Assembly (NCBI GenBank): GCA_025766275.1
Contig: JAFKAC010000072.1
Coordinates: 124,001-188,000, forward strand
Length of the DNA stretch: 64,000 bases
Source of the DNA: Lactarius indigo
Taxonomy: Eukaryota > Basidiomycota > Agaricomycetes > Russulales > Russulaceae
Reading direction: 5' to 3'
Below are positions 1 through 64,000 of the stretch, piece after piece. The number at the start of each line of letters is the position of its first letter. The stretch's first letter is position 1. The translations under genes and the position numbers were made by a program. The notes beneath the pieces are model-generated. The model searched no databases. It was given only the letters and a program-made list of their open reading frames with translations, and was not told where the DNA came from.

Positions 1-3000
1 CATCATCTGAGAGGTCTGGGAGCGAAATGGAAGCAGGAGGTGTGTCAAGAAGCAAATCAGGATGAGGGGGAGGCAGGTGGGGTACAGAGTGAGTCTGGAG
101 CATGAAAAAGTGTTCATCAAAGTCAGCACTCTCTGAGATGACCACCTTCTTGGTCAAGGGATTGTAGAACTTCCATCCCTTGTATCCCTGAGGATATCCA
201 ATGAATACACATTTCTCCATGTGCGATCCAAGGCTGCCAAGTGGTCGCTTATCTCTCTGGATCAGCACATAAGCAGTACAGCCCCAGACACGAAGCCTAG
301 ACAGATCTGGCTTGCTCTCAATGAATGCCTCATGAGGTGTGCTGCCTGGGACCGCTGAAGTGAGTAGTTTGTTGCTAGTGTGAATGAAAGCGGCCAGAGC
401 TTCGCCCCAGAAGGCTGTGGGCATCCCAGACTCATGCAGCATCGAAATAATACCTTCCTCTATCGTCCTGTTGGCCCTCTCAGCCACTCCATTCTGCTGA
501 GGCCAATTCCTGGCAGTGTGCTGCCTCTGGATGCCATGCTCAATGCAGAATGCTTCAAACTCGCCAGACATGTACTCCCCACCTTTATCGTCCCTCAGAG
601 TGCCCAGTTCGCTCCAGTGACATTCTCAGCCCAAGACTTGAGCTGTTTCAAGGCAGCAAATGTCTCAGACTTTCGCTTCAAGAGATAAACAGCCTTGAAG
701 CACGAGAAGTCATCGATGAATGTGACCCAATAGTGGTACGCTTGGTGTGTAGACACCTTGACAGGGCCATGGACGTCGCTATGGACCAATTGAAGCGGTT
801 TTGAGGCTCTGGAGGTCGAAGATGGAAAGGGATCTGCATGGATCTTGCCAGCTTTGCAGGCTTCACATACTGGATCAGGATCTGCTTGTGAATCAAGCTT
901 GAAACCCATCACCAGGTTGCCTGAGAGCAGCTTCTTGATGCCTGCCAAGTGATGGTGGCAGAGGCGACGATGCCAGAGGTCCCAGTCCAATGGGAGGGTG
1001 GTAGCAGATGATAATGAGGCGAACTCTTCCACTGGAATGGTGTCCCCCACCAGATATGCAGCATTTGAAGGTCCAGTCTTCGCTTGAAAGGCAATCTTGT
1101 TGTCCCTGATGAAGTGTAGGGTGTCCTTCTCAATGGAGACGATGAAACGGCGATGGAGAGTGAGATATAAGACAGATAATAGATTACTGCAGAGTGCAGG
1201 GACATATAGGACATTAGTGAGCTCTAGAGGTGCCATTTCTTCGCCATTCACCACAGGATTGAACCGGACCGACCCCACCCCTTCAGAATAGACCACAGAC
1301 CCATCAGCCAGCCTAATTTCGACTCTTTGCGGCTTCAAATTGCGGATCCAATGACGATTGAATGTCATATGAGCAGAGGCACCAGTGTCTGCATTCCAGG
1401 AAGTGTGAGACTCGTTCTGGAGAGCAGAAAATAGAGCACTTGCTGATGCAGCTGAAGCGGACTGTGGGGCTTCTGGAGGTGACTGGGATGAGATGGTGGC
1501 AATGGGGTTGTCTTCACAGTCCCTAATAAGCACCCTAAGTTCATGAGACATAGCAGTCTTGAGAGCTCCAGCAGCCCTTTCAGCCTTCACCTCCCATCTC
1601 TCCAGCTTATCCTCGTCTGGAGGCGTAGCAGGAGTGATGACATTGCCCTTAGAGTCCAGGACTTCAGGGTTTCCAGCTGGTTTCTTCTCTGAGCCAGAAA
1701 CCAATTGCCAAAGGCCATTGAGCAGGGGTGGATGGTGCACTGGACTTTTGCCACCCCCTACCTTGTTCTGGGGAATGTCACGTGTGTCGGACCCTGGGTT
1801 CGATCCTGGCAGGAGCCAGACAAGGGCACTCACTACAACACTGCTTTCAGCAACCACCTTCCTTTCCCGCCCTGCCCCCAACACCACCAAACACCTCTGG
1901 CCAGCATGGCCACGCACTCACTTCCTACCTGGGCTCTGTCACATGCACCACTGACATCCCATGCCACCAACTATCAACACACTCATTACCATTCTGGGCT
2001 CTGCTGGTTAGCCACCAGCATCCCCCAACACCACCCCCTAACATCACACCCCTGCTCTATCTCCAATTCCGCTTCCAACAATCCTGTACCACCCCCAATT
2101 CAATCTCCGCCACTCACTGCCTTTGTCCAATTCAAACTCCCACAATCCCCGCTCAGCCCGTCTCAGGAGGTTGCAAACCCATCCCTGGGGCCAGGAGCTG
2201 GGTTCCTTGCAGATGGTCGCAACACCAACCTTGTGGAAACTTGGGATTGAGCCCCCCCAAGGAGTACCATGACAAATAAGGCAAGGTCTCTGTTACTTCT
2301 GCAGCGTCCCAAAACAACAAAGCAGGAAGGGTGTTCCAGGAGACTGGGAGGGCAATGACAGCACTGGCGCCAAGGGGTTGGAAGGCGATGACAGCATGGG
2401 AGGTAGGGATGAGGTTATGGATGACATACACACAGATGGACTGGGAGACCACACTTGGGACCAGCACATCCCTACCTTACCTAACACACTGACTCTGACC
2501 GGGTTCCTCTGGGAGGTGCCCCTAGTGGGTGGGGTTTAAATCCCTTGCCCCTACAACCCTATGAATGCACTGGGTCCCTGGACCCATAGACTCTTCCCCT
2601 CTCATAATCTATGTGTACACACTGTCTGCTTACCCTCGTCTCAGTCCCTTTACATCCCAATTATATGTACGGTCAGGGTATACGGAGTAGACCATGGGTT
2701 CTATAGGGGCCCTGGCACGGAAGGTTTTGCCCTTCGCCGTCAATACCAATTAGGGTAGCAGGTCGAGAGGCCAGATAAGCAAGCCCGGGAATATCCAATT
2801 AAGCAGTGAGGGAGTCCAGTATATACTGAGTTTCCGTACAGAGTAGTAGTGCACCATACCATAGGACCAGCTTTGTATTCAGTACTGCCCCAGAATATAA
2901 ATCAATTCAAAAAAAAAAAAAAGGCCATTGAGTTGTAGCCAGGACTTGATATCATCAGCCCAGAGGCAATAGTTTTCAGTTGTGAGAGAAGAAATAGATG

Positions 3001-3028
3001 AGATGGAAGTGTCTCTGGATGTGGACAT
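1..3028 (-). pseudogene. Copia-A gag-pol, broken and 3'-truncated by the window edge
   Basis: This is a Ty1/copia polyprotein on the minus strand. The ATG is at 3026-3028 and the first codons read MSTSRDTSISS. Gag (UBN2-like, with LLNGLWQLVSGSEKK and LRVLIRDCEDNP) is split by an inserted retroposon (1723-2922). Removing the insert and one target-site copy rejoins LQLNGLWQL in frame. Gag then runs almost directly into the protease (DTGASAHM, near 1370), so the zinc-knuckle part of Gag appears deleted. A pre-integrase region (LWHRRLCHHH, CEACKAGK) and the integrase start (HSDVHGPV, FIDDFSC) follow. A frameshift near 608-612 moves the rest of the integrase (DDKGGEYMS, NGVAERANRTI) to another frame, which continues to base 1. 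Reverse transcriptase lies outside the window. It is a dead copy. Confidence 0.85.
1723..2922 (+). mobile_element. Poly(A)-tailed retroposon with tRNA-like B box (SINE-like)
   Basis: A 1.2 kb insertion sits inside Copia-A gag. It is flanked by a 13-bp direct repeat AAAGGCCATTGAG (1710-1722 and 2920-2932). The plus-strand 3' end is a run of 14 A (2909-2922) that merges with the second repeat. The head carries GGGTTCGATCC (1796-1806), a good match to a Pol III B box, with a weak A-box-like stretch near 1731-1743. The structure fits target-primed reverse transcription by LINE machinery. I found no convincing protein in it; the open frames at 1705-2279 are proline-rich and low-complexity. It is long for a SINE, so it may be a composite SINE or a retroposed noncoding RNA. 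The insertion itself is certain; its class is less so. Confidence 0.75.
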
Positions 3029-3190
3029 GTTGAGGGCGATGTGGGCGATGGAATGGAAAGGAATGGAGTGATTTGGATAAATGGAAGAGTGGGAAATGAA
3101 TGGAGTTGATTGGAGTGATTGGAATGAGTGTGGAGAGCTGAGAGCAAAGAGAGCAGCAGGAATGACAGCAAGTATCAGTTAAGTCGCAGG

Positions 3191-3205
3191 GCAGGGCCCA
3201 TAACC
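3191..3205 (-). promoter_or_regulatory. Copia-A primer-binding site
   Basis: On the minus strand GGTTATGGGCCCTGC follows directly after the LTR end TAACA. From memory, the same GGTTATGGGCCC core follows the 5' LTR of Drosophila copia, where reverse transcription is primed by a 5' half of initiator-methionine tRNA. The same core is found at 23217 and 60281. Confidence 0.7.
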
Positions 3206-3440
3206 TGTTAGAATGCGACCTATAGAGGGCCCTTGAGTCACAGAGGACACAAGGGGACTGCAGAGGAGGATATAAGACTGTATTGATCAAAGTAAAGATA
3301 GTTACTCACCTGCAGAGGAGGATATAAGACTAAATGCATATTTTCGGTCCTCTGCAGGATATATCAACCTGACTAAGCATATCTAAATAAGGCAACTTGA
3401 CTTGGAGCAATGTACAGTCACAGAATAGGTGAAAATAGCA
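3206..3440 (-). repeat. Partial 5' LTR (R-U5 side) of Copia-A
   Basis: This stretch lies just upstream of the primer-binding site and ends in TAACA on the minus strand, as an LTR should. It holds two copies of the 20-bp unit TCTTATATCCTCCTCTGCAG, on either side of GTGAGT (see 3258-3309). The upstream part of the LTR is replaced by a gypsy integrase fragment, so the full length cannot be given. Confidence 0.55.
3258..3309 (-). other. Intron-like 52-bp unit in the Copia-A leader
   Basis: On the minus strand this unit starts GTGAGT and ends CTCTGCAG. It is preceded by the same 20 bases that form its own 3' end, so splicing it out would give the same sequence as an unduplicated leader. Its length matches the introns elsewhere in the window. 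Splicing is an inference. Confidence 0.4.
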
Positions 3441-3655
3441 ACACTTTAACCACAAATAACAGGAGTGCATGTTGGTCTTGTGTTGACCTTGATATGCTGG
3501 CATTCTGCACACCCTGTGATGTATTTGTATATGTCTTTTTGGATGCATGGCCACCAGTAGTGTCTCTCAACTATGTGTTGTGTCCATGCAATCCCTGGGT
3601 GGCCATGAACTAGGAGGTCATGATGATCATGGATGATCACCCTCAGTAAAAAAGA
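3441..3655 (-). pseudogene. Gypsy integrase zinc-binding fragment
   Basis: The minus-strand translation contains HGHPGIAWTQHIVERHYWW followed by GCAECQHIK. This is the HHCC zinc-binding domain at the N-terminus of a gypsy integrase, close to the Gypsy-2 version (HGHPGISRTQRIIERHYWW). It is a fragment wedged between two copia LTR pieces, with no other pol domains attached, so it marks an older insertion or deletion junction. Confidence 0.8.
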
Positions 3656-3879
3656 AAGTTGAGTATAGAACAAAGTAAAGTACAAAGGCATTGAGTACAA
3701 CACAAAGTCCACAAGTATGATGTCATAGAAGTACACTGATGTCATAAATGATAAGACTAGATTGTACAGATCAAATGACATGTAATCTACAAGTCTCAAT
3801 AAATCTAATCTAAAGCAGTCCATGCTGCAAGTCTGATCCATATGAGCCACTAAGCGTGCAAGGGTCACTTATCAACATT
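3656..3879 (-). repeat. 5' part of a Copia-B-family LTR
   Basis: Read on the minus strand it begins TGTTGATAAGTGACCCTTGC, the start of the copia LTRs at 22610, 36273, 40325 and 59681. It follows them for about 220 bp, including TACTCAATGCCTTTGT. The 3' half is missing and replaced by the gypsy integrase fragment. It is a truncated relic. Confidence 0.75.
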
Positions 3880-4520
3880 TTCATTGATTAAGGTCCTATT
3901 TTTTTTGACTTTGAACTGACTATGAGAGTCAAGATTCTAGTCATTAAAAAAGTCAATGAAAAGTCATTGTAAGTCATTGACTTTTAACTGACTTTTGTCA
4001 ACTGAGGTCCTAATTTTTTGACTTTTAATTGAATACAGAAGTCAAGTTCCAGTCATTAAAAAGTCAACAAAAGTCATTGACTTTTCATTGACTTTTTGCT
4101 GACTGAGGTCCTATTTTTTTGAATTTGAATTGACTAAGGTTTGACTTTTAACTGACTATGGAAGTCAAACAAAAGTCCATTGAAAGTCAAACAAAACGTC
4201 AACCCAAAGTTATTAACTACAGACTGACTTTGTTTGACTTCCAACAGACTTGCAAGTCAATTGAAAGTCAAACAAAAAGTCAAACAAAAGTCAACTCAAA
4301 GTCATTGACTATAGACTGACTTTGTTTGACTTCCAACAGACTTGCAAGTCAATTGAAAGTCAAACAAAAAGTCAAACAAAAGTCAACTCAAAGTCATTGA
4401 CTATAGACTGACTTTGTTTGACTTCCAACTGACTTTCAAGTCAATTAGAAGTCAAACAAAAAGTCAAACCAAAGTCAAAATAAAGTCAAATGAAAGTTGA
4501 CCCGAAGTCAAGAAAAAGTC
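3880..4520. repeat. TTGAC/GTCAA-rich satellite with a 92-bp period
   Basis: The tract is built from TTGAC and GTCAA pentamers spaced by A- or T-rich bases. Near 4221, 4313 and 4405 the block AGACTGACTTTGTTTGAC recurs at 92-bp steps, giving about three good copies. The left part (3890-4200) is a more diverged version of the same unit. No protein coding or transposon ends are visible. Confidence 0.75.
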
Positions 4521-4725
4521 ATGCAGTGGTCAATCATATGACCAGTTCTTCTCACAGCAAAAAAAATGTATTTTTTTTAAAATCAACAAGGAGCCTGCCT
4601 CTGACAGTACCTAGAACTGAGATATATAAGATGGCTGCTATGCAGCTTGGTGTTGCACTTCAATTTGCACTACACCTAGTTAGTCATAGTTGAATATTTG
4701 AGAAAAGAGTCAACTTACCTTGCTG
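4521..4725. other. Spacer without recognisable feature
   Basis: AT-rich sequence between the satellite and the last visible exon of the interrupted gene. Nothing else is recognisable. Confidence 0.4.
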
Positions 4726-4931
4726 ACAATGCTCTTGATATCCTCTTTGGAGGGTTGTTCCAGCTTTGGCACTCCTAAAATCACCCTGATGAGATCTGCA
4801 CAATGGGGTGAGCAATGGTGTGAGGAGGAAAAGAGGAAAGGGCAATGTACCCTTTCTTGTTGGTCATTTGCCCTGTGACTCGATGTTGTGCTCATCAACC
4901 CACAGCATAAGCTCGTCACATTGGAGGGCCT
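4726..4931 (-). pseudogene. Last visible exons of the interrupted unknown gene
   Basis: On the minus strand there are two exon-like blocks. One follows ACCTCCAG and reads ALQCDELMLWVDEHNIESQ (about 4875-4931). The other follows TTGTGCAG and reads LIRVILGVPKLEQPSKEDIK (about 4726-4802); it ends in SIVSK directly at GTAAGT. They have the splice-flanked look of the exons at 9541-10329 and the same strand, so I take them as the 3' part of the gene that starts at 19768. The family is unknown to me. The downstream end is lost against the satellite. Confidence 0.4.
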
Positions 4932-5009
4932 GGAGGTGCAAGTGTGAGTCATTGTTGTCACCCAATTTTTAAAGAAAAAAGAACCATTAGAAGTAAACAG
5001 TAGCTTAGC

Positions 5010-5492
5010 TGTTATGGTATGGACTGGATGTGACTCATGACTGGTTATGACTACAGTCTGACTTAGTATTAGTCATGGACAATTACTCATGTATCAGTCA
5101 GCAGTTCTAGTAGGTTCTATATTACTTGTTCCTAGGATAGCTGTACTAGGGTTTGAGCTATTTACACTATTGGTTGCCTATTGTTTAAGCGGCACTTTAA
5201 AGCCTGCATGTAACTGTATAAGTAGTAGTTGTGGAAGACCAAGAGTCCCCATCTTAGTCTTCTTCAATCCACCACCTGAATTGTCTTTGTCTGCCTTAGT
5301 CTTGAACTGAGTGTACTTCTGCTTCGACTTGCCAAGGGTTGAGCCTCTTTCATCTATTTGCTCCAGTTGTGTGCTGTCGAGCCCCTGTTCAGCTTGCATT
5401 GGGTTGACACATGATCCCCATTTGTCAAATATCTGCTAAGTTGTCTACACCTTTACAAGTCCAAGTCAGACTAACACCTGTGGAGCATAACA
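5010..5492 (+). repeat. Solo LTR of the Gypsy-1 family
   Basis: It starts TGTTATGG and ends CATAACA and is collinear with the LTR at 37047-37555, including the TATA region GTATAAGTAG and the AAGACCAAGA...TCTTAGTCTTCTT hairpin. The flanks are ttagc on the left and, once the hAT element is removed, ttaga on the right, a 4/5 match to a 5-bp TSD. No internal sequence is attached, so it is a solo LTR left by LTR-LTR recombination. Confidence 0.85.
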
Positions 5493-5929
5493 TTTAGTGT
5501 TGCCGTGGCTCGGCTCAAATCGGCTGAGCCAGCCAAGCTGAGCTGTTTTGAGCTGAGCCAAGCTGACACATCAGCTCATGACCAAAATTGGCTCAGCTCG
5601 GCTCACGAGCTGGCTGAGCTGGGCTGAGCCAGGCTCAATTGGGAATGATTAGATTGGGCAGGGCTCGCCCGGCTCGTGAGTACGCGTGAGTGGGCGAGAA
5701 CGGTTTCTGTCTGGCTGAGCCAGGAACAAGCTGGCCAAAAATGGAAATATATTTGCTCAATATGCGTGTCCGCTGTCCACTGAGGCTCTTAGAAGAAAAC
5801 TGGGTAGGTTCTCTTTCTTGGCATCTCCTCAGATGACCTTGCACAAACTCTGACAAAAAAAAAAATAAAACATATGTATTGAAGTAGACTACATAGTACA
5901 GAGAATATATTTTATGTCTATCTACTGCC

Positions 5930-6520
5930 TGGGGAATTGAAACTGCCTCGCCATCATCATCGCTGTCGTCGTCACGGTCGCCGCAGTCATTGTGGTGGTC
6001 GCGGTCGTGGTCGCGGTCGCTGCAGTGATGGTGGTGGTGGTTGTCGTTGTCGTTGTGGTCGATGTGGTGGTCGCGGTCACTGCAGTGGTGGTGGTGGTGG
6101 TCGCGGTCATGGTGGTGGTGGTCGCGGTTGTGGTGGTGGTGGTCACGGTTGTGGTGGTGGTGGTCACGGTTGTGGTGGTGGTGGTCGCGGTCATCATCGC
6201 GGTTGTCACGGTGGTGGTGGTGGTTGCAATGGTGGTCACAGTCATGGTGGTGGTCACAGTCACTGCAGTGGTGGTGGTGGTGGTGGTGGTGGTGGTGGTC
6301 GCGGTTGTCACAGTCGCTGCGGTCATGGTGGTGGTCGCCATGGTGGTCGCTGTGGTTGCTGTGATGGTTGTGGTTGCCACGGTCATGGTCACAGTCGCTG
6401 TCGTGGTGGTTGTCGCTGTGGTTGTCACAGTCGCCGCGGTGGTGGTCGTGGTTGCGGCTTTGGTCGTGGTTGCGGTTGTGGTCATGGTGATGGTGGTCGC
6501 AGTCGTCGCACCACGGGGCT
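5930..6520. repeat. GTG/GGT triplet-repeat block in the hAT left arm
   Basis: Almost 600 bp are degenerate (GTG)n mixed with GTC, CGC and CAC triplets. All frames are open by composition; one minus frame gives a His/Asp run and one plus frame a Gly/Cys run. This is simple-sequence expansion and not a coding signal. Confidence 0.85.
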
Positions 6521-6921
6521 GGCGCCATCGCGCCATGGCTGCCTTGGGGGCTTGGGGGTTTGGGGCGATGTTGTCACAGGGCAGGTCTTGCCGCTGCCTT
6601 GTTACCTGCGAGGGCGTGTGTGTGGGCGAGTCAGTGAGCCATGAAAAAAAAGAAATACATACCTGATAGCCAAGAGAGAGGGTGGGTCGCAGACCTGTGC
6701 CAGTGGTTTGTGCTCATGCTCACCAGCATGAATGCAAGTTATGCAATGCAATGGCAAGGAATTTTTGCAGCCACCGCATGTACGACGCGCATTCCACGCT
6801 CTCATCTTGGCTCCTGCTGTCTGCTACTGTCTCATCTCTCCTCATCTCTGCCCAATCTCAGCTGATCTACTTCAACTTGCTTCTTTTATTTTTTTTTGTA
6901 CTACTCTTGGCTACATCTACT

Positions 6922-8300
6922 ATGGCTGGATCTAGGAAGAGGGCCCCTTCAACACCCAAGAGGACTCCAAAAAGGCCAAAGACCAAGAAGAGCCAGGTCA
7001 AACAGTGGGAGCTTCCTGGTGGTGCTTTGGAGATGTCTTTTCAGCTTGATGGTATGTGCTCATTGTTTTGATGGTATCCATACACTCATATTGTGTTAGT
7101 TTCATCCACAGCTGCTCAGACATCAGTTGCCAGTGCCAGACATGTGCACTTTAATCTAGGCTCTTCTGCAGCTTCAGGTGGCCCTCCTGGACCCTCACAG
7201 CAGGGAGAGGACCCCTTTGTAGGTTCTTCACCTGCTCAGGCTGCCAATCAAGTGAGTATCTATTTTATTAATTTTATAATCATTTTTTAACAAATTTAAT
7301 ATAGGGAGGCCTTAGCTCACCCCAACCTGAGAACTTTGACCTTGGAAATGGGTCAGATGGCTCTCAGGAGGGTGGCGCTAATTTCAATAGCCCTCAGGAT
7401 GGCAGCTCTGACCCTCCAACTCCAACTCGCCACCCAAGGAGGGCTCAAAAAGCTGGTTCAAGGCTGGGCTCAGGTGATGATACCTTGAGGTTTTTTCAAG
7501 CTGTTGATGGGAAGAAACAGTGCAAGTTTTGCTTGTGAGTTTTTTATTTTTATTGTTATTTTTATTTTTAAAAATTATTTTTGTAGAATACTTCATCAAG
7601 AGGATGCGTCCATCAAAGTACACTCATATCGCTCCACTACTGCAACAGGTCCTCTGCGATCCCATCTGCTCAATCACCATGCAGAAGAGTGGGTTACAGA
7701 GTGCCAAAGACTCAAAATTGAGCTGAGAGGTAAAGAGGGAGAAGAAGCTGTTGCAAGAGTTACTGGAGTTCCTGTAGAGCATCAAGCTAGGCGCTGCACT
7801 CCCTTCACTCAAGACAACTTTTTAGATGGCCTTGTGCAATTTATTGTTGCCACAGATCAGGTTTTTTTATTTAATTTTAATTTTTTTTCCCTATTTAATG
7901 TTTTTTTTTTTTTTTTAGCCTATGATGATTGTGGAGAGACCAGAGTTCTGCCACCTGTGTCTCCTACTCCACCCTGAGCTGAGTGATGCAGACATCCCTT
8001 ACAGGACCACTATGCAGAAGTGCATTGTGGAGAACTGTACAGAGGCACTCCACAATTTGTCTCAGCATATTCAGGTAATATTTTATTATTATATCTTAGT
8101 GCTTGAGGGCTAACTTCTATTTAGACAAGCTGCCTTGGGAGGGTCTCTTTTACCACAGACATGTGGACAGACCCTGACCTCAAGCCATACATGGCTGTTA
8201 CTGCTCACTGGCTGGAGCAGATCCAGACTCAAGATGGCCAGCAAAAGCTAATACTTAGAGCACATGTATTTGTACCTAGGAATGAACTACATAAAAGTAG
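6922..8300 (+). pseudogene. hAT transposase, N-terminal half (spliced, truncated)
   Basis: Splicing five short introns (7052-7111, 7252-7304, 7535-7586, 7861-7918, 8075-8124; 50-60 bp, GT..AG) joins six exons in one frame from ATG 6922 (MAGSRKRAPSTPKRTPKR). Residues about 163-195 form a BED-type zinc finger: CKFC, then RSHLLNHH. Exon 6 reads LGRVSFTTDMWTDPDLKPYM and AVTAHWLEQIQ, the typical hAT segment that carries the first catalytic aspartate. The reading then runs into GC-rich repeat near 8260-8300. The remaining catalytic residues and the C-terminal dimerisation region are missing. Its introns are good local evidence for basidiomycete splice signals. Confidence 0.85.
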
Positions 8301-8439
8301 GGGACCTGTGCGACTCACCTGGGGTGGCCAGAGAGGGAAAAGGGGGTGGGAAGAGAAAGGGGGGTGTGGAGGGGCAAGAGGAGGGTGCGCGAGGGCTGTC
8401 CGAGGGCCTTCCGAGGGTGTCCAAGGCATCCAGGGGCAC

Positions 8440-9230
8440 GCAATGGTCGTCTGAAGGTGGACAGGCGCTGGCAGCAGCAGCGAGGGTGGAACAGTGGTGG
8501 TGGCGACAGCTCCGGCGGTGGTGGCACCAGCAGCGAGTGGTGGCAGCGGTGGTGACCTGAGGGCAGTGGTGGCAGCAACAGCGAAGGTGGTGGCAGTGGT
8601 GGCAGTGGCAGCGAGGATGGTGGCGGTGGCGGTGGCTGCAGTGAGGGTGTTGGTGGCGGCGGCGGCAGCAGCTGCAGCAGCAGCATGGGTGGTGGTGGTG
8701 GCGGCAGCGAGGGTGGTTGTGGCGACAGCAGCGGCAGAAGTGAGGGCATAGGGTGATGATGCTGAAGATGATGCAGAGGTGGTGGCAGAGACAGTAGGTG
8801 GCGGTGACAGTGATGGCGCAGGCAACAACGGCAACAACATTGGTGACGATGGCGACAGTGCCGTCAGAGGCACCAACGGCTGCGTGGCAGCCAGAGGAGC
8901 AGCGACAGGTGGCGACCAGAGCGACAGGTGGTGAGAGGCAATGACCAGCAGTGAGAGGCGGCGAGAGGTGGCGACCAGTGGTGAGAGGTGGCAACCAGAG
9001 TGAGGGGCAGCAAGCGGCAGCGACCAGAGTGAGGGGTGGCGAGTGGTGGCGACCAGAGTGAGGGGCAGCGAGCGGTGGCAACCAGCGACCAGAGCGAGTG
9101 ATGGCGAGAAGAAGCAGCAGCCAGAGAGAGAGCAACAAGGGTGGCGAGAGCACAGACAAGGCCAGCGGTCGGCAGGTGGACAATGCAAACAGCACGCAGA
9201 CAGCGCGCAGACCGCAAGCCCAGTCTGTGC
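8440..9230. repeat. GC-rich degenerate GTGGCGACA/GCGAC repeat replacing the transposase 3' end
   Basis: This stretch consists of degenerate GTGGTGGCGGCAGC-like units (8450-8760), followed by GCGAGAGGTGGCGACCAG-like units (about 8890-9130). Long open frames on both strands are compositional. It takes the place where the C-terminal transposase exons should be. Confidence 0.75.
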
Positions 9231-9540
9231 AGAGGGGGGGATAACTGGGGATCCTGGCCAGTCATTCAGATACTCAGTCTCACTGAGGGGGAGCCAGGTA
9301 TACTCAGTACTCAGGGCTTGAAGCTTGAAGTTTGAGACTTGGATTCACACATGTGTTCATTGGCTTGGCTGACTCAGGCTACCCAAAATGGTACAATTTC
9401 CTATTCGTACTTTTGGGTGGCTTGAGCCAGCTCAATTCGGAGTGGCTCAGCTCAGCTCGTCCTTTTTTGGTCGAGCTGTGCTTAGCTGAGCCAAGCCAAG
9501 CTGAGCTGAGCCACGGCAACACTAATAACATTAGAGGATG

Positions 9541-10329
9541 AAATAGAAATGCACCTCAGATGACAAAGCTACCTTCAGGCTCTTGTCCCTGGGGTCCTCA
9601 ACAGGGGTCACCAAACATGGCTTCAACTGCGACTGGGTAGCCACATTGTTGTTGTCCATTGTGGGATGGTTGCCCTTGGCCCTGGCTGCCCATGTTGACA
9701 GAGCCTTGGAACATGTTATCTTGGGAGGGGCAGGTTCACTGTAATCCTACAGAAAATGAATAATTATTAGCAGAAGTAGCAATGAGATAATACATACCTC
9801 AAACAATGAAGTCACCACTATGACCTGAACTTGGGCACCCCACTGTGGCTCACACACCCAGGGTCCTCAACAGGGGTCACCAAATGTGACTCAGACTGTG
9901 GCTGGGAAGCCTTGTTGTTGTTGTTGGAGGAAGTCATTGTTGTTGTCATTGGATACTTGCCCTTGGCCTTGGCTGTCCAAGTTGACAGAACCTTCGCATG
10001 TGATGTGGCATTGACCCGCTTGGCATACGACATCTTGGGGGGTGCAGGTTTGGTGGTCAGGGTCTGTGAGTAGTAATGTGGGATGTGGGGGGGGCATGTC
10101 ATGATGGTTCAGTGGTAAGAGGAAAGGATAAATACTTACTGGCTGAGAAGCCGCACCAGATTAGACCAACAACATGAAGGTGGGACAGGGGGAAGAAGGC
10201 CAGCATTGAGCCAAGAGATAGTTAGCTATTAGCACATGAAATAGATTGCAGACTCACCTGCATTAGAACCCACAGAGGTTCCACTGGCACCATCATCAGG
10301 TCATAAATGCTTCCCATTTTGCTATGGTG
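9541..10329 (-). pseudogene. Middle exons of the interrupted unknown gene, with a duplicated exon
   Basis: Minus-strand exon-like blocks occur here. One reads MGSIYDLMMVPVEPLWVLMQ and is followed by GTGAGT (about 10257). One begins after an intron ending CTCACAG (10067) and contains TKPAPPKMSYAKRVNATS and LVTPVEDPG. A second copy of that exon at about 9565-9746, after TTTTCTGTAG, reads DYSEPAPPKITCSKALSTW and LVTPVEDPRDK. The two exon copies share APPK, KALSTW/KVLSTW, AKG and LVTPVEDP, so they are a tandem exon duplication. I do not recognise the family. The upstream part continues across Gypsy-1a at 18077. Confidence 0.5.
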
Positions 10330-10817
10330 TGTTACACTCCACTGGCATTAGTCTGACTTGGACTCTGAAAGGTGTAGATGACTTAGTGAAGTATGGCAAA
10401 TGGGGATCATGTGTCAACCCAATGCAAGCTGAACAGGGGCACTATCAGCACACACTGCAGCAAAAGTGAAAGAGGGTCTGCTCCTTTGATGGGCAGAAGC
10501 GGAAGCACTCTTAGTCAGGGACTAAGGCAGACAGGAGATGAGTCAAGATGGTGGATTGAAGAAGACCAAGATGGAGATCCTTGGTCTTCTTGGGCAACTA
10601 TTTATACAGATACACACAGGCTTTAAAGTGCCAATAGGACGGTATGTAGCAAATAGTGTAACTAGCTCAAACCCTAGTACAGCTATCCTAGGAATGAGTC
10701 ATATGTGGGTCACAATCACATGCAGACTACATGCTGACTGATACAAAGTAATAGTCCATGACTAATAGATGAGTCAGACCATAGTCATAACCAGTCATGA
10801 GTCAATTGTCTGTAACA
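10330..10817 (-). repeat. Gypsy-1a 3' LTR
   Basis: On the plus strand it runs TGTTACACTCC to GTCTGTAACA. It differs from the 5' LTR mainly at CpG-derived sites (for example cattag versus cgttag, agtgaag versus agcgaag). It lacks the 28-bp duplication present in the other copy. Confidence 0.92.
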
Positions 10818-10828
10818 TTATGCCCTTT

Positions 10829-13800
10829 TCAGATGCAAGGCCCACCTCGCATAAAAGCTGACAGAGGCCAGGTCTTCTGGACCTCTTCAATACACCAAAA
10901 TGTATTAGCTTGTTCGAGCCTATAAATAGAATCCAGCTTATCTTGGGTGACGTTCTGCAGCTGGAGCTTAATCTCCCTAAGGCACATTAGGAGTTGGTCT
11001 TTATGGAATGCTGCTGTGCGGAAGCAGTGAACCTCTGCAGTAAGAGACTGATTACTGATTTTCTCAAGCACTCAGTCAGTAGTGTTGCCCTCCTTGAGTA
11101 TAATGAGATCTTTGTGGGCGATGAAGGCCTGGTCATTGTGAGGGTGGCAGGGTCGGGTGTACAACAGTCGGCTGTATACATACAGCGATCCAGTAACCAG
11201 CCCTAATACAAATGGACTGCCCCCCATAATGACCTGTATGTGGTCAACCTCTACAACCTTCCCTCAGGGGAGGGTGACCTTGAAGGGAATTGAATTGGGT
11301 CCTCTATTGTGCCTGAACCCTTCTGGTGCCAAGAGGGTGGTGGGATCATCTTTGGGAGATTGGGGCTCATGGGGCACCACTTGGAAGACTCTGATGTCCC
11401 CTTGGTACATGGGGTCTCCATTGGTGTGTACGATGTAAGGGGTGGCATTGGGATCGTCAGTGTGGACTTGTGTTCTGATAAGGGGGTGTCTTGCCAGGTA
11501 ATAATCACTATCTTCATTGATAGTGTCACCTCCCTCCAATACTTCTGTCTTGCTTTTCAGGCTTTCCTCTGCATCTCTGCCAGGTGTAGCTGTTCATTTT
11601 GCCACTTGCACACCGTCTCCTTCCATTGTTCCTCCCATGTTCGGAGTGCTTTGGCACTCATTAACACTTGGGAGAGCTGCTCGAAGGGTGGCAAGTTCTT
11701 CATGGGTGATGGGGGCAGTGTTGAACTGTCAACCAGTGTCAGGGTTGATGAGGTTATAAGTGGGGGTGGTGTTGTTGGTGAGGACCCCTCGGTAGGTAAG
11801 GGGAACTGCCATTGGATGTTGTCCCATTCTTGTTGGGTGATGAGCCCCTCTTCATCAGGGATGTCCTCAGGAGCTTGGAAGGTGTGGGTCACATTATGGG
11901 CCACTGCACCTCTCATGAGATGTTTGAGGAGTGTAGTGTGCAGTGTGGAGGCATTGGTAGAAGACATGAAAGGTGGAGATGTAGAAGTGGGCAGTGGAGA
12001 CTCAGCGTGACAGTGGACTGCCCTTATATGCACTTCTCGGTCAGGGTTTGAAGTTTTGAATTCCTGAATGGCCTTGTCAGCGAAGATGTCATCCTTATTG
12101 ACCCACTGGTTGTCCGAGTCAGGATAGCCCTTCCATTTCACAAGGTATTGCAGCCAGCATCTTCTGCCGAATTGCCAAGAGTCTAGAATCTTCTCGACTT
12201 CATATTCTTCTTCATTATCAACCAAATCTGGAGGTGGGCGTTGATAGTTGGGCCCATGCATGGGTGTTTCATGATAAGGTGTGAGAAGGTCTATGTGGAA
12301 GATGTCATGGATACTCCACTGTATGGGAAGTTCTAGTTGATAGTTGACAGAGGACATCACCTGGATGACCTTAAAAGGCCCGTGATGCTTAGCAGTAAGT
12401 TTTGCCATTGGCTGGTGTGTTTGTAGGTGGCGTCCTTCGAGCCACACAAGGTCACCTTCTTTAAACATGGGCATATCTTTGTGTTTGACCCATGACTTTT
12501 GTGCCTTGATCATACAGGAGAAGGCACATTGTTGTGCCTGTTTGAATTGATCTAGTCATAATGAGACTTGTGGAATGGGGGATGGTCTGTCAATCCAATC
12601 AGTGTGGAGGTTGAACCCTGATAAGAGGAAAAAAGGGGACTCCGTGTGGTTTCGTTAGGCCAGTTGTTATGTGTGAATTCTGCCATTGGTAGATAATGAA
12701 CCCAGTTTTCTTGTCATTCATTTACCCAAAAGTGAAGGTATTGTTCCAGCCACTGATTTGTTTGTTCTGATTGGCCGTCTGTTCTGGGGTGATATGCCAT
12801 TGAGATGTTTTGACTGATGCCAAGAATTTTGCATATCTCCTGCATGAACTTTGACATGAAATGGGGGTCTCAGTCATTGATGACACGTAAAGGGAGTCCA
12901 AATCGAGGAAATACATGAGAGACGTACAAAGCAGCTATGCCCTTGGCTGTTATCTCCTTGTTGCATGGGATAAAGACAGTGGCTTTAGTGCAATCATGGT
13001 CAGTTACGGTTAAGATAGAATCATAACCATGTGAAGTGGGGAGTTTGGTGATAAAGTCCACTGCAATGGTCTCGAATGGCAGGGCCTCTGGTTTGGGATA
13101 GATGGGTTGTAATGGTGCTTTGATGGGACAGAGGTTGACTTTGTGTCACTGGCATTCTGCACAGCCCTTGATGTAGTCCACAACGTTGTTCTTCATTTGT
13201 GGCCACCAGTAATTCTGTTCCGTGAGTTGGAGAGTACATTTGATTCCTGGGTGACTGTAAACAGGAGAGTCATGGTGTGCAGCGATGATGGTATGCCTGT
13301 CATGGATACTGCTGGTGACCACGCAGCATCCATCTTTGTACCGTGTCCCTTCTATATCTTTTAACTTGTGAGCGTCAACCCAGGGTTTCAACTTAGCTTG
13401 GTCCTGTTTATAGATGGGGTGTTCTGGTGTCATTTTGATAGGTAGAATTTCCGGTCTCCAGTGTGGGTGTCATGGTTTGTCTAACGTGGTTGCGCACATG
13501 AAAACATCTTTGGGTAGTACAGTTACCCCTTCATTATTGTTTTCTCCTTGGTCATAGTCTGGCCTTCATTACAACACATCAGTGCATCCATTGGACATCC
13601 CTTTGATGTGGTGAATCTCAAAGTCATATTCCAAGAGTTCGAGTACTTCCCTGGCAACATGTCTGCTAATCTTTTGTGGTGACTTCCAGTATTGCAGGTT
13701 CAAGTGATCGGAAAAGACTTTGATCTTGTGGGGGGAACCTGCTAGGAGGGGCCTCCAGTGATGGAAAACTTTGACAATGGCTAAGAGTTCTAGGTCATAT

Positions 13801-15671
13801 ATGTCATAGTTCCTCTCCGCTTCATTGAGCATGGAGGAATAGTAGCCGATGGGATGTCATTTGCCATCTTCTTTTCATTGGAGAAGGACTGCACCAGTGG
13901 CGAAACCTGATGCGTCAACTTCTAGTTCAAATTGTTGGGTAAGATCTGGGTGTGCAAGGACTGGTTCACTTGTGACAAGAGTTTTGAGGTCTTGGAATGC
14001 CTTTTCTTCTTCCATTCCCCAGTGCCATTCTGTGTCTTTTCGTGTGAGTTTATTGAGTGGGTGTGCTTTAGTGGCAAACCTTGGATGAAAGGTCAGTAAA
14101 AATTGCAAAAACTGAGGAAAGAGTGGACATCCTTAACCTTGACTGGCATAGGCCAGTCTTTGATGCCTGAAATTTTTACAGGGTCCATGTGTGTCACCCC
14201 CTTTTAAGGATCACCCCCAGGTAATCCATGTGTGGGGAGTGGAAAAGACACTTCTCCAGTTTGTAGTATAGGTCATGTTCCGCTGACACATGAAGCACAT
14301 CTTTGACTGTGTCAACATGGTTGTTGAGCAAGTGGTTTAGTCTGGTAGTGATACCAATGTCGTCCATGTAGACCCATATAACTGTGCTGTGTGCTTCATG
14401 TTTAGCAATAATATCCCTGAAGATGAAGTTCATCATGGTCTGGAATGTTGCTGGGGAATTTGTCAATCTGAAGAACATCACTGTAGGTTCAAACAACCCA
14501 TAGTGCGTCTTAAACACAGCCTTTTCTTCATCTCCTTCCTTGATCTGTATGTTGTTGTATCCCCAGCAGACGTTGAGTTTAGTGTAGATGTGGGCATTGC
14601 TGAGATCGGTAATGAGGTCGGAGATGAGAGGAAGGGGGTACTGGTTGCATATAGTGATGGCATTGATTTTCCTGTAATCCTGTACAGGTTGCAGCTTTCC
14701 GTCCTTCTTTTTTATGAAGAAGAAAGACAAGGTGTATGGGATTTCAATGGTCTTATGTAACCCTTTTTTAGCTGCTCATCAATCCATTCACATAATTTTT
14801 TGTCTTCTTCTTGTGTCATGGGGTATATCTTGCAGTTGATAGCATCTGTGGTACCAGGTTTGAATTCAATCGCATGATCTCATGGCCTGTTGGGAGGAAA
14901 CCTGTCCGAAGCTTCTTCACTGAAGAGGCATGTGAATTCTTGATATTCTGTGGGTAATTTGGCTTTCGTGGTGTACTGTTGGGTGGTGATGGCAAGATCA
15001 GTAGCAGTTGCCCTAATCTGACACCCTTCTTCAAATAATTGTCGTTGTTCATCTGTGATTACACAAGAGTGTATGACTTTGTATTCATCATCTTGTATGG
15101 AGGATGCTGCCACCACAGGCATGAGGCACTTGATGTGGGGGTTTACTGACTGGATGATGATGGGAAGCATGGCTTCATGTATGGCAGCTTGTGACCATTT
15201 GATGTGGGGGTCATATATGGAAAGCCAGGGATACCCCAGTACAATGTCTTCATTACCAATATCTGTAATAAAGAAACACATTTCCTTGTTGATTCCTTTA
15301 GTTTGAACATTGACATCCACATAATGTGTGATATGTCCTGATTTGTTTTCTGTGTTGTCAATATTCCATATCTTCTTTGGGACGTCGAGTTGCTTGGTCC
15401 CAAATCCCATCCTTTTGACAAAGGATGGCCTCATGAAGCAGTGGGTTGCTCCTGAGTCAACTAATGCACATATGTTGGCCATTGCATAACTGGTGCAGAT
15501 CGATACTGGAACTCTCATAGAACGATAGTGAGTCATGATTACACTGTTACAATTAACCACCCTCACCCAGGCTGATGGGTTCAGGTGTCCTGAAAACCCT
15601 CCTTTTTCCACAATTGTTGGAGAATAATGTCTTTGACGTTGTCCAATTCTCCTGCTACTCTGTTGAGCCAA
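10829..15671 (-). pseudogene. Gypsy-1a pol with chromodomain and C-terminal module
   Basis: Pol is entered by a -1 shift at GGGTTTT (15593-15599 as AAAACCC on plus). In order: protease (ALVDSGATHC near 15460), reverse transcriptase (SFFFIKKKDG, YMDD near 14365), RNase H (LEVDASGFATGAVLLQ, NYDIYDLELLA), integrase HHCC (HSHPGIK, CAEC), DDE core (TVTDHDCTKA; then the end of integrase) and chromodomain (YLVKWKGYPDSDNQW near 12150). A further conserved module extends to about 10829 (SIYRLEQAN). Disruptions include TGG to TGA in RP(W)DHA at 14880 and a frameshift before SFFF. It is not functional. Confidence 0.88.
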
Positions 15672-17539
15672 TCATTGGCATGCTGTTGAGGGGGTGCTTC
15701 TTGAACCGCTCTGGTAGCAACTTCAGGTTCTTGCTGATGATAGTCGGTGTCAATGTACCGACTGGTTGATGCTTGAGGCTGGTAGCCTCCTTGTGGCTGT
15801 CTACAATCTTGGGCCATGTGTCCATCTTTTCTGCAATTATAACAGGTGACTGGCCTTTGATTATTATGTCCTCCTCCTCTTTGTAAAAATCCACCTCTCA
15901 GTCGATATGGGGGATGAGGGGTGAGTATATCCTCAGCCCCAGTAAGTTGCCCTTGAATTCGGTCTGCAGATGTGTCCATTGCATTGGGATCCCTTGTTAG
16001 GTTTCAGGGTTGCCAAGAACTTCTTGGGGGTCCCTGCCATGGTCATTGGCATTGCAATTGTTCTTGTTTTTGCAGTGCTCCTTTATTAAGCATGGCTTTA
16101 AGGTGCATATATTGTTGTTGATGAGTGGTGGCAGCTTCCTTCCACTCGTGATAGTTGCATGGAGAGTCAAGGGTGTACACCTTTGAGTAGAGATTGGTGG
16201 GTAGCCTGCTTGCGAATAGATCCAATGTCTGGGGATCATCAAGTTGGTACTGAGCGTGCTGTACCAATTGTTCGAATTGAGTGCAATACTCATCTAGATT
16301 TCCCCCAATCATCTTAAGCCCTTTCTTTAATTTGTATTGGGCTTGTTCTTGTTCTATCGTGTTTTGGAAGCGTTGCATGAAACTGTGCATCACTTCATTC
16401 CATAACCCTTCACTTGTACAGGGTATACCCACTTGTATTTGACTGTTAAGCCACATAGGCATTGCTAGTACCCATTCACTGATGTTGACTCCTTTGATAT
16501 AAGAGAGGAAAAGTAGGGCACGCCGGTATGGTGTGGCCATGATGCCTTTGTCAGCATTCATGCCCCAATAGATGTGCCATTGTGTGAGAAATGCTTCGAC
16601 TTTGGCCTGTTCTCTGTCAAATACTGTGGGTGCTTTACCAGCTAATTTGTTATTTTGGGGAGGGACAATAGGACCTGTACCTGGTAACCCTCCTCCTCCG
16701 GGATGTCCTCCTCCTGGTGGTCCTCCTGGGAATCCACCAGGGAACCCTCCAAATCCAGTTCCTCATGGTGGCAATCCTCCTCCTGGTAGATCACCAGGGG
16801 GTCTGCCTCCTCCACTAGGTGGATCAGGGATGTCAGGGCCTATGGCACGATGAATAGCTACATCATCGTTGGTCATTTGGTGTCCTGTATGTGGGTTGAT
16901 AGGCGCTAGTATGGCTTGTGCTTCTTGTGTGATGCATTGTTGCTCTTCTTGGGCCATCTGATCTATAGTATCAGAGGCTAATTGTATTTCTTCCTGCATG
17001 ATGGTGGCAGTGGCCATTGCAACTGCTGGGCTGTGAATATGAATTACTTCTGGTTCGGTTTGGTGGATGGTGAGTGATTCAGTTTGCTGTATGATACATT
17101 CACCAATAGCTCCTAGGCTCACATCTTCTGCAGGTGTGTTTCCTCTACTAGGAGATTGTTGGCTGTCAGAAGCCTCTTCTCCACTAACTCCTTCATCGGT
17201 ATGTTTTTGTGCTTGTCTGTCAATGGGACTGTAATCTGCATGGCTATTAAGTTCACATGCATTGATATTGCAGTTGTAGTTTCTTCCTGCCAGTCTCACA
17301 ATATCCCACTGGTGATCTATGGGGTTCCATGTAACCTTGGTCCAACAAAGGTGGTCAAAGTTGAACTCAATGGGTCGGAAATGGTTGGGGCCATTAAACT
17401 CTACAAAGTATCTGGTGTCTTCTCCTCGTTCTCTCCACTGGGCAGCTCCTAGGAATTGTGTAGGTATGTTGCGATCCCCCTGTCGTTTGAGGTGGTAGGG
17501 ATGGAAGGACATCCACTGTTCTCTGGTCGAATACACCAC
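15581..17539 (-). pseudogene. Gypsy-1a gag
   Basis: The frame opens at GTG GTG TAT TCG (17539), 8 nt after the self-priming site and without an AUG. An N-terminal conserved block (RYFVEFNGPNHFRPIEFNFD, WNPIDHQWDIV) precedes the first in-frame AUGs (MATATIMQ), a Gly/Pro-rich spacer, the retrotransposon capsid region (SYIKGVNISEWVL, NLDEYCTQFEQL) and one zinc knuckle (CYNCRKDGHMAQDC). Gag ends KEGFQDT at the frameshift site. The spacer is frame-disrupted near 16560-16760. Confidence 0.85.
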
Positions 17540-17560
17540 ATTGAAGTATCTTGGTCTTAA

Positions 17561-18076
17561 TGTTATGCTCCACTGGCGTTAGTCCAACTTGGACTCTGAA
17601 AGGCGTAGATGACTTAGCGAAGTATGGCAAATGGGGATCATGTGTCAACCCAACGCAAGCTGAACAGGGGCACTATCGGCACATGCTGCAGCAAAAGTGA
17701 AAGAGGGTCTGCTCCTTTGATGGGCAGAAGCAGAAGCACTCTTAGTCAGGGACTAAGGCAGATAGGAGACGAGTCAAGATGGTGGATTGAAGAAGACCAA
17801 GATGGAGATTCTTGGTCTTCTTGGGCAACTATTTATACAGATACACATGGGCTTTAAAGTGCCACTAGGACGGTATGTAGCAAATAGTGTAACTAGCTCA
17901 AACCCTAGTACAGCTATCCTAGGAATGAGTCATATGTGGGTCACAATCACATGCAGACTACATGCTGACTGATACAAAGTAATAGTCCATGACTAATAGA
18001 TGAGTCAGACCATAGTCATAACCAGTCATGAGTCAGACCATAGTCATAACCAGTCATGAGTCAATTGTCCATAACA
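17561..18076 (-). repeat. Gypsy-1a 5' LTR
   Basis: On the plus strand it runs TGTTATGCTCC to GTCCATAACA. It holds a 28-bp tandem duplication (GAGTCAGACCATAGTCATAA... repeated at 18003-18056) that accounts for its extra length over the 3' LTR. On the minus strand it carries a TATA box and ATCTTGGTCTT (17793-17803 as AAGACCAAGAT on plus). That motif is complementary to the primer-binding site just inside the LTR (17548-17558). Confidence 0.92.
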
Positions 18077-18714
18077 TGGTAGGCTTGGATTGCACCTACG
18101 CTTTGCCTTGGGGACAGTATTCCTCACTGGCTTGGGTGACTGGGGTGACTGTACCTGTCTAGAAGATGTAGAGAGTTGAGGACAAGGGGATTTGAATGAG
18201 GTGCAACAAGGAGACAGCTGTGAGGGGTGGGAAGAAGGTGCAATACTGGATGGAGTGGAAGGGTGGGAAGCCGTGGTACAGGAAGAACTGCTGAGTTGGC
18301 TGGAAGGAGGGGGGTGGCAAGATCTGACAAGGCTAGGGGTGGAGGGATGGGAAAGAGATACAGAGGAACCAGAATGCTTTTTAAGGCATTCCAACACAGC
18401 ACTGAGGACCATATCAGCCTTCCAATTGAAGGTGCACAGTGAGAGGAGAAGAGCTGAATGTTTGAGTGCTATGAGAGCCTCATACCACTTGCCAGGAAAG
18501 TTGGTCTTGAAGAAAGACTTCCTGTGCATCTTGTCTGCAATGGCATGGGGATCGTGCTTGAGTGGTTCCAAGTGGGTGTGAGTGACAATGATTGCTGATT
18601 GATGAATTACCTTCCACTCCAGCTCTGTGATCATTGCCCCATCTGCATGTCATACCGTGTACTGCATGGGGGGTCAGGACTGGTTGCCAGCAGAGCAGCC
18701 AACATTGGGATCAA
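18077..18714 (-). pseudogene. Unknown gene, exon 2 continued (right of Gypsy-1a)
   Basis: The minus strand reads on from 19226 across the solo copia LTR: EECK, then IDPNVGCSAGNQS and PPMQYTV, HADGAMITELEWKVIHQS, KSFFKTNFPGKWYEALIALK, and ALLLSLCTFNWKADMVLSAV. A long Ser/Pro/His-rich tail follows. Two stops interrupt it, both TGA where the context suggests CGA (S-stop-PPMQ and V-stop-HADG). I do not recognise a named domain. The block looks like a conserved globular segment followed by a low-complexity tail. Gypsy-1a cuts it at 18076. Confidence 0.55.
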
Positions 18715-18719
18715 TCTTG

Positions 18720-19220
18720 TGATGAACAGACCACATAGAGACTATACTCACAGAGGGCTAAAAAGTCTGTGGTGAGATATAGAGGGTGGCTGGAAGCAGC
18801 AACAGGGAAGTCTTGTAGTGAAGCAGAGAGAATTCTGGCACACAACAGTGAGGAACTGATGTGGACCAGGAGCATACATGGTACTCTACTTATACTCATA
18901 CAGTGAGTGACAGTACTACAAGGTGAGTAACACCTAGTCACAGAATACAAGATGCATTGTTCTATATAGGACACAAGGGAGTGGATATAAAGAGAACAAG
19001 GTGATGAGAACAAGAAGAGTCCAGAGCAGGATGATATCATAGTGACATCATAACAAAGAATTGTAGTACAATAGTAAGTCCAGAATAGTTCATATGATGT
19101 CATATACATGTGATGTCATAGTCCAGATTGTACAGATCAAAATGAGTAATCTAATCTACTGTAGTCCATTATCTACAAGTCCATTAGAGTCACTAAGTGC
19201 ACACAGGCTACTTATCAACA
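18720..19220 (-). repeat. Solo copia LTR without the intron-like unit
   Basis: On the plus strand it runs TGATGAACAG to CTTATCAACA, with a perfect 5-bp TSD tcttg (18715-18719 and 19221-19225). It is of the Copia-B LTR family but carries a single CTGGCACACAACAG unit (near 18835). It therefore lacks the 52-54 bp intron-like duplication seen in four other LTRs. It interrupts exon 2 of the unknown gene. Confidence 0.93.
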
Positions 19221-19768
19221 TCTTGCACTCCTCTTGGGTCCAGATGACAGACAGCAGGTAGCAGTCCAGGCAGAAGACCAGTTGAGAAGGAGAAAGTGGG
19301 ACTTGCAGCCCAGCAGCACCAGAGGAAATTTGCAAAGCAGACTTGCTTGGGCAAAGCAATGAAGTAATGGCTGAGCTAATGGTCATGGCTGATGTTGAAA
19401 GGAAAAAATAAGTACAAAAGAATGAGGGAAGGGGACAGGAAACACTCACAGTTCACCATGGTTGATGAATTTTGCCACAAGTTGAGTAGTTCTTGAAGCT
19501 GGCTGACCATGTCAACATATTTCACAAATTTGGCATTGTGGGTGAGCTTGTCATGAGTCAGTTGAGTGATAGTTTGAATGGGAATGCCAGAAGGTTGAGA
19601 GATCCGAGAAGAAGAGGAGGAAGGTGTAGCAAGAGACCACATACTTGTGGTCACAGAAAAGGCCAAGCTTGCAGCACAAGACCAAAATGCAGAGACATTG
19701 TCATTGTCAATGTCACCAAAGTTCAGAAAAGGCTCATCATCATCAGGGAGAGACTGGAGAGTTGACAT
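19221..19768 (-). pseudogene. Unknown gene, exon 1 and start of exon 2
   Basis: The ATG is at 19766-19768 (MSTLQSLPDDDEPFLNFGDI). Exon 1 (19450-19768) ends at GTGAGT. A 61-bp intron (19389-19449, ending CATCAG) precedes exon 2 (MTISSAITSLLCPSKSAL, then CLDCYLLSVIWTQEECK), which continues beyond the solo LTR. Exon 1 is rich in Ser/Gln/Asp with SLATPSSSSS, then a helical-looking stretch (LQELLNLWQNSS). This is the 5' end of a gene that stretches to about 4726 through four insertions. Function unknown. It may be a host gene or a gene of a DNA transposon. Confidence 0.55.
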
Positions 19769-20027
19769 GGTTGAGGTAGAGAAGGAAAATGGGAGGAGAA
19801 TGGAAAACGGTGGAGTATGGGAGAAGGAGAGAGTGACAGGTAGAGAGAATGAGTGAGAAAAAACACAAAGTCAATATGTTCACATATTCGCTTAGTGCTG
19901 ACAAAATCATGGTCATGCCAGCCCAGGGTTAATAACTTGCAACTCTCACAACTTGTTAGCATCTGCAGGCCATCAGCATACACTTTCTGTGCTACCCAGT
20001 ACATATACATATATTTTTGCAACAACC
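19769..20027. promoter_or_regulatory. Divergent intergenic region
   Basis: The 259 bp between two divergent starts (19768 minus and 20028 plus) would hold both promoters. A TATA-like ATATACATATAT lies at about 20003-20014, close upstream of the plus-strand ATG. The rest shows no clear element. Confidence 0.3.
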
Positions 20028-20268
20028 ATGGCCCCAATATTAAAATATAGTTGCCCATGCTTTAACTGTACCTCAAAAAAGGAGCTTTCCAAGAGGACTA
20101 TTGGGTTTCACTTCAGGGAGAACCTGAAGCACCTAAATAGTCTGATTGCTTCTGGTGCACATCAGGACACTGTAGACTTTGTCAAGAGCTGTCATAATCA
20201 GCTTTCAGAGCTACTCAGTGGCCTGGCTGAGGAGTCTCAGCCATCTAAGCAGCCTGGATCACCTTATC
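20028..20268 (+). pseudogene. Cys-rich N-terminus of an unknown protein, truncated
   Basis: From ATG 20028 the frame reads MAPILKYSCPCFNCTSKK and then ELSKRTIGFHFRENLKHL. A short CPCxxC cysteine cluster followed by a basic, histidine-containing helix resembles the N-terminal finger of fungal CACTA/KDZ-type transposon proteins. This is a resemblance from memory, not a demonstrated match. The frame continues about 80 codons and is cut by the Gypsy-3 LTR at 20269. Its divergent partner is the unknown gene at 19768. Confidence 0.45.
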
Positions 20269-20939
20269 TGTGGGGAACTCACTGTCACTTGACAGTGAGG
20301 GATAAGGTTGGAGACGACAGTGGGCGAGATGGAGACAGAGAGAATGTTGAAGGGGGCAAAGAGGAGGTGTCTTGGCTCAAAGAAGGTAGTGGTGCACTCA
20401 AAGGAGCTTAGAGACAAGAGAGGGAAGATGTCACAAGTGGACAGTCTGAGGGACTGTCCAATAGATTGTGCTAGCTTATATACTACAGGGGGTGGTCTGT
20501 GCATAGGTTTAGGGCAGGCATAGGGCCTGTCCACAAGTGCTGTGCAATACTGCAGATTGGAACATTCCAGAGATAACTATTAATACTGTCCAATCAGAAT
20601 AAAGGATAAGCATGGTATGACTGTGTCACAGTCAATGACACCATATTGCACCATAGTGGCATGATTCTGCAGTCCTGGTGGAAGTTCCTGAGGGGGGTGA
20701 TGACTTGGTTGATTATCTTCATTGATTGATAAACAATCAACTGTTGATTGATACATGTGCACACACATGTGACTTGGAAAGGCAGGGTAAACATGTGACA
20801 CATCATGTGACTGTCAGAGAGTGAAATTAAAACTCCGATCCCGGATTTCCCCTTTAGGAAGTTGATGACATAAGCCCAGTCTGGTCCGGGTCTGGTCTTA
20901 AGCACCTTGAGTCATGACCAGGTTTATGGGTTCATAACA
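20269..20939 (-). repeat. Gypsy-3 3' LTR
   Basis: On the plus strand it runs TGTGGGGAACTCACTG to GGGTTCATAACA. It is collinear with the LTR at 21598-22272, sharing GGACAGTCTGAGGGACTGTC and TTGGTTGATTATCTTCATTG. The left flank is ttatc; the matching TSD would lie at the lost 5' end of the element. Confidence 0.85.
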
Positions 20940-22609
20940 GTATCCCCTTTTTAACATCATGCTATTTCACTAGCACTAGTTGACTTGGATTTAGGGGCAC
21001 TGGGGTTGGCCTTGTGGAATTGACTGACAAGGTCTTGCACATGGGTCATTGGGGAAGCTGGAAGCCAGGAGTTTTCAGAGTTGGGGTATCCTTTCCACTT
21101 GATCAGGTAAAGTATGCCCTTTTTGTTAGGTGATACCTTGGACTGTAAGACCCTTTTGACTTCATAGTGTTCATCTCCTCCTTGAACAATTTTAGGAGGT
21201 GGTTGAGTGAAGTTAGGGCTGTGTATAGTGTTTTCTTTGTATGGGGAGATCAGGGAGTTGTGGAAGATTGGGTGGATATGCCATGTTTTAGGGAGTTGGA
21301 GTCTGCAGTTAACTCCCCAGGTGGACAGGACCTTGAATGGTCCATGGCGTTGTGGGGCAAGTTTAGCTTTTGGGTTGGTGGTGTGGATATTGGTTCCTTT
21401 CAGCCAGACTAGATTGCCTGCTTTGAATTCATGAGAGGGGGTAGGAGTTTTCAACCCTCTCATTACCTCTGCTGCTACCTTAAGGGCTGCAGTAACTTCA
21501 GAGTGGATTTGGTTTAGTGTGTTTAGTCTTTCCTTGGTCACAGGTATTTTTGGTAGTGAAATGGGTGGGGGGAATGAACTCTGGTTTGTACCCATACTGT
21601 GATGACTCACTGTCACTCGACAGGGGGTCACAATGAAGGCAGAGACTGGGGGCTGAGGAGGGTGTGGAGAAGAGATGCTTGATGACAGAAGAACACAAGA
21701 TACGCTCTTGGCTCAAAGAGGAGTAGTGGCATGCAATAAGCGGGGCACTTGAAGGAGCTGAAAGGCAAGAGGGAGGATGTCACAAGTGGACAGTCTGAGG
21801 GACTGTCCATAGAATTGCACCAGCTTATATACTACAGGGGGTGGTCTGTGCGTAGGTTTAGGGCAGGCTTAGGGCCCATCCATGGGTGCTGCGCAGTACT
21901 GTGCAAAGGAACATTCTAGAGACATCTAACAATAGAGTCCAATCAGAAGACGTTTAAACATAGAACAACTGCGCCGCAGTCGATGGCGCAATCTTGCGTC
22001 AGGATGGCATGATTCCACAGTCAATGCGGGAATCCCCAAGGGGTGGTGACTTGGTTGATTATCTTCATTGATTGATCAACAATCAACCGTTGATAAGTAC
22101 ACGTGTACACAGCATGTGGTTTGAAGGACGTGACTGATCACGTGATTCTTTGAGAACAGATTTCAAACTCCGATTCGGAATTCCCCTTTAGGAAGGTGAT
22201 TACATAAGACCAGGCCGATGTGGACCAGTCCTAAGCACCTTTGAGTCACAACCGGATTATAGGTTTGTGACACATACCAAATTTCAAAGGGTGACTTATG
22301 GGTTGCACTGTGTTGTTGGGCATTGTGCACAAACTCCATGAATGGAATTAGGTCCACCCAGTTGTCTTGTTGGAAGTTACAGAAAATGTGAAGATATTGT
22401 TTGAGTTCTTGGTTAACACATTCAGTCTCTCCATCAGTTTGTGGGTGGAAGGCTGTAGATAGTGTGAATTTGACTCCTAACTTGCTCCAAATTTCTTGCA
22501 TAACCTTTGATGCAAATTGAGGGCCTCTGTCAGATATGACTTGTTAGGGTAGGCCAGTACATCTCCAGACATTTTCAAGGTAGAGTTGGGCTGTTTTGTC
22601 TGCAGTGAT
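20940..22609 (-). pseudogene. Gypsy-3 integrase and chromodomain, split by a solo LTR
   Basis: The minus strand holds the integrase end: DRGPQFASKVMQEIWSKLG, FHPQTDGETECVNQELKQYL, then SPFEIWYG, with the catalytic Glu in the GETE context. After the solo LTR (21598-22272) come YKPEFIPPTHF, VWLKGTNIHTTNPKAKLAPQ and a chromodomain (YLIKWKGYPNSENSW). Pol ends KSTSASEIA shortly after the chromodomain. Unlike Gypsy-1, -2 and -4 it lacks the extra C-terminal module. A TAA replaces a CAA near 22545. The 5' end is cut by Copia-B. Confidence 0.85.
21598..22272 (-). repeat. Solo Gypsy-3 LTR inside Gypsy-3 integrase
   Basis: On the plus strand it runs TGTGATGACTCACTG to GGTTTGTGACA, with a perfect 5-bp TSD catac (21593-21597 and 22273-22277). 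Removing it restores FEIWYGYKPEF in the integrase. Confidence 0.92.
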
Positions 22610-23216
22610 TGTTGATAAGTGACCCTTGCGCACTTAGCGGCTCGTACGGACCAGACTTACAGCATGGACTGCTTTAGATTAAATTGATTGGACTTGTAGA
22701 TTACTTACATTTGATCTGTACAATCTAGTGCTGATCATTGCGTCATGTATGACATCATGTACTATGACATCAGGTAGAACACTCCAGACACTTCATTGTA
22801 CTCAGTCCTTTGTTCTCCTTTAGTTCTTATCTTCATTATGATATCATCTTTGTCTGGACTCTCTTTGTTCTAGTCGCCTTGTTCTCTTTTCATACACTCC
22901 TTTTGTCCTGTATGTAGAACAACGCTCCTTTTACTCTGTGACTCTACGTTACCACTCTTGTACTAGTGTCACACCTCTGTACAGTATAAGTAGTAGTGCT
23001 TGTACGCTCCTGGTCCACATCAGTTCTCTCACTGCTGTGTGCCAGGTATGTTCTCTCCACTGTAATACTATCATCAGTTCTCTCACTGCTGTGTGCCAGA
23101 CAACTCTATTGCTTTACCTTGCCTGACCCCCTGTTGCTGCTTCAAGCACTTCTGCATATCTCACCACAGACTCTTTAGCCCTCTGTGAGTATGCCCTTCT
23201 ATTGTGCTGTTCATCA
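22610..23216 (+). repeat. Copia-B 5' LTR with intron-like unit
   Basis: It starts TGTTGATAAGTGACC and ends CTGTTCATCA. A TATA-like GTATAAGTAG lies at 22985-22994. A 28-bp unit CATCAGTTCTCTCACTGCTG... is present twice (23018-23045, 23072-23099), and the stretch 23046-23099 begins GTATGT and ends CCAG. Confidence 0.95.
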
Positions 23217-23996
23217 GGTTATGGGCCCTGGTGCCCTAGCCACTCCACTTGGCTGGTCACTGTCTTCCTAGGAGGACACACCAGGCTAAGGTCTGTCTGG
23301 GGCCCTACCAGCCTTGCCCAAGGCAGAGGACAGTGGGGCGCCACTTGTCTCTGCTAAGGAACCTCCTGTGTATGTACTGCCCAGTAGTCCTACTTTCACC
23401 CCTACTGTTTTCCTAGCCCCTGCGCCATGCGCAAGGAGACTGGGTCTGGTAGCCCCTTAACTTCAAAATATCCAGGCGTGCATGGCCCACTGGGCCGTGT
23501 ATTGTGGAGCTTAGCGCCAGCTGTCTCTGGTGCTCCACACTGGGCGCAGGATCTCCTCACCATGGGAGTGTAAAACCTGGTTCAGGCTCTGGGGGGTGTT
23601 CACCTTATGGTGTTCTGCAACCAGATACCTGCCTTGTAGCGGCAATGGGAAAGGATTCAGTAAAGCCACTTGTGGCGATGAGGCAACCAACAGGCCGAGG
23701 AGGCTGAGGTAGACAGCCTTGGGCTCTGAAAGCATTCCCTTCACCTTCCCCCTGACGCAAACCATTTGAGCTGTGTCCTAGACACATCCTGGCTGGCAGC
23801 TAGCTCATGGTATGGCAAAGGGACACTCCCAACCTGGGCCTAGCCCTTGTATCACTGGCATACTATCAGGAGGCAGGACACGTTAGCGTTCTGGCCTTAC
23901 AGAATCACAGACAGGAGTGGTACCCCCTCTATCTTTGTCTTGCAAACTATAAAGCACTGTCGCTGACTGCTCCTCGGCGATAGATAAATCATCCCA
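23217..23996 (+). promoter_or_regulatory. Copia-B primer-binding site and 780-nt leader
   Basis: GGTTATGGGCCCTGG directly follows the LTR and matches the copia half-tRNA(iMet) type of primer-binding site. The 780-nt leader up to the gag ATG has no long sense frame. It is the same length in Copia-C (60281-61060) with few changes. It may hold packaging or dimerisation signals; nothing specific is visible. Confidence 0.6.
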
Positions 23997-24121
23997 ATGT
24001 CTTCTCGCGCACCATCTCCCACTGGCGCTGCTGCCGGTGCTACTGCTGGGGGCTCCACACTACCCCCTACTGGATCCACTGCCTCTGCGCGTCTTGCAAA
24101 CGCGCACACCACAACCTTTGG

Positions 24122-24699
24122 TGTTACGCCCTAGCAGGGGCGTGGGTTCTGAAGGTTTCTAATCACTCAAGTATCAAGCGAAGACTTCTGTTGTCTTATT
24201 GCTATGAAATACAAGTGGCAAAGGTGTGGCACAGGGTGCAGCACTACTCTGTAATATAGGACTCCTCGTCCGAAGTGTCTGACACTTCTCTACACTTGAT
24301 CTTGCTAGTGCACAGAGTATAACAGGTGTGACGCGTTGATATAGTTCAACTGCAAAGACTTCGGAGTGTCCTGGTTAGGGACTGAGGTAGGGGATGCACA
24401 AGAAGAGGGGAATAAGGCAAGGTCACACCAAAATACGGAGGCAAGGTTGCTAGATTGCAAACGAAGCCAAGTCTGGCTTCCTACGGTCTATGGTACAGGT
24501 TTATATAGGACAGGGTTCCAAACAACATGAACACAAGTCCACACAATATCAAAGAGACTAAACGGAGTAAGCAGAAGTTCGGATCAAAGAAACAGCGCCA
24601 CTAGTAACAGTAGCTCCTTTGGTAACAAGGTATGGTACAGAAGGGGAAAGCAGGGTGGAGACATACTGTGGCTTAGGTCCGAAGCGTCGGATCATAACA
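24122..24699 (-). repeat. Gypsy-4 3' LTR
   Basis: On the plus strand it runs TGTTACGCCCTAGC to CGGATCATAACA. I found no difference from the copy at 31491-32068. Confidence 0.95.
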
Positions 24700-24725
24700 T
24701 GAGCCCCTCTCTAAGTCAACTCTCC

Positions 24726-27700
24726 CTAGAGTGCTTCGAAGTCCATCAGGTCATAGACATCGTTGTCTACATCGTTGGAGGGGGTGCTTTCGCGAGGGAG
24801 GGGGCAGCGATGTTGGCGAAGGAAGTTGAAGGGACCATGGGCCCCACACTTGCGACAATTTTCATACTTGGGACACTTGATTTCTTCGTGGCTGTTGCTG
24901 GTAAAACACTTGCCACACCACTGAGTGCGTTCTTCTGGGGCTGGCCAGAGGCACTGGTAGGGGAAGTGGTCAGTGCTAGAACACCTCCAGCAGAACTTCT
25001 GTTTTTGAGGGCAGGCGAAGGAGAGGTGGTCTTCAGACTGGCACCTGTAACAAAGTCGAATGGTGCCAGTCTCCTTCTTGTTGGCTCTGCGCTTGCGTCT
25101 CTTCTTCCTTTCTGCAGAGGGGCTAGGTCCTTCTGGTTCGTCGTGGAGTCGTGGCATGGAGTGGTAGTGAGGTGGAGCAGGGGCAGGAATGGGGTGGACT
25201 TCAAAGGGGTGAGTTTCTTCTTCCAAAGGAGGGGGGTGTAGTGTGAGCCATCGATCTGCAATCCGGACATAGGCCTTGTGTTCTTGCAGCCTTCTTCGGG
25301 TGCTGGTTAGCTGCATGTCCATATTGAGGAGGTGCCTTTTAAGGGGCTCCATCGTCTTGTACAGGCCTTCAATCTCCTTTCGGAGAGCCTTCTGGTTTCG
25401 CAAGAGTCGGCGAGTCCTGGAGATTTCTGCTGTGAGGCGGTCATCTTTCAGGTCTTCTAGGACTTCATCGACTTGTCTGGCTGTGGGGGAAGCTTCATCC
25501 AAGTTCTGCATTTGAGCTGGGGTGATGGGGGGAGCTGGGTTGTGGGGGTCGTCGTTTCTGGGGAGGAGGAAAAGGGGGAGGCCATAGTGAGGGAGGTTTT
25601 TGCCCATGGTGCCGATGACATCTTCTTTGTTTTCACTGATCTTGATCCATTTGGCATCTTTTCGGATGTACGAGGTTGGGTCAGCGTCGTCAGGGATGAG
25701 GAAGTGGACATAGCGGCTGCTCCAGGGGTCATTCAAGAAGAAGGGGTAGCCAGGGTCGTCGTCTTCTTCAGCAGCGATGTGCATTCTTTCATAGTTAATG
25801 GGGAGTGCGTCCATGATTGGGTCGTTGATTATTTCGCTGAGACGAGCCATGGTCACTCTAGGATCAGGGGGGGAGGTGGTAGGTCGGTGTATCTCGGGAG
25901 TAGGGGGAGCTGTGTGTCCAGGAGGGGGAACACGAAGGGCTATTCCTCCTCCTTCTGTTTCTATGACGCTGGGCATGGTGGGATCGATGGGTTGTGGTTC
26001 CTGGATGAGTGAAGGCAAGGAAGGGGGTCGTGCTGGGAAGGGAGAATAGCCAGAGGAGGGTGTGACAGAGGGTGTTTCGTCAAAGGAGCCTCTTTCCATG
26101 GCACGAGCAACAAGGCGTTCTACAGAGGAGGAGCGAGAGGGCATGGTGAGGAAGCTAGTGGGGAAGGTGGTTGCTGTTCGTACTGTTACTTCCTTTCGTT
26201 TTAACCATTGCTTTGCTCCTTCGCTTTTGGGGTTGCTTTCAAAGTGTTCCTGAATAAGTTCTGGGGCGTTGAGGTTCTTTTCTGGTTCCCAACTGTTGTG
26301 TGCATCGGAGTACCCCTTCCACTTGATTAGGAACTGTAACTGGTTCCTGTGGCGTCTTGTTTCTAGTATTCTCTCGACTTCCCACTCCTGTTCTCCATCT
26401 ACTAGATCTGGGGGTGGTTCCGTAAAGTTCTTTCCATGTATGGAGGTTTCTTTGTATGGCATCAGGAGTGACGCATGGAATACTGGGTGGATCCGCCACT
26501 GATGGGGAAGTTTCAGGGCATATGTGGTGGCGGAGATCTTCTTTGTGACCCTGAAGGGTCCATATCTTTTTGGGGCTAACTTGAAACTAGGGTGCGTTGT
26601 TTTCAAGTTCCTGGCATCCAGCCACACACTATCTCCTTCTGTGTGTTGTTCGAAGCGAGAGGATCCTTTGTAGAGTGACTGTGCATGGGTAATTGCTGCT
26701 TGGGCGGTCCTTCTGGCTTCCTGGATTCGCTCCAATCTCTCTTGTGTTCCTGGTACTGTGGTCGTTCTTTCTGGTTGGTGTACTCTTGGGATGTATCCAA
26801 GGATTAATTCGTAGGGTGCCTTTTTAGTGGTTGCACTTGGCCAGGAGTTGTGGGTGTACTGTGCCAGTGGTAGTAGCTCCATCCAATTGTCTTGTTGATG
26901 GTTTATGAACATTCGGAGGTACTGTTCTAACCACTGGTTTGTTCGCTCTGATTGTCCATCTGTTTGTGGGTGGTATGCTGTGCTGATGTTTTGTTCTATG
27001 TCAAGCACTCTGCACAGTTCTTTGATGAACTTCGCTGTGAATCTGGGGTCTCTGTCGGAGATGACCCTTATTGGTAGTCCATAGTGTGGTAGGACAGTTT
27101 TGGCATAGAGTTTTGCCACTCCTTCTGCGTCTATTGTTTCGCTGCATGGGATAAAGAAGGCTGCTTTGGAACAGTCATGATCCGTGATGGTGAGAATTGT
27201 GTCATTGTCTTCTGATTGGGGTAGCTTTGTGATAAAGTCTAGAGCGATGGTTTCAAAAGGGAGTGCTTCTGGGTTAGTCTTGATGGGGAATATCGGTGGT
27301 TTCGGGTTCCCAGGGAAGTTCTTGTTTGATTGGCATGTGGCACAGCCCTTTACATATGCGGATATGTCGTCTTTCATGTTTGGCCACCAATAGTCTTGTG
27401 ACACTAGCCACAAGGTCTTTGTTATTCCGGGGTGTCCAGCTGTTTTTGTATCGTGAAACAGGGAAATTACCCCCCTCTTTAGCGGTGTGTTGTCCACAAC
27501 CACCAGTTTGTCACCTCTCCACCAGTGTTTGCCTTGTTTTACTAAGTGGAAGGGGGCGGCCCACTCGTCCAGAGTGTCTTGGTGGTCTATTTGGTGTGCC
27601 ATGACCCGGTCATCTATCCTTATGGAGAGAGCAGAGTTTGCGAAGATGGTTGGGGTCAAGACCACTACATCAGTGTTATCCCCTGCTCCGGTGTCATGGT

Positions 27701-29615
27701 CAGGGCGTCTTGACAGGGCATCAGCATGGTTTTGGGGTCCGGGTTTGTGGTGAAGTTTGATGTGATAGTCTGCGAGTCTGGGGATGTAGCGCGCCACTCT
27801 CCTATTGATTTGTCGAGGGTGGCGATAATACTCTAGGTTTTTGTGGTCTGTAAACACTGTGATTTCGTGGGGGGATCCTAAAAGAAGGTGTCTCCAGTGT
27901 TCCAGTCCTCTGATTACTGCCAGGAGTTCCCTGTCATGGATGTCATAGTTGCGCTCCGCTTCAGAAAATGATTTGGAGAAGTATCCCACAGCTTGTGGTT
28001 TGTTTCGGCTGTCTCTTTGTGTTAAGATTGCCCCTGTGGCGAAAGCGGAGGCATCTACTTCTAGTTCGAAAGGTTTGTCCATATCTGGTTGGCATAAGAT
28101 GGGGTCTTTGCACACAAGCGTGATGAGAGTTTCTAAGGCTTCTGCTGCTTCCTTTGTCCATCTGAAGGGTCCTTCTGACGTCTTTATTGTGTCCGTGATG
28201 GGTCTTGCTAAGTGAGCGAAGTTGGGGATGAAGGGTCGCTGATAACTTAGTGTTCCCAACACGCTTCTTGCTTGTTTGACTGACTTGATGTCTCTTGGCC
28301 AGTCTTTTAGTCCTTCTACCTTCTTTGGGTCGATTTTGATTTGAGACCCATCGATGACAATGCCTAGGTAGTGGATCTTTCTTTGTTCGAACACACATTT
28401 CGATGCTTTAAGGAAATAGGATTCCTTTTCACAGATTTCCAAGAATTCGTGTACAATTTGTCTGTGGCGTTCTGTATCTTCTTCTGTGGCTATCAGGACA
28501 TCGTCCATGTACACAAATAGCTCTCTTGGGTATTTGTCCATAAGTGGTCGAAGTATTCTGCTCATGGTTCTTGCAAAGGTAGCTGGTGCATTTGTGAGGC
28601 CGAAGGTCATGACTCGAGGGATGAACAGCCCCCTTGGTGTCTTGAAGGCTGCCTTCCACTGGTCTTCCTCTTTTATGCGGATATTATGGTACCCCCATCT
28701 GATATCGAACTTTGAGAACAGTGTTTTCCCATTTAAGTTGGTCAGGATGTCGGAGATGAGAGGTAGTGGGTAAGTGTCTTTTATTGTCCAGGTGTTTAGG
28801 GGTCTGTAGTCCAGGATAGGGCGCAACCCTCCGTCTGTTTTCTTTCTGAAGAAGAAGGAGGAAGCGTAGGGGGAGCTTCCTTCATAGATGTATCCTTTTG
28901 CTATGTTTTCATCAAGATATGCCTTCAACTCCTTGTCTTCTTCTGGAGTCAAGGGGTAGATTTTGCAGTTAATCTTGTTGGGTGCATCTGGTCGCAATGT
29001 GATGGGATGGTCTTCTTCTCTTTCTGGGGGAAAGCGCTGTGCTTCTTCGTCTGAGAATACTTTGTTGTGGCGCTGGTATTCTTCTGGGATTGCAGTTTCT
29101 TTTACTGGGTCAAAGGTTGTTTTGGTTGCTGCCGCTTTCGCTTCTTGGTGTCGCTTTCTTCGGAAGCGGTGTCCTCCTGTCAGGATAGTTATGGCTTCTC
29201 CTTTCAGCTCTTGTTTCTTCCAGTCTATGTCTGGGTTTTCGTGTTCGAACCAGGGGTATCCAAAGATCATTCTGTCTTCCCCTAGGCTAGTTACGAAAAA
29301 CTGGAAAGGAGTTTCTTCTTCTCCTCTTTTTATCCATAGCTGGCATGTTTCTGTCATGGTGCCATCTTTGTTTAGCGATCCATCTACATTCCGGACCAAT
29401 CTGGGTGGTTTCAGAGGAGTGGTTCCTAGTCCAAGTTTTTGGATTAGGTTTCGGTCGATTAGGTTGTCTGTTGCACCGCTGTCTAGCAGCACATTTATGC
29501 GAGCTTCTTTGTAGTAAAGGCGAACGAGGACTTTGATTGTCATAGCACTATCGCGAACACTATACATTGAATTGGCCTCCCTGTCAGCTCTCACAGGTCG
29601 GCATCGCAAAAATCC
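24726..29615 (-). CDS. pol: Gypsy-4 Pol: protease, RT, RNase H, integrase, chromodomain, C-terminal zinc knuckles
   Basis: Pol overlaps the gag end in the -1 frame and has no early AUG, so it is likely made as Gag-Pol by frameshifting at GGATTTT (AAAATCC at 29609-29615 on plus). Counting from 29609: protease DSGATDN (about 43), RT with YMDD (367-370), RNase H (EVDASAFATGAIL, FTDHKNLEY), integrase HHCC (GHPGITK, CATC; about 720-760), DDE core ending GQSERTNQW (about 886) and chromodomain (FLIKWKGYSDAHNSW; about 1093). After that come about 500 further residues: a conserved module (PHYGLPLFL), a coiled-coil-like basic stretch, and four Cys/His knuckles (1520-1602), beginning CYRCQSEDHLSFAC and CWRCSSTDHFPYQC. 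No stop interrupts it. Confidence 0.94.
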   Translation of the reverse strand, partial: GFLRCRPVRADREANSMYSVRDSAMTIKVLVRLYYKEARINVLLDSGATDNLIDRNLIQKLGLGTTPLKPPRLVRNVDGSLNKDGTMTETCQLWIKRGEEETPFQFFVTSLGEDRMIFGYPWFEHENPDIDWKKQELKGEAITILTGGHRFRRKRHQEAKAAATKTTFDPVKETAIPEEYQRHNKVFSDEEAQRFPPEREEDHPITLRPDAPNKINCKIYPLTPEEDKELKAYLDENIAKGYIYEGSSPYASSFFFRKKTDGGLRPILDYRPLNTWTIKDTYPLPLISDILTNLNGKTLFSKFDIRWGYHNIRIKEEDQWKAAFKTPRGLFIPRVMTFGLTNAPATFARTMSRILRPLMDKYPRELFVYMDDVLIATEEDTERHRQIVHEFLEICEKESYFLKASKCVFEQRKIHYLGIVIDGSQIKIDPKKVEGLKDWPRDIKSVKQARSVLGTLSYQRPFIPNFAHLARPITDTIKTSEGPFRWTKEAAEALETLITLVCKDPILCQPDMDKPFELEVDASAFATGAILTQRDSRNKPQAVGYFSKSFSEAERNYDIHDRELLAVIRGLEHWRHLLLGSPHEITVFTDHKNLEYYRHPRQINRRVARYIPRLADYHIKLHHKPGPQNHADALSRRPDHDTGAGDNTDVVVLTPTIFANSALSIRIDDRVMAHQIDHQDTLDEWAAPFHLVKQGKHWWRGDKLVVVDNTPLKRGVISLFHDTKTAGHPGITKTLWLVSQDYWWPNMKDDISAYVKGCATCQSNKNFPGNPKPPIFPIKTNPEALPFETIALDFITKLPQSEDNDTILTITDHDCSKAAFFIPCSETIDAEGVAKLYAKTVLPHYGLPIRVISDRDPRFTAKFIKELCRVLDIEQNISTAYHPQTDGQSERTNQWLEQYLRMFINHQQDNWMELLPLAQYTHNSWPSATTKKAPYELILGYIPRVHQPERTTTVPGTQERLERIQEARRTAQAAITHAQSLYKGSSRFEQHTEGDSVWLDARNLKTTHPSFKLAPKRYGPFRVTKKISATTYALKLPHQWRIHPVFHASLLMPYKETSIHGKNFTEPPPDLVDGEQEWEVERILETRRHRNQLQFLIKWKGYSDAHNSWEPEKNLNAPELIQEHFESNPKSEGAKQWLKRKEVTVRTATTFPTSFLTMPSRSSSVERLVARAMERGSFDETPSVTPSSGYSPFPARPPSLPSLIQEPQPIDPTMPSVIETEGGGIALRVPPPGHTAPPTPEIHRPTTSPPDPRVTMARLSEIINDPIMDALPINYERMHIAAEEDDDPGYPFFLNDPWSSRYVHFLIPDDADPTSYIRKDAKWIKISENKEDVIGTMGKNLPHYGLPLFLLPRNDDPHNPAPPITPAQMQNLDEASPTARQVDEVLEDLKDDRLTAEISRTRRLLRNQKALRKEIEGLYKTMEPLKRHLLNMDMQLTSTRRRLQEHKAYVRIADRWLTLHPPPLEEETHPFEVHPIPAPAPPHYHSMPRLHDEPEGPSPSAERKKRRKRRANKKETGTIRLCYRCQSEDHLSFACPQKQKFCWRCSSTDHFPYQCLWPAPEERTQWCGKCFTSNSHEEIKCPKYENCRKCGAHGPFNFLRQHRCPLPRESTPSNDVDNDVYDLMDFEAL

Positions 29616-31282
29616 TGGTCTAAGGCATAGTAGCGTCTCTTTTCATCCTCAGTCATGCCTTGGACGAGTGCATGGGCTTGTCGGACTTTATCTTCGGTTG
29701 TGGTAGCGGCCACTGATGAGGTGCTTGCTTCTGGGGTGTATGGGGGCGCAGTGTCCGCTTCTTGGGTGTCTGTGGCTCTGGCTTTGGTTTGGTTGGTGGT
29801 GTTTTGTCGTTGACAGTTCCTAGCCATGTGTCCTTGTTGCCTGCATTTGAAGCAGCGTCCTTCTTTCATGAGGGCTTTCTTCTCTTCTTCAGTAAGCTTC
29901 TTAAAGGGGGTGGAGGTGGTGGCATCTACATCCATTGCATTTGGGTCTCGCTTTGGTCGTCCTTGATGGACATTCTGAGTTGGCCCTGGGTTTCTGTTCC
30001 CTGGTCTGGCTTTTAGCAGCTTCCAGCGTTGGTGTTCTGCTCTGGCAGCGGTTTGCCACTCGTCCATGGTGTTTGGGATGGTGGTTCGCATAAGGCAAGC
30101 ACGATACAGTCCTGTGGGTAGTCCTCTTTTAAAGAATTCCACCGTTCCAGGGGCATCTCTTGCCCATCCTGCTATTCCTGCAAGGTGTTCGAAGTCGAGG
30201 ATGTAACTGTCCAATGCTCCACCCTGCATCGTCAAACTGATGAGCTTTTGATAGGCTCTTTCTTTGTTTAGAGTGTCGGTCCAGTCTCTGTCGAAGGTGT
30301 CGAGGAAACCGTCCCAAAGGTCTTTGCTGTTTTTGGTGAGGGCTTTGGTGGGGTCTGCTAGTGCCGCTTCCATGTCATCTTCAGTTTGGTTGACCCATAG
30401 CTGTACACCGGGTCCTTTGAACATTGTAAGGGCGAATAGTACTCGTGCATAAGGTTCTTTGATGAGTTCATTTTCACTGTTTAACTTGATGTATCGTAGT
30501 AGTTCTCTTTTGAACTGACCACTCTCTGTTCTATCTCCGGTGAACGGAGTAGGGGGTGCTCCTTTGAGTCCTCCTGAGCTCGTTGTTGGTGTTCCTCCTG
30601 TTCCGGTGCTTGAGCCGGTACCTGTGCCAGTGCCTGTGGCATTGATAGCTGACATGATAAGTGTTGGCTGTGGTGTGATGGGGATCTGGGGTGGTTCGAC
30701 TGGGGAGGGCAATCTGATTGGTGGTAGTGTGGCTGGGAATCCTTCTTCCGCTGGGGATGGTTCTATCCAGATAGGGATAGTGGGGCTGGCTTGTGACGAA
30801 GCTTGTGTGGGTACTGTGATGTCTAGGCGGTGTTCTGAGGAGTGGGATGGTTCTGAGTGTGATTCTGCTTCGTCTGAGCTGGGTTCTTCTTCTGATGAGT
30901 CTTGTTGTAGTCCGTATGTTCCCCTAGTGTTTCTTGGTGCTGAGGATGATTGTTGTGTGGGCGTTTCTGGGTTCTGTTCGTCTTCTTCGTTCCACCAGCC
31001 TAGTCCTTCAGCAAATCTGTGTGGTGTGATGTTTATGGCTCTGGTATGGTATGTGTTCTGAAAGTATCGGAGGATGTACCAGTTGTTGTTGATAAATTCC
31101 ACTGGTCTGAGTTCGCCTTTGATGAGGCACTTGTAACAAGGTGGTCTGCCTGATGTTGTGGCCCAACGAGCTCCTCTTCCTAGTTGACTGCTTTTAACGT
31201 GGTGTGGGAGGTCGTCTTGTGTTCTGGTTGTGACTGGGGTCCAATCGTTGTCTGATTCAAAGGTGACACTGATGCTAGCCAC
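29591..31282 (-). CDS. gag: Gypsy-4 Gag, with candidate GUG start
   Basis: The frame is open for 563 codons from GTG GCT AGC ATC (31280-31282) to TGA at 29591. The first ATG in any frame after the predicted transcription start is at 30653-30655, in this frame (MSAINATGTGTGSS), so about 209 codons lie upstream of it. That upstream part holds a conserved block (GELRPVEF, NNWYILRYF). Downstream come a Gly/Thr-rich spacer, the capsid region (ALDSYILDFEHLAGIAGWA) and one zinc knuckle CFKCRQQGHMARNC (about residues 476-489). Either Gag starts at GUG (A at -3, G at +4), or only the AUG form is made. The start is undecided. Confidence 0.85.
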   Translation of the reverse strand: MASISVTFESDNDWTPVTTRTQDDLPHHVKSSQLGRGARWATTSGRPPCYKCLIKGELRPVEFINNNWYILRYFQNTYHTRAINITPHRFAEGLGWWNEEDEQNPETPTQQSSSAPRNTRGTYGLQQDSSEEEPSSDEAESHSEPSHSSEHRLDITVPTQASSQASPTIPIWIEPSPAEEGFPATLPPIRLPSPVEPPQIPITPQPTLIMSAINATGTGTGTGSSTGTGGTPTTSSGGLKGAPPTPFTGDRTESGQFKRELLRYIKLNSENELIKEPYARVLFALTMFKGPGVQLWVNQTEDDMEAALADPTKALTKNSKDLWDGFLDTFDRDWTDTLNKERAYQKLISLTMQGGALDSYILDFEHLAGIAGWARDAPGTVEFFKRGLPTGLYRACLMRTTIPNTMDEWQTAARAEHQRWKLLKARPGNRNPGPTQNVHQGRPKRDPNAMDVDATTSTPFKKLTEEEKKALMKEGRCFKCRQQGHMARNCQRQNTTNQTKARATDTQEADTAPPYTPEASTSSVAATTTEDKVRQAHALVQGMTEDEKRRYYALDQDFCDADL

Positions 31283-31478
31283 GATTGTGGTCTGTCTTGG
31301 GTGCTGATTTGTGTAAGGGGATGGCTGAAGCAGCCTCTTGTGTCAGGGAGGATCCGTCGCCCGGCTGTGCCGTCGTTTCTGGGTTCTTTGGAGTGTCTGG
31401 TTGTTGGCTGATGCGTCCTCTTGGATCGTCGCCCACTCTGCTGTGTGGCAGTAGTGTCTTGGGTGTGTTGGGAGTTGT

Positions 31479-31489
31479 AGACTTGGCTT
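31479..31489 (-). promoter_or_regulatory. Gypsy-4 self-priming primer-binding site
   Basis: On the minus strand AAGCCAAGTCT begins one base after the 5' LTR. Its complement AGACTTGGCTT lies within the LTR (31833-31843 as AAGCCAAGTCT on plus), 33 nt downstream of the TATATA (31871-31876). That is where transcription should start. Confidence 0.7.
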
Positions 31490-31490
31490 A

Positions 31491-32068
31491 TGTTACGCCC
31501 TAGCAGGGGCGTGGGTTCTGAAGGTTTCTAATCACTCAAGTATCAAGCGAAGACTTCTGTTGTCTTATTGCTATGAAATACAAGTGGCAAAGGTGTGGCA
31601 CAGGGTGCAGCACTACTCTGTAATATAGGACTCCTCGTCCGAAGTGTCTGACACTTCTCTACACTTGATCTTGCTAGTGCACAGAGTATAACAGGTGTGA
31701 CGCGTTGATATAGTTCAACTGCAAAGACTTCGGAGTGTCCTGGTTAGGGACTGAGGTAGGGGATGCACAAGAAGAGGGGAATAAGGCAAGGTCACACCAA
31801 AATACGGAGGCAAGGTTGCTAGATTGCAAACGAAGCCAAGTCTGGCTTCCTACGGTCTATGGTACAGGTTTATATAGGACAGGGTTCCAAACAACATGAA
31901 CACAAGTCCACACAATATCAAAGAGACTAAACGGAGTAAGCAGAAGTTCGGATCAAAGAAACAGCGCCACTAGTAACAGTAGCTCCTTTGGTAACAAGGT
32001 ATGGTACAGAAGGGGAAAGCAGGGTGGAGACATACTGTGGCTTAGGTCCGAAGCGTCGGATCATAACA
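31491..32068 (-). repeat. Gypsy-4 5' LTR with promoter
   Basis: On the minus strand the TATA box TATATAAACC (from 31876) lies 33 nt before AGACTTGGCTT. That motif sits inside a short palindrome GAAGCCAGACTTGGCTTC. From that point to 30656 the minus strand contains no ATG. Confidence 0.93.
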
Positions 32069-35000
32069 TTTGGCATGCCATCTGGCATCCACCTGACACA
32101 GTTTGACGGCACCGGTTGGAACGAATGGTCTGGGACCATTGAAGCCATCCTCACGCTGCATGAGGCTGAGGATGTGTTTCTCCTGGACACGCCCCCATCT
32201 GGTATTACCACCGATGAGTGGGACTCCATCCAGCGTCGTTCCAAGGCGTACCTCCGCCTTTACCTCAAACCGGACGTCTACTCACTTGTGGCAGACAACA
32301 CTGCCTACCCCATGTTCAAACATAAATGGGCCAAGCTTCAGGATGTGTATGGCGGTGCTTCGGGCAGCACCACCATCTTCAATTTGTGGATCCAGATAAC
32401 TCAAGCCCGCCTCAACGACTCAGCACCCATGGCCGCACAGCTGGCCAAGCTCAATGAGCTTAGGGTTGCCCTTTCCAACGCACAGATGGGTGTCTCTGAC
32501 GTCCAATTCTGTCTCATTCTCCTCCACGCGCTGCCGCCCTCTTATGAGGTGTTGGCCTCTACCATCCTTGCCAGTGGGGCCCCCTCCACACTCAAGCACG
32601 CTGAAATAATTGCGCGCATAGTGTCGGAAGAAGCTCGCCGCACCGGGCCCTCTGGCTCCTCCCTCAACAAGGTGGCCCCTGTCAAGTCGACAGGCAAGAA
32701 GGGCAAGAAGGACCACTCTGGTCTGACTTGCCACTATTGCAATAAAAAGGGCCACATCAAGCCTGATTGCAGGAAGAGGAAGAAGGATGAGGCTGACGCA
32801 AAGGAGAAGGAGAAAGCAGGCAACAAGGCCGCCAATAGTCATGTCCTAGTACCTACCACCGCCTCCATTACGGAGATCGTAGAGCCCAAGATAGATTGGG
32901 CCTCTGAATCAATTGGTGTTGCCTTGTATGCTGCCTCGCGTGTGCGTTGGATGATGGACAGTGGTGCTACACACCACATCACTCCACATCGGTCTGACTT
33001 CAAGGACTACACCCCAACTAAAGGCACTGTACGCCTAGGGGATAAGTCCACTATAGACCAAGTAGGTGTCGGGTCCGTCGTCTTTACTACGAGCCAGGGT
33101 ATCTCTATCACCCTCAGCAATGTGCTACACCTACCACAGGTGAAGACGCGCTTCTTGTCGACACGCGCCCTAGCACAAAAGGGTGCTGAGATTGCCTTTG
33201 ACAGTGGCTCATTCAAAATATCTGTCAACCAAAAGTGTGTGGCCAAAGGCTACCTTGAGGACAACCTTTACTGGTTGGACGCAGCCAGCGTCGGCCTCAA
33301 TGCCCACACAAAATCAAGTGCTGCCACACTTGATATCTGGCATCAACGCATGGGACACATCTCCTCTGCGGCGCTAAAAGCGCATGGTCCCTCTGCCACT
33401 ACTGGCATGGACATAGACAGCTCTACCACGGCCCACACAGTCTGCCGTGGGTGCGAGATGGGCAAGTCCACTCGCCAACCCTTTTCTGCGTCCTCCAATA
33501 AGAGGACAACTCGTCAATTTGAGATCGTACACAGTGACCTCGCCGGTCCTATGCAGACTCAGTCCTTGCAAGGCTCGACATACACAGCCACCTTCATAGA
33601 CGACCACACTAAGTTCACTGTGGTCCACTTTCTTAAGTCGAAGGACCAGTTTGCTAAGTCGCTGCAAATGTATTTGGCCTGGGGAGAAACCCAGTCTGGC
33701 CATAAGTTGCGCGCTCTGCACTCTGACCGCGGTGGCGAGTACATGTCAAGTGTCACGCAGGACATTCTCAAGCAGAAAGGGATAGAGCATCACCTCACGA
33801 TGCCGGGCTCACCACAGTCTAACGGAAAAGCCAAGCGGTTCAACCGCACCATTATGGATAAGGCAATGTCCATGCTTCACACAGCTGGCATGTCTAAAGG
33901 CTTCTGGGAGCATGCAGTGTGCGCAGCTGTGCACATCTATAACCGCTCTCCAGTCCGTGGGCTCAAGTGGCGCACTCCTTATGAGCTCTGGCACTCTGGC
34001 AAAGTGCCCGATGTCTCACATCTTCGTGTCTTCGGATGCAAGGGGTACATGCACGTACCCGCTGATAAGCGTCGCAAATTAGATGCGAAGGCCATTGAGG
34101 TCACGCTTATTGGGTTTGAGCCCGAATCTAAGGGCTATAAGCTCTGGGACCGCTCAACCCGCTCCGTTCGAGTGTCCAGGGATGTGACATTCGACGAGAG
34201 TAGCTTCCCGTCCCTCCAGGGTGTTGAGACACACCCCACACCTTCACCACCAGTCGTGCCTAGCACAACAGTGACTGCCATGCCTCACCCGCCGGCGTTA
34301 CCACCAATGCGAGCCCCCTCCCCTGCACACTCCAGTAGTAGTGAGGAGGAGGATGTTGAAAAGCTCCTAGACCCCCCACAAGTCCAACCACGCCCCACCA
34401 CTCCACCACCTGCTCTGCCACCTCTGCCCACCACACCTAAACGTGAGCAAGCCACTCCAACCTCTCCCCCGCCATGTCCTAGTGCAACGTGCATTATGCG
34501 CCATGTCCCTCCACCCTCACCAGAAATGCCTGGGGGATTTGAGGATCGTGCACAGCGTAGTCAGCTGTTGTGCGAGATGGACAATGCACCAAGGTGCACT
34601 GCTCGTGTCCCCGTGCCTAATCCGCGTTACTTCAATGCGGACAATGCGGCATGGCGCGGCAGGCGTCTGGGGTATGCAGAGTTATTGGCTGCTGCCTTTG
34701 TGGGCCGAGACCCTGCAACCTATGCAGAGGCCATGCGGTCTGCAGCTGCAGATGAGTGGACTAAGGCGTGTCAGTATGAAATGGACGCCCTAGCTAAGAA
34801 TGGGACTTGGGAGTTAGTGGATCTCCCGCCTAATCGCAAGGCAGTAAAATCCAAATGGGTCTTTAAGCTCAAAGCGGATGGCCGCTACAGAGCTCGCTTG
34901 GTGGCTAAGGGATTCACGCAAATCCCTGGCATAGATTTTGATGAAACCTTCTCTCCCGTCGCACGATTTGAGTCGCTACGTTTACTTCTGGCGTTGGCCG

Positions 35001-36272
35001 CGCTGGAGGACTGGCACATCCATCAGATGGATGTTAAGTCTGCTTTTCTCAATGGCGTGCTTGACAAGGAGATATACATGGAGCAGCCACAAGGTTTCAC
35101 TGTCACTGGCTCTGAGACGAAGGTGTGTCGCCTAGTCAAGGCGATCTATGGTCTCAAACAGGCCTCCCGCGCATGGAACTTGCAATTCCATGGAGTGCTC
35201 ACTGCACTCGGCTTTAAGCGGACGTTTGCTGATGCTGGCATATATGTGATGCCTCAACGGGAGGGGTATGATCCACTCTTCATTATTGTCTACGTTGACG
35301 ACATCACTATACTGGGTCCCTCGTTGAGTGGAATCAAGCGTCTTAAGTCAGACTTGTCTGAACGCTATGAGATGACAGATCTCGGGGAGATAGAGTCTTA
35401 TCTTGGTATGCGCATCGTGCGTGACCGCTCCCTTAGACGCATCGAAATAGATCAGTCTGGCTACATCAAGGATGTCCTTGAACGCTTTGGCATGTCTGAT
35501 GCCACACCACACAACACACCCTTGCCTGCTGGTGCTGACGAGCACCTAGTTAAATATACGTCGCAGGCAACTGCCTCAGATATCTCTCACTACCAATCTC
35601 TTATTGGGAGTCTGCTTTATGTGCAGATTGGCACTAGGCCAGATATCTCCTTCGCTGTGTCACGTTTGGCGCAGTACGCAGCGAATCCCTCACCACAACA
35701 TCTGCAACTTGCGCAGTATGTCCTGTCCTACCTAGTGGGAACTATGGATATGCGTATTGTCTATGATGGCGCCAATGGCGATGGCCTTCATGGCTACACT
35801 GATTCCAGTCTGGCTGACCAGACTGATGACCGCCACTCCACCTCTGGTTATGTGTTCCTACTAGCTAACGGTGCAATAAGCTGGTCTTCGCGCAAGCAAA
35901 AGACTGTTGCCCAAAACACAACGGAAGCGGAATACATGGCCATGACCGACGCGGCTAACCAGGCTGCGTGGTATCAGAGCTTCCTCACGGAACTCGGGTA
36001 CGAGGTCGACGACCCCATCCCACTTCATGGTGACAATAAGGGTGCCATTGACTTGGCCTTGAACCCTGTCACTGGGAGACGGTCTAAGCACATTGCCATA
36101 CGGCATCATGTTATTAGGGAGTACATCGAAAAGGGGACCATCACCCTCATTAGAACTCCTACTGTGGATATGGTTGCGGACGGCTTCACAAAGTCACTAC
36201 CACGTGTCCTGCTGCAGAAGCACAATGATGACATGGGACTTGTGTGTACTTAGATTGTAGATCACGGGGAGA

Positions 36273-36879
36273 TGTTGATAAGTGACCCTTGCGCACTTAG
36301 CGGCTCGTACGGACCGGACTTACAGCATGGACTGCTTTAGATTAAATTGATTGGACTTGTAGATTACTTACATTTGATCTGTACAATCTAGCGCTGATCA
36401 TTGCGTCATGTATGACATCATGTACTATGACATCAGGTAGAACACTCCGGACACTTCATTGTACTCAGTCCTTTGTTCTCCTTTAGTTCTTATCTTCATT
36501 ATGATATCATCTTTGTCTGGACTCTCTTTGTTCTAGTCGCCTTGTTCTCTTTTCATACACTCCTTTTGTCCTGTATGTAGAACAACGCTCCTTTTACTCT
36601 GTGACTCTACGTTACCACTCTTGTACTAGTGTCACACCTCTGTACAGTATAAGTAGTAGTGCTTGTACGCTCCTGGTCCACATCAGTTCTCTCACTGCTG
36701 TGTGCCAGGTATGTTCTCTCCACTGTAATACTATCATCAGTTCTCTCACTGCTGTGTGCCAGACAACTCTATTGCTTTACCTTGCCTGACCCCCTGTTGC
36801 TGCTTCAAGCACTTCTGCATATCTCACCACAGACTCTTTAGCCCTCTGTGAGTATGCCCTTCTATTGTGCTGTTCATCA
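36273..36879 (+). repeat. Copia-B 3' LTR with intron-like unit
   Basis: Same length as the 5' LTR. The intron-like unit is at 36709-36762. The observed differences from the 5' LTR are at CpG sites (for example ggaccgg versus ggaccag). Confidence 0.95.
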
Positions 36880-36884
36880 GTGAT

Positions 36885-37046
36885 GGTTTTGTTACAAGGG
36901 AGGGTCTTATGTAACCTTTCTTTAGTTGTTCCTCTATCCATTCCCTTAGCTTTTTATCCTCTTCTTGCATCATAGGGTATATCTTGCAGTCAATGGTGTC
37001 AGCCATCCCAGGTTTAAATTCAATGGCATGGTCCCAGGGCCTGCTG
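36885..37046 (-). pseudogene. Reverse transcriptase fragment of an older gypsy element
   Basis: The minus strand reads WDHAIEFKPGMADTIDCKIY, PMMQEEDKKLREWIEEQLKK, then GYIRPS, the linker and start of a Gypsy-1-like RT. After RPS the expected SPYASSFFF is missing; the sequence runs into Copia-B and, beyond it, into the Gypsy-3 integrase (22609), a deletion junction. On its other side Gypsy-1b is inserted (TSD tgctg at 37042-37046). The protein part before that insertion is found inverted at 52887-53120. Confidence 0.8.
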
Positions 37047-37555
37047 TGTTATGGTATGGACTGATTGACTCATCATATACAACTCATGACTGGTTATGAC
37101 TACAGTCTGGTATCAGTATTAGTCATGGACTCTTACATCGTATCAGTCAGCATAGTAGTTCGCATGTGATTGTGACTCATGTATGACTCATTCCTAGGAT
37201 AGCTGTACTAGGGTTTGAGCTAGTTAGGCTATTGGCTACTTACTATTCCAGCGGTGCTTTAAAGCCCATGTGTATCTGTATAAATAGTCACACTAGAAGA
37301 CCAAGGATCTCCATCTTGGTCTTCTTCAATCCACCATCTCGATTCATCTCTTGTCTGCCTTAGTCTTGAACTAAGTGTGCTTCCACTTCTATCCACTAAG
37401 GGATAGTCCTTCTCTACCTTGGCTGCAGCATGTGCCCATAGTGCCCCTGTTTAGCCTGCATTGGGTTGACACATGGTCCCCATTTGCCTTACCTTTGCTA
37501 AGTTGATTACGCCTATTCAGAGTCCAAGTTGGACTTACACTGGTGGAGTGTAACA
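37047..37555 (+). repeat. Gypsy-1b 5' LTR with promoter
   Basis: It runs TGTTATGGTATGG to GGAGTGTAACA. TATAAATA at 37279-37286 lies 34 nt before ATCTTGGTCTT (37313-37323), which is complementary to the primer-binding site at 37558-37568. Confidence 0.93.
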
Positions 37556-37557
37556 TT

Positions 37558-37568
37558 AAGACCAAGAT
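37558..37568 (+). promoter_or_regulatory. Gypsy-1b self-priming primer-binding site
   Basis: AAGACCAAGAT begins two bases after the LTR. Its exact complement is at the predicted RNA 5' end in the same LTR (37313-37323). The in-frame GTG of gag (37577-37579) follows 8 nt later. Confidence 0.7.
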
Positions 37569-37576
37569 CCTTCAAT

Positions 37577-39538
37577 GTGGCATATTCGACCAGAGAACAG
37601 TGGACGTCTTTTTGTCCTTATCACCTTGAATGACAAGGAGATTGCAATGTACCAACAAGATTCCTAGGAGCAGCTCAGTGGAGAGAACAAGGAGAAGACA
37701 CTGGGTATTTTGTAGAGTTCAATGGTCCTAACTGTTTCCAACCTGTTGAGTTCAATTTTGACCATCTTTGTTGGACTGAGGTTACTTGGAACCCCATAGA
37801 CCATCGCTGGGACATAGTGTGGCCAGCAGGAAGAAACTACAATTGCAACATTGACGCACATGAACTTAACAGTCACGCAGACTATGGTACCATTGATGGA
37901 CAAGCACAAGAACACACTGACAAAGGAATTAGCAGAGAAGAGGCTTCAGACAGCCAACCATCACCCAGTAGAGGAAACACACCTGCAGAAGACGCCAGCC
38001 TAGGAGCTATTGGCAAACATATCATACAGCGAACTGAGTCGCTCACCATTCATCAAACCGAACCAGAAGTAATTCACATTCACAGCCCAGCAGTCGCGAT
38101 GGCCACTGCCACCATTACGCACAAAGAAATACAACTTGCCTCTGATACAATTGACCAGATGGCTCAAGAAGAACAAAACTGCATTGTGCAAGAAGCACGT
38201 GCTATACTAGCACCCATCAATCCCTACACAGGTCACAGAATGACAGATGACGATGTGGCCATTCATCATGCCATTGGACCCAATGTACTTGATCCACCCA
38301 GCGGAGGAGGCGGACCTCCTGGCGATCTACCAGGAGGAGGACCACCACCTCAGGGAGGAGGATTCAGAGGATTCCCTGGAGGGTACCCAGGAGGACCCTT
38401 AGAAGGAGGACACCCTGGAGGAGGACTACCAGGTGCAGGTCCCATTGTCCCTCCCCAAAATAACAAATTAGCTGGTGAAGCACCCACAGTATTTGATGGA
38501 GAACGCACCAAAGTTGAGGCGTTTCTCACACAATGGCATGTCTATTGGGGCATGAATGCTGATGAAGGCATTATGGCCACACCATATTGACATGCCTTAC
38601 TCTTTCTATCCTACATCAAGGGCGTCAACATTAGTGAATGGGTATTGGCCATGCTCACTTGGCTTAATGGCCAAATACAAGCAGGAATACCTCGAACCAG
38701 CGAAGGACTATGGAACGAAGTTACGTGCAGCTTCATGCAATGCTTCCAAAATATGATGGAACAAGAGCAAGTGCAATACGAATTAAAGAAAGGGGTCAGG
38801 ATGATTGGGGGAAATCTAGATGAGTATTGCACCCAATTCAAACAGTTAATACGTCATGCTCAGTACAGACTTGACGACCCACAAACGCTTGATCTATTTG
38901 CAAGCAGATTACCAAAAGACCTATATGAAAAGGTCTACACCCTTGACAACCCTCACAACTACCATGAGTGGAAAGAAGCAGCCACTACTCGTCAACAACA
39001 GTACCTTCACCTCAAAGCAATGATAAACAAGGGAGCCCCACAAGGACCAGGACAAGGGCGACAACACCAACAACACCAGTGGCAAGGACCACCAAGAAGT
39101 TCATGGCAACCAAGAAATCTCCCAAGAGACCCAAACACGATGGACACATCAGCCAATCGAATTTGAGGATGACTTACTGGGGCTGAAGACATACTCACCC
39201 CTTGTCCCCCTTACCGACCATGAGGTGGATTTCTACAAAGAGGAGGAGGACGTAATAACCAAAGGCCAGTCACTTGTTATAACTGTGGAAAGGATGGACA
39301 CATGGCCCAAGATTGTAGACAACCACGAGGAAGCTATCAGTCTTAAGCCTCAACTAGTTGGTACATCAATACCAATTATCACCAACAAGAACCCGAAGTC
39401 GCTACCAGGGCAGTCCAAGAAGCACCCCCTCAACAGCACGCCAATGATTGGCTCAATGGAGTAGCAGGAGAATTGGACAATGTAAAAGACATTATCCTCC
39501 AACAATTATGGAAAAAGGAGGGTTTTCAGGACACCTGA
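37577..39538 (+). pseudogene. Gypsy-1b gag
   Basis: The frame opens at GTG GCA TAT (37577) with no in-frame AUG until MATATITHKE (38099). N-terminal block: YFVEFNGPNCFQPVEFNFDH, WNPIDHRWDIV. A Gly/Pro spacer (DPPSGGGGPPGDLPGGG), the capsid region (NLDEYCTQFKQLIRHA) and a zinc-knuckle segment broken by a frameshift (about 39200-39310) follow. Gag ends at 39536-39538, just after the GGGTTTT shift site (39520-39526). Stops fit CGA to TGA: LE(R)QGD near 37633, PY(R)HA at 38588, I(R)G(R)LTG near 39166-39174. Confidence 0.85.
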
Positions 39539-40324
39539 ACCCATCGGCCTGGGTGAGGGCAGTTAATTGTAACAGTGTAATCATGACTCACTACCGTTCT
39601 ATGAGAGTTCCAGTATCAATTCGCACCAGTTACACAATGGCTGACATATGAGCATTGGTCAACTCAGGAGCAACCCATTGCTTCATGTGACCTTCTTTTG
39701 TCAAAAGAATGGGATTTGGGACCAGACAACTAGACGTCCCAAAGAAAATATGGAATATAGACAACACAGAAAACCAATCAGGGCGTATCACTCATTATGT
39801 TGACATTGATGTCCAAACTAAAGGAATTAACAAGGAAATATGCTTCCTTATAACCAACATTGGCAATGAAGACATTGTGTTGGGATATCCCTGGCTCACT
39901 ATATATGACCCGCACATTAAGTGGTCACAAGCAGCTATACACAAAGCCATGCTCCCTATTGTCATCAGATCAGTAAACCCCTGCATTGAGCAGATTGTAC
40001 CCATAGTGGCCGCTTCCTTGGTACAAGAAGATGAATACAAAGTCGTACACTCATGTGTCATTACTGATGAACAGCAACAGCAATTCAAAGAAGGATGCCG
40101 AATCAGAGCAACCGCTATGGATCTAGCCATTGCTGCTCAACAATATGTTACCAAAGCTGAGTTGCCCCCCGAGTATCAAGAATTTGAACACCTCTTCAGC
40201 AAAGAAGCATCAGACAGGTTCCCTCCCAGCAGGCCCTGGGATCATGCTATCAAATTTAAACCAGGGACAGCTGACACTATCAATTGCAAAATATACCCAA
40301 TGACACAAGAAGAAGACAAAAAAT

Positions 40325-40867
40325 TGTTGATAAGTGACCCTTGCACACTTAGTGGCTCATATGGACTGGACTTGCAGCATGGACTGCTTTAGATTAGATA
40401 TACAGGACTCATAGATTAGATACTATTTGATCTGTACAATCTGGACTTATCATTGCATCATCTATGACATCATGTGTCCAGACTCTGTGTTGTACTCAAT
40501 GCCTTTGTTCTTTACTTAGTACTATCTTTATTATGATGTCAGTATGATATCATCTACTTCTAGACTCTCCTTATTCTTTCTTCCTTTGTTCTCAGAACAT
40601 CCACTCCTTTGTCTGTTTGTAGAACAATACTTCCTTGTACTGCGTGACCTAGTGTTACATCCCTTGTACAGTGTCACTACCAGAAAGTGTATAAGTAGAG
40701 TACCATGTACGCTCCTGGTCCACATCAGTTCTCACTGCTTGTGTGCCAGACTTCACCTCTGCTTCACTCTGCTAGACTTCCCTGTTGCTGCTTCCAGCCA
40801 CCCTGACCTATCTCACCACAGTCTTCTTGTCACTGTGAGTATGTCCTCCTTGTGTGCTGTTCATCAA
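40325..40867 (+). repeat. Solo copia LTR without the intron-like unit
   Basis: It runs TGTTGATAAGTGACC to CTGTTCATCA with a perfect TSD aaaat (40320-40324, 40868-40872). Only one CATCAGTTCTCACTGCTTG unit is present, followed directly by ACTTCACC (junction 40749/40750). It interrupts Gypsy-1b RT; removal restores EEDKKLLEWIDEQL. Confidence 0.95.
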
Positions 40868-42467
40868 AAATTACTCGAATGGATTGACGAACAATTAAAG
40901 AAAGGGTATATATGACCCTCTAAGTCTCCATACGCTTCTTCCTTCTTCTTTATCAAGAAAAAGGACAGAAAGCTGTGACCAGTACAAGACTACCGAAAGA
41001 TCAATGCAGTCACCATTCGCAATCAATACCCTCTCCCTCTTATCTCCGACCTTATCACCAACCTCAGCAACGCCCACATCTATGCCAAGCTCGACGTTAG
41101 ATGGGGGTATAACAATATATGCATCAAAGAAGGAGAGGAAGAAAAAGCCATGTTCAAAATGCGATATGGACTATTTGAACCAACAGTGATGTTTTTCAGC
41201 TTGACCAACTCCCCAGCAACATTCCAGACTATGATGAACTTCATCTTTAGGGATATCATCGCCAAACATGAAAAGAAAGGGACAGTTATCAGGGTTTACA
41301 TGGACAATATTGGTATTGCCACAGGACTCAAACACTCATTAGATGATCACATTGAAGCAGTCAAGGATGTCCTCCACATATCTGCAGAACACAATCTCTA
41401 TTACAAGCTTGAAAAGTGTCTTTTCCACTCCCCACATATGGATTACCTGGGGGTAATTCTTGAAAAGGGGGTGACACGCATGGACCCTGCCAAAATTTCT
41501 GGTATTAAGGACTGGCCCACGCCAACTAAAGTTAAGGACGTCCACTCTTTCCTTGGCTTCTGCAATTTTTATCGACCTTTTATATGAGGATTCATGACCA
41601 AAGCATGACCACTTAACAAACTTACATGCAAGGACACCAAATGGCACTTGGGAACAGAAGAGGAAAAAGTGTTTCAAGACCTGAAAACTCTCATTACCAG
41701 CAAACCTGTTCTAGCACACCCAGACCTCACTCAACAATTTAAACTAGAAGTTGACGCATCAGGTTTCGCAACAGGCACAGTCCTCCTTCAACACAAGGCA
41801 GATGGTAAATGACACCCCATCAGCTATTATTCCTCCACTCTCAGTGAAGCCAAACGAAATTACAACATTTACAACCTCAAACTCCTAGCAATCATCAAAG
41901 CATTCCATCATTGGAGACCCCTCCTGGCAGGCTCCCCCCACAAAATTAAAGTCTTTTCTGACCATCTCAACCTACAATACTGGAGATCACCACAAAAGAT
42001 CAGTAGACATGTCGCCAGGGAAGTACTCAAACATTCAGAATATGACTTTGAGATTCACCATATCAAAGGAATGTCCAATGGGCACACCAATGCATTATCA
42101 CGAAGGCCTGACTACAATCAAGGAGAAAACGACAACAAAGGGATCACTGTTCTGCCCGACCATGTCTTTGTATGCGCAACCACCCTAGACGAATCACAAC
42201 ACCCACACCAGAGACCAGAGATCTTGCCAGCTGAAATGACGCCTGAACACCCCATTTACAAACAAGATCGCGCTAAGTTAAAACCTTGGATTGACACTCA
42301 TAAACTGAAAGATATTGAAGGAACGTGGTACAAAGACAGACATTGTGTAGTCACCAGAGGAATTCACAACAAACGCACCCTTATCGCAGCACACCACGAT
42401 TCTCCTGTCTATGGTCATCCAGGGATCAAACATACCATCCAACTTACTGAGCAAAACTACTGGTGGC

Positions 42468-43075
42468 TGATGAACAGCACACATAGAGATGATGCTCACA
42501 GTGATAAAGTGGACTGTGGTGAGATATCAAGGGTGGCTGGAAGCAGCAAACAGGGGGTCAGGCAAGTGAAGCAAAGAGGTTGTCTGGCACACAACAGAGT
42601 GAGAACTGATAATAGTATTACAGGAGAGGGACTTTACCTGGCACACAACAGAGTGAGAACTGATGTGGACCAGGGCGTACAGAGTACTCTACTTATACTA
42701 TACAGAGGTGTGACACTAGTACAAGGACAGTAACATAGAGTCACAGAATACAAGGAGTGTTGTTCTTCATACAGGACAAAAGGAATGTACCAAAAGAGAA
42801 CAAGGCGACCAGAACAAAGAAAGTCCAGACAAGTATGATATCATAGTGACATCACAATAAAGATAATGCTGCAAAGAGAACAAAGGAAGGAGTACAATGA
42901 AATGTCCAGAGTGTTCTACATGATGTCATTGTACATGATGTCATAAATAAGCTAAGAAGTCCGAGATTGTACAGATCATATAATCTAATCTACAGGTCCA
43001 ATATATCTTATCTAAAGCAGTCCATATCTGCAAGTCCTTTAGAGCCACTAAGTGCGTGCAGGCCACTTATCAACA
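42468..43075 (-). repeat. Solo copia LTR with the intron-like unit
   Basis: On the plus strand it runs TGATGAACAG to CTTATCAACA with a perfect TSD gtggc (42463-42467, 43076-43080). On the minus strand the unit 42584-42637 starts GTAAAG and ends GCCAG and duplicates its 5' neighbour. It interrupts the integrase zinc finger between NYWW and PQMKND. Confidence 0.95.
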
Positions 43076-45511
43076 GTGGCCACAAATGAAAAACGACATC
43101 ACAGATTATGTCAAGGGTTGTGCAGAATGCCAATAGCACAAAGTCAACCTCTGTCCTATTTGAGCACCACTACAACCCATCTTTCCCAAACCAGAAGCCC
43201 TGCCATTCGAGACTATAGCAGTGGATTTTATTACCAAACTCCCTGTCTCATGAGGATACAACTCTATCCTAACAGTAACCGATCATGACTGCACCAAAGC
43301 CGCTGTTTTTATCCCATGTAATGAAGAAATAATGGCCAAAGGCACAGCTGCTCTGTATGTCTCTCATGTGTTTCCTCGATTTGGACTCCCCTCACATGTT
43401 ATCAGTGATCAAGATCCTCATTTTGCATCAAAGTTCATGAGAGAGATATGCAAAATCATTGGCATCAGCCAAAATATCTCAATGGCTTATCATCCCCGAA
43501 CAGACAGCCAATCAGAACGAACAAATCAGTGGCTAGAACAATACCTCCACTTTTGGGTAAATGAGTGGCAAGACGACTGGGTTCGTTATCTGCCAATGGC
43601 AGAATTCACGCATAACAATTGGCCCAATGAAACCACACAGGAGTCCCCCTTCTTCCTTTTATCAGGATTCAACCCTTGTGCTGATTGGATTGATAGGCCA
43701 TCCCCTATTCCACAAGTCTCCTTACAGCTAGATCAGTTCAAACAGGCATGACAGCGTGCCTTCTCCTGCATGCTCCAGGTGCAGAAGTTGTGGATCAAAC
43801 ACAGGGATATGCCCAAGTTCAAAGAAGGCGACCTTGTGTGGCTTGAAGGGTGCCACCTACATACACACCAACCAACTGCAAAACTAGCTGCAAAATGCCA
43901 CGGACCATTTAAGGTTGTCCAGGTGATGTCCCCTGTCAAATATTGCCTAGAACTTCCCATGCAGTGGAGCATCCATGACATCTTCCACATAGACCTTCTC
44001 ACACCTTATCGTGAGACACCCACACACAGACCAAACTATCAGCACCCACCTCCCAATTTGATTGATAATGAGGAGGAATATGAAGTCAAGAAGATTCTGG
44101 ACTCTCGGCAATTCGGCAGAAGGCGTCAGCTGCAATATCTCATCAAATGGAAGGGATACCCTGACTCTGATAATCAGTGGATTGATAAGGATGACATCTT
44201 CGCTGATGAAGCTGTGCAGGAATTCAAACATTCCAACCCTGACAGAGAAACACATATAAGGACCATCACTTGTTATGCTAAGTCCCCATCATCTCTTCAT
44301 CCCATGTCCTCTACCCAACACAATGACCAGCTCACACTCCTCTCCACTCTTGTCAACAACTCCTCCACCACACTTGTTAACCCCCACTCCTCCTCCCATG
44401 CTGCAGCCTCTAGAGTTGCAGCCCTTGAAAGTACCACCATGCACCATGAGGACAATGGGCCTATCACTGCTGAAGAACTGCACCAGACACTGCAACAATT
44501 CCCTGTGCCCCTACAGGGAACTCTCAGTAACAATACAGCAGCAACTCAACCAACACCTTCGCCCCCAATGTATGCCCTTACCAACCCTGATACTGGTGAG
44601 CCCAAAACCTTCATCACCAAAGATGAGCTGTTTCAGCTTCAAGTAGCTGTCTCATGCAGTGAAACCACCAAACGCCATGCAGAAGTACAAGCAAGAATGG
44701 AAGGAGACAGTGGCACAGTGGCAGTGGGAGCAACTGCATATCACCGCCTGCCAACGCCAGATAAGGCAGGAGAGGAAGGAGTACTGGACCAAGTTGAGGA
44801 TGAAGATGAGCTTAACGACCACTACCCCATCAGGCACGGATTCCTTGAACATGAATTCTATGCTGAAGATCCAACTGCCACTCCCTTCCTCATTGATGCA
44901 TTGGGGAACCCCTTGCACTGAGGAAGAATTGCTGTGGCACAAGCAGCTCATTATACACTAATGGGTGAGTGAGACCCCACAACCAGAGCAGTCATCCCTG
45001 AAGGGTTCCGGGTCAATCAAGGACCCAATTATGTTCTGTTCCCGATCAAGCTCCCCAACAGACCAATGGTACAAGCATCCCACGTACAGATTATCCAAGG
45101 AGGAGACCCCTTCGCACTCAGATTAGTTCTAGGATCAGGCTTCCTCTATGATAAACCCCTTTACACCACACCTCATCTCCCGAAGAACAACCACACCATC
45201 ATTCCCCACAAAGAGTACTTCATGCTTTGTGACCATCACCCCACTGATTTGCTACTGATGTGCATTGGGGATGTCACTCTTACTGAAGAACTGTGCCAGT
45301 ATCAGCAGTTCGCCTTCGCCGAAGATCAACTAGAAAGGCAAATCCAGTTATTGCAGGAGGAGAGGTACATGGTGGCTGAGGATAAGAAGGCTAGTATCTA
45401 TTGACTCAAATGAGCTAACATACTAGAGTGGATGGAAGACAAAGCAGAATGAATAAGGCAGGAATCAAGAGCGGATTAGTGAGGTGGGCCTCACTCCTGA
45501 AAAGGGGGTGA

Positions 45512-45568
45512 TGTTACAGTACAGACTGATTGACTCATCATATACAACTCATGACCAGTTATGACTAC
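45512..45568 (+). repeat. Gypsy-1b 3' LTR, first 57 bp
   Basis: It starts TGTTACAGTACAGACTG and matches the 5' LTR to ...TTATGACTAC. Gypsy-2 is inserted here with TSD actac (45564-45568). The remainder of the LTR lies inverted at 53121-53572, next to gtagt (53573-53577). Confidence 0.93.
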
Positions 45569-46035
45569 TGTTACGGTTCGCATGTCAAACCCTTACTGTA
45601 CCGGTTGTGACTACGGCGGTAAGGTAGATTAGTCACAGACTCACGGCCATAGGGCTTTACGATAGGAGATTGCGCGAGATTGCTGACTGAGGATGGACAC
45701 CACTAGTACTGGTAGTAGTAGTACTAGGGTTCGAGCTACTTATGCGATACGTTGGACACTACCATACTGTGACTCATAGCAGCACTTGAAAGCCTGCTCT
45801 TCTTGTATTTAAGATAGCGGTGGAAGACCAAGACACACCATCTTGGTCTTCTTCAATCGTCACTACTTGCCTCGCATCCATCGTGCCTCTACTAAGGTAG
45901 AAGTGTCAGCTGAACTCTCTAGTGTCTTCGAACATCTAGGACGTCGCCTTTGTGCCATATGCCTCTGGGCGTGATTAGCTAAGTCATAGTCGCCTCCGTA
46001 CGCTCAAGTCGAGCTAACGCTGTGATGGCGTTACA
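45569..46035 (+). repeat. Gypsy-2 5' LTR with promoter
   Basis: It runs TGTTACGGTTCGCATG to GATGGCGTTACA. TATTTAA at 45806-45812 lies 34 nt before ATCTTGGTCTT (45840-45850). The complementary primer-binding site AAGACCAAGAT is at 46038-46048. Its two ATGs after the start (45959, 46025) are ACG in the sister LTR. Confidence 0.93.
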
Positions 46036-46055
46036 TTAAGACCAAGATTCCCATT

Positions 46056-48047
46056 GTGGCGACTATCAACACCTGTGACCAGTGGACGAGTTTTCGTCCA
46101 TACGATCTTGAATGAAGAGGAGATCGCAATGTACCAACCTGATTCTTAGGAGCAGCCCGTTGGAGGGACCGAGGAGATGAAACCAGATATTTTGTGGAAT
46201 TCAACGGACCTACAAGGTTCAGACCTGTTGAGTTCAATTTCGATCATCTGTGCTGGGTGGAAATTATGTGGAACCCCATAGACCATCACTGGGACGTTGT
46301 CAGACCAGCAGGAAGACAATATCAGTGTGACATCGACGCACGCGAACTCAATTCACGAGCAGATTGGGGGCCAATCGACGGCCAAATACAAGAACACTCC
46401 ACCAGAGAAGCAGTAAGTGAGGAAACCGAAGAAGAAGAACAGAGCGAGGAGAACCAACCAGCAAGCGTCGGACCAATCGAACAATATACCATCCAATGAG
46501 CTGAGTCTCTACATATATCAGAATCACTGGAAGTCATCCACGTACGATCACCTGCAGCAGAAATGGCTACAACTACAATGACAGCAGAAGAAATTATGGC
46601 AGTAAGAAATCAAGTGGCGCGAGAAGCAGCTGAAGCAATCAGACAAGAGTCCCAGCAACATCTCCTACCCATCCACCCCGATACAGGGCACCGCATGACT
46701 GCAGATGACGCAGCAATCTTTTGGGCTATAGGACCCAACCAAGGAGACCCTCCATCAGGAGACGGACGACAACCAGCACTATCACTTGACCCCCCACCAG
46801 GATGGGGAGGACCCCCCAGAGGGGACTTCCCTCAATGACCGGGAGGAGGAGGAAACCTGCCAGACCTTCCACAGAACCTGCCGGAAGGAGGACCCCCAGG
46901 TGGAGGCGGAGGTGGTGGCCCACCAGGCGGAGGGGGAGCAGGACATGGACATGAGAAACTAACAGGTGAACCCCCCACAATTTTCGATGGAGATCGCACT
47001 AAGGTGGACTTGTTCCTTACGCATTGGCACGTATATTGGGGGATGAACCTCGACACCCCCATTATGCGCAACGACTACCGACGAAGTCTCCTGTTTCTCT
47101 CCTACATCAAAGGAGTGTCGGTCAGCGAATGGGTACTATCGTACCTCAAATGGCTTAACCGGCAAATACAACGAGGGATAGACCAACATATGTGAGACCT
47201 GTGGAACGCGGTAGCAGAGGGATTTAACCAAAGGTTTGTCAATACCCTTGAACGAGAGCAAGCTCAAGCGCTTCTAAGGAAGGGACTCAAAATGGTCGAT
47301 GGGGATATTGACAAGTATGTCAACGAATTCGAAGAAGCCGCCAGAAAAGTGGGGTATTGCCTCAATGATCCCCAAACTATCGATCTATTTACCAAGGGGC
47401 TACCCAAGAAGCTGTATGAGAAGACCTACAATCTGGACAAACCAGAAACATTTGACGAGTGGAAGCAAGCAATGCTCCGTCGCCCACGCGACTACATCCA
47501 TATCCAAGCAAGGGTGGATGAATACAAAGACAATAAGCCAAAGAAAATGGGTAACGCCGGGTGGATGGTTCCCCAGAACCTTGCCAATCCATGGGCAATG
47601 GACACCTCTGCTGACCGAGTAAAGGCGAGATTAGCAGGGTCAGAAGAAATCGATTACGGAAAACCACCATATACGAACCAACCCCCCTTCCCGCCGAGAG
47701 GAGGGCCAGGAGTCAGAGGTCGAGGGAGAGGAGGGTCGCGACGAGACCTAAGGACAGTGCTATGCTATAACTGTAATGTGCCAGGCCATCTCTCACGAAA
47801 TTGCCCCCATCCCAGACAACCGCGACAGTGGCAGCCACAGAACCCCGGACCTTCCAATGTCTGGACAACAGAAACCGATTATTACACGCAAGAACTGCCA
47901 CCAGCCCAAATACAGGTTGCCTCAACCAGTAAAATGGCAGAAGAGCGTGCCAAAGAGTGGCTTACAGGGGTCGCAAACGCACCTGACGAAGTGAAGGACC
48001 TGATACTGCAGGATTTATGGGGAAAAGAGGGTTTTCGGAGCGCCTGA
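46056..48047 (+). pseudogene. Gypsy-2 gag
   Basis: The frame opens at GTG GCG ACT ATC (46056-46058, A at -3, G at +4), 8 nt past the primer-binding site. The first in-frame AUG is MATTTMTAEE at 46563. N-terminal block: RYFVEFNGPTRFRPVEFNFD, WNPIDHHWDVV. A Gly/Pro spacer, the capsid region (SYIKGVSVSEWVLSYL, DIDKYVNEFEEAA) and a zinc knuckle CYNCNVPGHLSRNC follow. Gag ends GFRSA at 48045-48047, just after GGGTTTT (48029-48035). Stops at 46113, 46140, 46497, 46837 and 47194 all read TGA where sister copies or context indicate CGA. Confidence 0.87.
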
Positions 48048-51000
48048 ACCCATCGGCCTGGGTGAAGGCTTTAAATTGTAATTCTGTAATCATGACGCGC
48101 TTTTGTTCTCTTTGAATTCCAGTCTTGACTCGCACGAATTACCGAATGGCCGACGTAAAAGCATTGGTGGACTCCAGAGCCACCAACAACTTCATACACC
48201 CAAACTTCGTGAAGAAAATGGGCATTGGCACCCAACCGTTAGCCCAACCACGAAAAATTTGGAATATAGATAACACGGAGAATAAAGCTGGGTCCATCAC
48301 TCATTTTACCGACCTAGACGTATACGCCAAAGGGTATCACAGAACCATGCGTTTTCTCATCACAGACCTCGGCAACAAGGAAATTGTCCTGGGATACCCT
48401 TGGTTAGCAATGTATGAACCAACCATCAACTGGAGGGATGCGGTCATACATGAAGCGGTCATGCTGGTCATGATCAGTACGCAGGACAGTCTGAACCATC
48501 ATACCATCATCGCGTCAGCTCTCACTAACGAACAAAAGGAGGCAATAGTCCTTGAAATGGACGAAGAAGATACGTACTTGCGGGCAACTACATCTACGGA
48601 GTTAGCCATTCGGGCAAAAACAGATGAGAAACATGTGGAACTGCCAGCAGTATACCAAACCTTTCAAAAATTCTTCAGCAAAGACGCATCACAGCGATTC
48701 CCCCCTGCTAGGCCATGGGACCACGCAATTGACTTTAAACCCACCGCACCTTCCGCAATAGACTGCAAAATATACCTGCTGATGCAGGAGGAAGAAGGAA
48801 AACTCAAGGAGTTCTTGGATGAAAAACTTCGACAGGGGTACCTTCAACCCTCGATTTCCCCGTACGCATCTTCATTCTTCTTCATTAAAAAGAAGGATGG
48901 AAAGCTACATCCTGTACAGGACTACCGTGTCATCAACTCCCATACCATACGCAATCAATACCCCCTCCCGTTGATCCAAGACCTCATCTACGACCTCAGC
49001 AATGCCTATATCTACACAAAGCTTGATATCTGCTGGGGGTACAACAACATTTGTATACGGGAGGGCAACCAGGAAAAGGCGGCCTTCAAGACCAAATTCG
49101 GCCTCTTCGAACCAACGGTCATGTTCTTCAGTCTCACTAACTCACCGGCAACCTTCCAAACCATGATGAACCACATTTACCATGACACAATCGCCAAACA
49201 CGAGCTTCGCGGCACTGTCATCTGGGTCTATATGGATGACATTGGCATCGCAACACGTGAAGGTTCCACATCCATGGATCACATCGCGGCGGTAACAGAT
49301 GTCCTTCGCATCGCCCAGGACCATGACCTCTACTTCAAACTCAAAAAATGCCTGTTTCACCAACCTCGGATGGATTACCTGGGGGTAATCCTTGAAAGGG
49401 GGGTAACATGCATGGATCCGGTAAAAGTCCGTGGCATCAGGGACTGGCCAATGCCAACCAAAGTCAGGGACGTACGATCATTTTTGGGCTTTTGCAGCTT
49501 TTACCATCTTTTCATCCGAGGTTTCACAACCCACGCGTGACCACTCAACCGATTAACAAGGAAAGACACCGAGTGGAAATGGGGAGACGAAGAAGATCGC
49601 ACATTCAAAACTCTCAAACGTCTCGTAACTGAAGAACCAGTACTGGCGCACCCCAACTTACAAGACCAGTTTGAACTAGAAGTCGACGCGTCAGGATTCG
49701 CGGTGGGTGCTGTACTCTTGCAGAAGAAAAATGACAGTCGCAAGCACCCAATAGGATATTACTCAGCAATGTTGAGCGAAGCCGAACGAAACTACGACAT
49801 CTACGACCTAGAGCTTCTTGCTATTGTCAAAGCCCTCCGACACTGGAGACCCCTACTTGCACAAAATCAGAATATTTTCGGATCACCTTAACCTCCAGTA
49901 CTGAAAGACTCCGCAAAAGATCAGTTGAAGGGTTGCTCGAGAGGTACTAGAACTAATGGAGTATGACTTCGAAATCCACCACATCAAGGGGAAGAACAAC
50001 GGCAGAGCGGACGCTCTATCCAGATGGCCCGACTACAACCAAGGAGAGGAGGATAACCAAGGTGTGGTCGTCTTACCTCCCGAGGTATTTGTACAAGCTG
50101 CTAATACTGCACATGCCTTGGAAATGCATCCGATGCTGCAACAACTGAGGCGAACTCAAGATCCAACCATCATCAAAGCATGGGTCAATGCCCACCAGTT
50201 GAAGAAGATCAAAGGGGAATGGTACAAAGACAGGAAGTTGGTAGTCACCGGGCCTATGACCACACACCGGGCAATAATACATGACCATTACAACCTCCCC
50301 ATTCACGGACACCCTGGCATCAGCAGGACACAGCGGATCATAGAACGACATTACTGGTGGCCACGCCTCCACCAGGATGTATACAAATACGTGGTAGGAT
50401 GCACTGACTGTCAGCGGAATAAGGTCAACACAAGACCGACCCGCGCACCACTATACCCCATTACTGCAATAACAGATGCTCCCCCCTTTCACACCATCGC
50501 GCTGGACTTCATCACCAAACTACCAGTGTCCCAATTGTACAACAGCATCCTTACTGTGATGGATCACGACTGTAGCAAAGCATCAATATTCATCCCGTGT
50601 AACGAAGAAATTACAGCGGAAGAGACCGCTATCCTGTACGTCAATCACGTGTTTAGACGATTCAGATCACCACACAAAATTATCAGTGACCGTGATCCCC
50701 GATTTACGTCCAAATTTACCAAGGAGGTATGCCGAATCCTAGGTATCAAACAGAACATTTCAACAGCATACCACCCACGCACGGACGGACAGTCGGAGCG
50801 GACCAATCAATGGCTGGAACAATATCTACGGTTCTGGGCCAACGAGTGGCAAGATAACTGGGTGGCGTATCTCCCCATAGCAGAATTCGCTCATAACAAC
50901 TGGCCCCATGAGCACACGAAACAATCACCATTTATGCTACTTATGGGCTACGATCTGACAGCTGATTGGACGGATAAGCCATCCCCTATTCCAAATGTGA

Positions 51001-52203
51001 TCACCAGATTGACACAACTAAAAGAAGCGCGACAATTGGCCCAGAGTCTTATCAAAAAGGCACAAGAAGGATGGGTGAAACACTGAAACACACCACGTTA
51101 TCAAATAGGTGATCAAGTATGGCTGGAAGGGAAGCATCTCCGAACCAATCAGCCCACGGCGAAACTAGCAGCGCGACGCCACAGACCATTCAAGGTGACC
51201 CAGGTGATGTCCCCTTATAACTACCGCCTCGAGCTTCCCACACAGTGGAGCATCCACCCAGTATTCCACATAGATCTTCTCACACCGTACAAAAGCACAA
51301 CCATTCATGGCAAAAACTTCCTGCAACCACCGCCAGACCTCGTGGAAGGAGAAGAAGAATATGAAGTCAAGGCCATTCTAGATTCACGGCATTTTGGCCG
51401 CCGCAAGAAGCTCCAGTATCTCATCAAATGGAAGGGTTATCCAGACTTGGAGAATCAGTGGGTCGATAAGGATGACGTGTTCGCACCAGACGCCATTGAG
51501 GCATATCAGGCAGAGCGAACAGCTGTACGACTCCTTAAAAGCCAGCCCATGGACGATCATGGAGAGTATCTCTCCTACCTCTGATCCGCTCATACCTCTA
51601 TGCCCACTTCCCCTCTCAGACATGTCACCACAGCGATCCTCCTCGACCAAGTCGCACAAGATGCTGCCAACCTCATTGAAGATGACGAAGAAACCGTGGT
51701 TCAACAGGTCCAGCTCACTCCATACACACCTGCAAACATGCGAACGGGGCATATCACTGCTCAAGAATGGGCTAATGTCCTACAGAGGTTCCCCAACCCG
51801 ACTCACCAGCCTGACGATGAGCAGCAGCATGCTGTCGCTCACATCTTCTGAGACGACAATGGCAATCGAGAACCCATTGCCGTCATCCCCCCAGGTGACG
51901 ACCTCATTGGCACGTGGGGAATTCTCCCTGCCAACCATCCCCTCGAAGATCCAACAAGAGTTAGAAGCAGCAGAGGACTGGCAGAGAGTGGCGAAGGAGT
52001 GGGCCAACGAACAACTGCGCTTAGCGCAGAGGAGATTGAGCGAGTTGCGGCAGTGCAGGCAGCGCTCCCTAATGACGAAGCTCACACTGATGACAAGGAT
52101 TACTACCCGGTCAGACACCCCCTCCTTCGAACGCACAGCCACCCTACTAATCCCCGAATCACCCCATGGCTCGTTCACACCGACGGAACCACCAGGTCTC
52201 GAG
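48029..52203 (+). pseudogene. Gypsy-2 pol (5' part; C-terminus inverted at 54045-54633)
   Basis: After the -1 shift come the linker NPSAWVKALNC and the protease (ALVDSRATNNF; Gly of DSG changed to Arg), RT (FFFIKKKDGKLHPVQDYR, VYMDDIGIAT), RNase H (LEVDASGFAVGAVLLQ, NYDIYDLELLA), integrase (HGHPGISRTQRIIERHYWW, CTDC; DHDCSKA; DGQSERTNQW) and chromodomain (YLIKWKGYPDLENQW near 51440). A poorly conserved linker leads to TDGTTRSR at the Gypsy-5 insertion. Lesions: TGA at 48110, 49538, 49927, 51084 and 51850, a TGG to TGA at 49908, and a frameshift near 49865. Confidence 0.87.
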
Positions 52204-52886
52204 TGTAACGTTACAGTAGGAATGTTCAGCTCGGCGTGAGCAAGTCTGGTCTTTCTATGTCAATGAGCGAGGGTTCAGCCGATAGTGGCAAGGTTTAAGT
52301 GGTTAACAAGGATCTTAGAGTACGACACAATACTCAAGATGTGAGAGGAGTTCAGGGGTTCAAGATGTTCGACGGTTCAGCAGAGAGTTACCCCAAAGGA
52401 ATGGGAAAACAATGTATACTGTGATGGTAAAGAAGTCGAGTCTAAGGATACAAGCTACCTAGGGCCACAACTTATATAGAAAAAGGTTTGTTTGTGTGGA
52501 ACAAACAAATGGCGCAATCTGCAGCAAGCGTGAGAAGTAACACAGCAATCCGCAGCAAGCGTGAGAAGAAAGTACAGCAACCCGCAGCAGGCACGGGAAA
52601 AAGAAGAAAGTGTGCACAGCTATCCGCAGTAAGTGTGAGAAGAAACAAAGATATAAAAGGCAAGTGAGATGTGTCTCAGTTTTAACAAAAGTGAGACACC
52701 TGCCATAAAAGGGTGCATTTAGCCCAAGTATAGTAGTAATAAAGGCTTATAAGGACAATGAGTGTCTCATTGTCTCACTTTGCACTAGGAGAGAATCTTA
52801 AGGCTCCTAGTGTGCAGCAAGTCCGAAAAAGGGAAAGCCAAGAAAGGAAAGACTTTCCCGCGAATGCAAGTGTAAGTAAGAAATTA
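52204..52886 (-). repeat. Gypsy-5 3' LTR, lacking its first about 30 bp
   Basis: On the plus strand it starts TGTAACGTTACAGTAGG, the complement of the LTR end at 55349, and follows the LTR at 54634-55349 in reverse until AAGAAATTA (52886). The outermost about 30 bp (TGTTACGGACTGGACTGG...) are missing and unrelated gypsy sequence follows. This is the left breakpoint of the inversion. Confidence 0.9.
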
Positions 52887-53120
52887 GCACACCTGTTGTG
52901 GCAGTTGCCTCTGTACAGGACAATTATGAAGTTGTACACTCATGCATCATTACTGATGAGCAATGACAACAATTTGAAGAAGGGTGCTGGATTAGAGCAA
53001 CTGCCACAGACCTTGCTATTGCTGCCCAACAATACACTACAAAAGTAGAGCTACCCACTGAATATCAAGAATTTGCATGCCTCTTTAGTGAAGAAGCTTT
53101 GGACAGATTCCCTCCCAGCA
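52887..53120 (+). pseudogene. Protease-RT linker fragment of the older gypsy element, inverted
   Basis: The plus strand reads VVHSCIITDEQ, QQFEEGCWIRATATDLAIAA, ELPTEYQEFACLFSEEALDR, then FPPS. This matches the Gypsy-1 segment between protease and RT. The expected continuation RPWDHAIEFKPG is at 37046-36885 on the minus strand. A TGA follows DEQ where Gypsy-1a has CGA (CAACGACAA context). The fragment ends in the TSD cagca (53116-53120). Confidence 0.85.
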
Positions 53121-53572
53121 TGTTATGCTCCACTGGCATTAGTCCAACTTGGACTCTGAATAGGCATAATCGACTTAGCAAAGGTAAGGCAAATGGGGAC
53201 CACGTGTCAACCCAATGCAGGCTAAACAGGGGCACTATGGGCACACGCTGCAGCCAAGGTAGAGAAGGACTATCCCTTGGTGGATAGAAGTGAAAGCACA
53301 CTTAGTTCAAGACTAAGGCAGACAAGAGACGAATTGAGATGGTGGATTGAAGAAGACCAAGATGGAGATCCTTGGTCTTCTAGTGTGACTATTTATACAG
53401 ATACACATGGGCTTTAAAGCACCGCTGGAATAGTAAGTAGCCAATAGCCTAACTAGCTTGAACCCTAGTACAGCTATCCTAGGAATGAGTCATACCTGAG
53501 TCACAATCACATGCGAACTACTATGCTGACTGATACAATGTAAGAGTCCATAACTAATACTGATACCAGACC
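53121..53572 (-). repeat. Gypsy-1b 3' LTR, remaining 452 bp (inverted)
   Basis: It starts TGTTATGCTCCACTGGC on plus and matches the Gypsy-1 LTR in minus orientation. The TSD gtagt (53573-53577) and the Gypsy-2 LTR follow. Added to 45512-45568 it gives exactly the 509 bp of the 5' LTR. Confidence 0.92.
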
Positions 53573-53577
53573 GTAGT

Positions 53578-54044
53578 TGTAACGCCGTCACGGCATTAGC
53601 TCAACTTGAGCATACGAAGGCGACTATGACTTAGATAATCACGCCCAGAGGCGTATGCCACAAAGGCGATGTTCTAGATGTTCAAAGACACTAGAGAGTT
53701 CAGCTGACACTTCTACCTTAGTAGAGGCACAATGGATGCGAGGCAAGTAGTGACGATTGAAGAAGACCAAGATGGCGTGTCTTGGTCTTCTGCCGCTATC
53801 TTAAATACAAGAAGAGCAGGCTTTCAAGCGCTGCTATGAGTCACAGTATGGTAGTGTCCAACGTATCGCGTAAGTAGCTCAAACCCTAGTACTACTACTA
53901 CCAGTACTAGTGGCGTCCATCCTCAGTCAGCAATCTCGCGCAATCTCCTATCGTAAAGCCCTATGGCCATGAGTCCGTGACTAATCTACCTTACCACCGT
54001 AGTCACAACTGGTACAGTAAGGGTTTGACATCTGAACCGTAACA
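53578..54044 (-). repeat. Gypsy-2 3' LTR (inverted)
   Basis: On plus it runs TGTAACGCCGTCACGG to GAACCGTAACA, 467 bp, the reverse complement of 45569-46035. Differences between the pair are C/T or G/A at CpG (catacgcc versus catatgcc; gtgacggcg versus gtgatggcg; taatgccg versus taacgctg). Confidence 0.93.
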
Positions 54045-54633
54045 TCACCCCCTTTTCAGCGTGAGACCCCAGACTCACCAAAAGTCTCTCGCCGTCCACA
54101 TGGACTGCTCATCGCTAATCCTCTCAAATACGTTGGCTCTCTCCAGCCGATAGATGCAGTCCCTCTTGTCATCTCTCGCCGACAGCCGCATGGCCTGGAG
54201 TTGGCGGATACGAGCAGTGAGCCGCTCCTCCTCATATGCGGCCGCCCAATAGCGTGTCACCTCCGTGGTCAGGGACTCGTCCCCGATGCGGTTCAGTGCA
54301 CGGTCAGTGACTTTGTCGGAGGCGAGGATGACCAGGTCCTCGTGAGCGATGAAGGTGCGTCCCACAGCTGATAGCATCAGGAAGGTGTAGAGGGGTTTGC
54401 CGTAAAGATGAGGGGAGCCGGGGATGAGCCCCAGCACAAAAGGATTCACACCTCCAACAATCTGAACGTGACTGGCATTCCTCTCTATGCCGTTGGGTCC
54501 GGTGATGGGGAAGTGAACGTAATGGGGCTGTCGATTCGCCCTGAACCCTTCAGGCGCAAGGACCTGCATGGGGTCGTCATCGTGCGTGATAGGGGTGTGA
54601 AGTGCGACGCCGGGCAGTCGCACACGTCCTCGA
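54045..54633 (-). pseudogene. Gypsy-2 pol C-terminal module (inverted tail)
   Basis: The minus strand continues Gypsy-2 pol from SRG at the tcgag duplication: RLPGVALHTPITHDDDP, VLAPEGFRANRQPHYVHFPI, ASHVQIVGGVNPFVLGLIPG, SPHLYGKPLYTF, TFIAHEDLVIL, IYRLERANVFERI. No known domain is recognised. The same block follows the chromodomain in Gypsy-1a and -1b, and a diverged form is in Gypsy-4. This copy has a long open frame (54075-54628). Confidence 0.82.
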
Positions 54634-55349
54634 TGTTACGGACTGGACTGGTTTTCAACTTTACCTTAATTTCTTACTTACACTTGCATTCACAGGAAAG
54701 TCTTTCCTTTCTTGGCTTTCCCTTTTTCGGACTTGCTGCACACTAGGAGCCTTAAGATTCTCTCCTAGTGCAAAGTGAGACAATGAGACACTCATTGTCC
54801 TTATAAGCCTTTATTACTACTATACTTGGGCTAAATGCACCCTTTTATGGCAGGTGTCTCACTTTTGTTAAAACTGAGACACATCTCACTTGCCTTTTAT
54901 ATCTTTGTTTCTTCTCACACTTACTGCAGATAGCTGTGCACACTTTCTTCTTTTTCCCGTGCCTGCTGCGGGTTGCTGTACTTTCTTCTCACGCTTGCTG
55001 CAGATTGCTGTGTTACTTCTCACGCTTGCTGCAGATTGCGCCATTTGTTTGTTCCACACAAACAAACCTTTTTCTATATAAGTTGTGGCCCTAGGTAGCT
55101 TGTATCCTTAGACTCGACTTCTTTACCATCACAGTATACATTGTTTTCCCATTCCTTTGGGGTAACTCTCTGCTGAACTGTCAAACCTCTTGAACCCCTG
55201 AACTCCTCTCACATCTTGAGTATTGTGTCGTACTCTAAGATCCTTGTTAACCACTTAAACCTTGCCACTATTGGCTGAACCCTCGCTCATTGACATAGAA
55301 AGACCAGACTTGCTCACACCGAGCTGAACGTTCCTACTGTAACATTACA
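54634..55349 (+). repeat. Gypsy-5 5' LTR with promoter
   Basis: It runs TGTTACGGACTGG to TGTAACATTACA, 716 bp. TATATA at 55075-55080 lies 35 nt before AGACTCGACTT (55110-55120), which is the complement of the primer-binding site at 55352-55362. The preceding TSD is ctcga (54629-54633). Confidence 0.93.
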
Positions 55350-55351
55350 TT

Positions 55352-55362
55352 AAGTCGAGTCT
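55352..55362 (+). promoter_or_regulatory. Gypsy-5 self-priming primer-binding site
   Basis: AAGTCGAGTCT begins two bases after the LTR and is exactly complementary to 55110-55120. The sequence differs from the Gypsy-1/-2 site, and the complementary partner differs with it. Confidence 0.7.
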
Positions 55363-55369
55363 CTCCACC

Positions 55370-56932
55370 CTGGCTTCAAAACTAGGAAGCAGGAGCCGTT
55401 CCCAGTTCAAACCAGAATTCATCACCAGAAGAACAGAAGACGATCTCTCCGACAACATCAAGGGAGTAGCCATCTGGAAAACCTACGACGAAACTGAAGG
55501 ATATTACGTTTGGAGCAAAGAAGACAATGGATATATTCCTATTGAATACATAGAAGACAAACGACTTTGGGTAGTCATCGCACAATCATCCAAAGACCAC
55601 AAGTGGTTCTCTGTCAAACCAGTACCACTAGAATTCGGACTTGGTCCATATAGAAACAACCCAGTTGGCATAGTTGTCGACTCAGATACAGAAGAACCTG
55701 CTCAGGATTCGGATCAACATCAATCCCCTGTTGCATCAGTGGAAGCTACGTCAGGTGTCCCCTCTTTAGCCCCACAAGAACCCATAGACTCAGGTGCTCG
55801 CACACCAACAAACTCAAGCATTAGAATGACAAGCACAGCCACACAAATCAACACCTCAATCACCCACACCCCTAGTGGAGGTGGCAGTAGCAAAGGAGGA
55901 GGTGGAGGTGGAGGTGGAGGTGGAGGTGGAGGCGGTGGAGGAATCCCTGCTGGAAGAGCCCCACCTTTAGCCCCCCCTCCTGCCGGAGATAAATTAACAG
56001 GCCTACCACCAAAAGAATTCACTGGAGACCGAGCCCACAGCAAGAAATTCCTAAAAGAGTTCACCTTCTACCGGGCCCTCAATGGATCAATCGAGCAAAT
56101 GAGAAACCCCTATCTCAGATGCATTGTCTTCCTCTCCCTAATATGAGGAGACTTGGTTGATGACTGGGTTATGGAACAAAGTGACTGGCTTACTGATGAA
56201 CTTGCTGGAGGACGGGCTACAACAGAAGAAGACCTGTGGATCACCATCCTAGATCGCTTCCAAGCTGCTTATACAGACGTTGCAGAGAAGCAGAAGGCAC
56301 AGAAGGCACTCCAAGCGGTCAAAATGGAGAATGGAGACCTTGACACCTATATTGCTCAGTTCGCTGCCCTTGCAAAGAAGGCAGGATATGGTGCAGATGA
56401 AGAAGGAACCCTGGATATTTTCTCACGGGGTCTACCTGAAAAGCTGGTCAGGAACATCATACAGTTCGACCACCCAGATGACTGGAAAGAATGGACCCAA
56501 TCAGCCAGAAAGCACCATCAAGACTTCATCAATCTCCAAAATCGCTTTGGAATCAAAAAGGAAACTAAAGCCGGATTCACAAAAGGGCAATGGAACAATG
56601 CCTTTAAAGTCAAACCACGTGACCCAAATGCGATGGACATAGGAAGGACTCAAAGAGGAGCTGCAGGAAGAGCAGCCCTCACTGAAACTGAAAAACAGAA
56701 GCTCCAAGCAGAAGGGTGCTGTTTCCGTTGCAAGAAACAGGGGCACATATCGCGAAATTGCCCTGACAAACCAGCCAAACTTGCAGAAGCATCAACTACA
56801 CCCTCTGCACCATCTACCACAAAAACCAAAGAGGAACTAGCAAATGAGATGTGGGGAACTCTGATGGCACAGAGTGAGGAAGTGCGAGCACTGCTCGTAG
56901 AGAAAGCCTTTGCTGAGAAGGATTTTTCGTAG
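55370..56932 (+). pseudogene. Gypsy-5 gag
   Basis: The frame is open from CTG GCT TCA (55370-55372, A at -3, G at +4) with no in-frame AUG until MTSTATQ (55826). The N-terminal part holds GYYVWSKEDNGYIPIEYIED and KWFSVKPVPLEFG, a counterpart of the N-terminal block in the other families. A run of 17 glycines, the capsid region (TGLPPKEFTGDRAHSKKFL, DLDTYIAQFAALAKKAGYG) and a zinc knuckle CFRCKKQGHISRNC follow. One stop at 56144 reads TGA in LI(R)GDLVDDW. Gag ends at TAG 56930-56932 after GGATTTT (56920-56926). Confidence 0.87.
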
Positions 56933-59680
56933 GCTCGAACCCGGCGGCCTGGGCTAGAGCTTTAAACATTTCCAGTGTACAATATAGCCAATATAGATCC
57001 TTGAAAGTCCCTGTACACCTGGAAACTGCACACAAAACGGCCAATCAAGACGTCCTAGTAGACTCTGGAGCTACGGACAATTTCATAGACCCCAGACTCC
57101 TGAAGCAAATGGGGATAGGAACAATACCCCTGTCAAACCCAAAAAAGATCTGGAATATCGATGGAACCCTTAATAAGGCAGGAGAACTAACGGCATACTC
57201 CATGCTAGATGTCCAATCAGGATCCAAGAAACTACCCATGAGGTTCCTGGTGACAAATCTAGGGGAAGAACAGATGATCCTGGGATACCCCTGGCTTGCT
57301 GCCTTTGAACCCCAATGCAACTGGAAGGACTCCACCATCAACACCAGTCACCTCCCTGTCATCATCACTACCCAAGGACTCCAAAAACAAGACACTCCCA
57401 AACCAAAGATCCACATCTGGAAAATGTGGAGCACGTTCCTGGAAGAGTGCGGGTATGAGGAAGGAGATGAACTCTATCTCAGATTTACCCAAGATGAGGT
57501 CATTGGCAAAACCACGGTGGCCTCAGAATTGGCACAAAAGGCACGAGATCAAACTGAAAGAACGCTAGAAGAGATGGTCCCCAAGGAGTACCTACAACAT
57601 CAGAAGGTCTTCAGTGAAGAGAACTCCCACCGATTCCCACCAGCCAGGTCATGGGACCACACCATTGACCTCACTCCAAATGCCCCAGCTACTATTGATT
57701 GCAAAATATACCCTCTAACATGTGATGAAAATGAAGCCCTTACCAAATTCCTCAATGAACACCTTGAAAAGGGATATATCCAGCCCTCTAAATCCCCATA
57801 CTCATCTCCCTTCTTCTTCATCAAAAAGAAAGACGGAAAGCTTCGCCCTGTCCAAGACTACCGACGGATCAACCAGTACACTGTCAAGAATCAATACCCA
57901 CTCCCCTTAATCCCAGAATTGATTGACAAGGTCCGGGATGCGGCATTGTTTACCAAATTTGATATCCGATGGGGTTATAACAACATCCAGATCAAAGAAG
58001 GAGATGAATGGAAGGCGGCCTTCAAAACCAATCAGGGGCTGTTTGAACCACGTGTCATGTTCTTTGGACTCACCAACTCGCCAAGCACATTTCAGACCAT
58101 GATGAACGTAATATTCCGTGACATGCTCCTAACCGGAGAAGTCATAATCTACATGGATGACATCCTTATTGCTACTATTGATGACCTGGAAAGACACTGC
58201 AAGGTGGTCCATCAAGTTCTAGAACGCCTAGAGGAACATGATCTCTACCTAAAACCGGAGAAATGCGCCTTTGAGGTTAGGTCTATAGAGTACCTGGGTG
58301 TCATATTGGAAAAAGGGAGGGTCCGAATGGACCCGATTAAGGTTCAGGGTGTACATGACTGGCCCACTCCAACAACAACCAAAGAAGTCCGTGCCTTTCA
58401 AGGATTTGCAAATTTCTATCGCCACTTCATCTGAGGATTCTCCACAATTGCCCGTCCCCTTAACAACCTACTCAAAAAGGACACCAAATGGGAATGGACG
58501 GAAGACTGTCAAAAGGCATTCGACACACTCAAGACCCTGCTTGGAAAGGAACCTGTGCTCATTCAACTGGATTTGGAAAAACAATTTGAATTGGAAGTGG
58601 ATGCATCCCAATTTGCCAACGGAGGGGTGCTTTACCAAAAGGATAACCAAGGAATTCGCCACCCAGTGGCCTACTACTCCCAGACATTTGGACCAGCAGA
58701 ACGAAATTATGACATCTATGATCAAGAATTGCTAGCCATTGTGCGGGCTCTACGACACTGGCGGGCATATCTAGCAGGCTCCCCTCACAAGGTAGTGGTG
58801 TACACAGACCATGCAAACCTCCAATATTGGAAAGAACCACACAAGATCAGCCGACGGGTAGCACGAGAAGTCCTGGAACTCTCCGAATTTGATATAGAGC
58901 TCCACCACATTGCCGGCTCCAAGAATGCCCGGGCAGATGCCCTGTCAAGAAGACCCGACTATGATGATGGTTCCCATGACAACTCGGATGTAACAGTCCT
59001 TCCGGAAGAACTATTTGTCAAAGCTACAAGGGAACTGCCACAGGAACAAGAACTATGGGCTTATGTCACACAGAACCTAGACCAGGAACGTATCAAAACC
59101 TGGATAGATACCCACAACCTAAAAGAACACTCAGGGCTCCACTGGAAAGATGAGCGCTTGGTTGTTGCAGGGAACAACGACCTTAAGAGGGGGGTAATTC
59201 ACGCTTTTCATGACCTTCCAAGCGCTGGACACCCTGGAATTTCAAACACAATGGCTCTGATAACACGAGACTACTGGTGGCCTGGCATGAAGAAAGATGT
59301 GGAAGAATATGTTAAAGGATGCACAGCATGCCAAGCCAATAAAATCAACACCCACCCAAAGAAGCCAAGCCTCTCACCCATTTTTGGACAGATGACGGAA
59401 CCATTTGAAACTGTCAGCATGGATTTCATCGTCAAATTACCCAAGTCAAAAGGCTATGACACAATCCTCACAGTCACAGATCACGATTGTTCAAAAGCAG
59501 CATTATTCATCCCTTGCAACGAAACAATAGATGCAGCCGGAGTCGCACAACTCTATTTACAACACATCTACCACCACTATGGCCTTCCCAAGAAGGTCAT
59601 TTCTGATCGAGACCCACGATTCACATCAATGTTTGCAAGAGCCCTCTGCAAAGCCTTAGACATCAAACAGAACATCTCAA
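56920..59680 (+). pseudogene. Gypsy-5 pol, truncated by Copia-C in the integrase
   Basis: After the -1 shift: linker NPAAWARALNI, protease (VLVDSGATDNFI near 57057), RT (FFFIKKKDGKLRPVQDYR, IYMDDILIAT near 58155), RNase H (LEVDASQFANGGVLYQ, NYDIYDQELLA, YTDHANLQYW), integrase HHCC (GHPGISN, CTACQ) and the DDE core up to DIKQNIS (59680). Copia-C is inserted there (left flank ctcaa). The rest (integrase Glu, chromodomain, 3' end) must lie beyond the window. The only stop is TGA at 58433 in HFI(R)GFS. Confidence 0.9.
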
Positions 59681-60280
59681 TGTTGATAAGTGACCCTTGC
59701 GCACTTAGCGGCTCTTACGGACCGGACTTACAGATACGGACTGCTGTAGATTAATTAGGACCGCTTTAGATTAGATTTGATCTGGACAATCTTGGACTAC
59801 TTTATCTATGACATCATGTACAGTGACATCATATGGACATATCCAGACCTTTCATTGTACTATGCATTCTTGTATCTTTCTTTGTTCTCCTTTTGTTCTA
59901 TCCTTATCATGATGTCATTATGATATCACTTACTTCTAGACTCTCCTTGTTCTTTCTGTCCTTGTTCTCAGAACGTCCACTCCTTTGTCCGTTTGTAGAA
60001 CAATAACTGCCTTGTAGTACGTGACTTGTATAGTGTCACTCCCAGAAAGTGTATAAGTAGAGTAGCATATACGCTCCTGGTCCACATCAGTTCTCACTGT
60101 TTGTGTGCCAGGTAAGGTCTCTTCCTTCCAATGTAACATCAGTTCTCACTGTTTGTGTGCCAGATTGCCTTTGCTTCACTTGCAAGATCCCTGTCTCACC
60201 TCTGCTTCCAGCACTCCAGCATATCTCACCACAGTCTACTTTGTCTCTGTGAGTATGCCCTCTGTGTTTGCTGTTCATCA
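59681..60280 (+). repeat. Copia-C 5' LTR with intron-like unit
   Basis: It starts TGTTGATAAGTGACC and ends CTGTTCATCA, 600 bp, of the Copia-B family. The unit 60112-60163 starts GTAAGG and ends GCCAG, and duplicates the 26 bases before it (ATCAGTTCTCACTGTTTGTG...). Confidence 0.94.
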
Positions 60281-61060
60281 GGTTATGGGCCCTGGTGCCC
60301 TAGCCACTCCACTTGGCTGGTCACTGTCTTCCTAGGAGGACACACCAGGCTAAGGTCTGTCTGGGGCCTTACCAGCCTTGCCCAAGGCAGAGGACAGTGG
60401 GGCGCCACTTGTCTCTGCCTAGGAACCTCCTGTGTATGTACTGCCCAGTAGTCCTACTTTCACCCCTACTGTTTTCCTAGCCCCTGCGCTATGCGCAAGG
60501 AGACTGGGTCTGGTAGCCCCTTAACTTCAAAATATCCAGGCGTGCATGGCCCACTGGGCTGTGTATTGTGGAGCTTAGTGCCAGCTGTCTCTGGTGCTCC
60601 ACACTGGGCGCAGGATCTCCTCACCATGGGAGTGTAAAACCTGGTTCAGGCTCTGGGGGGTGTTCACCTTATGGTGTTCTGCAACCAGATACCTGCCTTG
60701 TAGCGGCAATGGGAAAGGATTCAGTAAAGCCACTTGTGGCGATGAGGCAACCAACAGGCCGAGAAGGCTGAGGTAGACAGCCTTGGGCTCTGAAAGCATT
60801 CCCTTCACCTTCCCCCTGACGCAAACCATTTGAGCTGTGTCCTAGACACATCCTGGCTGGCAGCTAGCTCATGGTATGGCAAAGGGATTCCTTCAACCTG
60901 GGCCTAGCCCTTGTATCACTGGCATACTATCAGGAGGCAGGACGCGTTAGTGTTCTGGCCTTACAGAATCACAGACAGGAGTGGTATCCCCTCTATCTTT
61001 ATCTTGCAAACTATGAAGCACTGTCGCTGACTGCTCCTCGGCGATAGATAAATCATCCCA
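60281..61060 (+). promoter_or_regulatory. Copia-C primer-binding site and leader
   Basis: GGTTATGGGCCCTGG follows the LTR. The 780-nt leader has the same length as in Copia-B and differs by scattered substitutions, for example ctatgcgc for ccatgcgc. Confidence 0.6.
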
Positions 61061-64000
61061 ATGTCTTCTCGCGCACCATCTCCCACTGGCGCTGCTGCCG
61101 GTGCTACTGCTGGGGGCTCTACACTACCCCCCACTGGATCCACTGCCTCTGCGCGTCTTGCAAACGCGCACACCACAACCTTTGGCATGCCTTCTGGCAT
61201 TCACCTGACACAGTTTGATGGCACCGGTTGGAACGAATGGTCTGGTACCATTGAAGCCATCCTCACGCTGCACGAGGCTGAGGATGTGTTTCTCCTGGAC
61301 ACGCCCCCATCTGGTATCACTACCGATGAGTGGGACTCCATCCAGCGTCGTTCCAAGGCGTACCTCCGCCTTTACCTCAAACCGGATGTCTACTCGCTTG
61401 TGGCAGATAACACTGCCTACCCCATGTTCAAACACAAGTGGGCCAAGCTTCAGGATGTATATGGGGGTGCTTCGGGCAGCACCACCATCTTTAATTTGTG
61501 GATCCAGATAACTCAAGCCCGCCTCGATGACTCCGCACCCATGGCCGCTCAGCTGGCCAAGCTCAATGAGCTTAGGGTTGCCCTTTCCAACGCACAGATG
61601 GGTGTCTCTGACGTCCAATTCTGTCTCATTCTCCTCCACGCACTGCCGCCCTCTTATGAGGTGTTGGCCTCTACCATCCTTGCCAGTGGGGCCCCCTCCA
61701 CACTCAAACACGCTGAGATCATAGCGCGCATAGTGTCGGAAGAAGCTCGCCGCTCTGGGCCCTCTGGCTCTTCCCTCAACAAGGTGGCCCCCGTCAAGTT
61801 GACGGGCAAAAAGGGCAAGAAAGACCACTCTGGTCTGACCTGCCACTATTGCAACAAAAAGGGCCACATCAAGCCTGACTGCAGGAAGAAAAAGAAGGAT
61901 GAGGCTGACGCAAAGGAGAAGGAGAAGGCAGGCAACAAGGCCGCAAATAGTCATATTCTTGTACCTACCACCGCCTCCATTAAGGAGGTCGAAGAGCCCG
62001 CCATAGACTGGGCTTCTCAATCTATTTCTGTTGCCTTGTATGCTGCCTCGCGTGTGCGTTGGATGATGGACAGTGGTGCTACACACCACATTACACCACA
62101 TCGGTCTGACTTCAAGGACTACACCCCAACTAAAGGCACTGTACGCCTGGGTGATAAGTCCACCATAGACCAAGTAGGTGTCGGGTCTGTCGTCTTTACC
62201 ACGAGCCAAGGTATCTCTATCACCCTCAGTAATGTGCTACACCTACCTCAGGTGAAGACGCGCTTCTTGTCGACGCGCGCCCTAGCACAAAAGGGTGCTG
62301 AGATTGCCTTTGATAGTGGCTCGTTTAAAATATCTATCAACCAAAAGTGTGTGGCCAAAGGCTACCTTGAGGACAACCTTTACTGGTTGGACGCAGCCAG
62401 CGTCGGCCTCAATGCCCACACAAAACCAAGTGCTGCCACACTTGATATCTGGCATCAACGCATGGGACACATCTCCTCTGCGGCGCTGAAGGCGCATGGT
62501 CCCTCTGCCACTACTGGCATGGACATAGATAGCTCTACCATGGCCCACACAGTCTGCCGTGGGTGCGAGATGGGTAAGTCCACTCGCCAACCCTTTTCTG
62601 CATCCTCCAACAAGAGGACAACCCGTCAATTTGAGATCGTGCACAGTGACCTCGCCGGTCCTATGCAGACTCAGTCCCTGCAAGGCTCGACATACACAGC
62701 CACCTTCATAGACGACCACACTAAGTTCACTGTGGTCCACTTCCTTAAGTCGAAGGACCAGTTTGCTAAGTCACTGCAAATGTATTTGGCCTGGGGTGAA
62801 ACCCAGTCTGGCCATAAACTGCGCGCTCTGCACTCTGACCGCGGTGGCGAGTACATGTCGAGTGTCACACAGGACATTCTTAAGCAGAAAGGGATAGAGC
62901 ATCACCTCACGATGCCGGGTTCACCACAGTCCAATGGGAAAGCCGAGCGGTTTAACCGCACCATTATGGATAAGGCAATGTCCATGCTCCACACAGCTGG
63001 CATGTCTAAAGGCTTCTGGGAGCATGCAGTGTGCGCAGCTGTGCACATCTATAACCGCTCTCCAGTCCGTGGGCTCAAGTGGCGCACTCCTTATGAGCTC
63101 TGGCACTCTGGCAAAGTGCCTGATGTCTCACATCTTCGCGTCTTCGGATGCAAGGGGTACATGCACGTACCCGCTGATAAGCGTCGCAAATTGGATGCGA
63201 AGGCCATTGAAGTCACGCTTATTGGGTTTGAGCCCGAATCTAAGGGCTATAAGCTCTGGGACCGCTCAACCCGCTCCGTTCGAGTGTCCAGGGATGTGAC
63301 ATTCGACGAGAGTAGCTTCCCGTCCCTACAGGGTGATGAGACACACCCCACACCTTCACCACCAGTCGTGCCTAGCACAACAGTGACTGCCGTGCCTCAC
63401 CCGCCGGCGTTACCACCAATGCGAGCCCCCTCCCCTGCACACTCCAGTAGTAGTGAGGAGGAGGATGTTGAAAAGCTTTTAGACCCCCCACAAGTCCAAC
63501 CACGCCCCACCACTCCACCACCTGCTCTGCCAGCTCCGCCCACCACACCTAAGCGTGAGCAAGCCACTCCCACTTCACCCCCGCCGCGTCCTAGTGCAAC
63601 GCGCATTATGCGCCATGTCCCTCCTCCCTCACCAGAAATGCCTGGGGGATTTGAGGATCGTGCACAGCGTAGTCAGCTGTTACGCGAAATGGACAATGCA
63701 CCAAGGCGCACTGCTCGTGTCCCTGTGCCTAATCCGCGTTACTTCAATGCGGACAATGTGGCATGGCGCGGCAGGCGTCTGGGGTATGCGGAGTTATTGG
63801 CTGCTGCCTTTGTGGGCCGAGACCCTGCAACTTATGCAGAGGCCATGCGGTCTGCAGCTGCAGATGAGTGGACTAAGGCGTGTCAGTATGAAATGGACGC
63901 CCTAGCTAAAAATGGGACTTGGGAGTTAGTGGATCTCCCGCCTAATCGTAAGGCAGTAAAATCCAAATGGGTCTTCAAGCTCAAAGCGGATGGCCGCTAC
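61061..64000 (+). CDS. Copia-C gag-pol, open to the window end
   Basis: From ATG 61061 (MSSRAPSPTGAAAGATAGG) the frame stays open to base 64000, about 980 codons. It shows Gag, zinc knuckle CHYCNKKGHIKPDC, protease (MMDSGATHHIT), pre-integrase, integrase with all three acidic positions including Glu in NGKAERFN (near 62947), and the start of reverse transcriptase (VKSKWVFKLKADGRY). It is nearly identical to Copia-B but keeps the integrase Glu that Copia-B has lost, and no Gypsy-4 insertion is present. If its remaining part is intact it could be the active source of the family. Confidence 0.88.
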   Translation, partial: MSSRAPSPTGAAAGATAGGSTLPPTGSTASARLANAHTTTFGMPSGIHLTQFDGTGWNEWSGTIEAILTLHEAEDVFLLDTPPSGITTDEWDSIQRRSKAYLRLYLKPDVYSLVADNTAYPMFKHKWAKLQDVYGGASGSTTIFNLWIQITQARLDDSAPMAAQLAKLNELRVALSNAQMGVSDVQFCLILLHALPPSYEVLASTILASGAPSTLKHAEIIARIVSEEARRSGPSGSSLNKVAPVKLTGKKGKKDHSGLTCHYCNKKGHIKPDCRKKKKDEADAKEKEKAGNKAANSHILVPTTASIKEVEEPAIDWASQSISVALYAASRVRWMMDSGATHHITPHRSDFKDYTPTKGTVRLGDKSTIDQVGVGSVVFTTSQGISITLSNVLHLPQVKTRFLSTRALAQKGAEIAFDSGSFKISINQKCVAKGYLEDNLYWLDAASVGLNAHTKPSAATLDIWHQRMGHISSAALKAHGPSATTGMDIDSSTMAHTVCRGCEMGKSTRQPFSASSNKRTTRQFEIVHSDLAGPMQTQSLQGSTYTATFIDDHTKFTVVHFLKSKDQFAKSLQMYLAWGETQSGHKLRALHSDRGGEYMSSVTQDILKQKGIEHHLTMPGSPQSNGKAERFNRTIMDKAMSMLHTAGMSKGFWEHAVCAAVHIYNRSPVRGLKWRTPYELWHSGKVPDVSHLRVFGCKGYMHVPADKRRKLDAKAIEVTLIGFEPESKGYKLWDRSTRSVRVSRDVTFDESSFPSLQGDETHPTPSPPVVPSTTVTAVPHPPALPPMRAPSPAHSSSSEEEDVEKLLDPPQVQPRPTTPPPALPAPPTTPKREQATPTSPPPRPSATRIMRHVPPPSPEMPGGFEDRAQRSQLLREMDNAPRRTARVPVPNPRYFNADNVAWRGRRLGYAELLAAAFVGRDPATYAEAMRSAAADEWTKACQYEMDALAKNGTWELVDLPPNRKAVKSKWVFKLKADGRY

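Follow-up and report, generated by a model that had tools for sequence, protein, structure and literature searches.

The window, by which we mean the whole 64-kb stretch of DNA analysed, carries on its minus strand Gypsy-4, which is a young self-primed Ty3/gypsy chromovirus (Table 1). Its placement among the Ty3/gypsy chromoviruses follows from the identical LTRs with the CCAAA target-site duplication and from the order of domains in Pol, which ends in a C-terminal chromodomain: Pfam matches run from RVT_1 (5e-32) through RT_RNaseH (9.5e-32), Integrase_H2C2 (1.6e-21) and SH3_Tf2-1 (8.7e-18) to Chromo (1.1e-15). Matches to the protease and rve models are below their Pfam cut-offs, as are those of the short Gag to zf-CCHC (20.2 bits) and Retrotrans_gag (15.6 bits). 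Self-priming was judged from the complementarity of the primer binding site (PBS) to the putative RNA 5′ end; a perfect 11-nt complement is present in Gypsy-4, in the related family C, in 11 of 12 copies of family E and in all 10 copies of family B. The transcription start site (TSS) of Gypsy-4 would lie at 31843, an indirect assignment yet a well placed one, given the match between PBS and self-primer and the spacing of the TATAWA element.

Table 1. Features of Gypsy-4 and equivalent start sites of other families in the window
Feature	Position	Strand	Remarks
5′ LTR, 578 bp	31491..32068	-	0 differences from 3′ LTR; CCAAA flanks both ends
3′ LTR	24122..24699	-	578-bp twin of 5′ LTR
TATA-box-like CCTATATAAA (TATAWA)	31869..31880	-	31-33 nt upstream of putative TSS
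Putative RNA 5′ end/self-primer	31833..31843	-	exact 11-nt reverse complement of PBS
PBS AAGCCAAGTCT, self-priming kind	31479..31489	-	pairs with 31833-31843
AUG-free leader, 561 nt	31283..31843	-	reading frame varies between copies
GTG, putative long-Gag start, ATC-GTG-G	31280..31282	-	A at -3, G at +4
N-terminal Gag extension, 209 codons, no Met	30656..31282	-	open Gag frame upstream of first AUG
First AUG of RNA, Gag frame, putative short-Gag start	30653..30655	-	ATG in 66/66 distinct copy sequences
Short Gag: linker, capsid-like region, one CCHC knuckle	29591..30655	-	ORF and weak Pfam matches
pol frame: protease, RT, RNase H, integrase, chromodomain, long C-terminal tail	24726..29642	-	-1 relative to gag
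GTG of decayed family-B copy, AAT-GTG-G	17537..17539	-	corresponding site
GTG of second decayed family-B copy, AAT-GTG-G	37577..37579	+	corresponding site
GTG of decayed copy D, ATT-GTG-G	46056..46058	+	corresponding site; PBS as in B
CTG of family C, ACC-CTG-G	55370..55372	+	7 nt after PBS 55352-55362
Family C putative TSS and in-frame AUG	55110; 55826	+	sequence

Between the putative TSS and the first ATG there is, as the first-pass annotation had noticed, not one ATG in any frame of the minus strand (0 in 1188 nt, 31843-30656), and the ATG that ends this stretch (30655-30653) does lie in the Gag frame. The annotation's rough expectation was about ten ATGs; our estimates are 12.2 for independent bases and 11.2 for a first-order Markov model, and 2000 dinucleotide shuffles of the 1188 nt gave 11.2 ± 2.7 ATG, and in none was the count zero. 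The depletion sets in at the putative TSS, the U3 having 3 ATG versus 3.1 expected, and stops at the in-frame AUG, beyond which gag has 26 ATG versus 15 (dinucleotide shuffle) or 20 (synonymous permutation). Within these bounds the leader has 0 versus 5.55 expected and the extension 0 versus 3.46 (P 0.005, against a control preserving the encoded protein and its codon usage). These limits bear on the alternative that each Gag has its own transcript: a second promoter immediately 5′ of 30655 would give rise to the short Gag, and the full-length RNA would be translated from the GUG only. The TSS is indeed placed solely from the self-primer and the TATA-like site. However, removal of AUG from all frames of the extension would then be needless, yet it is seen in both Gypsy-4 and B, and the depletion starts at the LTR start site; we consider such a second promoter unlikely.

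With 213 T and 215 G among 1188 nt, the strand is poor in both bases, which would suit a dead relic of coding sequence whose scarcity of AUG comes from composition, with Gag made from AUG 30655 only. Against this, composition-keeping shuffles and synonymous permutation reject chance in Gypsy-4 and B, and the dN/dS of the extension is 0.03-0.12 (0.03-0.07 in six B pairs; 0.12, 0.12 and 0.03 in E pairs) at a dS of 0.37-1.5, compared with 1.5-5.8 in a shifted-frame control (seven B/E pairs of equal length). We give a dead relic practically no credence. The frame reported as open for about 209 codons upstream of the ATG is confirmed as a real Gag extension, and the absence of protein-level constraint that the first-pass annotation had named as a possible refutation is contradicted by the dN/dS of B and E, the data in Gypsy-4 itself being N:S counts only. 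In Gypsy-4 the Gag frame is open from 31342 (583 codons), and coding appears to begin at the GTG: only 1 of 19 indel events before it is a multiple of three (18 leader events are not), versus 7 of 10 after it (Fisher p 5e-4). Met is absent from nine extensions of 134-209 codons and makes up 1.5-3.4% of residues after the AUG.

The first ~90 residues of the extension are predicted to be beta-rich (block pLDDT 67-93) and the rest is of low confidence. Comparison of the fold gave no significant match, and a protein search with the E extension returned nothing at E 0.001. Using hhalign, the E/C extensions align with those of B from the first residue (probability 96.9, columns 1-83 with 1-84); the alignment of Gypsy-4 with E/C is offset by one residue (probability 80, E 1.4e-5). 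A direct match of the Gypsy-4 and B extensions is absent (86 of 500 shuffles score equally; hhalign probability 1.1), and comparison of whole-alignment profiles matched the capsid-like part alone; the connection from Gypsy-4 to B goes via E/C and the database Gag P0002.

The first-pass annotation proposed the GTG at 31280-31282, which has A at -3 and G at +4, as the likely start, and comparative data support this choice. This codon is the sole near-cognate codon common to all nine sequences examined. Among 66 distinct Gypsy-4 copy sequences it is GTG in 62 and ATG in 4, and among the 100 genomic places listed for Gypsy-4, GTG in 96 and ATG in 4. Exact start-site matches number 155-213 in each of three families, and the 300 places listed for these families comprise 278 GTG, 22 ATG, no CTG and no TTG (tallied by eye, 300 of 553 places, with the first base of the codon left free in the pattern). 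Since ATG occurs in 22 of 300 listed places, harm from an AUG at this position is not supported. A single G-to-A change would turn the GTG into ATG, and the G in question belongs to a CpG in Gypsy-4, in B and in some of the E copies. Here C-to-T changes are found in 16 copies and G-to-A changes in 4, compared with totals of 239 and 308 over 39 CpGs; because the copies share ancestry, this asymmetry is no more than suggestive.

The AUG-free layout occurs beyond Gypsy-4, in other families of the same genome, over about 640-1190 nt. B and E share with Gypsy-4 the self-primed PBS, a GUG flanked by A at -3 and G at +4, the Met-free extension and the in-frame AUG; the equivalent codon is GTG in B, D and E and CTG in C. 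In all four family B copies read, the putative TSS and the in-frame AUG are separated by 783-786 nt without any ATG, synonymous permutation of the extension gives P <=0.0055 in each of the four, and ATG counts are normal after the AUG; of ten B leaders, one contains an ATG. Several ATGs occur in the decayed B and D copies of the window, and family C has one, out of frame, at +157. Family E alone is a statistically weak case (synonymous-permutation P 0.38, 0.25 and 0.06): in each of three copies an out-of-frame ATG in poor context precedes the in-frame AUG by 8 nt, and of the 11 copies whose TSS could be located, 3 carry an ATG either in the leader or at the start codon itself. The spacer between PBS and GTG differs in phase among 12 E copies, with each of the three phases represented, and in one copy a stop codon lies three codons upstream of the GTG.

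A count of ATGs over genomic copies, as proposed in the first-pass annotation, bore out the depletion in part: among 44 other Gypsy-4 copies (>=96% identity, >90% coverage) 23 have none and 21 have one or more. Of the ATGs in copies at >=95.5% identity, 31 of 35 are at ACG sites. The depletion fades with copy age, from a mean of ~0.7 ATG at >=96% identity (44 copies) to 10.4 below 90% (5 copies). ATG-making variants shared by young Gypsy-4 copies were not significantly rarer than expected; those common to at least four copies were 2 of 45 in the leader and 0 of 25 in the extension, where ~4-9% is expected, and this comparison is not decisive.

Two database Gags, P0001 and P0002, start with MAS at the position of VAS, and a gene finder may have rendered GTG as their initial Met. 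In Lactarius, P0004 and P0005 have Val at the GTG-encoded position, P0003 and P0004 keep the internal Met, and the gene models appear chimeric just upstream of the start site. The GUG/CUG layout is probably also shared by relatives in Lactarius.

Of the readings considered, non-AUG initiation at the GTG, combined with leaky scanning past it to the AUG, agrees best with the comparative data. It is supported by the matching sites, the onset of coding there and the depletion in family B, whereas the lack of a stable hairpin downstream of the GTG (z 0.37) speaks against it. We think it very probable that a single capped RNA gives both Gag forms. Ribosomes would scan from 31843 across the AUG-free leader, and a minority would initiate at GUG 31282 in its favourable context, yielding a long Gag that is extended at its N terminus by 209 residues. 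The remaining ribosomes would cross the extension, AUG-free in all frames, and reach AUG 30655 to make the short Gag; the long:short ratio is presumably low. The proposal in the first-pass annotation that AUGs were removed to serve the GUG start and the AUG fallback gains comparative support from Gypsy-4 and B.

Ribosomes might instead enter internally, or shunt, at or near the GTG without scanning from the cap. In B, C and E the RNA 5′ end could pair with the PBS, which lies a short way 5′ of the start, and this might hinder scanning. Yet depletion of AUG from the leader is what scanning predicts, and four folded pieces around the GTG and CTG show no structure beating shuffles; we judge internal entry to be quite unlikely. 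Splicing would be another way to an ordinary AUG start, through an intron that creates an AUG at its junction, and short introns do occur in fungal genes. The first-pass annotation had seen in an intron a possible refutation of its reading. None could import an existing AUG, because no AUG exists upstream in Gypsy-4 and B to be joined. A junction A/TG at the start codon could form in E copies of the CACAGTGG type (E2; 38 of 100 listed E sites by our own count), but an in-frame AG/TG at the start codon is possible in this one of nine sequences only, and is otherwise found only at codon +60 of Gypsy-4, beyond the conserved RTQDDL motif. A spliced start appears very unlikely.

Scanning past a near-cognate start has parallels elsewhere. 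In MLV, glycoGag begins at an in-frame near-cognate codon 5′ of the Gag AUG, one RNA yields both the extended and the plain Gag through leaky scanning, and the extension bears a signal peptide (PMC3542737); the start is a CUG and the extension has 88 residues (PMC5120145). Gypsy-4 would share the near-cognate start ahead of the Gag AUG and the two Gags from one RNA. MLV, however, is a mammalian retrovirus with a CUG, 88 residues and a signal peptide, whereas the Gypsy-4 group has a GUG in most families and an AUG-free extension of 134-209 codons. PEG10, of Ty3/gypsy origin (PMC5009743), has an in-frame CUG upstream of its AUG, both being used as judged by mutating each codon, with a 34-residue extension and an AUG that is not conserved among orthologues (PMC2800197). 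The likeness lies in the Ty3/gypsy descent and the near-cognate codon upstream of an in-frame AUG; PEG10 is a domesticated gene, whereas the Gypsy-4 group is mobile and multi-copy and its internal AUG is conserved. Neurospora CPC1, with two uORFs and several near-cognate codons, has extended isoforms from conserved near-cognate codons, described also for selected Basidiomycota (PMC5487733). It too is fungal, with a conserved in-frame extension lacking an AUG start, but it is a cellular regulator, whereas the elements described here share a single site, and their well-kept copies lack an AUG uORF. Tf1/sushi elements resemble Gypsy-4 in a PBS complementary to the putative RNA 5′ end and in SH3_Tf2-1 and a chromodomain in Pol. 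The Gag of Tf1 has an ordinary AUG start and lies in a single long frame, whereas gag and pol of Gypsy-4 are in separate frames.

The first-pass annotation knew of no described gypsy group with this arrangement, and in our literature search none of the matches listed showed a Gag, fungal or from a chromovirus, that starts at a codon other than AUG; this is a weak absence, as preprints and most subscription papers lay outside the search. We lean towards a broader reading, in which a self-primed chromovirus lineage of this fungus, and probably of Lactarius, gave up the AUG of its long Gag and kept GUG (once CUG) as a weak start together with an AUG-free stretch of ~640-1190 nt that extends into coding sequence; the identity of the start codon alone would set the long:short ratio, and the long form would carry an undescribed N-terminal domain. 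If Gag does start at the GTG, hundreds of elements in the genome have a Gag start that escapes AUG-based gene finders, and they would be, so far as our literature search goes, the first group of LTR retrotransposons in which non-AUG initiation is a standing feature. Their many copies would then amount to a natural mutation experiment, in a fungus, on how a start codon is chosen and AUG avoided; the extension would be an undescribed N-terminal Gag domain with a testable role.

Between the predicted transcription start of Gypsy-4, a minus-strand Ty3/gypsy chromovirus, at 31843 and position 30656 the minus strand holds no ATG in any frame. The first-pass annotation had claimed this for about 1,188 nt; we count zero in 1188 nt where composition predicts 11.2–12.2, and none of 2000 dinucleotide shuffles, a control of the kind it proposed, reached zero. 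It was also correct that the first ATG (30655–30653) lies in a Gag frame already open upstream, here from 31342. ATGs are missing from R-U5 (0 versus 3.9 expected), from the remaining leader (0 versus 1.1) and from the extension, the Gag-frame stretch from a GTG at 31282–31280 to the in-frame AUG (0 versus 5.0 by dinucleotide or 3.5 by synonymous permutation, P 0.005). There is no depletion in U3 (3 versus 3.1), in gag 3′ of the in-frame AUG (26 versus 15–20) or in pol (29560–26000; 57 versus 50).

The identical LTRs and their matching flanks indicate that the insertion is recent. Tf1-type self-priming employs the extreme 5′ end of the RNA, so the primer-binding site (PBS) supports 31843 as the probable start; TATAWA lies 31–33 nt 5′ of it. 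Pol comprises RT, RNase H, integrase, SH3_Tf2-1 and a chromodomain. It runs about 500 codons further (26200–24726, minus strand), and motifs resembling Cys/His knuckles stand towards the end of this tail (zf-CCHC, E 0.011, short of the cut-off). Pol is in the −1 frame and overlaps gag by about 50 nt (29642–29591, minus strand); a −1 frameshift is likely because GGATTTTTG lies within the overlap. A frame of 1437 codons (31940–36253, plus strand), which we take from its motifs to be copia-like, adjoins Gypsy-4 and starts within its 5′ LTR, as if the insertion had interrupted it.

Coordinates of Gypsy-4 features and of putative start codons in related elements of the window
Feature	Position	Strand	Remark
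Gypsy-4 LTRs	32068–31491 and 24699–24122	−	578 bp each, identical; CCAAA on both sides
Gypsy-4 PBS	31489–31479	−	exact reverse complement of 31843–31833
Family C putative start CTG	55370	+	ACC-CTG-G
Family D putative start GTG	46056	+	ATT-GTG-G
Decayed family B copy GTG	17539	−	AAT-GTG-G
Second decayed family B copy GTG	37577	+	AAT-GTG-G

We searched the genome (90.3 Mb, 291 contigs) at the protein level for further Gypsy-4 copies and scored 150 of 235 candidates. The same genome yields five hydrophobin matches above the cut-off, from which we take its host to be a filamentous dikaryan. The proposed count of leader ATGs was made between the transcription start and 30655 in 59 other copies with >90% coverage, and the mean rises with age, from 0.71 at ≥97% identity (n=17) and 0.67 at 96–97% (n=27) through 1.8 at 95–96% (n=6) and 4.5 at 90–95% (n=4) to 10.4 below 90% (n=5); the number in the oldest copies is close to chance. 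At ≥95.5% identity, 31 of 35 ATGs stand at ACG and two at the start codon, which points to CpG-transition decay after insertion. Eleven loci with partial leaders were excluded from a first count and included wherever they covered the site. At 31282 we read GTG in 62 of the 66 distinct copies fetched and ATG in the remaining four; at 30655 all 66 have ATG.

Indels relative to the window copy are multiples of three in 1/19 events 5′ of the GTG, as against 4/6 within the extension and 3/4 in early gag (before versus after GTG, Fisher p 5e-4); frame-breaking events at 31320 and 31299 fall in the open stretch directly 5′ of the GTG. When variants common to at least four young copies are counted, N:S is 9:16 for the extension and 27:18 for the leader read in the Gag frame, with a mutational opportunity of about 2.3–2.6. 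An upstream frame without protein-level constraint, which the first-pass annotation had named as fatal to its reading, is not what we find, in Gypsy-4 itself by these N:S counts only; in the related families B and E of the same genome extension dN/dS is 0.03–0.12 (0.12, 0.12 and 0.03 pairwise among copies E1–3; 0.03–0.07 in six B pairs). Fetched gag beyond it is similar (0.03–0.14), and the +1/+2 frames give 1.5–5.8 in seven pairs of equal length. Across nine sequences (Gypsy-4, E1–3, B1–4 and family C) the extensions contain no Met, and codon 0 is the sole near-cognate codon common to all.

Leaky scanning predicts an AUG-free stretch that terminates at an in-frame AUG, as in family B (1738 candidates, 150 scored). 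Among ten B copies selected for a long open frame, all carry CATC-GTG-GCG and nine lack ATG over 395–405 nt from the transcription start. In the four with fetched extension the first ATG is in frame, 783–786 nt from the start (GTYGCRATGGC); the 522-nt extension has none where a synonymous control predicts 2.8–4.9 (P 0.0055 or lower in each), and 3′ of the in-frame AUG ATGs number 9–12 versus 9.7–12.5 expected. Leader ATGs are present in the decayed B and D copies of the window; D shares its PBS with B. Family C has one out-of-frame ATG at +157 and an in-frame ATG at 55826.

Family E was sampled as 12 copies (L083–L094). The 5′ partner of a self-primed PBS was located in 11, and in all 12 a PBS-to-start spacer of 5–10 nt, in all three phases, precedes GTG GCY CTC ACC AGY or a near variant; the start codon is GTG in 11 and ATG in one, and L086 has a stop three codons 5′ of its GTG. 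Counted from the transcription start, the first 654 nt of E1 and the first 643 nt of E2 are ATG-free; in E3 the leader holds two ATGs and the extension one. The transcription start was located in 11 copies, and eight of these lack ATG to the fetched end (323–348 nt). The first in-frame ATG lies 402, 402 and 411 nt past the GTG in three copies, 5′ of a Gly-rich stretch. The synonymous control was not passed by E by itself (P 0.38, 0.25, 0.06). Eight nt 5′ of the in-frame AUG, all three E copies examined (L083, L086 and L094 with L095–L097) have an out-of-frame ATG in poor context, which could tune short-Gag initiation.

A census left the first base of the start codon free and kept the flanks exact, which favours well-kept copies. 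By-eye counts of the first 100 places listed gave GTG 94 and ATG 6 for B (185 places), 96 and 4 for Gypsy-4 (155) and 88 and 12 for E (213), with no CTG or TTG among them; reversed-pattern controls gave 0 matches. The ATG copies may be decayed or functional. Among the matches listed, many E ATG places belong to a subgroup whose spacer between PBS and start is longer and where C-to-T also occurs at the same CpG (CGTGG, TGTGG and CATGG forms); part of this subgroup may use AUG. Splicing, in which an intron creates a junction AUG and Gag begins at an ordinary AUG, would find some support in the E2-type start site being common among the E places listed, and we consider it very improbable.

Initiation at GUG is, on the sequence evidence, probably the source of a two-form Gag: the GUG, in a −3 A/+4 G context, would yield a minority long Gag, and ribosomes passing it would reach the AUG at 30655 and make the majority short Gag. 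As a section of PMC3542737 describes, CUG, GUG and other near-cognates permit appreciable initiation (e.g. 2–30%) and many ribosomes bypass them to the next AUG. RNA folding of four pieces around the GTG and CTG found no helping hairpin. MLV glycoGag (PMC3542737, PMC5120145) and PEG10 (PMC2800197) are described as pairing CUG, rather than GUG, with AUG; the HPIV1 C′ protein starts at GUG, as proposed here for the long Gag (PMC3542737), and conserved near-cognate extensions are described for fungal CPC1 of Neurospora (PMC5487733). Near-cognates are also described as serving dual localisation in Cryptococcus (PMC7049704). The main text of the Tcn1 survey, which covers gypsy elements of fungi (PMC2864245), contains none of the terms ‘start codon’, ‘AUG’ and ‘ATG’.

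Among the cross-matches listed, C and E extensions are 42–48% identical. In an hhalign comparison restricted to residues 1–110, the E/C and B extensions match from their first residue (probability 96.9, E 1.8e-10), and Gypsy-4 grouped with the database proteins P0001 and P0002 aligns with E/C (probability 80, E 1.4e-5, columns 17–74 with 16–70). Gypsy-4 and B show no direct match (probability 1.1); none of 500 shuffles equalled the match of P0002 to B1, and the capsid-like parts match (probability 98.7). P0001 (46%) and P0002 (31%) were the two matches to the Gypsy-4 extension. Both start MAS at the position of its VAS and have a Met near the linker, with no Met in between in P0001 and one in P0002; the initial M may be a gene finder's rendering of GTG. 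Family B matched four Lactarius (Russulales) proteins, P0003–P0006, whose gene models look chimeric 5′ of the start position. At the protein level P0004 has IVAF and P0005 TVAF there, 3′ of unrelated sequence, as if exons had been borrowed in annotation to obtain an ATG; P0003 and P0004 keep EMATETI. The E extension gave no match in the protein search at E 0.001.

Because these profiles weakened the directness of the link between Gypsy-4 and B, we hold both the two-form reading and its extension to the lineage slightly less firmly. The extension's first ~90 residues are predicted to be beta-rich (block pLDDT 67–93), the remainder being low-confidence, and fold comparison gave no significant match; a role in particle assembly, targeting or RNA handling is expected. 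On balance we lean towards a lineage-wide loss of AUG for the long Gag, in which a weak GUG, once a CUG, and the AUG-free stretch would have been retained.
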